From positions 1 to 37,511 of the forward strand of contig JAHFMZ010000005.1 of the NCBI GenBank assembly GCA_023267555.1: 37,511 nt of DNA. The letters are read 5' to 3'. Each line of letters starts with the position of its first letter. Position 1 is the first letter of the stretch. The notes beneath the pieces are model-generated. The model had not been told where the DNA came from and did no database searches. It saw only the letters and a program-made list of their open reading frames with translations. Shown piece by piece: positions 1-37,511 of the stretch. The stretch comes from a bacterium (GTDB lineage Bacteria > Patescibacteriota > Minisyncoccia > Phycocordibacterales > UBA5272). The position numbers were made by a program, and so were the translations under genes.

Positions 1-93
1 GATTGTACTGACGGACTTTATCATCAAAATAATATAGCTAGTGGGGATGCTGTAAAAGCTGTTGAAGATATTTACTTACACCTACACGCCTAG
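1..93 (+). CDS. C-terminal fragment of an unidentified protein (5' end outside window)
   Basis: Frame 1 open from base 1 to TAG at 91-93 (DCTDGLYHQNNIASGDAVKAVEDIYLHLHA*); ends convergently with the next minus-strand gene. Confidence 0.45.
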   Translation, partial: DCTDGLYHQNNIASGDAVKAVEDIYLHLHA

Positions 94-623
94 ACCAACC
101 TCGCTACAGCAGTAATAATAATAAAAGATCCAATAACATCAATCGTATAAGTAAGCACCACAAATTCCCAAAACTTTATCTTTGATATACCCATAAAAGT
201 CAAACCTATTTCATCTGGGAATGGAGAAGCGACAATCATCGCACCAAAAATTGCGAGCAAAATTTTTGTAACCTTTGCCTTTGTTGCTTTCTCCAACAAT
301 GCTTGTGCGTGATGTCCCAATTCGTGTAGCAAAACATCTTTGATAAAACGAAAAATTAATAAATCAGCCAGCAATCCACCAAAAGCAGCCAAAAGAGCGA
401 GGAAAATAAGTTGCCCCACCCCGACTGTAATCTTTGAAAACATAAGCACTGCTAGTCCAGCCGTAAATGAAAACGAATAAAGCATACCAGTTATAAAGGT
501 ATATAATACTTTATTTGTTTGAGACGCTGTCTCAACTAAATTAGAAAAAATAGTTAATCTACCAATAGCAAAAGCTGCTATGAATGTTAAAACCAAAATA
601 ATAGTATATTTATACCTACGCAT
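90..623 (-). CDS. Polytopic membrane protein, VTT/DedA-like small integral membrane protein
   Basis: Hydrophobic ORF with PFPDEIGL motif; start moved to MRRYKY (623) because upstream codons lie in a tRNA-trailer hairpin and a -10 box (TATACT) sits 6 nt before this ATG. Confidence 0.6.
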   Translation of the reverse strand: MRRYKYTIILVLTFIAAFAIGRLTIFSNLVETASQTNKVLYTFITGMLYSFSFTAGLAVLMFSKITVGVGQLIFLALLAAFGGLLADLLIFRFIKDVLLHELGHHAQALLEKATKAKVTKILLAIFGAMIVASPFPDEIGLTFMGISKIKFWEFVVLTYTIDVIGSFIIITAVARLV

Positions 624-645
624 CAAATAAGTATACAACAATCTA

Positions 646-810
646 TGCGGAAATGGTTGGATTTGGTCACGAGGTCTAGTTTTGTGAGTACTCAAAACAG
701 AAGACCTCGCGACCCCTATTCAAATCAACACAAAAGCAAAGCAGTTTGCTTTCTCATTTCTCACAAAATATATTCGCAAGCTCATTATTTTGCGGAAATG
801 GTTGGATTTG
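646..810 (-). repeat. tRNA-Ser trailer cassette: three hairpins and a 20-bp direct copy of the tRNA 3' end
   Basis: TGCGGAAATGGTTGGATTTG occurs at 646-665 and 791-810; hairpins 755-800, 733-752 and 657-728 (see findings). Confidence 0.75.
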
Positions 811-879
811 AACCAACGGACGGATTGCTCCGTCGCTTGTTTTCGAAACAAGTGCCTTAAACCACTCAGCCACATTTCC
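793..879 (-). tRNA. tRNA-Ser(CGA), no encoded CCA
   Basis: Cloverleaf GGAAATG...CATTTCC; anticodon loop in CTTGTTTCGAAAACAAG; long variable arm; discriminator G followed by CAA. Confidence 0.93.
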
Positions 880-935
880 TTGTAAAGGCGATTATAGCAC
901 AATTAAATTATCCACACATAACATAGCGTATATGC

Positions 936-941
936 TATAAT
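936..941 (+). promoter_or_regulatory. Extended -10 (TGCTATAAT), 6 nt upstream of the murA-like ATG; leaderless candidate
   Basis: TG-C-TATAAT-TATAAA-ATG. Confidence 0.65.
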
Positions 942-947
942 TATAAA

Positions 948-2465
948 ATGAAACAACAAGAAGAAATGACTAAAGTCGCAAACTTTATCAAGAAAACCCG
1001 CGAAGAACGTGGCCTCACTCAAGGAGATTTCGCCAAAGCTTTGAAAACAACTCAAAGCGCCGTAGCACGTATCGAGTCTGGCAAACAAAATGTAACTGTC
1101 GACCAACTTTCAAAAATAAGCGAGGCCTTGGGTCGACCAATTCTTTCTCTCACAAATACTTTAGATTTCAAAATAGAAGGTGGGCACAAATTATCTGGCA
1201 AAATAGAAACCAACACCTCAAAAAACGGCGCTGTAAATATAATGGTCGCCGCAATTATCAATCAAGGTACGACAACTCTTCGTAATATTCCTCATATTGA
1301 AGAAGTAAAACGTTATAAAGAACTTCTAGAAAGTCTCGGTGTCAAAATTCGTTGGACTCACAATGATACTGCTCTTGAAATCACTCCACCGAAAAAATTA
1401 ACCTTTTCAAAAATAAACAAAGAAGTTGCAGAAAAAATTCGCTCTTTCACTTTTGCTGGAGCCTTCATTCATTTTAGTAACAAATTTTCTCTCCCCCACT
1501 CTGGTGGTTGCAAAATGGGAGAACGCACTGTCGCATCACATAAATATGCCCTTGAACATATCGGTGTACATATAGAAACCAAAGAAAACTGCTATATTAT
1601 TTCCTATAAAAAATTAAAACCTGCCGAATTTATTTTATATGAATCATCAGACACCGGTGCCATCACCGCCCTCATCGCGGCTGCCAAAATAAATGGAAAA
1701 ACTGTCATCAAATGTGCCCCACCGAATTATCAAGTACAGGATGTATGTTTTTTGCTTGAAAAAATGGGAATAAAAATTGATGGCATAGGTACCAGCACTC
1801 TCACTGTGCACGGAAAAGAAATTATTAATGAAAATATTGAACATTACAACAGCGAAGACCCAATCGAAAGTATGTTCTTCCTTTCAGCTGCGATTGTCAC
1901 ACACTCTCGTCTCACTATCACCAGATGTCCGATTGATTTTCTAGAATTAGAATTAGAAAAATTAAAACATATGGGATTAAAATTTACCAAAAGTAAAATC
2001 TATCTCTCCAATAATTTACGTACCAAACTTGTAGACATCACCATACAACCATCCAAACTCGTCGCACCTCACGACAAGATTCACACTCAACCATATCCAG
2101 GGATAAATAATGATAACCTTCCTTTTTTCGTGCCAATTTGTTGTTTCGCAGAAGGACAAACTCTCATTCACGATTGGACTTGGGAAAATCGCGCGATTTA
2201 TTTTACAGAATTAAACCGTCTTGGTGCTGATATTAAATTGCTTGATCCACATCGCGCGCTTGTAACAGGTGTGAAAAAATTACGTGGTACACAAATCGTC
2301 TCCCCTCCTGCGCTTCGTCCAACAGCGATTATTTTGATTGCGATGCTCGCAGCCGAAGGCACATCAATGCTTCGAAATGTGTATTCTATAAAGCGTGGTT
2401 ATGCGGATATAGCGGAGAGATTAAATTCGATTGGAGCGAAGATAACTGTGTTGCGGGGGGTTTAG
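948..2465 (+). CDS. murA: N-terminal XRE-type HTH domain fused to MurA-like UDP-N-acetylglucosamine 1-carboxyvinyltransferase
   Basis: HTH: FIKKTREERGLTQGDFAKALKTTQSAVARIESGKQNVTVDQLSKI. MurA motifs: SKNGAVN, GGCKMGERTV (catalytic Cys), ENRA, ALRPTA, IKRGYADI. Confidence 0.9.
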   Translation: MKQQEEMTKVANFIKKTREERGLTQGDFAKALKTTQSAVARIESGKQNVTVDQLSKISEALGRPILSLTNTLDFKIEGGHKLSGKIETNTSKNGAVNIMVAAIINQGTTTLRNIPHIEEVKRYKELLESLGVKIRWTHNDTALEITPPKKLTFSKINKEVAEKIRSFTFAGAFIHFSNKFSLPHSGGCKMGERTVASHKYALEHIGVHIETKENCYIISYKKLKPAEFILYESSDTGAITALIAAAKINGKTVIKCAPPNYQVQDVCFLLEKMGIKIDGIGTSTLTVHGKEIINENIEHYNSEDPIESMFFLSAAIVTHSRLTITRCPIDFLELELEKLKHMGLKFTKSKIYLSNNLRTKLVDITIQPSKLVAPHDKIHTQPYPGINNDNLPFFVPICCFAEGQTLIHDWTWENRAIYFTELNRLGADIKLLDPHRALVTGVKKLRGTQIVSPPALRPTAIILIAMLAAEGTSMLRNVYSIKRGYADIAERLNSIGAKITVLRGV

Positions 2466-2474
2466 GATCTAAAA

Positions 2475-2765
2475 TTATAAATATAGCTTTTGGTATTTCT
2501 TCATTGCATCTTCTATAAGACTAAGTCCTTTTCCCTTTTTAGTTACACTATAAAGATTATCTTTTGTCTTTTTAACCATACCTTCTTCTATAAGTTTGTT
2601 TAACTTCAGAGTAAGCGTGCGCGTGGAAATACCTTCTAGCGTTCTCTCTAATTCACAAAAGCGTCTTGGGCCTTCAATTAAGAAATGCATAATTAACATT
2701 GTCCAAGTATCAGAAAGAAGTTTGGCAACTTTGGTTACTGGGCAAATAATATCTTTTGCTGACAT
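2475..2765 (-). CDS. HxlR-family winged-helix transcriptional regulator
   Basis: CPVTKVAKLLSDTWTMLIMHFLIEGPRRFCELERTLEGISTRTLTLKLNKLIEEGMV. Confidence 0.88.
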   Translation of the reverse strand: MSAKDIICPVTKVAKLLSDTWTMLIMHFLIEGPRRFCELERTLEGISTRTLTLKLNKLIEEGMVKKTKDNLYSVTKKGKGLSLIEDAMKKYQKLYL

Positions 2766-2789
2766 ATATATATTATACCACTATAAATG

Positions 2790-2803
2790 TACTTTACAAA
2801 GTA
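2790..2803. promoter_or_regulatory. Palindrome TACTTTACAAAGTA; candidate operator between divergent hxlR-like and LUD genes
   Basis: Perfect dyad between the two -10 boxes (2772-2777 minus, 2816-2821 plus). Confidence 0.5.
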
Positions 2804-2851
2804 AAGCATATTAGTTATACTAAAATAATTACAAATGTTAAAAAAATAAAT

Positions 2852-3469
2852 ATGGACTTTAAAACGATTGCAACCCAAGAATCTATAAATGAAACTTTTA
2901 AAAATCTAAAAAAGAATAACTTTGAACCAATTCAAGTGAACACAAAGGAGGAAGCTCTTTTGAAAATAAAAGAACTAATCCCCGCTGGAGCTTCTGTTAT
3001 GAATGGTGCGTCTGAAACATTAAGTGAAATAGGGTATATTGACCTTCTAAAAAGTGGTGACCACCAGTGGAACAATCTCCACAATGCAATTCTTGCCGAA
3101 AGCGATCCCGCAAAGCAGACACAACTCCGCCACAACGCAATCAATTCAGATTTTTATCTTGGAAGTGTGCACGCTCTGACTGAAACCGGAGAAATTGTAT
3201 TTGCTTCAAATAGTGGAAGCCAGTTACCTCACCTTGCATTCACTTCACAAAATATAGTGCTCGTAGCTGGTGCTCAGAAAATAACACCAACAATAGACGA
3301 AGCTTTCGCACGAATAGAGAAATATATAATCCCGCTTGAAGATGTACGTATGAAGAAAGTTTATGGATTTGGAACCCAGCATTCAAAAACTCTCATTCTC
3401 CGCAAAGAAAATTCAGCGATGGGTCGTAAAGTATACGTAATCGTAGTAAATGAATCTTTAGGGTTTTAA
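2852..3469 (+). CDS. LUD-domain (LutC/YkgG-like) protein
   Basis: MDFKTIATQESINETFKNLKKNNFEPIQV...GASVMNGASETLSEIG...GSVHALTETGEIVFASNSGSQLPHLAF; start set at MDFKT. Confidence 0.82.
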   Translation: MDFKTIATQESINETFKNLKKNNFEPIQVNTKEEALLKIKELIPAGASVMNGASETLSEIGYIDLLKSGDHQWNNLHNAILAESDPAKQTQLRHNAINSDFYLGSVHALTETGEIVFASNSGSQLPHLAFTSQNIVLVAGAQKITPTIDEAFARIEKYIIPLEDVRMKKVYGFGTQHSKTLILRKENSAMGRKVYVIVVNESLGF

Positions 3470-3472
3470 AAA

Positions 3473-3651
3473 CCACGGAGAGTCGGTCACAAAACTAATT
3501 CCTCACTTTGTTCGTCATAATTAGTTTCGCGACCCCTATTCGACTCTCCGACGAAAGCCAAGCAGTTGGCTTTCTTGGGGTCACAGAACAAAAATGGCTC
3601 AAACAATTTTGCTTGAGCTCATTTTTGTACCTGTGACCCCACGGAGAGTCG
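3473..3651 (-). repeat. tRNA-Glu trailer cassette: three hairpins and a 13-bp direct copy of the tRNA 3' region
   Basis: CCACGGAGAGTCG at 3473-3485 and 3639-3651; hairpins 3576-3641, 3553-3574 and 3477-3549. Confidence 0.75.
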
Positions 3652-3705
3652 AACTCCGCTTACCGGCATGAAAAGCCGATGTCCTAACCGATAGACGATG
3701 GGGCC
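3634..3705 (-). tRNA. tRNA-Glu(TTC), no encoded CCA
   Basis: GGCCCCATCGTCTATCGGTTAGGACATCGGCTTTTCATGCCGGTAAGCGGAGTTCGACTCTCCGTGGGGTCA. Confidence 0.95.
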
Positions 3706-3778
3706 AATTAGTTAAATACTATAACACATTTCTACACTTTTTCAAAATTAAAGAAAGTAATATATAATCTATTTGTAA

Positions 3779-3854
3779 GGGCGGTTAGCTCAGTTGGTAG
3801 AGCGCCACATTGACGTTGTGGATGTCAGAGGTTCGAATCCTCTATCGCCCACCA
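3779..3854 (+). tRNA. tRNA-Val(GAC), CCA encoded
   Basis: GGGCGGTTAGCTCAGTTGGTAGAGCGCCACATTGACGTTGTGGATGTCAGAGGTTCGAATCCTCTATCGCCCACCA. Confidence 0.95.
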
Positions 3855-4053
3855 AAAAATAAACGTAGTGAAATTTTTGTGGACGATAAGAAAGACACCT
3901 GCGTGTCTTTCGCGAGGATTCGAAGGGCCGCAGCGATGTTTTGCTAGCAAGCAAAACCGCGAGGGGCGGGCTGCGAAAAATTTTTGTGACGACAAAAATT
4001 TATTTGTAGCCGAATCTCCTGTAATTTTTGTGACCGACTCCTCTATCCCTACC
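3834..4053 (+). repeat. tRNA-Val trailer cassette (longer, more degenerate copy)
   Basis: Hairpins 3844-3887 and 3890-3911 (GAAAGACAC-CTGC-GTGTCTTTC); GAGGATTCG at 3914-3922; degenerate tRNA-3' copy CGACTCCTCTATCCCTACC at 4035-4053. Confidence 0.62.
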
Positions 4054-4064
4054 GACACCAAAAC

Positions 4065-4088
4065 AAAAACCAGCCCTTCCAAGCTGGT
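4065..4088 (-). terminator. Rho-independent terminator of the ParB-like gene
   Basis: Minus strand ACCAGC-TTGGAAGG-GCTGGT followed by TTTTTG. Confidence 0.75.
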
Positions 4089-4122
4089 TCCATAAAAAAT
4101 TTTTACATAAATCAAAAGAACA

Positions 4123-5094
4123 TTATTTTTTCTTCGCAATAAATGCTTTCAGTGCATCAATTCTGATCTGCAAAAATTCAACAACTTGTTTGGCTTGTGA
4201 CAATAAAGCCGGAGCTCTATCACCCAAACCATACGAGAGACAATCCATCTCGAACTTTGCAAACTCTTCTTCGGTCAAATTGCCAGATACTTGATTGGTG
4301 GCAGCAGTCAACTTCTTGAAGAAATTAAAGTACTCATCTCGGCGTTCACTAGGCCTTGAACGAACGTGTTTGCCACTGGCTATTCTGTAACGACGAGAAA
4401 CAATACTGATTGCTCTCTGCAACATAGCAGGAGAGCCCCCATTATTCATCTTGATAGCCTCTTCCAAAACAATCTTCTGTTCATTTTGCGCATTTCTGGC
4501 AAGTTCCACTCCCATTAAAAATGTCAGACCACTCCCTTTTTGGTCTATCAACTTCAATAAGTCTGGATGCAGATTGGTTAATGTCTTGTAAGGATTAGCC
4601 CATTGCTCAGACTTGCCATTTGTTTCTGCAAACATATCAACACTTCTGCCAATGAATCCTTTTGGATTTATTTTCTCCTGATGTTGTAAAAGAAGAGACA
4701 TCACTCTAACCAATTCAAAATGTTTGTGACCTCTCCGACACATATTTTCGGCAGATTGCCTAAGTACGCGTAACGGATCAAGCTGGCCGTCATACTCTTC
4801 TTTGAGGACTGTACAAAGAATCATTTTGGCACCGTTTTTCTTGCAAGCCCTCCACCTGGATTCACCAAAAAAAATATAATAAAAACCAGGTCTTCCTTTG
4901 GCTGGATTAACGAGGATGGCTTGCTCTTGGCCTATTTTGGCAATGGAAACACTTAACTCAGTGATGGCCTCTTCTTCAAAATCTATCCTTGATTGATGTT
5001 TATCGGGCAAGACCTTGTCCATCGCCAACAGAAGAGTGACTGGAGCTTCACTCTCTTCTTGAACAAATGCTACTTTCTTAGCCAATTTAGCCAT
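4123..5094 (-). CDS. ParB/RepB/Spo0J-type nuclease-domain protein
   Basis: RIDFEEEAITELSVSIAKIGQEQAILVNP...YYIFFGESRWRACKKNGAKMILCTV...RQSAENMCRRG; SD-like GGGAG upstream of ATG. Confidence 0.78.
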   Translation of the reverse strand: MAKLAKKVAFVQEESEAPVTLLLAMDKVLPDKHQSRIDFEEEAITELSVSIAKIGQEQAILVNPAKGRPGFYYIFFGESRWRACKKNGAKMILCTVLKEEYDGQLDPLRVLRQSAENMCRRGHKHFELVRVMSLLLQHQEKINPKGFIGRSVDMFAETNGKSEQWANPYKTLTNLHPDLLKLIDQKGSGLTFLMGVELARNAQNEQKIVLEEAIKMNNGGSPAMLQRAISIVSRRYRIASGKHVRSRPSERRDEYFNFFKKLTAATNQVSGNLTEEEFAKFEMDCLSYGLGDRAPALLSQAKQVVEFLQIRIDALKAFIAKKK

Positions 5095-5180
5095 TTATCT
5101 TCTCCCTATTTTTGTCAATTTAATACCCGAAACAGCTGGGCTTCAAGGAGTAATCTACCATAAATAATAAGCAAAACAAA

Positions 5181-5204
5181 AGGGCTGCGACTGCTCGCAC
5201 CCCT
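5181..5204 (-). terminator. Terminator downstream of flhC
   Basis: Minus strand AGGGGTGCGA-GCAG-TCGCAGCCCTTTTG. Confidence 0.7.
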
Positions 5205-5221
5205 TCAGATGAATCTGACTA

Positions 5222-5767
5222 TTATTGTTGGACTTTGGTTTTCCCAGCCCTAGCTGGCATATTACACAGCCCACACACAAAGTTTTTATGGAATCCCAAG
5301 GAATCATCAGCTCGGGTAACAAAATTTCCCTGACACTCGTTACATCTTGTCATTCTTAACATCGGATGATTGTATTTCATCATCTTCAACATCATCCAAG
5401 CCCTAGTGATGGAAAAGAAAGGATGATTTTTGTCATAGTTACAATGACGAGAAACCTCCTCCAAATACATCTCATAGGACTTAATCAAAAGTTCAAGAGG
5501 AGACAGCTCAGTGTATTTACTGAAAATTTGATAATACCCCATAAAGAGTGATGAATGAATATTCGGTTGCCACGTCGAATACCAATCTTCCGAAAATGGC
5601 AACATCCCCTTTGGTGGAGATTCTCCCAACACCTCTTTATACAACTGAATCAAAATTTCCCGCGAAAGATTAAACTCTTCTTCAAGCACTTGCAAACGAG
5701 CTCGAAGTTGTATCAATCTAATAGCCATAGCCGTTTCAAAAGCTTGTTGAGAAGGAGTGTTAAACAT
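5222..5767 (-). CDS. flhC: FlhC-family transcriptional activator
   Basis: [53 protein letters not shown] closely resembles E. coli FlhC [53 protein letters not shown]; C-terminal CNEC...CGLC matches the FlhC zinc site. Confidence 0.9.
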   Translation of the reverse strand: [181 protein letters not shown]

Positions 5768-6080
5768 CTTCAGTCTCCTTCAACTTTATCAAGGCCGCCA
5801 TATTAATGATTGCGTTGTGTATGCCTTCATATTCCGTACCTTTTCGTCTGTCTTTCAAAGCGCTCACCAAGCCACTTTGATCAATCCTAAACAAAAAAGT
5901 TGGAGCTCTTGAAATTTCAAAAATCTCGGCTACATTCATCAGAGAAAGTTCTTCGGCAATTGTCTGACTGACACCAAAACGAATCATCGCTTGTGCAATT
6001 TCCTCTTTGGCAACTTGAGCGATGGTTTGCAAAATATACAAATTAAGCGCCACCACCAAATCTCTTGATTCTTGAATCAT
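5760..6080 (-). CDS. flhD: FlhD-family transcriptional regulator subunit
   Basis: LNLYILQTIAQVAKEEIAQAMIRFGVSQTIAEELSLMNVAEIFEISRAPTFLFRID resembles E. coli FlhD; stop overlaps flhC start; strong SD AAGGAGG before MIQESRD. Confidence 0.83.
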   Translation of the reverse strand: MIQESRDLVVALNLYILQTIAQVAKEEIAQAMIRFGVSQTIAEELSLMNVAEIFEISRAPTFLFRIDQSGLVSALKDRRKGTEYEGIHNAIINMAALIKLKETEDV

Positions 6081-6197
6081 TATTATTCCCTCCTTAAGAT
6101 TGACCAGGCTGTCCTTTGTTTGATGTACACAATCACAAAGAACAAAGCAATTTACTGCTTTGGATACTAACAATTTACACCCATTAAATCAAGTAAA

Positions 6198-6599
6198 CTA
6201 ACCAAACTTCACCACAAAACTATACATACCCATCGCACAAACCCCTTGAATAACATCCCCTGCTTTTAATGTTCCAACATCAATAATTGTCTCACCATTT
6301 GGTGGTAACATTTGTCTATAACCGATAGAACGAATAGCAAGTGCGGCCGAACAATCATAAGTACCATTTGTTTTCATAACAAGTTTAGTTGGTATGCCAG
6401 CCTTTGCGATTGATGTTCGTGGAGTATATCCACCACGCGCAGTGATATTCACATATTGAACACCATCTTTTATTTCATTATTATTTTCAGAAACAACAAT
6501 CTGATTTCCATTTGTATTTGATGACGAACCACCGAGAACAAAATATCCCGTACCGACGATAATAATAACTGCAAGAATGATTGAAATATTTTTACTCAT
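6198..6599 (-). CDS. Membrane-anchored cupredoxin-like protein
   Basis: N-terminal TM; C-terminal cupredoxin-like segment with Cys/Met (YDCSAALAIRSIGY...VCAMGMYSFVVKFG). Confidence 0.65.
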   Translation of the reverse strand: MSKNISIILAVIIIVGTGYFVLGGSSSNTNGNQIVVSENNNEIKDGVQYVNITARGGYTPRTSIAKAGIPTKLVMKTNGTYDCSAALAIRSIGYRQMLPPNGETIIDVGTLKAGDVIQGVCAMGMYSFVVKFG

Positions 6600-6602
6600 A
6601 AA

Positions 6603-7616
6603 TTAAATACTAAATAGTGGATTTATAATACCAATTCCCGCGAGTCCTGCAAGCAAAGCAAATATACCTAGTCCAATAACTATAACTCCTGCAGATTTAA
6701 AGAATAGTGGTGCATATTTGGAATGAGCGAATGATGCCGATCCAAATGAAATAAGAGCGAGCATTGGAAATGTTCCGAGCGCAAAAGAAAACATAATTAA
6801 CATACCGCTCATAAATGAACCACTAGAAAGTGCCGCCACTTGCATCGACTGTGTGAACCCGCAAGGCAAGAAAAAAGTTCCTAAACCGATAATAATTGGA
6901 GCAAAAGTTTGATGTTCTACTTTTCTAAAAAAAGAAAATATTCCACTTGGTAAAGTAAGTTTTCCTTTTTTGAAAATGCCAACCAAATTTAATCCAAGCA
7001 TAATCATCACCAGTGCCGCAACAAGTCCAAGTATCGAAGAAAAAATAAAATTAATTCCAATTGCTTGACCGAGCAATCCCAACGCTCCACCGAGTAATGC
7101 AAAACCAATCAATCTTCCAGCGTGGAAAAGCACGAGTGGCTTTTTGTTTTTACTATCATCCTTTGTAATCTCGGCAGAAAGTGAAAGCACAAGTCCACCA
7201 ACAATAGCGAGGCAACTTGAAAGTGAAGCTATAACACCCACAATAAAACTAGTGGTTGGTGTCGCCACTCCCCCAATACCAAAATTAAGAACGCCCGATT
7301 TTTGCAAAACAAAAAACAAAGTCAAAAATACCAAACCAATAGGTAACGCTTTCCAAATAACATCATCCACTTTTTTCTCTAAAATTATTTTCTCAAATGA
7401 AATTGTATATCTATGTGGCGCAACAATAGGAGACAAAAAAGTAGCAATCTCTTCTCTGCTTTTTCCCGTATCAGAAAATAAATCTACTGTATGATTTTTG
7501 AAATTAACTTTTACATTTTTAATACCGTCTTGTTTGTTGAGTAAATCCTCAATAAAAATTGCACACGAAGCACAACGCATATCGTTTATATATAAAGTAT
7601 GATAATTCGTTTTCAT
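6603..7616 (-). CDS. Heavy-metal-associated (HMA) domain fused to a SafE/TauE-like membrane transporter
   Basis: MRCASCAIFIEDLL (CxxC HMA motif) followed by a polytopic domain with FFLPCGFTQSMQ. Confidence 0.82.
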   Translation of the reverse strand: MKTNYHTLYINDMRCASCAIFIEDLLNKQDGIKNVKVNFKNHTVDLFSDTGKSREEIATFLSPIVAPHRYTISFEKIILEKKVDDVIWKALPIGLVFLTLFFVLQKSGVLNFGIGGVATPTTSFIVGVIASLSSCLAIVGGLVLSLSAEITKDDSKNKKPLVLFHAGRLIGFALLGGALGLLGQAIGINFIFSSILGLVAALVMIMLGLNLVGIFKKGKLTLPSGIFSFFRKVEHQTFAPIIIGLGTFFLPCGFTQSMQVAALSSGSFMSGMLIMFSFALGTFPMLALISFGSASFAHSKYAPLFFKSAGVIVIGLGIFALLAGLAGIGIINPLFSI

Positions 7617-7635
7617 AAAGTTATATTATATCACT

Positions 7636-8082
7636 TTATTCGTGATGATATTTCTCTCCTTTTATTATTGTCATCGCACGATAAATTTGTTCGAGAAGTA
7701 TAATTCGCACCAACATATGAGGAAAAACCAAGCTGGAAAGTTTCCAAATATAATTTGCTCTCTCCTCTACTTTTTTGGATACACCATAGGCCCCACCAAT
7801 AACAAATACCATACGACGAACAGAATCAACCATACGATTTTCTATTAACTCCGCCAATGCTTCACTTTTTATATCTTTTCCCTTTTCATCCAGAAGAACG
7901 ACATAGTCTTCTTTTTTAAGAAAAGAGATAATTTTCTCTCCTTCTTTTTCTTTACTATTTTCGTGAGGAATAAACAACCATTCCAATGGAAGATACCTCA
8001 AAATACGTGCCTGAAAATAATGCATCACATCTTCTGTTGTTTCATCTTTATCTTTTCCGACACTTATTATGACAAGTTTCAT
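7636..8082 (-). CDS. rlmH: 23S rRNA (pseudouridine1915-N3)-methyltransferase RlmH
   Basis: MKLVIISVGKDKDE...VVLLDEKGKDIKSE...FVIGGAYGVSKKV...FPHMLVRIILLEQIYRAMTIIKGEKYHHE. Confidence 0.95.
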   Translation of the reverse strand: MKLVIISVGKDKDETTEDVMHYFQARILRYLPLEWLFIPHENSKEKEGEKIISFLKKEDYVVLLDEKGKDIKSEALAELIENRMVDSVRRMVFVIGGAYGVSKKVEERANYIWKLSSLVFPHMLVRIILLEQIYRAMTIIKGEKYHHE

Positions 8083-8121
8083 AATGATATACTATATGAT
8101 ATTAAAGCGACTCACAACCCT

Positions 8122-9114
8122 ATGCGTATACGTATCACTGTAAAATTAATATGGAAAATACTTAGTATAAGTCTGATACTTATTTCTTTGTTTTTGCTCG
8201 GTATGAGTTATGTCGGATATCGTTTATACAAAAATATAACCACTACTCAAAAAACAATTATAGAAAATCAAGACAAGGAACAAAAATCGCGAGATTTAAT
8301 AACATTACAACAATCAGCTCTCAATCAAGCAAATACAGAATTGATAAAAACTAAAAGCGATGCCGAGAAAACAAATGCAGAAATAAAAAACCTCACACAA
8401 GTTATAAATAATCAAGCAAAAGATCCAAAAAATATTACAATTTCTTCGAGCGATCTCGCTCCATATTTAACAAGTGTCGTACAAGTTTTGTGTTCTACAC
8501 CAACAAATATTTCCAGTGGCAGTGGTACACTTTGGACTTTCAAAAATATTCCTTATGCAGTTATGACAAATTACCACGTTATAAAAGGTTCCGATAAATG
8601 CGTAGTGTCAATTACAAATACTGCAAACGAAACTATTGGTATATTTAGTATCAAAGATACCTATTACACATTTAATAAAGACACCGATGAAGCAATTCTA
8701 ACTATCGGAGATTCTATTTATTCAAAAAGTGTTCCTATTGCTAATTATAATTATTCACTTGGAAAAGTACGCGCTTGTACGACGCTTATGCCCGTTGGTA
8801 CACCAGTTGTTATTATCGGCTTCCCTGCTTATGCCAAAAGAAATACCACATTAGATATAGATACTCTTGGTACCGTGAACGTAATTTATCGCGCCGTAAC
8901 AAATGGTATTATTTCTGGTTATGATACTTCCCAAAAAGGTGAAGCAAATTATTTCGTGTCCGCAAAAATTGATAATGGAAATTCTGGTGGTATGACTCTT
9001 GCAAAAGATACAAATGGATTATGTGTGCTTGGACTTCCGACGTGGCTCACTGTTGGAAATTATGAAACACAGGGATTAGTCCAAAATATTCTAAATCTTT
9101 TGCCAACAAACTAG
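8122..9114 (+). CDS. Membrane-anchored trypsin-like serine protease with coiled coil
   Basis: N-terminal TM, coiled coil, TNYHVI (His), DTDEAIL (Asp), GNSGGM (Ser); start placed at MRIRI. Confidence 0.8.
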   Translation: MRIRITVKLIWKILSISLILISLFLLGMSYVGYRLYKNITTTQKTIIENQDKEQKSRDLITLQQSALNQANTELIKTKSDAEKTNAEIKNLTQVINNQAKDPKNITISSSDLAPYLTSVVQVLCSTPTNISSGSGTLWTFKNIPYAVMTNYHVIKGSDKCVVSITNTANETIGIFSIKDTYYTFNKDTDEAILTIGDSIYSKSVPIANYNYSLGKVRACTTLMPVGTPVVIIGFPAYAKRNTTLDIDTLGTVNVIYRAVTNGIISGYDTSQKGEANYFVSAKIDNGNSGGMTLAKDTNGLCVLGLPTWLTVGNYETQGLVQNILNLLPTN

Positions 9115-9134
9115 TCTGTTATACTGTGTGTATT

Positions 9135-10316
9135 ATGATTCTTCTTGCTATTGAAACTTCGTGTGACGAAACTGCTGTATCCATCGTAAAACGTGTGCGT
9201 GGTAATCGTGTTCGCTTCGAAGTACTTTCACATAAAGTACTTTCACAAATAGATTTACATAAACAATATGGTGGAGTATTTCCAGCACTTGCAAAACGTG
9301 AACACGCAAAAGCTCTCACTCAATTAATCGCTGAATGTTTAGAAGAAGCGGACTTACTTGTTGAAAGAACAAATACTTATCATTTACCAAGCGCCGAAAG
9401 AAAGAAATTAGAGGTCTTACTTGAAAGAGAGCCAGAAATGCTCTCTGCGATGAAAGTGCTGTTTGAAGGGGTACAGAAGCCAAATATAGATGCTATCGCT
9501 GTTACCGAGGGCCCAGGGCTAGAACCTGCCCTTTGGGTGGGTATTAACGGGGCATTGGCCTTAAATACAGTGTGGGATATCCCTATTTACCCTATAAATC
9601 ATATGGAGGGACATATTATTGCTAGTACTCTATTTCATAATGAAGGTGTTTACGAAATACCTGACATATCATTCCCCGCTTGTGCACTTTTGATTTCTGG
9701 AGGACATACAGAAATTGTTCGTATTCCAAAACTTCGTTCATATAAAATTATTGGTAAAACAAAAGACGATGCCGTTGGAGAAGCCTTTGATAAATCAGCA
9801 CGTATGCTTGGCATCCCCTATCCTGGCGGACCAGAAATTTCGCGACTCGCAGAATTAGCACGCAAAGAAAATTTAATAGTTGATGATGATTTACGTCTAC
9901 CACGACCAATGTTACACAGTGGAGATTTAAATTTTTCTTGTAGTGGATTAAAGACTGCTGTGCTGACACGTGTAAATAAAAAATCACCACTAAATGATAT
10001 CACCAAAAAAATGCTTGCCCTTGAATTTGAAAATTCAATCACTGATGTTTTGGTAGCAAAAGTAAAACAAGCTGTTTATGAAACTAGAGCAGAAACAGTT
10101 ATTGTCGGTGGAGGAGTGAGTGCAAATACACATATAAGATCCGCGATGAAAGAATTATCCGAAACTGAAGGCTTCGCTCTTTTATTGCCAGCCAAAAATC
10201 TTTCAGCAGATAATGGACTTATGATTGCGGCCGCTGGACTACTTCATATTGCATTTGATGTAAAACCGAGAACTAAATTAAAGGCCAATGGATCGTGGAG
10301 TATTGAAAATAGTTAA
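9135..10316 (+). CDS. tsaD: tRNA N6-adenosine threonylcarbamoyltransferase TsaD
   Basis: MILLAIETSCDETAVSIVKR, NHMEGH, LLISGGHTEIV, DDAVGEAFDKSARMLG, VIVGGGVSANTHIR. Confidence 0.96.
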   Translation: MILLAIETSCDETAVSIVKRVRGNRVRFEVLSHKVLSQIDLHKQYGGVFPALAKREHAKALTQLIAECLEEADLLVERTNTYHLPSAERKKLEVLLEREPEMLSAMKVLFEGVQKPNIDAIAVTEGPGLEPALWVGINGALALNTVWDIPIYPINHMEGHIIASTLFHNEGVYEIPDISFPACALLISGGHTEIVRIPKLRSYKIIGKTKDDAVGEAFDKSARMLGIPYPGGPEISRLAELARKENLIVDDDLRLPRPMLHSGDLNFSCSGLKTAVLTRVNKKSPLNDITKKMLALEFENSITDVLVAKVKQAVYETRAETVIVGGGVSANTHIRSAMKELSETEGFALLLPAKNLSADNGLMIAAAGLLHIAFDVKPRTKLKANGSWSIENS

Positions 10317-10329
10317 AACAAACAAAATT

Positions 10330-10372
10330 GGCAGAAGAAAAGCGCGACCGAAGGTCGCGCTTTTCTTCTGCC
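10330..10372. terminator. Strong hairpin terminator after tsaD, possibly bidirectional
   Basis: GGCAGAAGAAAAGCGCGACC-GAAG-GGTCGCGCTTTTCTTCTGCC (stem of about 20 bp). Confidence 0.8.
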
Positions 10373-10533
10373 TCGCACCCCATTGTGGTGAGCGTGGCAT
10401 GCTCCTAAAGATAAATGCCTTATGTGAGCGCGGTCGCCCACCGCAATGACTTGCGAGTGACGTCCACTTAAATAGTGTACAGGTTATAGTTTGTAGTTTC
10501 AAGTAAAAATACAAGCCCTTCCTTATATTTTTT

Positions 10534-10661
10534 GTTTTCAGTCAAAAATTAGTCTAGATACGAGGAGCTTAAAGATTTTTTGAGGAAAATGTAGTAGGCC
10601 TACTTTGACCGAAAAAAATCTTGTAGCGACAAAGTAGATGGGCTGATTTTTGACTGAAAAC
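10534..10661 (+). ncRNA. Structured intergenic element, copy 1 (GATACGAGG / ACAAAGTAGATG type)
   Basis: 22-bp outer stem whose only deviations are G-U pairs on the + strand; inner stem and hairpin; core motifs shared with 30447-30573. Confidence 0.55.
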
Positions 10662-10662
10662 G

Positions 10663-10689
10663 TAAATGGCCATCTTTCGATGACCATTT
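10663..10689 (-). terminator. Possible terminator of the wzy-like gene
   Basis: Minus strand AAATGGTCATC-GAAA-GATGGCCATTT then ACGTTTTC. Confidence 0.45.
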
Positions 10690-10750
10690 GCGCAGGCATT
10701 CATTTATCTTGTAAGCATACCAATAGGCGCTCACATATTAGAGTGTACTA

Positions 10751-12967
10751 CTACTTCTTTGTCGGAGCAAGAATCTCTTTTATATAAGCATCAACCTGAG
10801 ATGCATATTCTGGATTTGTTCTTTTTACTTCTTGAAGAATCTCAATGGCAAGAGAAATTTGTCTTGCTGTCACGGCTGCATTTAGAACATCAGCATCAAA
10901 TGGTACTGTTCCTCCATTTGAAATAATATATGCTCGTGCCTCTTTGTAAGCGTTAGCATAAACCGCAGTCATCAAATACCATTTCTTGGCATCTGGATAC
11001 TTTGGAGCCAAATCATAGGTCTCACGCCCTAATGCATAAGCTTGTGGATATTTCTTTTCCAATAAATAAGAACGAATTAAATCAAAAGAAATTAATTGCT
11101 TCGTTGGTGCGAGAGTGTGAGCAAGTGTAAGCATTTGTTCACCAGATGCTGGATCATTTATCCCGTTATAAAACATTCCATAAACAGAAAGCATACGAAC
11201 ATCCTCCTTGTTTGCAGGGAATGATGCAGTCACATCATCTTTTGCAGCTTGAACAAAACTACTGACTGTATTTACAATAACTTGCTTATCTTTTTGTGGT
11301 GTTGCGTCTGGAATCTTTACTTGTGTTAAACGTACAGCCATTTGAAGAAACTGTTCACGAGTCTCTTGACTACCTAATGTGTTAAGAGCAATAGCTTTGG
11401 TGAAAGATTCTTGTTGAAGCTTTACAACATCTACAAACGGCATAGTTTGTAAAAGTTGATTAGCACTCATACCACGAATAAGAAGAGTGTTCACAAGCCA
11501 AGGTCTATAATTAACATAATACAAAGTACCAACAAGAACAATACCAACAATTGGCATCCACAAAAACTTCAAGTTATCATCTTTTACCAAAGCATTTCCG
11601 TGATGTACATCGTTATCTCCTTGCGTGCGAACAACTATATATGCTAGAAGGGCAAAGAAAAGTATATAACTAGTGAGATTATCAAACACGAATATATTGT
11701 GGACAAAATATCCAGCAAGTGTCCCCGTTATGATAGCTCTTTCTCTCATAGGCATATCATTTTTCTTTCTCCACATAAGCCATAGAGCAACTACATACAA
11801 TGACAAATAAGAAACAAGGCCGACAATACCATCAGCAATCAACCAATCAAAAAATACATCGTGAGATCTGTCATACCAAGCTTCAAGTCCCCAAAATTTC
11901 TCTGCATTATATTTACGAGCAAATACATAACTAAAATTATCTTGTCCATAACCAATTATCGGTCGCTCGAGCCAAGCACTATAACTAAGTTTCCAAATAT
12001 AAATACGACTCGACGTAGTCCCATCACTGATAGAGATATGTGCAAGACGAGCTAAAGTTGGAGACGATTGTACAAAGTTACTATTCTTAAATGCAAATAT
12101 TGACCCAATTGCAATAATCATAGCCACTAATGTAGCAACAAAAACCTTTCGTGCGTGACCTCTCTCGTGCCAAGCGATAAGACCAAGAGCAACAACAATG
12201 CCACCAACCAAACCAATCATTGTGCCACGAGTACCAGAGTAAAATAATGCAATTAAGTTAAGAACGATAAGTGTCGGATACCACCAAGCTTTCTTCGGTG
12301 TCTTTGTTTGTGACCAAAGAAGACCAGCAATACAAGCAGAGAAAAGACAGAAAATCGCAAAGTATGCAGAATTACCAATTGTTGCATCCAATCTATTTTC
12401 ACTCATATGAATTGGAAAACGTGCAGCAAACCACGAAGCCATTGCTGGAAACTTCTCAGAAAATATATAACCACTTGCCCCAAACAATTGTCCATAAGCA
12501 TAAACAAGGACAGCAACGTTTGCAACAACAAATGCTTTAAGCATATTTTTCCATTCTCCTGCCGTAGATATCATTGCAGTCAAAACCACAAAATAAGCAA
12601 AGAAATGAATATGTCCGACAAAACCTTCCATTCTTTCAAAATTACTCCATATACTTTTTTGAGTATCGACTCCGAAAATATCAGCAACCAAAAGAACGGC
12701 CATAAATATCGCAAATGCAATCGTAAGCGGGGATTTCTTTATCTTGATGCGATATTTTGCATCGTGAAGTGCAAGAATGATCCATCCAGCAAAAGCAATT
12801 TCTACAAGAATACGAAATAGAAGATTTTTACCTGTAATAAATGGAAAATAAAGCCCCGCTGTCCCGTGTGCCAGAACATCAAATGTTCCACCATCAGCAA
12901 CATAAAGAGCTAGAAACGGAATAATAACTAAACACACCAATACAATTTTTTTGATAATATTTTGCAT
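10751..12967 (-). CDS. O-antigen ligase/polymerase (Wzy/WaaL-like) with C-terminal TPR-like region
   Basis: Polytopic; YSGTRGTMIGLVGG and PIIGYGQDNFSYVFARKY...WYDRSHDVFFDWLIADGIVGLVSY typical of O-antigen ligase families. Confidence 0.88.
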   Translation of the reverse strand: MQNIIKKIVLVCLVIIPFLALYVADGGTFDVLAHGTAGLYFPFITGKNLLFRILVEIAFAGWIILALHDAKYRIKIKKSPLTIAFAIFMAVLLVADIFGVDTQKSIWSNFERMEGFVGHIHFFAYFVVLTAMISTAGEWKNMLKAFVVANVAVLVYAYGQLFGASGYIFSEKFPAMASWFAARFPIHMSENRLDATIGNSAYFAIFCLFSACIAGLLWSQTKTPKKAWWYPTLIVLNLIALFYSGTRGTMIGLVGGIVVALGLIAWHERGHARKVFVATLVAMIIAIGSIFAFKNSNFVQSSPTLARLAHISISDGTTSSRIYIWKLSYSAWLERPIIGYGQDNFSYVFARKYNAEKFWGLEAWYDRSHDVFFDWLIADGIVGLVSYLSLYVVALWLMWRKKNDMPMRERAIITGTLAGYFVHNIFVFDNLTSYILFFALLAYIVVRTQGDNDVHHGNALVKDDNLKFLWMPIVGIVLVGTLYYVNYRPWLVNTLLIRGMSANQLLQTMPFVDVVKLQQESFTKAIALNTLGSQETREQFLQMAVRLTQVKIPDATPQKDKQVIVNTVSSFVQAAKDDVTASFPANKEDVRMLSVYGMFYNGINDPASGEQMLTLAHTLAPTKQLISFDLIRSYLLEKKYPQAYALGRETYDLAPKYPDAKKWYLMTAVYANAYKEARAYIISNGGTVPFDADVLNAAVTARQISLAIEILQEVKRTNPEYASQVDAYIKEILAPTKK

Positions 12968-13025
12968 ACTTAATTTACTCTATTAAATAATATGCCTTTA
13001 GTGTATCAAAAGTAGCAACTAATGC

Positions 13026-13892
13026 CTAAATCCTCACCCAATCGTCCGGAATTACATTAAAATGTGGGTCAGGCTCTCTATTTACCCATTTTTTTGGAGC
13101 AATTACTATTTTATTTGGATTTTGATTAAGCCAAGCTCCCCACCAACTAAAAGATGAGTTAGCGATAATATTATTCGCACAAGTTGCCATTAACATCAAT
13201 TCCTCATAATCTTTAAATTCTCCATTTGAAATATAATTAAAATTATTTTGTTCACCAAATTCCTTTTTAACCCATTCTATATCATCAGAAAAAAAATAAA
13301 AAATGGGTGATTCTATTTTTGCATTCATCAAAACAATCGCTTTTTCATAATATTCTTTAGAATATACCCCAAAATAATTGTTGGTCGCTTTATCATTAAC
13401 ATAATCCCCTCGTCTAATATGTATTGATACACTTTTAATTTTATCAATTTTATTTTTCTCTAATATAAAATCCTCAGATTCAAATTCTTTTTTCAAAGTA
13501 AACTCTTTACGAATTTTATTTGCAATAGGTAAAAAGTTTTTCTCCGACTGAAAATACCCTTCTATATATTTATGATTTTTTTTAAAAAACTTTGGATCGT
13601 AATCTGTATAATATTTCTTTAAAATTCTTTGATTAAAATATCTCAATGCTTTTGAAAAAATACCGAAACGATTTCTATATCTTTTTACTTCTTCTAAAGA
13701 AGCAACACTGCCAGAAATATTGAATGGAAATAATCTGTATTTTCTGGGTGTATCAGAATTCATATGCCGAGGATCTTCATAACCTGTCGCATCAAATTTT
13801 AATTCTTCATTATTTTTAAAAGCCACAAAAAGCCCTGTCGCATATTGAAACATTTGATTCCCAAGTCCACCTTTTAATTTAACTACAATCAT
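13026..13892 (-). CDS. Alpha-1,2-fucosyltransferase (GT11)
   Basis: MIVVKLKGGLGNQMFQYATG, SIHIRRGDYV, NSSFSWWGAWLN. Confidence 0.92.
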   Translation of the reverse strand: MIVVKLKGGLGNQMFQYATGLFVAFKNNEELKFDATGYEDPRHMNSDTPRKYRLFPFNISGSVASLEEVKRYRNRFGIFSKALRYFNQRILKKYYTDYDPKFFKKNHKYIEGYFQSEKNFLPIANKIRKEFTLKKEFESEDFILEKNKIDKIKSVSIHIRRGDYVNDKATNNYFGVYSKEYYEKAIVLMNAKIESPIFYFFSDDIEWVKKEFGEQNNFNYISNGEFKDYEELMLMATCANNIIANSSFSWWGAWLNQNPNKIVIAPKKWVNREPDPHFNVIPDDWVRI

Positions 13893-14776
13893 AAAATAAT
13901 ATTTTTCTCCTCTGGAATAAAAAGAAGATTGTCATATTCATAATTCTCTTTGACAATATGTGGGGAAATAAAACCTTCTATGCTCATTTCATAAGGCTTA
14001 TATTTTTTACTAACGAGAAGCTCTATCGATTTTTTACAATTATCTGACCACCCTTCTCCTCCAGCTACTTCAAGAGTTACAATTGGTCTAATGTCTTCCA
14101 ATAAATATTTCATACCGTTAAGAATAGCATATTCATACCCTTCGGCATCGAGCTTGATAAAATCTGGTTTTATATTTTTTTCTTTACAATAACTATCCAA
14201 TGTCAAAGTTTGAACATAAACAGTTTTAGCTTTTTTATTCAAAGTAGAACCATCTTTATGAGCTGTATTATAAGCCCCATAACCAGGACCGTAATCTTTA
14301 AAAGAAATCTGCTCTCTTGTATCAGACACGGCATTATTATTTAACGTAACATTTAAAAGTTTTTTGGTGTTCTTTTTTAAAATCTCATATGTCCACGGAG
14401 TTGGTTCAAAACTATGCACTTGTCCGTTTTCTCCAATCAAAGATGACGACAACATTGAATAAAATCCGACGTGGGCCCCGACGTCAAGAACAATATCTCC
14501 CTCTTTCAAGAATCTAAGCAGAAAATTAGTTAAATTAGCCTCACAATATCCATAATAATAAAATGTATTTCCTTCTGGAAGATAAGATATCATTTTGCTT
14601 CCCCAAAGTGTCTTAAAAGAAATCTTATATGGTTTTATATGTCCAATCAAAGCCAAAATATAATAAAAGAAAGTACGAACAGGTACCTTTATCAATCTTT
14701 TTACACGACTAAGTGGTCTTAGATTTTCTCTTTCAATAATCTTTTTTATTATTGAGTTTCTTAAATCATTTTTCAA
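13889..14776 (-). CDS. FkbM-family methyltransferase
   Basis: DIVLDVGAHVGFYSMLSSSLIGENGQVHSFEPTPWTYEIL; DFIKLDAEGYEYAILNGM. Confidence 0.9.
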   Translation of the reverse strand: MKNDLRNSIIKKIIERENLRPLSRVKRLIKVPVRTFFYYILALIGHIKPYKISFKTLWGSKMISYLPEGNTFYYYGYCEANLTNFLLRFLKEGDIVLDVGAHVGFYSMLSSSLIGENGQVHSFEPTPWTYEILKKNTKKLLNVTLNNNAVSDTREQISFKDYGPGYGAYNTAHKDGSTLNKKAKTVYVQTLTLDSYCKEKNIKPDFIKLDAEGYEYAILNGMKYLLEDIRPIVTLEVAGGEGWSDNCKKSIELLVSKKYKPYEMSIEGFISPHIVKENYEYDNLLFIPEEKNIIL

Positions 14777-15942
14777 AGAGTTTTTAAAAAAGTATCAATT
14801 TCTTTCTCTACATCTTCTACTCTAATATTTTTCACACACGGAGCACTTTCTCCAAGTTTTAAATTTTTGGAACAAGCCCAATTATCATTTTTACATTTCA
14901 TATTTTTATCAAAAACAATTCTATTCTTTTCAAGATTTCCGTAAGGGAAAAATCTACCGAAATGCCCTCCTCCAATCACACAAATAGTTGGCACCTCTAT
15001 AGCTGCTGCCAAGTGAGTAATTCCCGTGTCACTACCAAAATAAAAAATAGATTGTTTAAGTAAATGTATTATAGTTGGCAAATCTGTCTCTCCGGAAATA
15101 TCTATGGCTTTATTTTTAAAATCCATTTTTCCCAGAACATCACGAATAAGCTTTTTTTCTCCTTTACTTCCACAAAAAACTGGTGTGATTTCTTTTTCTA
15201 CAAAGTAATCTGCTATTTTTGCAAATTTTTCAATCGGCCATATTTTAAAAGTAGTACCAGATCCAGGAACAATAACAACATAGGATTTTGGAATTATTTT
15301 GTATTTTTCCATAATCTTTTTTGCTTCATTATCGGAGAAAAGATTAATATCTATGGTCGGGAAACAAACATCAGCTTTTTGTCCAATTATCTTTTCTGCT
15401 ATATACACATTTTTATCTATTTCAGTTACTATTTCTTCTGGAACAGTAATAAGCTTTGTATATATACTATTATTTTTAAGTTTTTCACTTTCGAGCGAAG
15501 CAGTACAATCACCATTTACACCAATAATCACAAGAGCTTTGGTAAGCTTCATCATAAAGTCTCCCATAGTTTCTCTTGAAAAAGTTGGCTGTACAGCAAT
15601 ATCATAGCCTCTCTTTTTCAAATCAATTAAAAATCTTCTACGATAAAAAACATTATCACTAAATTTTTTTGCGTCATACCAAATAATGTTTTCAAAATCT
15701 TTAAGCAAAGGTCTAAGACTTTGGAAAAGTTTAGAGACAACTAATGTAATTTCTGCATCTTCATAGGCTTTTCTATAACATTTAAGTGTAGGATAAAAAA
15801 TAATATAATCCCCCAATGTATCTTTACGCAAAATAAGTACTCTTTTTTTAAAATGAGATTCAGATTGGACAAAAAAACATTCCAACGCTATTGCTGTATC
15901 TATGATATTTTTTATAATTCTACGTAACATTTTATTTAGCAA
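14773..15942 (-). CDS. Glycosyltransferase family 9 (heptosyltransferase-like)
   Basis: RVLILRKDTLGDYIIFYPTLK; VVIVPGSGTTFKIWPIEKFAKIADYF; YFGSDTGITHLAAAIEVPTICVIGG. Confidence 0.9.
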   Translation of the reverse strand: MLNKMLRRIIKNIIDTAIALECFFVQSESHFKKRVLILRKDTLGDYIIFYPTLKCYRKAYEDAEITLVVSKLFQSLRPLLKDFENIIWYDAKKFSDNVFYRRRFLIDLKKRGYDIAVQPTFSRETMGDFMMKLTKALVIIGVNGDCTASLESEKLKNNSIYTKLITVPEEIVTEIDKNVYIAEKIIGQKADVCFPTIDINLFSDNEAKKIMEKYKIIPKSYVVIVPGSGTTFKIWPIEKFAKIADYFVEKEITPVFCGSKGEKKLIRDVLGKMDFKNKAIDISGETDLPTIIHLLKQSIFYFGSDTGITHLAAAIEVPTICVIGGGHFGRFFPYGNLEKNRIVFDKNMKCKNDNWACSKNLKLGESAPCVKNIRVEDVEKEIDTFLKTL

Positions 15943-16651
15943 TAACTTTTATTTCGAAAGCATATATTTCTGGACTTGGTTTATGATAAGAACTAGCTGT
16001 AACTTTATTCCAAAACTTTTTATTTAATTTATACAAACTTAATAAAAATTTCTTCAACATTTGAGCTAGAAAACCGTGACGCATTAAATCGTGCGGATCA
16101 ACAAAATTAATCTCGTCAAAACCAGCTGACTTCAAAACATAAATAATACTGCCCGATGTAAAAATTGTAGTGTGAGTAAAATCTTCAAACATCCAATACG
16201 AACCAGTGTTTGACTGTGCATTTGGAGTAGAAAGATATAGCTCCCCTTTTTCTGTCATCGTACTTTTTATTTGTTTTAAAGTCTCAATAATTTTATCTTT
16301 TGAAATATGTTCTATAACGTGGGTCATCAAAATAAAATCAAATTTTTTATTATTAGTTGTAAAAAAATCGTCCAAAGAACTTATTTGTTCTACATTTAAA
16401 CCATTTTTTTTACAAACAGAAACTGCTTCTTCTGAAATATCAATTCCTTGAATATTATTATAGCCGAAAGATTTTAATATATTTAATATATAACCAAATC
16501 CACAACCAATATCCAAAATAGAAACATTTTTATCTTTTGGTAAAACAGATTTAAGAGACAGAGGCATAACATAATTAGACATATAATTCTCTTCTACATT
16601 TCTATTAGAGAAATATTTCTTAACTTGCGTTTGGGAATTTAAATTATTCAT
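15932..16651 (-). CDS. Class I SAM-dependent methyltransferase
   Basis: VSILDIGCGFGYILNILKSFGYNNIQGIDISEEAV; FDFILMTHVIEHI. Confidence 0.88.
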   Translation of the reverse strand: MNNLNSQTQVKKYFSNRNVEENYMSNYVMPLSLKSVLPKDKNVSILDIGCGFGYILNILKSFGYNNIQGIDISEEAVSVCKKNGLNVEQISSLDDFFTTNNKKFDFILMTHVIEHISKDKIIETLKQIKSTMTEKGELYLSTPNAQSNTGSYWMFEDFTHTTIFTSGSIIYVLKSAGFDEINFVDPHDLMRHGFLAQMLKKFLLSLYKLNKKFWNKVTASSYHKPSPEIYAFEIKVIAK

Positions 16652-16652
16652 A

Positions 16653-17240
16653 TTATTTATGTTCTATAAACCTTATGAACTTTGCTGGATTTCCTGCAAC
16701 AATTGCATAATCTTCCACATCACTGGCAACAACAGCGCCAGCCCCAACCACACTATGTTTGCCTATTGTCACACCACCCAAAACAATAGCACCACTAGCA
16801 ATCCAAGCTCCCTCTTTAATATGTATTGGTTTTTCAGTTATTTGCTGATGACGATCAAGATTAAAAACATTATAATTATGAGCTCTCGCTAATATACTCA
16901 CATTTGTTCCAAAAAAAACATAATCATCAATAGTTATCTTTCCAACAGTATCACCAGCATTAAGCAAACTGTCCACCAAATAAATATTAGATCCAAGAAA
17001 AATATTGTGATGCCCGTTAAAAACACGAAAACCTTTTTCGCTATAAACAAAATCACCTTTGTGAGTTATTTTACTCAAATGCTCTTCGGAAGATATTCTG
17101 TCTCTTTCCATAATAATTTTATCAGTCCAATCTTTTCCTCCATTCCTTCTCACAAAAGCATACCACTTACGTTTAATCATTCTTAAAAATGAATATATTG
17201 GGGTAGGAAGTATGGTTTTGTATAGACTTATGTTTTTCAT
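16653..17240 (-). CDS. Left-handed beta-helix acyltransferase (sugar O-acetyltransferase type)
   Basis: Hexapeptide repeats: IKEGAWIASGAIVLGGVTIGKHSVVGAGAVVASDVEDYAIVAGNPAKFIRF. Confidence 0.9.
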   Translation of the reverse strand: MKNISLYKTILPTPIYSFLRMIKRKWYAFVRRNGGKDWTDKIIMERDRISSEEHLSKITHKGDFVYSEKGFRVFNGHHNIFLGSNIYLVDSLLNAGDTVGKITIDDYVFFGTNVSILARAHNYNVFNLDRHQQITEKPIHIKEGAWIASGAIVLGGVTIGKHSVVGAGAVVASDVEDYAIVAGNPAKFIRFIEHK

Positions 17241-18160
17241 ATTTTTAAATACATATTAATTCTATTTATAATCTTTTCAAAAAAAGTTTTATAAAATATT
17301 TTTTCAAATAAAAAATCATCAGCTTCTTCATTTACAATTATTGAATCCGGATGAATAATATTCCCTAGCGATTCCGTAGGAATATTATTTGAAATATTAT
17401 TTTCTTTTTTCGTATTAGTAGAATTCTCCCCAAAACCAATATTTGAAACAAGATTTACATTTGGAGCGATAGACACTCCGTCATTATTATATATAGCATA
17501 AGCCCAACGACCAGCCCAAGTATTCATTCTATTATCATAAAGATTATCAAAAAGTCTTATCATAAATTTTTGAATTCTTTTATCATTAAAAATAGTCTCA
17601 ATTTTATTATTTTTCTTAAACTCTGGATATGTTTTCATATCCATATCATATTCCCTCCACGCTCTCCTCCAAGTTGCCCAACCCCAGATATTTGGAAAAT
17701 TTGAAAAAAAATAACTAGCATTTCCGTATTTTCTACCAAATTGGAAATTATCTCCTGATATCATTTTTACTTTCTCAACATTTTTATATTTCTCTAATAG
17801 TTCCTGACAAAAAACAAAAAACGATTCATTTGGCAAACAATCATCTTCTAAAATTATTCCCTGTTCTTCATTTTTAAAAAACCAACTAATTCCATAAGAC
17901 ATATTAACCTTACAACCAAGATTTGTATCAGAATATTTTCTGACAACTTCACATTGCCAATCTATATTTTCTGTTATTCTTCTTGTTTCCTCACATATAT
18001 TTTTCTCTTCATTTTTATTTAATCTTGGACCATCAGCAACAATGTACAGCTTTGTTGGCTTTATTTTCCTGATAACTTCAAAAACCTGCTTGGTAGTATC
18101 AGGGCGATTAAAGATAACAAACAATATTGGTACAGGAAATTGTGTGTTATTTTGGTCCAT
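17237..18160 (-). CDS. Family-2-like glycosyltransferase
   Basis: PVPILFVIFNRPDTTKQVFEVIRKIKPTKLYIVADGPR; GIILEDDCLPNESFFVFCQELLEKY; NIWGWATWRRAW. Confidence 0.82.
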   Translation of the reverse strand: MDQNNTQFPVPILFVIFNRPDTTKQVFEVIRKIKPTKLYIVADGPRLNKNEEKNICEETRRITENIDWQCEVVRKYSDTNLGCKVNMSYGISWFFKNEEQGIILEDDCLPNESFFVFCQELLEKYKNVEKVKMISGDNFQFGRKYGNASYFFSNFPNIWGWATWRRAWREYDMDMKTYPEFKKNNKIETIFNDKRIQKFMIRLFDNLYDNRMNTWAGRWAYAIYNNDGVSIAPNVNLVSNIGFGENSTNTKKENNISNNIPTESLGNIIHPDSIIVNEEADDFLFEKIFYKTFFEKIINRINMYLKI

Positions 18161-18262
18161 AAAAGAAAGGCTTTTAAGGAATATCTAGTATATTCCTACA
18201 AGTTTAGTAATTTTATCATTTATTACACATCCTAACCAGTTGCTGACTATTACAACTAAAAC

Positions 18263-19105
18263 TTAGTTGTACAAATGTTTGGACAAAGACTCGACATTAC
18301 ACCCTCTAATATTAATTCTTGGAAAAGAAAAAATGTCCGATGAAGAAGTTCCGAGCAATCCAGTATTTTCATAAGCAGATATAAAACCAAGTTCTTTTAT
18401 TAAAAATTTAGAATTGTCGTCAAAATCATATCTTCCACCAAAGGGGTAAGCAAAATGTAATATTTTTTTGTTAATAATATCCTCTAGTATTTTTTTACTT
18501 GTTTCTATTTCTGATAATTGTTTATCTTTTGAAAAATCTGAAAGTCTTACGTGATTATGTGTATGAGCTCCTATTTCTATTAATTTATTATTTGCCAAAA
18601 TTTTAATTTCCTCTAAAGATAAAAATATCGCCCTATCGTCTTCTTTGTATTTCATATCCCAAGCGAAAGAAGCTCTTTTGCCTATCTCGGAAGTAGTAAT
18701 AAAAATTGTCGCCGGAGTATTATATTTTTCCAAAATTGGCAAAGCATTAATTAAATTATCTCTATATCCATCATCAAAAGTAACACAGGCTTCATTTCCT
18801 TTTAAAGATTTATTTTTGATTCTATTTACAAGCTCACTTAAAGAAATAGGTTCATAAACTTTATTTATATATTTAATATGTTCTTCAAAAGTTTCCGGAG
18901 AAACTACTAATTTGATTGGATCATTTAATACCTTATCAACACGATGATACAACAACACTGGGACAGTTTTCCTAGTTACTTTATTTATACGATTTAAAAA
19001 TCTATTTTTTAATTTAGCAACAAAAAAATAAATAAAATATAAAACGCTGAAAATACGTAATTTAACTAATGTCGGTTTTATCTTTTTTAAAAGTGATCTT
19101 ATCAT
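18263..19105 (-). CDS. Polysaccharide deacetylase family protein (NodB fold)
   Basis: VPVLLYHRVDK; EACVTFDDGYRDNLINALPILEKYNTPATIFITT; IGAHTHNHVRLS; HFAYPFGGRY. Confidence 0.92.
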   Translation of the reverse strand: MIRSLLKKIKPTLVKLRIFSVLYFIYFFVAKLKNRFLNRINKVTRKTVPVLLYHRVDKVLNDPIKLVVSPETFEEHIKYINKVYEPISLSELVNRIKNKSLKGNEACVTFDDGYRDNLINALPILEKYNTPATIFITTSEIGKRASFAWDMKYKEDDRAIFLSLEEIKILANNKLIEIGAHTHNHVRLSDFSKDKQLSEIETSKKILEDIINKKILHFAYPFGGRYDFDDNSKFLIKELGFISAYENTGLLGTSSSDIFSFPRINIRGCNVESLSKHLYN

Positions 19106-19827
19106 TTTGTTGCTTTAACAGTTATTATAAGAGGAAAATTTCTATCATCAGTGTGAAAAAGTTTTTTTGGTGTATCTTCTTCTGAAAGCCCCGCATAAAA
19201 ATATAATCCCACTCTCGCATTCCCTTTTGAGTTTATAGAAACCTTTTCTTTTTTTATTTTTTTCTCAAACAAAAAAAGAGCGGAAGCGGTAGTGAATCTC
19301 CAATAATCCCCTTTTTCACCAGAAGCACAATCAACTCGACTTATTGATGGCATAGTAACTAGTAATGTTCCACCAGATTTGAGTGTTCTATAACATTCCG
19401 AAATAGCAGCATCAACATCATCAATAAATTGTAAAACTTGAGTCAAAATAATGCAATCAAATGTATTATCTGCAACTTCAGTCAAATTTCTCAAATCAGA
19501 AATAAGAGTTGCATTTTTATTTCCTTTTTCAATATCAAGAACCACACTTTCAGTTATATCATCCCCCCCATACTTTTTTGTATACACATTATTAAGCAAC
19601 TCAAGACATACTCCGTGAATATTTTTCTTATTTTCATCAAGAAACTTTTCTATATAATATCTATCTAGTGGTTTACCTCTATCAAATCCATAAATATCGC
19701 TAACGGGTTTTGTTGAGGTTGAAAAAAAGTAAATACTTTTATTTTTAATAATATTTCTATATATAGATTTATAAATACCTCTTAAGAAAGTAAAAACCGC
19801 TGGATATTTTTTCAAGAAATTTTTCAT
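19102..19827 (-). CDS. SAM-dependent methyltransferase
   Basis: NTFDCIILTQVLQFIDDVDAAISECYRTLKSGGTLLVTMPSISRVD. Confidence 0.82.
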   Translation of the reverse strand: MKNFLKKYPAVFTFLRGIYKSIYRNIIKNKSIYFFSTSTKPVSDIYGFDRGKPLDRYYIEKFLDENKKNIHGVCLELLNNVYTKKYGGDDITESVVLDIEKGNKNATLISDLRNLTEVADNTFDCIILTQVLQFIDDVDAAISECYRTLKSGGTLLVTMPSISRVDCASGEKGDYWRFTTASALFLFEKKIKKEKVSINSKGNARVGLYFYAGLSEEDTPKKLFHTDDRNFPLIITVKATK

Positions 19828-20609
19828 ATATTTTTTATAAATTTTGGGCTTATAGCTATATAATTAGAATACACGAAATTATCTAATCTAGGATTATAAT
19901 CTCGTATTTCTAAATATTTCGGCATTATTTTAGCTATTTTAAAACCAAGAGGTAATAATAAACTATAAAAGTCTAGCAAACTGACGTGAGAATCCAAATC
20001 TGCCCCACCATATTCAAATTGAATAAAATCAATGAAATCTGCATTTAAATATTCCCCAAATCCAGTTAAAACATTTAATTCGTAGCCTTCAACATCTATC
20101 TTTAGTAAATTAATATGTTTTATATTTTTAGATTGTATGTATTTATTAGCTCTTCTCAATTCAATCGTTTCTTCCATATTCATTTGCAAATTATGAAAAT
20201 CAAGATTCCTTTTATACAAAGAAGTTAAACCACCTTTATTTTCAGTCTTATAAACTACCGCGGATTCTTCGGTCTTTGATAAACCAAAATTGTTCAAAAT
20301 TGTCTGTTTATTATCTTTAAACTTTAATTGCAAATCCATAAAACAACTTTTCTGTGGCTCAAATATATGAAGAGAATATTCTGCTTCATTCAACTTATCA
20401 GATAGAAGCTTTGAATAAGTTCCGACATTTGCTCCAACATCAAAAATAACAGGGGCTATCGATCTAGTGCTGTCTATAAATTGATTTATAAAATTTTCTT
20501 CACCATTATCGGCAAACAAACTGTTACCACTATTATCTAAATGATAAATTATACTCAACAATTTACCAATTATCTTCTCTTTTATTTTATTCTGATTTTT
20601 AATTTTCAT
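19824..20609 (-). CDS. FkbM-family methyltransferase (second copy)
   Basis: APVIFDVGANVGTYSKLLSDKLNEAEYSLHIFEPQKSC; NLLKIDVEGYELNVLTGFG; start set at MKIKNQNK because the longer ORF overlaps the next gene. Confidence 0.86.
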   Translation of the reverse strand: MKIKNQNKIKEKIIGKLLSIIYHLDNSGNSLFADNGEENFINQFIDSTRSIAPVIFDVGANVGTYSKLLSDKLNEAEYSLHIFEPQKSCFMDLQLKFKDNKQTILNNFGLSKTEESAVVYKTENKGGLTSLYKRNLDFHNLQMNMEETIELRRANKYIQSKNIKHINLLKIDVEGYELNVLTGFGEYLNADFIDFIQFEYGGADLDSHVSLLDFYSLLLPLGFKIAKIMPKYLEIRDYNPRLDNFVYSNYIAISPKFIKNI

Positions 20610-20610
20610 A

Positions 20611-22545
20611 TTAATTTCTTTTACAAAAAAGATAATAATTATTCTCAATATATTCTGTCTCTTCATCAAAAACTTTTGTATACCTTTCTGTAATATTCTG
20701 CACATCTTCAGCAAAATGAAAATCACTACTTGATTCTTGATAAGCAAGAAGTAAATATTTCGCGTCAAAATAATTAACATCTTTTATATAATTTTGCATA
20801 GCTTCATTCGATTCTGATAAAGCCCAAGTACTTATAAATAGATCAACTGAACCAACTAATGTATTTAATTTCCCTAAAATATTTTTATTTAAAGGCACTA
20901 AGTTTATCAGTCCATCTTTTATACAAGCTTGTTCCCCATCCACTATATTAATAGACTTTGCCCCAAAAATGACACTCAAATATATCGCTTGTATATAAGA
21001 AAAGACAGGTAAGTCTATAATAGTATATGTCACCTTATTATTAAGGGCTTTATATATTTTTGCCATATTTCCATACCCCCCACCAACTTCAATAATAGTA
21101 TCAAAATCCTTTTCATTAGTCTTAGTTTCTTTGAAAAATTTAACAAAATGGTATAAATGATGAATATTATTCCCTGATGTAATATATTCAGCATCATTCA
21201 AAAGAGGCTTACCGATATTATATTCCCGAAGAATATCCTTTGCCTTTTCTTTAGAGAAATATTCTGAAATAAGATTTTTCTGGAGATTTTTCCATTTATC
21301 AAATGTATACATAAACATTGTTCTTTTAATAAGAGAATGTCTCAAAAAGGAAAAAGTAAAATTGTTTATAAAAAACTCTTCTATACCCAACATAATTTTA
21401 TACCACTCTGGAGAAACAAAATCTGAGAAATCATATCCATCTTTGTTATCTAGATATTTTTTTCTCATCTCAAAATATGCCTTTACAAAATCTTTTTTAT
21501 TTACACATCTCACGAACAAAAAAATTATAGATGAATAAGAATAGCGATATATTTTTGCTACTATTTTGTTTATTTTCTGTATAGATAATACTACTTTTTT
21601 CTTAAGGCGATATTTAATTCTAAGATAAAATCCTTTTAAACTATTTCTAGGAATGTATATATTTTTTGGTAAATTAATATTTAAAGGTTTATGAACCATT
21701 CCAAAAGTCTCTTCATAATTTATTTTTAAAACATTTGGTCTATCTTTTATTTCCTCTAAAAGATTTCTGGTGAAATCACTACAATCAAATCTACAAATAA
21801 AATCGAGAGTCTCTTTGTTAAAAATATAATAATGTTCTAAAAAAATATCTCTCCAGTTGTAATTCATTTTTCCATTATTATATTCCCTTAAGAAATAAGA
21901 TTCTTTGAAGTTTACCCGATGTAAGTATTCCGCATTTGGGCAAACATACACACTTAACCCTGCACATAAAAAACGCCAGGCAAATCCTTGAGTATCATAA
22001 CCGTGAGAAATTGGATACCCTCCCATTTTATTAAACGCACTTTTTGTATACATAAAATTGACATAGGCAGGGATAAAACTTACGTCTTTGGATAAAAGTG
22101 CTGATAACGATATTCTTTTGTCAATAAAAGGCGAAACATCTACGTGATTGATATCATTAATATCTTTTCCATTAAACTTTATTGATCGATGTATAGTGGC
22201 TCCGTCACATTTTTTTTCTTTTATAAAAGCAAGCATCTTTAAAAGAGAACCTTGTGGTAAAAGATCATCACTATCTAGACAAAAAATAATTTCTCCTTCC
22301 GACTTTTCTACTGCTGTATTTCTAGTAGCCCCTCCCCCTTTATTTTTATTATGATAAAAGAGTCTAATCTCTTTATGTTCATCAGCAAGTTTCTGCATAA
22401 TCTCTTTAGTGTTATCAGTTGAACCATCATCAACCATCACTATTTCAAAATTATCTAACCCTTGAACAAAACAAGAGCTCACAGACTCTTTAAGTGTGTC
22501 ACTACAATTATAACAAGGAATAATGATTGATAATTCTGGTTTCAT
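20611..22545 (-). CDS. Bifunctional GT2 glycosyltransferase plus putative sugar O-methyltransferase (NanM-like)
   Basis: N-terminus SIIIPCYNCSDTLKESVSSCFVQGLDNFEIVMVDDGSTDNT; C-terminus FDTIIEVGGGYGNMAKIYKALNNKVTYTIIDLPVFSYIQ. Confidence 0.82.
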   Translation of the reverse strand: MKPELSIIIPCYNCSDTLKESVSSCFVQGLDNFEIVMVDDGSTDNTKEIMQKLADEHKEIRLFYHNKNKGGGATRNTAVEKSEGEIIFCLDSDDLLPQGSLLKMLAFIKEKKCDGATIHRSIKFNGKDINDINHVDVSPFIDKRISLSALLSKDVSFIPAYVNFMYTKSAFNKMGGYPISHGYDTQGFAWRFLCAGLSVYVCPNAEYLHRVNFKESYFLREYNNGKMNYNWRDIFLEHYYIFNKETLDFICRFDCSDFTRNLLEEIKDRPNVLKINYEETFGMVHKPLNINLPKNIYIPRNSLKGFYLRIKYRLKKKVVLSIQKINKIVAKIYRYSYSSIIFLFVRCVNKKDFVKAYFEMRKKYLDNKDGYDFSDFVSPEWYKIMLGIEEFFINNFTFSFLRHSLIKRTMFMYTFDKWKNLQKNLISEYFSKEKAKDILREYNIGKPLLNDAEYITSGNNIHHLYHFVKFFKETKTNEKDFDTIIEVGGGYGNMAKIYKALNNKVTYTIIDLPVFSYIQAIYLSVIFGAKSINIVDGEQACIKDGLINLVPLNKNILGKLNTLVGSVDLFISTWALSESNEAMQNYIKDVNYFDAKYLLLAYQESSSDFHFAEDVQNITERYTKVFDEETEYIENNYYLFCKRN

Positions 22546-23483
22546 CTATTTATAAAATCTTTTTGATTATCTCTTATTTTTGCAATCCAATAATCCATAT
22601 GCATAGCTTCAAAATTTGCATTTCTCATAAGTTCAGAATACTTTTCAGACACATACTCCTCGCTCACATTTTCTAACTCACTCCAATCTTTTACAATCCA
22701 AAATGGAAGCCCTGTCTTTTCTAGGGAGCGTATGGCAACAGAATCTTGAACAACAGGTATGATACCAAGATGAAAAGCTTCATAAGGTCTATGGGTATCT
22801 ATAGCGTTCCCTCGGGGTGATATAAGGAACTTATATTCGCGTAATAATTCATTAAATTTTGACTGGGGAACTCGTTCACGTACCGTCTCCATAAGAGGAT
22901 GTTTATCGCAAAAAACTTGTAGCGGCACACGTACCGATGGACACGTTTCATTAGCAAAGCGATAAAAAAACTTATTTTTTCTCTTATTATATTCGTTTTC
23001 ATCTACACGTGATGGAGGAATAAGATACGGTGCATCTGTGTGTTCAAAATAATTAAAATTAGAAAGTCCAATAGGTAATGACGTAACTTTTTCGTGTACA
23101 ACAATAGCATTTTGAGCATAGCAGTGAATTATATTATCATCAAAAAAGGCCGTATATCTTTTATCGAAAGTTTCATCTCCGTGATGAACAATAAGAACAT
23201 ACGGAACAATTATATTTGGATGTATTTCTTGTAAATATCGAAAAGCCTTTCCTTGGCTTACAAAAACAATATCACCGCTCGAAACTCCACCAGGAATAAA
23301 AGATGTTTCCTCATCATATATATGATTTGCAAGAGATCGAAAAGAATCTGCTGTCACAATAGGATAACTTGTTGGGCGAGGATTTCCTTTGAGTTTTAAT
23401 CTGAGACGACGAATACGCAAGATGAGTCCATTTTTCTTTTTAGAAAGAAATCTAATAATACTTCTTGGTTTTTTAATTATCAT
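22542..23483 (-). CDS. Exostosin-like glycosyltransferase family protein
   Basis: YKFLISPRGNAIDTHRPYEAFHLGIIPVVQDSVAIRSLEKTGLPFWIV. Confidence 0.65.
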   Translation of the reverse strand: MIIKKPRSIIRFLSKKKNGLILRIRRLRLKLKGNPRPTSYPIVTADSFRSLANHIYDEETSFIPGGVSSGDIVFVSQGKAFRYLQEIHPNIIVPYVLIVHHGDETFDKRYTAFFDDNIIHCYAQNAIVVHEKVTSLPIGLSNFNYFEHTDAPYLIPPSRVDENEYNKRKNKFFYRFANETCPSVRVPLQVFCDKHPLMETVRERVPQSKFNELLREYKFLISPRGNAIDTHRPYEAFHLGIIPVVQDSVAIRSLEKTGLPFWIVKDWSELENVSEEYVSEKYSELMRNANFEAMHMDYWIAKIRDNQKDFINR

Positions 23484-23484
23484 A

Positions 23485-24417
23485 TTACTTTTCGAGAGAC
23501 TCTATATACCACTTATAAGTACTTTTTATCCCATCTTCGAGCCCTATAAATTGTTTGAAACCTAATTTATTAAGACGAGTAATATCTAAAAGTTTGCGAG
23601 GTGTTCCATCTGGTTTACTAGTGTCCCAAACTATATCACCTTCAAATCCTATAATTCTTTTCATTGTCTCGGCAAGTTCTTTAATAGTAAGATCTACTCC
23701 TGAACCAATATTTATAAGATCATCTCCATTTTCTGAATTCATTATGTATACACAAGCGGCTGCAAGATCATCAGCGTGAAGAAATTCTCTCATAGCTATA
23801 CCAGTACCCCATAACGTTATTGTTTTATCACCTCTCATTTTTGCATCGTGAAATTTACGAATCATCGCAGGAAAAACGTGTGAACTAACAAGATCAAAAT
23901 TGTCATTAGGACCATAAAGATTTGCTGGCATTACAGAAACATAATTCGTCCCATATTCTTTATTGTATGCACGACAAAGCATAATCCCAGAAATTTTTGC
24001 TATTGCATATGCTTCATTTGTTTTTTCTAAAGTGCCTGTCATTAAATATTCTTCTTTTATTGGTTGTGGAGTTATTTTGGGATAAATACAATTACTACCA
24101 AGAAAAAGTAATTTTTTAACACCATTTAAATAACTGCTATTAATTACGTTATTTTGAATTTGTATATTCTGATAACCGAATTGGGCAGGACGTTCTACGT
24201 GCGCCATAATACCACCAACTCTTGCAGCCGCAAGAATAACATATTCTGGTTTTTCTTTTGCAAAAAATTCACTCACAGCTTTTTGATCAAGAAGATCAAG
24301 CTCGGCGTGCGTGCGTAAAAGAAGATTGTTATACCCCTCTTTCTCCAGGTGACGAGTAATCGCAGACCCAACAAGCCCTTTATGTCCAGCGACAAATATT
24401 TTTGAATTTTTTTGCAT
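23485..24417 (-). CDS. fcl: GDP-L-fucose synthase
   Basis: KIFVAGHKGLVGSAITRHLEKEG; FLGSNCIYPKITPQPIKEEYLMTGTLEKTNEAYAIAKISGIMLCRAYNKEYGTNYVSVMPANLYGPNDNFD. Confidence 0.95.
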   Translation of the reverse strand: MQKNSKIFVAGHKGLVGSAITRHLEKEGYNNLLLRTHAELDLLDQKAVSEFFAKEKPEYVILAAARVGGIMAHVERPAQFGYQNIQIQNNVINSSYLNGVKKLLFLGSNCIYPKITPQPIKEEYLMTGTLEKTNEAYAIAKISGIMLCRAYNKEYGTNYVSVMPANLYGPNDNFDLVSSHVFPAMIRKFHDAKMRGDKTITLWGTGIAMREFLHADDLAAACVYIMNSENGDDLINIGSGVDLTIKELAETMKRIIGFEGDIVWDTSKPDGTPRKLLDITRLNKLGFKQFIGLEDGIKSTYKWYIESLEK

Positions 24418-24428
24418 ATTTTTACTTA

Positions 24429-25991
24429 TTACTTTTTAAGATGGCCACCCAAAGTAACAAAAGCCTGTTTAGTAAAACTCAGAATATCATATGTGTCTTC
24501 TTTTTCAAAAAAGCCAAACAAATAATGTATCACAACAAATAAAACACAAGAAAACATTAAAGCTAATATAACTAACAAAAAACTACTGACTATTGGCTTT
24601 ACAATAAAAACATCTACTAGAAAAACCAAAGCAGAAGTAACAAAAAGTTGAGTAATAAGTTTTAAATAATGAGCACGACGAAAAGTAAGTTCCAAATAAT
24701 GTTTTTCTGTTTTATACATCAAAAATATATATGGAACAAGTGCAAGTAAATATGCCCAAGCCGCACCAACTATACCAAAGCGAGGTAATAATATAATCAA
24801 AAGAACAGCATTTAATATTGCGGTCATAGCTGAAGTTATACTAAGCATTCTTAATTTGCCCATACCCAAAAGAAAATTACTAAGCGGGACAGTTACTGCT
24901 AGAATAAAATTTGTTACCGCCAAAATAATAAGAACATTTGTCGCTTTATCTGCAACGTTAGAACTGATCCAATACTGTAACATTTGATAAGCAAAAGCGA
25001 TAAATGAAACCGTGATGGCAGTAGATATAATTGTTATCAAACGCATAGATCTTATATAAAGATTTTTTGTCATATCTCTATTACCTCCTCCTTCAAAATG
25101 TGCGGTCATTGGAAAAACTACAGATGACAAAGTATTAGAAAAAGTTGGTATTTTATTTGTAACGCTTCCTGGAAGAGAATAAAAAGTTAAATTTGAAGGA
25201 CCGAGAAATAAAGGAATAATCATACGATCAAGATAGGTCAAAGATGACCCAGCTAAATCATTTAAAAATGAAATTAACCCAAACTTATAACAATTAAAAG
25301 CTTCTTTCATATCCCATCCATACATTCCCAAAAATGAACGCTCGACTGGACCCAATATTTTCTTTGTATAATGTCTATATATAAAATAGAAAAAAAACAT
25401 AAGTAATGCCTGTATAAAAAAAAGAGCATTTATAGACCACTGCATAAAGACGACGCCAAGAATGAGAAGCTGTTGAATAGTTACAAATGGAATACCAATT
25501 TTGGTTTTAATATCAAAACGTTGATAGACCGTTGGAATTATTATATTAAGAGCATTCATACTATTAATAAAAAATAATATTCCACCATATATAAAAGCTG
25601 GAATATACTCCCTGTAAGAACCAATTAATTCGCTCGGGAAAAAATTAAGAGCCAAAAATATAGAAGAAATTATAGATAATGCTCCAACTATACCGACAAC
25701 AAAAAAAATACTATTTGCTGTTTTGAACAGATTTCTTAATCCTTCTATATTATTTCCCCCGTGATAACTTGCAATAAATTTACCAACTGCCGTTGATATA
25801 CCAAGATCTAAAAGACCAACCAAACTTATTAATGTGCTTATAAAAATATAGATACCATACTCTTTAATCCCAAAATAATGGACAATTATGGGAGTAATAA
25901 CAATCGCAATAATAACAGGCCAGCCGAAAGAAAGCAGACTATAAGATATATTTTTAAAGGCCCTTTCTTTTGTATTTATGATAGTGTCCAT
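24429..25991 (-). CDS. Wzx-like polysaccharide flippase
   Basis: 520 aa, about 12-14 TM; IIVHYFGIKEYGIYIFISTLISLVGLLDLGISTAVGKFIASY. Confidence 0.88.
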   Translation of the reverse strand: MDTIINTKERAFKNISYSLLSFGWPVIIAIVITPIIVHYFGIKEYGIYIFISTLISLVGLLDLGISTAVGKFIASYHGGNNIEGLRNLFKTANSIFFVVGIVGALSIISSIFLALNFFPSELIGSYREYIPAFIYGGILFFINSMNALNIIIPTVYQRFDIKTKIGIPFVTIQQLLILGVVFMQWSINALFFIQALLMFFFYFIYRHYTKKILGPVERSFLGMYGWDMKEAFNCYKFGLISFLNDLAGSSLTYLDRMIIPLFLGPSNLTFYSLPGSVTNKIPTFSNTLSSVVFPMTAHFEGGGNRDMTKNLYIRSMRLITIISTAITVSFIAFAYQMLQYWISSNVADKATNVLIILAVTNFILAVTVPLSNFLLGMGKLRMLSITSAMTAILNAVLLIILLPRFGIVGAAWAYLLALVPYIFLMYKTEKHYLELTFRRAHYLKLITQLFVTSALVFLVDVFIVKPIVSSFLLVILALMFSCVLFVVIHYLFGFFEKEDTYDILSFTKQAFVTLGGHLKK

Positions 25992-26058
25992 TTATATGCT
26001 TATATATTTATACCATATTTAAGCAAAAGTCTAAAAGACCATAAATTTAAAAAAATGG

Positions 26059-26064
26059 TAGAAT
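26059..26064 (+). promoter_or_regulatory. Extended -10 (TGGTAGAAT) 6 nt before ATG; leaderless candidate
   Basis: TGG-TAGAAT-AGAAAA-ATG. Confidence 0.55.
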
Positions 26065-26070
26065 AGAAAA

Positions 26071-26841
26071 ATGAAATTCAGTATTATAACTCCAACCCAC
26101 AAACGAGCAGATCTACTCTCTCGTACTGTTTCATCTGTATTCAATCAAACTTATACCGATTGGGAAATAATAATAGTGAATGATTCCCCTTCCGACATCT
26201 CGTATCAATCTTTCGCATCATCAATTGATGACTCACGTGTTCACTATTATATTAACGATACAAATCGTGGAGTAAATTATTCAAGAAATTTTGCGATGGA
26301 TAATGTTTCCAAAGATTCCGATTGGATTATTTTTTTAGATGACGATGACTATTTATCTTCTGATGCACTTCAAACTTTCCATAATTTAATAATATCTCAC
26401 CCAAAAACAAAATGGTTCGTAGCAAATCGTGCCTATGCAAATGGAAAACTAATTACTAATTACCCAAAGAAAGATAAATTTTATTCATATATTTGGGATT
26501 GTTTACTTTTGAAAAAATGTAGAGGTGATGTTACACATTGCATAGAAACAAAATTGATTAAAAATATTAGATATTCAAAATATATTAAACAGGCTGAAGA
26601 GTGGATATTCTATTATCAAATATCTTTAAAAGAAAAACTCTACTATCACAGCCACAACAGTACACTCTCTGATGGTTATGATGAAATTACTGGACTTAAC
26701 TTTCGTAAACGAACTCGTGGTGAACAATGGAAAACGCTTGTCAATTTTGTACGCGAAGGATACAGCTTAAATCTTATCTATCATCCAACATTTCTTATTT
26801 ATCTTTTTATGAGACTTATACGTCTATTTATAAAAGCTTAA
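26071..26841 (+). CDS. Glycosyltransferase family 2
   Basis: MKFSIITPTHKRADLLSRTVSSVFNQTYTDWEIIIVNDSPSD; DWIIFLDDDDYLSSDAL. Confidence 0.93.
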   Translation: MKFSIITPTHKRADLLSRTVSSVFNQTYTDWEIIIVNDSPSDISYQSFASSIDDSRVHYYINDTNRGVNYSRNFAMDNVSKDSDWIIFLDDDDYLSSDALQTFHNLIISHPKTKWFVANRAYANGKLITNYPKKDKFYSYIWDCLLLKKCRGDVTHCIETKLIKNIRYSKYIKQAEEWIFYYQISLKEKLYYHSHNSTLSDGYDEITGLNFRKRTRGEQWKTLVNFVREGYSLNLIYHPTFLIYLFMRLIRLFIKA

Positions 26842-27290
26842 TCAAATATTTTATGTTTTTGTAAAAAATCTAAATGTTCTGTGACTATTGGAGAAACATC
26901 TGATAATTTTGAAATAGTTTTTATATCCTTGGCATTTTTATCGTGAATCAAATTTCCACCAACAGCAATCACTTCTATAACAATGCTTATAGTGTGTGTA
27001 TTAATAGGCTTTCTGTTTTCATTTAAAAATTCCATATAATCTAAACATCCTACAAAATCAACGTCTAGCCCAGTTTCATCTTTTGCTATTCTCATTGATG
27101 CTTCTTTTATCGTCTCATTTTTATACACAGTTCCGCCAGGTAAATGCCAATAATCAAGATATGGCTCAATTGAACGTTGCACCATAATAATTTCTCCGTT
27201 TTTACGTATCAATAAATCAACATTAAGCCTAGGGACTTTGCCGTATACAGAATTGAAATCTTCATCTGAAAGCCAGTATTTATTTTCCAT
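26838..27290 (-). CDS. NUDIX hydrolase
   Basis: GGTVYKNETIKEASMRIAKDETGLDV is Nudix-box like (degenerate). Confidence 0.82.
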   Translation of the reverse strand: MENKYWLSDEDFNSVYGKVPRLNVDLLIRKNGEIIMVQRSIEPYLDYWHLPGGTVYKNETIKEASMRIAKDETGLDVDFVGCLDYMEFLNENRKPINTHTISIVIEVIAVGGNLIHDKNAKDIKTISKLSDVSPIVTEHLDFLQKHKIFD

Positions 27291-27308
27291 TTTTTTATAA
27301 TAACATTA

Positions 27309-28592
27309 TTATCTACCAAATAGCGATTTAAAAAATGAAACAATTCTGGTGTCTTTGTGATTTGTAGATACGGCTAATTTAATAGTAGATGTGGCTATTT
27401 GTTGTGGAATTTTTATAACAGGTTTTTTGGAAACTAAAACTGGTGAATTAATACTTGTTATTGCAGAAATAAAACTACTATCTTTCGCAATTTCTGGTGG
27501 AATATATCTTGTTACTTCTTCAAGGTTTGGAAATAAAATTCGAGCGACAGTACTTGTCGATATTGTTGTACTCGCAAACCCCATAGCAATACCAGAAAAA
27601 CGAGTGATGGTATTTCCTGCTATCAATGTATTTTTTGGAAACGGAAAGCCGCTACCATCAAGTGATAAATTCCATTGAGACAAATCAAGATCATATTTAT
27701 TTGGATTATTTATATCGACATATGCACCATATTTTCCTTGCCCGATACGAGTAATAGTAATATCTGGTGGAACTACGTGCACAACCATACGTCCTATCCC
27801 TTTTACATAACCATTCGTCCCTTCAACTTGAGCGATATATCTACCATCATAAGCATATCTGTACGTAGTTGATGTGCCTGTTCCTTGTCCGCCATCGCCG
27901 TATGCCCACGTGCAAGTTAGCCCATCTATAATTTTTCCGTCACGAGTCATACCATTTGTAGCAAATTCTGTTTCTGCCCCTGCAACCACAGTCTTTTCAA
28001 ATGGAAGATACAAAACAATATTTGATGAAGGCGGAGAAGCTTGTAAGATGGTTGCTTGATTTTCAGTTGTGGTCGAAGTTGTAGACGAATTAGAAGTTAA
28101 AGGTGACGATTGATTAGTTTCTCCTGGCGTAGAACTTCCACGCACCCACACTTCGTCTATTTTAGAAAGAGTACTACCATCATCATTCCCGCCAAGCGTT
28201 GGGTTGTAAGTGACAGTGTCAATAATAGCACCACTTCCATTTTTCAATACTAATTGTTCCCCAATATTTGATAATGAAAATGAGCTATCATATAAAATAC
28301 CTTGATAAGAAGAATTATCATCAAGAAACTTTGCTGGATTATCAGCAATAACAGCATAACCACCTGACTGCAAACTTGATCCACCTGAATAACTTGTGAT
28401 TCCGTGATTAGTGCCACTTTCTAAAAATTTCCAAGAAGTAAAATCAATAGAACTATTTGTATCATTATAAATTTCTACCCATTCACGAGATGTATCTGAC
28501 CCCTGTGGATCATACATTATTTCAGAAAAATAAACTGCGTTCACAGATACAACGCTTGATATAACAATAAAAAACACTATTATACTTTTCAT
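27309..28592 (-). CDS. Secreted lamin-tail-domain (LTD) protein with PKD-like domain
   Basis: Signal peptide; VYFSEIMYDPQGSDTSREWVEIYNDTNSSIDFTSWKF; TCTWAYGDGGQGTGTSTTYRYAYDGRYIAQVE. Confidence 0.82.
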   Translation of the reverse strand: MKSIIVFFIVISSVVSVNAVYFSEIMYDPQGSDTSREWVEIYNDTNSSIDFTSWKFLESGTNHGITSYSGGSSLQSGGYAVIADNPAKFLDDNSSYQGILYDSSFSLSNIGEQLVLKNGSGAIIDTVTYNPTLGGNDDGSTLSKIDEVWVRGSSTPGETNQSSPLTSNSSTTSTTTENQATILQASPPSSNIVLYLPFEKTVVAGAETEFATNGMTRDGKIIDGLTCTWAYGDGGQGTGTSTTYRYAYDGRYIAQVEGTNGYVKGIGRMVVHVVPPDITITRIGQGKYGAYVDINNPNKYDLDLSQWNLSLDGSGFPFPKNTLIAGNTITRFSGIAMGFASTTISTSTVARILFPNLEEVTRYIPPEIAKDSSFISAITSINSPVLVSKKPVIKIPQQIATSTIKLAVSTNHKDTRIVSFFKSLFGR

Positions 28593-28607
28593 TAGAAATA
28601 TAAATAA

Positions 28608-30317
28608 TTATGATTCGTCTGTAATCAACTTACGAAGAATCTCTTCATCTATTTCTTTTTGTTTTTCTTCTTCCGATGTAGTTTCTTGCTTTTCATTCAT
28701 CGCACGTTCCAAAGCTTCCTTGAGAGATAGAGCAGGTTTGTCATCAAAATGAGAAGGATATACTCTTCTATCTTTTTTTACTTCTGGAGTTTTCTTTTCT
28801 TCTACTACTTCTACTCTGATATTTTCTTTGGGTGAAGGTGTTATGTGTTCAGCAGCAACAACAGGTTTTTCTACTTGTGGGGCTGAATCCTGACTTCTAT
28901 TTGTATGTCTGTCATCATAACGCTTTTTATCATCATATCGTTTAAGAGGATATGATGTGTTATTTCTTGTCTCATTTGTTCTCTGTTGTCTTTCGTCTAC
29001 TCTTATTTCTTTTGCAACTGGTTTATAAAACTGTGCTATTTCCTCCTCAACTTCAGATACTGCTTTGCTGTATTCTTTACGTGAATGAGCTATGACTTCT
29101 TGTATATATGATTTTTCTGGTTGTTGTATTGGTGCAAGTGTACGTGCAGAAAAAGGTTTGGAACCAACTCCATCAATCATAAGACGCAAATATATTTGAT
29201 ATGCAGAAAGATTTACAATATCATCCATAATAAAATATGGTGCAAATTCTTTTTCAAATATTTCGGCATCAGTTGCACCCACACGGAAAGTTATCATCGT
29301 ACCTACGTTACCAAAAACAGCAGCTTTTACTTCATCTGTCATTTGTTCTACATATTGATGGGCAACCGTGAGTGCCAAATTATATTTACGAGCTTCAGAT
29401 AAAATACTTGCAAATGATTCATTAGCAAAGTTTTGAAATTCATCTACATAAAAATAAAATGGTGGTAACTTTTTTAAATCTGCTGCACCCACATCTGCTC
29501 GAGACATTGCTGCCAAATATATTTTGGTAACCAAAAGTGATCCAATCAAATTCGCATTCCCCTCACCTACTTTTCCTTTTGAAAGATTCACAATCAAAAT
29601 CTTTTTGTCATCCATTAATTGGCGAATATCAAATGACGTTTTTTGTTGACCAATTATATTTCTGATAAGTGGATTGGATACGAATTGACCAACTTTGTTT
29701 TGAATTGCTGGTGCGGCTTCGGCAGCAAATCTGTCGGTATAATTTGCATATTCATTTACCCAAAAATCTTTCACAGTTGGATCGGTCACATTTGAAACAA
29801 TAAATTTACGATATTCTTTATCGGTCAACATACGATTCACGCCGAGTAGTGTCTGACCTTCATTTTCAAGCAGTGCGAGAATAATATTATTCAAAATATA
29901 TTCCATACGCGCCGAAAATTGATCTTGGAATAATTTTTTGAAAGCGGCCATCAAACCATTCGCCACCAAATGACGCTTGGAAGCTTCAACTTGTTCAAGT
30001 ACATTTAATCCGATTGGATTTTTGTCATCAAATGGTGCGAAATATACAACGTCTTTTATACGCGATTCTGGGATAAAATCAAGAAGTTTTTCTGCCACCG
30101 AGCCGTGTGGGTCTATAAAACAAACACCTTCACCATTTTGTATATCTTGAATAGCAAGATTCTCGAGAAGAGTAGATTTTCCCATACCAGTCTTACCGAT
30201 AATATAAGTATGTAGTGGGCGATCGCGGTCTTTAATACCAAAAGTAAGCTCTTTGCCACGATAATCAACCTTGCCAATATATGTTACTTTTTCTTTAATA
30301 GGTTCCTGATTGGACAT
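28608..30317 (-). CDS. VirD4/TraM-recognition-type ATPase (type IV secretion coupling-protein-like)
   Basis: Walker A TYIIGKTGMGKSTLLENLA; CFIDPHGS; PFYFYVDEFQNFANESFASILSEARKYNLALTVAHQYVEQM. Confidence 0.88.
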   Translation of the reverse strand: MSNQEPIKEKVTYIGKVDYRGKELTFGIKDRDRPLHTYIIGKTGMGKSTLLENLAIQDIQNGEGVCFIDPHGSVAEKLLDFIPESRIKDVVYFAPFDDKNPIGLNVLEQVEASKRHLVANGLMAAFKKLFQDQFSARMEYILNNIILALLENEGQTLLGVNRMLTDKEYRKFIVSNVTDPTVKDFWVNEYANYTDRFAAEAAPAIQNKVGQFVSNPLIRNIIGQQKTSFDIRQLMDDKKILIVNLSKGKVGEGNANLIGSLLVTKIYLAAMSRADVGAADLKKLPPFYFYVDEFQNFANESFASILSEARKYNLALTVAHQYVEQMTDEVKAAVFGNVGTMITFRVGATDAEIFEKEFAPYFIMDDIVNLSAYQIYLRLMIDGVGSKPFSARTLAPIQQPEKSYIQEVIAHSRKEYSKAVSEVEEEIAQFYKPVAKEIRVDERQQRTNETRNNTSYPLKRYDDKKRYDDRHTNRSQDSAPQVEKPVVAAEHITPSPKENIRVEVVEEKKTPEVKKDRRVYPSHFDDKPALSLKEALERAMNEKQETTSEEEKQKEIDEEILRKLITDES

Positions 30318-30446
30318 ATTTATAGTTTACAGGTTTTAGGTTATAGGTGCTAGTAGATAACAAAATCATATTCGTTTTTTCAAAACTCAAGAAATTGTTT
30401 CAGATTCTATACGAAAGAAATTTTTACTACAAAAATACAGAGCTAA

Positions 30447-30573
30447 ATTAAAATCCCAAGAATGCCTCAGATACGAGGCGCGGGAAAACGAGCGAGGAGA
30501 CGTACTTAATAGTATGTTGACGAGCGAGCTGGGACCCGCAACAAAGTAGATGAGGTATTATTGGGATTTTAAT
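30447..30573 (+). ncRNA. Structured intergenic element, copy 2 (GATACGAGG / ACAAAGTAGATG type)
   Basis: Outer stem ATTAAAATCCCAAGAATGCCTC / GAGGTATTATTGGGATTTTAAT; inner GCGGG/CCCGC; hairpin ACGTAC/GTATGT; same core motifs as 10534-10661. Confidence 0.55.
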
Positions 30574-31775
30574 GCGGATGGGGTGTAATGATTAGCTGGA
30601 TCCCAAAGCATCCACGACTCAATTCCCAACTTCTCCCCTGCACTAATCTGCGCTCGCACCATCTCGGCAGTATAAGTTGCACCCATATCAAAATCTTGAT
30701 ACCAAGGACGATACTTTGCACGTATAGTTGATGTTGCTTGTCCAGTACTACTTGCTGTTTCATCGGCGATTTTCATTCCAGCCATCATAGCAAAAGAAAT
30801 AATTTCTCCAGGATGTTCTGCAGGTTTTTGATATCCATCTGTTCCAGGATAAAAGTGAGATGGGTAAATCATCGGAGCTACATAATCAAAAGTTTCAAGC
30901 GCAGTGTGCATATCTTGTCCGAGTGTTGCAATATCAACTTTGGTCACCATTATGATACCAAACAAATCCCCTGACACAGGAATATTGTCTTTATGTAGAG
31001 AATTCGTGATATATCTATAAAAATCTCCTACGATTCCAGGTTTATCAATTTTTGCTCTCTCACCACTTACTGGGAATGTCATATCTGAAAGTGGTCCATC
31101 GGTAGGGAAGCGTATATAATCAAAATTAATTTCATCAAAACCGCGCGCATAACTTTCTTTCGCAATCGTATCCAAATATATCCACATATCTTTTGAACCA
31201 GTATCCACCCACGGTACACCTTTATTGTCGTGCCAGATGTCACCAGTTTTTTTGGAATGAACTGCTTGATCAGGATGAAGTTTTACATATGTTGGATCTT
31301 GAAAAGCAGCGATACGTGCTATAACATAAATATTTTTACTATGAAGCTCTGCGACAAAAGCATTAATATCTTCGATACGTCCATTCCAAGAAACTAAACC
31401 TGTATTATCTTTCACATCAATCACTACTGCATTCAATTCTGTATCATCAATTAATTTCACAAGCCGTGCACGAATTGACGGAGTTCCTGCAACCCAACTA
31501 GACATATACAAAGCTCGAACATTTTTTGGTGTTTTAACGTGAGAGACTTCAAGTGGTGCAGAAGAAATAACTTCCCCTTCTTTTACTTCATTATTTTGTA
31601 CTATCTTTGATATGGCTGAAGCGATACGTTTAACAGGAGTTGTAGTAGACACCTCTTCTTTCGCATACACTTCACTTCCTAAACGATTTGAATAAGGTAT
31701 ATATTTATATCCACTATCTGCAAGCCAAAAAAAAGTAAGCACTCCTGCAGTTAGTAATGCTATTATAATTTTCAT
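30558..31775 (-). CDS. Putative glycoside hydrolase (DUF4015-like)
   Basis: VRALYMSSWVAGTPSIRARLVKLIDDTELNAVVIDVKDNTGLVSW; FDEINFDYIRFPTDG; YVAPMIYPSHFYPG. Confidence 0.87.
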   Translation of the reverse strand: MKIIIALLTAGVLTFFWLADSGYKYIPYSNRLGSEVYAKEEVSTTTPVKRIASAISKIVQNNEVKEGEVISSAPLEVSHVKTPKNVRALYMSSWVAGTPSIRARLVKLIDDTELNAVVIDVKDNTGLVSWNGRIEDINAFVAELHSKNIYVIARIAAFQDPTYVKLHPDQAVHSKKTGDIWHDNKGVPWVDTGSKDMWIYLDTIAKESYARGFDEINFDYIRFPTDGPLSDMTFPVSGERAKIDKPGIVGDFYRYITNSLHKDNIPVSGDLFGIIMVTKVDIATLGQDMHTALETFDYVAPMIYPSHFYPGTDGYQKPAEHPGEIISFAMMAGMKIADETASSTGQATSTIRAKYRPWYQDFDMGATYTAEMVRAQISAGEKLGIESWMLWDPANHYTPSALKSQ

Positions 31776-32017
31776 ACGTTCACCGTATTTTCTCTGATAA
31801 TTTCTCTTGTAGGAATGCTTTCGGTTTCCTGATGATCTGCACCACGGTGTACAATTTTTTTACTCAAATCAAGTGTACTAATAAATAATAAAATACCTGC
31901 AATAATAAATACAACGTCTTTAAAAAGTCCTGGAATAAAAATCCAAGGTGAAAGAACTAATATTACTGCTACTGTTCGTTTGATTCCAAGTGGTGACATA
32001 ATCAGCTTAGTATACAT
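31772..32017 (-). CDS. Small two-TM membrane protein
   Basis: 81 aa with two hydrophobic helices; overlaps the start of the downstream gene. Confidence 0.5.
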   Translation of the reverse strand: MYTKLIMSPLGIKRTVAVILVLSPWIFIPGLFKDVVFIIAGILLFISTLDLSKKIVHRGADHQETESIPTREIIRENTVNV

Positions 32018-32062
32018 TAACTGATTTTTAGTTTCCAGTTTTTAGTTTCAACCCAAAACAAA

Positions 32063-32098
32063 AAGCCACCGACACGAATAACCCCGTATCGGCAGCTT
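32063..32098 (-). terminator. Rho-independent terminator
   Basis: Minus strand AAGCTGCCGATACG...CGTGTCGGTGGCTTTTTG. Confidence 0.75.
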
Positions 32099-32106
32099 GT
32101 CTTCAT

Positions 32107-32592
32107 TTACTTGGTCTCATAAAAATGCCGTTGCCAAAGACTAACCACGGCACGATAAGTACCACCTGACATAACAATCCTTCCTTCTCTTGATTGCACA
32201 GAGTAGTTATATACCGCAACTTCAAAACTATTGTGCTCGATGTCGGTTTTAATCAATCCTTTCAGATCAAACTCATACTCATCCACTCTTCTTGATTGAA
32301 AAACCGCTATTGGGAGACCAACTTTTGAATGCTGTCCAACTTCACATTTTGGCCAATCACCCATCGGCCAATCACGAGTTTCCCCTTTGTCACATATTGG
32401 AACCCTCATAAAAAATATCGGGGCGCGACGCAATAACTCTTCCATTGATGAAGCATAGTGACAATGTTCAATCTGTTGCGAATTAGGACCCTCGCCTATT
32501 GTTCTATTTACCTTTTCTAAACCCTCTGGAGGTAATACAACAGACCACTTCTCCGAATTAAACTTTAATTTCCAATCACTATTTGTAGCCAT
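32107..32592 (-). CDS. Hypothetical accessory protein
   Basis: Start set at MATNSDWKL because GGAGG lies 4 nt upstream; own terminator downstream. Confidence 0.6.
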   Translation of the reverse strand: MATNSDWKLKFNSEKWSVVLPPEGLEKVNRTIGEGPNSQQIEHCHYASSMEELLRRAPIFFMRVPICDKGETRDWPMGDWPKCEVGQHSKVGLPIAVFQSRRVDEYEFDLKGLIKTDIEHNSFEVAVYNYSVQSREGRIVMSGGTYRAVVSLWQRHFYETK

Positions 32593-32705
32593 ACGGCCTC
32601 CATAACAAAGAACACCTTTGTAATAGTGCAAAGGTAACACTCTTATCTGCTTTCGCAAACGACCTGGTCCATACGGATGCAGGAATTAAAATTAATCTAA
32701 CACAA

Positions 32706-33398
32706 TTACTTCCCTTCAACAATCACCACAAATTCTCCTCTTATTTTATCTTTATTATTATCAAAATAACTTTTTACTTCTTTTGCGTTTCCGCGAATCA
32801 CTTCTTCGTAAATTTTTGTAAGTTCGCGCGCAACAACTACTCGTCTTTTATCACCCAAACTTTCAGCGAGTGACTCCAAAGTTTTTTCTATACGATGAAC
32901 TGATTCATAAAATACAATTGTACGTTCCGATTCGCTAATTTCTTTGAATAAAGTTTCGCGTCCTTTTTTGTGCGGCAAAAATCCCAAGAAAATAAATTGC
33001 GCGGAAGAAATACCAGAAACAGAAAGTGCCGCGACCAAAGCTGACGCTCCTGGTAAAGAAACTATTTTTACTTCTGGTAATTCGTTGCGTACTTTATCAA
33101 CTAGCAAAACTCCAGGATCAGAAATTGTCGGAGTACCTGCGTCTGACACAAGTGCAATTTTATTCCCATCTCTTAACATCTCCATTATCTTATCAATATT
33201 TTTTAATCCCGTTTGCGCATAAAAAACACTAGTCTTGGTTGTAATTTCATATTCTTTGAAAAGTCTTTGAGTAACAGAAGTGTCTTCACACAAAACCAAA
33301 TCGACATCTTTCAAAATACGAATAGCTCGAAGTGTCATATCTTCGAGATTACCGATAGGCGTCGGCACAATATATAAAATTCCATTTTCCTGATTCAT
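32706..33398 (-). CDS. rsmI: 16S rRNA (cytidine1402-2'-O)-methyltransferase RsmI
   Basis: GILYIVPTPIGNLEDMTLRAIRILKDVDLVLCEDTSVTQRLFKEY; LVSDAGTPTISDPGVLLV; FLGFLPHKKGR. Confidence 0.95.
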   Translation of the reverse strand: MNQENGILYIVPTPIGNLEDMTLRAIRILKDVDLVLCEDTSVTQRLFKEYEITTKTSVFYAQTGLKNIDKIMEMLRDGNKIALVSDAGTPTISDPGVLLVDKVRNELPEVKIVSLPGASALVAALSVSGISSAQFIFLGFLPHKKGRETLFKEISESERTIVFYESVHRIEKTLESLAESLGDKRRVVVARELTKIYEEVIRGNAKEVKSYFDNNKDKIRGEFVVIVEGK

Positions 33399-33426
33399 TT
33401 TTGTATCCTACCATACAAAAGAAAAA

Positions 33427-33447
33427 GCCCCGAGAAAGTCTCGAGGC
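33427..33447 (-). terminator. Rho-independent terminator
   Basis: Minus strand GCCTCGAGA-CTT-TCTCGGGGC-TTTTT. Confidence 0.8.
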
Positions 33448-33465
33448 AAAAACCAACATTATTCC

Positions 33466-33849
33466 TTATTGTCCTGCACCACATTTCTTGGGTGCGTGTT
33501 CTTGAGGAAATGGAGTATCTTCCCCTTCGTCATTAAAAGTGCCGATTGGAAAGAGATACCCCACCCTCTGAAGAGGGCAAGTCACCAGCCAAAACTTTGG
33601 CTCGGTGTTTGGGTTGAAACACGCCTTTGTGAATAGATAGCCAATCTTACTCGAACTACAACGTCTGATGATTATCTGATGTGGTGGAACATAGAGAACC
33701 ACCTTGTTTCCTTCGTCATCCTCACAGTCAATTTTGGAGTACCCCTCCTCATTGCTATGCCTGTAAAGAGAAAGAATCCCCGGACAGTTCGAAAAATAAC
33801 GAAGTATGTCCCCAGAATGTCTCCTCAAATTAAACAAGCTTTTTGGCAT
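33466..33849 (-). CDS. Hypothetical accessory protein (127 aa)
   Basis: Own terminator; purine-rich GGGGGG just before ATG. Confidence 0.55.
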   Translation of the reverse strand: MPKSLFNLRRHSGDILRYFSNCPGILSLYRHSNEEGYSKIDCEDDEGNKVVLYVPPHQIIIRRCSSSKIGYLFTKACFNPNTEPKFWLVTCPLQRVGYLFPIGTFNDEGEDTPFPQEHAPKKCGAGQ

Positions 33850-33967
33850 TTTCCCCCCTAAATTTAAAAAAGAGCAATAAAATCAATGAATACTGATAAT
33901 ATACATTATAACACAAAATTATATTAATGGCAAATATTATAAAAATTGAGTCATAAGTTATGAATGA

Positions 33968-33973
33968 TATAAT
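33968..33973 (+). promoter_or_regulatory. Extended -10 (TGATATAAT) 6 nt before murB ATG; leaderless candidate
   Basis: TGA-TATAAT-CAGACA-ATG. Confidence 0.65.
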
Positions 33974-33979
33974 CAGACA

Positions 33980-35056
33980 ATGATTGCTATTAAAGAAAAC
34001 ATCTCCCTCCAAAAAGACAACACTTTACATTTAGACGTAAAAACTAGATTCTTTACAGAAGTACATTCCTTAAACGATATCGTTGATGTGACAAATATCT
34101 CACGATTCAAAAATACTCCAATTCTAATATTGGGCGGTGGAGCTAACATTTTGTTCACCAAAAATTATGATGGATTAGTAATAAAAAATTCTCTGAAAGG
34201 CAAAAAAATTATTAAAGAAAATAATAATTATGTAATTATAGAAATCCGGAGCGGAGAAGACTGGCCAGAATTAGTAGCCTACACAGTAGAAAATAATTGG
34301 GTAGGAATTGAAAACCTAGCTTACATTCCTGGAACAGTTGGCGCCTCCCCTGTGCAAAATATCGGAGCATATGGTCAAAGTTTGGAAGACACTTTTGTTT
34401 CTCTGGAAGCAATAGAATTGTCCAGTGGAAAAATAAAAGTATTTGCCAAAGAAGATTGCGAATTTAAATATCGCGACAGTATTTTTAAAAGTGAATTAAA
34501 AGATAAATATTTTATTATATCCATTCGCTTAAAACTTTCCAAACATTTTAAAAGTGTTGATAGTTCTTATCATTCACGATATGAATCGCTCGAAGAAGAA
34601 TTAAAAAGTTTTGCTAAGCCTCCATTTACTCTTAAAAATGTTTATGAAGCAATAATTAGAATCCGTCAGAAAAAACTTCCTGACATAAACAAGGTTGGCA
34701 CAATTGGTTCTACTTTTGCCAATCCTTTCATAAATAAAAAACAATTGTTAGAACTACAAAAAAAATTCCCTGACATACAATTCTATCCAGTTGATAAAAT
34801 GAAATACCCCTCAATTAATAATCCAAATCTACAAGGTGCTGACATAGTAAAAATTCCAGCGGGATGGCTATTGGAAGAAGCGGGTTGGAAAAATAAACGT
34901 ATTGGAAATATAGGAACGCATCCAGATCACGCTTTATGTGTCATCGCTTATAAAGGAGCGACACCTGAAGAATTTTATTCTTTTACTGAAAATATGCGAA
35001 GGGATTTTAAAGAAAAGTATAAAATTGATTTGGAGTATGAAGTGAATATAATATGA
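33980..35056 (+). CDS. murB: UDP-N-acetylmuramate dehydrogenase
   Basis: TPILILGGGANILFTKNYDGLVIKN; GIENLAYIPGTVGASPVQNIGAYGQSLEDTF; YRDSIFK; GTIGSTFANPF; AGWLLEEAGWK. Confidence 0.95.
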   Translation: MIAIKENISLQKDNTLHLDVKTRFFTEVHSLNDIVDVTNISRFKNTPILILGGGANILFTKNYDGLVIKNSLKGKKIIKENNNYVIIEIRSGEDWPELVAYTVENNWVGIENLAYIPGTVGASPVQNIGAYGQSLEDTFVSLEAIELSSGKIKVFAKEDCEFKYRDSIFKSELKDKYFIISIRLKLSKHFKSVDSSYHSRYESLEEELKSFAKPPFTLKNVYEAIIRIRQKKLPDINKVGTIGSTFANPFINKKQLLELQKKFPDIQFYPVDKMKYPSINNPNLQGADIVKIPAGWLLEEAGWKNKRIGNIGTHPDHALCVIAYKGATPEEFYSFTENMRRDFKEKYKIDLEYEVNII

Positions 35057-35065
35057 TGAAAATAA

Positions 35066-35100
35066 AAAAGAGTTCACAACAACAAGGTGTAAACTCTTTT
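35066..35100. terminator. Bidirectional terminator between murB and the next minus gene
   Basis: AAAAGAGTTCACA...TGTAAACTCTTTT between convergent genes. Confidence 0.75.
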
Positions 35101-35486
35101 CAAATATGCGGACTCTTCTCTTTAAAATACTTATAAGATAAAAGAAGAAACGTGGCATAATTATTGTTATCATCCAAATTAAAGCCAAAACCACTTTGAG
35201 ATGCATACCACTTTCTGGTAATTTCTCTTTCTTTACATAAAAAAGTGACCTGGACTTTTTCCTCTCCCTCTATTTTTCTTCTTGTTTCTGGATTATTCAT
35301 CTCACTGTTCGCCTGTTTAAAACTGTCAGAAAATAACTGGCGAGTATTGATATCTTGAAGTCCATCCAGAATTTCTAGAAAAACTTCTGTGAAAGGTTTT
35401 GATGGTAACAGTCTTTTTGGAACTAAAAAAGCATATTCCAAAGGTTCTGTTAATTTTGAAACCCAAGAACTATTATTTTGATTCAC
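35100..35486 (-). CDS. Hypothetical accessory protein (128 aa, GTG start)
   Basis: GAGGAG-ATAAAA-GTG; own terminator. Confidence 0.5.
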   Translation of the reverse strand: MNQNNSSWVSKLTEPLEYAFLVPKRLLPSKPFTEVFLEILDGLQDINTRQLFSDSFKQANSEMNNPETRRKIEGEEKVQVTFLCKEREITRKWYASQSGFGFNLDDNNNYATFLLLSYKYFKEKSPHI

Positions 35487-35556
35487 TTTTATCTCCTCGT
35501 GAAATTGAATACAAAATCTTACACAAAACTTATCACATCTAATGTAGGATGTCTAT

Positions 35557-35632
35557 TGGTGCGCGGTCCTGGATTCGAACCAGGGACCGCTCGAGTATCA
35601 GTCGAGTGCTCTACCAGCTGAGCTAACCGCGC
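35557..35632 (-). tRNA. tRNA-Ile(GAT), CCA encoded
   Basis: GCGCGGTTAGCTCAGCTGGTAGAGCACTCGACTGATACTCGAGCGGTCCCTGGTTCGAATCCAGGACCGCGCACCA. Confidence 0.96.
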
Positions 35633-35691
35633 ATATTTATTATCCGTAACAACACTTGTCACGAAATACTAACATAAAAATTGGTATAAGA

Positions 35692-35723
35692 AAAGCCGAT
35701 GCGCTGGTGGCGACATCGGCTTT
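35692..35723 (-). terminator. Rho-independent terminator
   Basis: AAAGCCGATG...CATCGGCTTT with T-rich tail on the minus strand. Confidence 0.7.
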
Positions 35724-35742
35724 CAGGAGAGAACACTGTGCA

Positions 35743-36063
35743 TTACTGCGGCAGTATCGCTTTCCAAATATAAAGAAAGAACTTTTTCAACTTATCTTCT
35801 GGCCGAAGTGCGACACACCCGACCAGAATACCGGCTAGGACAAAGAATGCGGCGAGATACCACATCTGTGTCGCCCAACCGATGGACGCATTCATCACTC
35901 GCATATCGACGTAAGAGAACAACTTCGGCAGGAGCGCGGCCATCAAAAAAATAATGACCAGTAGAGCGAAGTTGTTCACCCAAATCCCGAAGATCCTCAT
36001 CTTGCGAAGAGCTTTGCGATCAGCAACAGTTGAAAGACTTTCGTCAAATTTTGCAGTGTGCAT
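35743..36063 (-). CDS. Hypothetical small membrane protein (106 aa)
   Basis: Two hydrophobic segments; AGGGGA upstream of ATG; own terminator. Confidence 0.6.
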   Translation of the reverse strand: MHTAKFDESLSTVADRKALRKMRIFGIWVNNFALLVIIFLMAALLPKLFSYVDMRVMNASIGWATQMWYLAAFFVLAGILVGCVALRPEDKLKKFFLYIWKAILPQ

Positions 36064-36220
36064 TTCGATCCCCTTTTTTATTAATGGATTGATTCATATA
36101 TAATCATAGCACATTTTGATATAAAAGTCAATAGTAGTAAAAACCTTTGACAATACAGGAATTTGGCGTAGTATCACAGGTAGTAGCACAATAGAAACGC
36201 CATCGATTAAGGAGAAGAAT

Positions 36221-36644
36221 ATGGCTATGCAAGTTAAATCATCCCAAAAGGGAAAAATCATACCCAAGAAAGCGACAAGCTTCAAACAAAAAAACAAAAC
36301 CCATACTGGAAGATGACGAGTGGGCAGTTTATACGGATGACCAAAATATACAAAATGGAATATCCGAATTCTTGTCCGAGAAAGGTTATGGTCCCAACAC
36401 TACGGGAGAAATAACTTATAACGGAAAAGAGCGTCCAGTATTTTTTGTTCCCTTTTTCGTGATTGAATTTTTAAAGAAAAATAAATCTAAGTTCCCGAAT
36501 TACATCCCCTTTCACAGAAGGAAAAGAGTTGGTTCATTTGGTAGCAGTAACCAATACGGCCTGTGGAGAGTGTGGATGGAGGGAGAAAAAACTCCAAGTG
36601 CTTTCTTGAAAAAGTTTTTTGAGAATTGGGGAAAGAACGGGTGA
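36221..36644 (+). CDS. Hypothetical small protein, reading frame split by an apparent +1 frameshift near A7 (36288-36294)
   Basis: AAGGAGAAGAAT-ATG at 36221 opens MAMQVKSSQKGKIIPKKATSFKQKNKTHTGR* (stop 36314-36316); the +1 frame continues without a stop through the 36372-36644 ORF. Confidence 0.55.
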
Positions 36645-36650
36645 ATGCGT

Positions 36651-36681
36651 GTGGGGTTGCCGAAGGCAACCCCACTTTTTT
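36651..36681 (+). terminator. Strong rho-independent terminator
   Basis: GTGGGGTTGCC-GAA-GGCAACCCCAC-TTTTTT. Confidence 0.88.
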
Positions 36682-36902
36682 ATTTCCCAAAATAAAAACA
36701 CCCTGCTGGGATGATTTTGTTATTTATTACAAACATTGTTATTTTTAATCTTTCTTTTGTCACACTCTAGCGCTTACGCGACTTTTGTTACTTTTCGCTG
36801 TAACGCGAATAATGTTTAGGATCATTATCAAGTCCTTATCTTAAAAGATTATCGACAAGATTCGTACACCCTAACCGAAGTTAGGTATGCAGAACGATTT
36901 CA

Positions 36903-37511
36903 CATTGAATTAATCCACGACCAGCTTCCGCTAGCCGTGCCTTGTTACGACTTACTCCCTGTCACCGAATTCACCTTAGTCCTAGACTAGCTAAGCTTTT
37001 GGGTGCCCCCGGCTTCCTTGAGTTGACGGGCAGTGAGTACAAGACCTGAGAACGTATTCACCGCGGTTTAGCTGACCCGCGATTACTAGCAATTCCGGCT
37101 TCATGAGGTCGAGTTGCAGACCTCAATCTGAACTGGCGCATAGTTTGAAGGATTGGCTCAGAGTTACCCCGTCGCGACCCGTTGTCTATGCGATTGTATT
37201 ATGTGTGTAGCCCAGGATGTCAAAGGGACATGCTGACCTGGCGTCATCCTCTCCTTCCTCCCCGTAATTTACTCACAAAATTAAAAAATAAAATACAGAA
37301 TGTAGATTACAGACGATATACATATTGCTATGCACGATACCTGTAATCTACATTCTATATTCTAAAGTTTAACCTTATGCCCAAATTACGGGGCAGTCTC
37401 GTGTGACACTTGTAACACACGATAAGGGTTGCGTTCGTTACCCCACTGAAGGGAACAGTTCAAACCACGAACTGACGACGGCCATGCATCACCTGTCCAC
37501 GAGCCTTGCGG
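36903..37511 (-). rRNA. rrs: 16S rRNA, 3' portion (5' part beyond window)
   Basis: Minus strand contains AAGTCGTAACAAGG, TTGTACTCACTGCCCGTC, GCAACTCGACCTCATGAAG and GGATGACGCCAGGTC; 3' end estimated by homology. Confidence 0.93.
37271..37382 (-). other. Insertion extending the 16S helix-40 hairpin
   Basis: About 112 nt between CCCCGTAATTT (37260-37270) and AAATTACGGGG (37383-37393), where E. coli has a short hairpin; internal 20-bp IR 37293-37312 / 37341-37360. Confidence 0.8.

Follow-up and report, generated by a model that had tools for sequence, protein, structure and literature searches.

Tycheposons and other satellites that integrate at tRNA genes are kilobase elements with gene sets of their own, tRNA-anchored carriers of flexible gene content, and we know of none with tailored hairpin arms. 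The cassettes of integrons are joined at the junction triplet G^TT/AAC, and a single strand of the folded DNA takes part in the recombination. Their recombination site, attC, folds into a hairpin whose outer arms pair, whose unpaired bases are asymmetric and whose terminal structure varies (PMC2727003). Islands at tRNA and tmRNA genes (tDNA islands) regenerate the target gene and leave a displaced 3′ fragment of it at their far end (PMC4383910), and the T-loop is a known integrase target region, as in the attB of mycobacteriophage Ms6 (PMC1762012). Tycheposons themselves are listed as phage satellites (PMC11389934).

The window analysed here, a stretch of 37,511 nucleotides, carries hairpin-built, mostly gene-free cassettes of ∼130–260 bp (∼150 bp is typical) behind three of its four tRNA genes (Ser, Glu, and Val). 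The initial annotation had described a three-hairpin element at these three genes, and all parts that it quoted were located where it had placed them (Table 1). The fourth gene, tRNA-Ile-GAT (35557–35632), has no cassette. We consider it somewhat probable that these cassettes are non-autonomous mobile elements of tRNA and tmRNA genes, similar to integron cassettes in that they would recombine at a site of folded DNA, and that their arms are fitted locally.

Architecture and spread of the cassettes

The host tRNA is kept whole. Behind it come hairpin A, then the 3′ half of the tRNA as an inverted copy that hairpin B splits, and then the core (hairpin C); the far boundary is formed by the tRNA 3′ end in a second, displaced copy that runs from C56 to roughly the discriminator. 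Pairing between the inverted and the displaced copy yields a long, imperfect hairpin of DNA in which GAATA bulges out unpaired; folded as single-stranded DNA, the Glu cassette reaches −28.2 kcal/mol (z=−7.3). The longer two-hairpin core seen at Val is a common form among order-level relatives, and the two degenerate displaced copies at this locus are two successive ends.

Table 1. Host tRNA genes and cassette parts in the window
Feature	Position	Strand	Remarks
tRNA-Ser(CGA), host gene	792..879	−	X (T54 to acceptor 3′ strand) at 794-812
Ser hairpin A: acceptor 3′ strand (acc), loop, complement (acc′)	755..800	−	
Ser hairpin B, loop CTGC	732..753	−	
Ser T′: complement of tRNA T-loop and T-stem 3′ strand	719..729	−	
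Ser hairpin C, GGGTCGCGA...TCGTGACC, unpaired GAATAG before it	665..715	−	95.4 bits
Ser X″: displaced 20-nt copy of tRNA 3′ end, first base C56	646..665	−	
tRNA-Glu(TTC), host gene	3633..3705	−	X at 3635-3653
Glu hairpin A: acceptor and flank with downstream complement	3577..3640	−	terminator-like stem 3597-3618 inside
Glu hairpin B, GAAAGCCAA-CTGC-TTGGCTTTC	3553..3574	−	
Glu T′, 12/12 complement of own T-arm	3539..3550	−	
Glu hairpin C	3485..3535	−	95.5 bits
Glu X″: 13 nt remaining of displaced copy	3473..3485	−	
tRNA-Val(GAC), host gene	3779..3854	+	X at 3832-3850
Val hairpin A	3844..3887	+	
Val hairpin B, GAAAGACAC-CTGC-GTGTCTTTC	3890..3911	+	
Val T′	3914..3924	+	
Val core, longer two-hairpin form	3925..4011	+	hairpin 1 3925-3967, hairpin 2 3968-4011; 42.9 bits
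Val degenerate displaced copies	4011..4053	+	4011-4023 after GTAGCC; 4036-4053 after GTGACC

The CTGC loop and the GAATA-GGGTCG...GTGACC core are fixed while the stems covary strongly with the host tRNA, a pattern noticed in the window that is borne out across 38 cassettes: 92.7 per cent of cells pair (75.2 per cent when shuffled and at most 45.7 per cent when slid by one to three columns), and covariation is 0.517 against 0.188 in the control. In other families of the order, 26 copies give 92.0 per cent and 0.477. Such agreement had been thought hard to obtain by chance, and the controls concur. In the source genome the arms fit their own tRNA with z=9.3 for T′, 12.2 for the direct copy, and 7.2 for the acceptor complement; for each of these three arms none of 20,000 tRNA permutations matched as well as the true pairing, and a CTGC-loop hairpin (at least 8 of 9 bp) stands behind 23 of 36 tRNAs, compared with a mean of 0.01 in shuffles. 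Nor is the cassette a single hairpin and T-run unrelated to the tRNA sequence, so the view that it is no plain intrinsic-terminator trailer stands as well.

Absence of further tRNA-linked copies had been named in the initial annotation as the outcome that would count against it, and the opposite was found. Cassettes follow ∼24 of 40 tRNAs (over half) in the source genome, whose DNA was examined as stretches around matches, and they occur in all 16 genomes of the genus; divergent relatives are present in 26 of 45 other genomes of the family or order and in one further class. The tmRNA is also a target and has a cassette arm that fits it. Thirteen of 15 order-level matches away from contig edges lie behind a tRNA called by ARAGORN, and one match beyond these 13 (L108) lies behind a tRNA-like 3′ end. 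A scan of GTDB gave 60 matches, many of them in unrelated taxa (Rhodobacteraceae and others) and probably due to chance, and a strict DNA pattern had no match in IMG/VR.

At gathering scores the Rfam 15 covariance models found only tRNA and SSU rRNA in the window, and between positions 600 and 4100 there was no relevant match at E≤1. This result, together with a far arm that is a fragment from C56 on and not a cloverleaf, leaves the tRNA-mimic ncRNA that had been put forward as one explanation unsupported. A TnpB/omega-RNA-like guide was rejected because the displaced copy would aim it at the intact tRNA next to it, and an H/ACA-like guide or a ribozyme because no feature supports either. A search of a library of papers found no description of the element, and the tRNA-linked hairpin cassette looks like a type of mobile element without previous description. 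The cassettes also account for spurious short ORFs and palindromes beside tRNAs in these genomes.

Insertion boundaries and filled or empty tRNA genes

Among 54 copies the duplicated block begins at C56 in 44 and at the next base in nine, and the right end of the block lies most often at the 3′ end of the tRNA; the junction is GAC^C in most copies, with GTT on the tRNA side only. Comparison of tRNA loci with and without the cassette, which the initial annotation had proposed between strains, uncovered orthologous filled and empty sites among congeners. The tRNA-Trp gene is filled in genome G003 and empty in genome G000, and the flank and downstream gene align from 2 nt past the displaced copy in the former and 10 nt past the tRNA in the latter (alignment score 253; shuffle maximum 23). 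At tRNA-Thr-TGT, G000 has a cassette that three congeners lack, filled and empty pairs exist for Ile-TAT and Lys-TTT as well, and four congeners vary greatly in occupancy. Gain or loss of a cassette is precise. Given that the duplication starts at C56 and that filled and empty orthologues share the flank that follows the displaced fragment, an insertion is indicated, not an ordinary trailer. Neither a circular cassette form nor active transposition was seen, which counts against mobility.

It might be expected that a host-encoded structured trailer RNA, whose hairpins A–C steer the tRNA through 3′ processing, folding, or quality control and whose arms co-evolve by pairing, would show the strong covariation around a fixed loop and bulge, the spread across an order and one other class, and the fitting arm behind tmRNA described above. 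Hairpin C also has two nearly fixed G-U pairs (144 of 813 cells are G-U or U-G, against 9 that are A-C or C-A), which would suit an RNA and count against a mobile DNA. However, the same tRNA gene occurs with or without a cassette in congeners, and tRNA and trailer can be parted by large islands. Hairpin A takes the acceptor strand that the tRNA needs and would compete with tRNA folding, the Glu hairpin A holds its terminator-like stem upstream of hairpins B and C, and the far-end acceptor copy, for which such a model has no need, is full in many cassettes, though in others it has decayed. An RNA-like excess of G-U pairs also seems to be missing from hairpin B and T′/T″, where the ratio of G-U to A-C is 14:6 (∼2.3:1; p=0.012) and 38:25 (∼1.5:1; p=3.5e-6), compared with 75:6 (12:1) in a position-based count of the stems of these genomes' own tRNAs. 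Hairpin B and T′/T″ seem to fall short of the G-U tolerance of tRNA, and these helices look DNA-level, but hairpin C has its nearly fixed G-U pairs. Patchy occupancy, separating islands, acceptor palindromes, and low G-U tolerance all weaken the earlier suggestion of a 3′-maturation trailer, and we regard this reading as unlikely.

Tandem cassette units occur, and cargo genes sit between the regenerated tRNA and the displaced copy (GmrSD at Glu-CTC, a cupin at His, and a PemK/MazF-like gene at Glu). In relatives, islands with a serine recombinase directly adjoin the 3′ ends of tRNAs, and cassettes stand at the far side of these islands (Leu in G006, 4.1 kb; Asn and Tyr in G003, 12 and 23 kb), an arrangement that would fit cassettes that are right-end remnants of larger, CIME-like integrative islands, with integrases lost and hairpins that are ordinary attachment-site arms. 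The island junction, however, precedes hairpin A and falls at the 3′ end of the tRNA; the island split a pre-existing tRNA–cassette pair and displaced the cassette. The source genome, moreover, has ∼24 cassettes and no match to PF07508, and fitting arms and near-perfect stems would not persist in remnants, which makes this origin very improbable. Since serine-recombinase islands insert at the tRNA 3′ end itself, some of the cargo is no evidence for cassette mobility.

Shared cores, local arms, and a possible route of movement

In a comparison that took in cores starting CGGGTC, near-identical pairs lay behind different tRNAs of the same genome 19 times, behind different tRNAs of different genomes 20 times, and behind the same tRNA once. 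T′ in these pairs fits its own tRNA with 10.86/12 and the partner's tRNA with 8.07/12. Inherited lineages specific to isoacceptors were rejected, given that just 1 of the 40 pairs shares its tRNA and that same-tRNA cores of different genomes have no excess similarity (452 of 1000 shuffles were as high). With filled and empty sites, tandem arrays, cargo, sharp ends, and these shared cores, the initial hypothesis of a non-autonomous mobile element at tRNA 3′ ends is well supported; its further claim that the element rewrites its arms holds as a pattern but not as a mechanism. We would suggest, tentatively and with a little less than even confidence, that the conserved core jumps between tRNA genes and that the arms are copied anew from each target during insertion.

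Template switching by fold-back at the terminator hairpins that follow tRNAs, with no dedicated enzyme or function, would account directly for the local arms. The tRNA-Phe gene of the source genome, which has only a perfect palindrome from the acceptor strand through the terminator, and core-less units in which T′ is joined directly to T″ (L109) are in keeping with such a mutational by-product. It leaves unexplained, however, the conservation of hairpin B (CTGC) and of the hairpin C core across an order, near-identical cores at different tRNAs and in different species, and a single left boundary fixed at C56, and there is reason to doubt it strongly.

If the cassettes are indeed mobile elements, one of their boundaries would fall between bases T55 and C56 of the T-loop, where a tyrosine recombinase may cut, and the folded hairpin could be the recombination site, read by its shape as in integron attC. 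Ordinary site-specific recombination leaves target-matched arms unexplained, and a rewriting step must be assumed; during insertion or shortly afterwards, the arms may be made to match the new tRNA by a fold-back that copies the local tRNA sequence, through template switching or hairpin correction. The sole universal candidate found for the cut is a XerC/D-like protein. Tyrosine recombinases are present in all 16 genomes of the genus, mostly one per genome, PF07508 (large serine recombinase domain) in 12, reverse transcriptase in eight, and Y1 transposase in five, and the last two were rejected as universal movers because they are missing from 8 and 11 genomes, respectively. The source genome has neither a PF07508 match nor a Y1 transposase. 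Its single tyrosine recombinase, encoded away from the cassettes, is XerC/D-like (best match XerC/XerD) and scores 106 bits against an integron-integrase cut-off of 265 bits. The cassettes encode no recombinase, and the simple ones have no room for a gene. The putative link to the XerC/D-like protein comes only from eliminating the others of four protein families, and any genome would be expected to have a Xer-type protein.

Were the mobile reading true, small-genome Patescibacteria (CPR) would carry an undescribed class of mobile DNA with self-adapting sequence and with tRNA genes as universal docking sites. The storage place of some CPR defence and toxin genes would be accounted for, tRNA-gene islands would be linked to the folded-DNA logic of integrons, and the origin of structure-based recombination sites would become testable. 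With target-templated arms, one gene-less family could colonise nearly every tRNA or tmRNA gene without damage.

Comparison with known mobile elements

The cassettes resemble tDNA islands in their tRNA or tmRNA target, regenerated gene, displaced 3′ fragment (54 copies), T-loop break, and precise presence or absence at orthologous targets (Trp, Thr-TGT, Ile-TAT, and Lys-TTT). They differ in a length of ∼150 bp, without a tyrosine or serine integrase gene and usually without any gene, in occupying over half of the tRNA genes here, in the inverted copy of the target, and in a single core that recurs behind many tRNAs. REP/BIME repeats (Y1 TnpA-REP) and MITEs are likewise short, gene-less, hairpin-forming, and non-autonomous, but unlike REP/BIME the cassettes stand at tRNA or tmRNA ends with arms that are copies of the target, and the Y1 transposase is absent from 11 of 16 genomes, including their own. 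With tycheposons and other satellites the likeness is the tRNA anchoring, and the tailored hairpin arms are the difference.

Integron attC cassettes share the long imperfect hairpin with conserved short boxes, the unpaired asymmetric stretch near the break point, the highly variable terminal hairpin, and the tandem arrays in which some units have single accessory genes. In contrast to integrons, no IntI was found, the junction is GAC^C and not G^TT, and the cassettes are mostly gene-less, with tRNA-specific arms, and are anchored at the T-loop of each tRNA instead of at one attI.

Architecture and recurrence of the tRNA-tailored cassettes

The cassettes that the initial annotation had described behind the Ser, Glu and Val tRNA genes of the window were confirmed base by base. 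Read in the tRNA direction, the tRNA 3' part (X: T-loop, T-stem 3' strand and acceptor 3' strand) is followed by hairpin A, which begins within the acceptor strand, the acceptor complement (acc'), hairpin B (a 9-bp stem with loop CTGC), the T-arm complement (T'), an unpaired GAATA(G/C), hairpin C (GGGTCG...GTGACC) and lastly X'', a direct copy of the tRNA 3' end. The Glu cassette has a terminator-like stem inside hairpin A, upstream of hairpins B and C. Distant copies often carry a longer two-hairpin core (GGCGGAGTCATR...GACGAGCC, then GGGGTCG.GA...TCGTGACC), a form resembled by the window's Val cassette.

The genome holding the window (514 kb, 24 contigs, 93% complete) has 40 tRNAs according to ARAGORN and Rfam, about 24 of which have a cassette; none was found at Ile-GAT, Cys, Trp, Gln, Gly-CCC, Glu-CTC and others. 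No permutation of this genome's tRNAs over the downstream regions suited T', X'' or acc' as well as the real arrangement (z of 9.3, 12.2 and 7.2, respectively), and in the shuffle control raised by the initial annotation real loci stood far above shuffled ones, with the CTGC hairpin behind 23/36 tRNAs versus 0.01. An alignment of 38 cassettes has covariation in all three helices: double changes are numerous in the outer helices, hairpin B and T' with its partner in X'' (T''), and hairpin C has four invariant pairs adjoining a variable inner stem. G-U to A-C counts were 14:6 in hairpin B and 38:25 in T'/T'', neither significantly off 1:1, versus 75:6 in the acceptor and T stems of the same loci's tRNAs. 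Because the G-U excess of tRNA stems is absent from the variable helices, the sequences favor palindromes kept at the DNA level. Two G-U positions of hairpin C are nearly fixed, so one specific strand of this hairpin may have a role, as ssDNA or RNA.

In a sample of one genome per species, mostly MAGs, a covariance model recovered the cassette in 16/16 genomes of the genus and in 26/45 others of the family and order, which bears out the expectation of further tRNA-linked copies. Away from contig edges, 13 of 15 order-level matches follow a tRNA predicted by ARAGORN, and one more (locus L108) follows a tRNA-like 3' end missed by that program. In five congeners, at least 40 of 64 matches fall ≤120 nt downstream of a tRNA among the tRNAs listed (expected 0.18). 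In a comparison of occupancy among four congeners, cassette absence was scored per retrieved locus. Four genomes of a phylum-wide sample match at E≤1e-4: besides this genome there are three, each with tRNA-adjacent matches and one of them from another class. Related MAGs that share the core carry the labels Candidatus Nomurabacteria, Paceibacterota or, in one case, Gracilibacteria. The cassette is judged new because it has no match in Rfam 15 and no description in the literature searched.

Insertion, a mobile core and local arms

The cassette is an insertion. The tRNA-Trp site is filled in the related genome G003 and empty in the window's genome, where the tRNA is followed by the same intergenic stretch and gene (by eye, presumably GAPDH) that follow X'' in G003; the shared flank aligns with a score of 253 (shuffle maximum 23). 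The reverse holds for Thr-TGT, occupied in the window's genome and vacant in three congeners. Ile-TAT and Lys-TTT give additional pairs, and for all pairs the downstream flank is the basis of orthology. The duplicated block, located in 54 copies with a good X'', begins at T-loop base C56 in 44 of them and at the next base in 9; its right end most often coincides with the tRNA 3' end. Two identical cassettes stand in tandem behind tRNA-Val of G003, and tandem units also occur at several order-level loci. Targets include an apparently intron-containing tRNA-Asn and, with a fitting arm, what we take to be a tmRNA from its sequence beside an SmpB-like ORF (locus L189).

The core moves and the arms are local. 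A near-identical inner hairpin C is common to 40 pairs among 47 short-core cassettes from 14 genomes. In 39 of these pairs the two tRNAs differ (19 pairs in a single genome, 20 across genomes), and in such pairs T' matches its own tRNA at 10.86/12 bases versus 8.07/12 for the partner's. Hairpin B stems differ even between copies with identical cores, and parts are therefore exchanged as modules. The Ser-GCT cassette, a possible intermediate, differs very little from the one at Ser-GGA; its T' still fits Ser-GGA better, while its X and X'' are its own. Insertion, tandem units and shared cores support the mobile element of the initial annotation, while its rewriting of the arms is a step that we infer.

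Cargo, islands and neighboring features

Several loci carry genes in the interval from the regenerated tRNA to the final X'': a GmrSD-type protein (Glu-CTC of G003), a cupin (His of G014), an uncharacterised ORF (Phe of G045), a PemK/MazF-like toxin among three ORFs (Glu-type array of G014, at a contig edge) and several ORFs (Ser-ACT of G014). Large-serine-recombinase islands are a separate kind of cargo, with their junction at the tRNA 3' end, upstream of hairpin A, and displace the cassette whole by 4.1 kb (G006 Leu), 12 kb (G003 Asn) or 23 kb (G003 Tyr). Since no PF07508 match was found in the window's genome, these islands are not needed for cassettes, though the same tRNAs are used. In the islands listed in the table, the recombinase gene (545–572 aa) is convergent into the tRNA 3' end, and the ORFs include, by inspection, type I restriction and metal-efflux-like genes; the relatives G012, G013 and G014 have several additional serine recombinase genes <1 kb from tRNAs. 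Within the window, mechanical ORFs that span tRNA and cassette would be spurious proteins if annotated.

Coordinates of window features and of loci in related genomes
Feature	Location	Remark
Mechanical ORFs over tRNA and cassette	window 645-860 and 3825-4139	e.g. MVGFEPT..., ...WWAIEDSNL
EPSP-synthase/MurA-type enzyme	window 948-2465 (+)	N-terminal HTH_3 DNA-binding domain fused
HxlR-type regulator divergent from LUD-domain protein	window 2475-3469	adjoins Glu cassette
ParB N-terminal-domain protein	window 4123-5094 (-)	directly beside tRNA-Val cassette
Low-G+C stretch	window 12001-28000	0.285-0.316 vs 0.36-0.38 toward both window ends; genes possibly horizontally acquired
Tandem cassettes	L047:155-600	two identical copies behind tRNA-Val(GAC), then a decayed third end
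tRNA-Asn target (L185)	G012:C5 near 81-85 kb	apparent intron-like insert in anticodon region; missed by ARAGORN; cassette behind
Island	L184:290-1991	
Island, 23 kb	L219 + L218	tRNA-Tyr, G003
Island, 12 kb	L220 + L192	tRNA-Asn, G003

A candidate mechanism and known systems

The enzyme search covered four protein families (tyrosine recombinase, large serine recombinase domain PF07508, reverse transcriptase and Y1 transposase), and only the tyrosine recombinase was found in 16/16 genomes; its sole representative in the window's genome is XerC/D-like and 316 aa long. Its presence in all 16 genomes, the attC-like shape and the T-loop boundary lead us to propose a recombination site that would be recognised by shape and acted on by a tyrosine recombinase, with local arms that might arise through fold-back copying or hairpin correction.

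The cassette is classed neither as an integron cassette (no IntI, and a junction of GAC^C instead of G^TT) nor as a tDNA island proper (no integrase gene). The regenerated gene and displaced fragment that serve as the signature for mapping tDNA islands (PMC4383910) are also seen in the cassette, and its T-loop boundary parallels the T-loop attB sites that integrases use (PMC1762012). In architecture the cassette parallels integron attC sites (PMC2727003), with outer arms that pair, asymmetric unpaired bases close to the point of breakage and a variable terminal hairpin.
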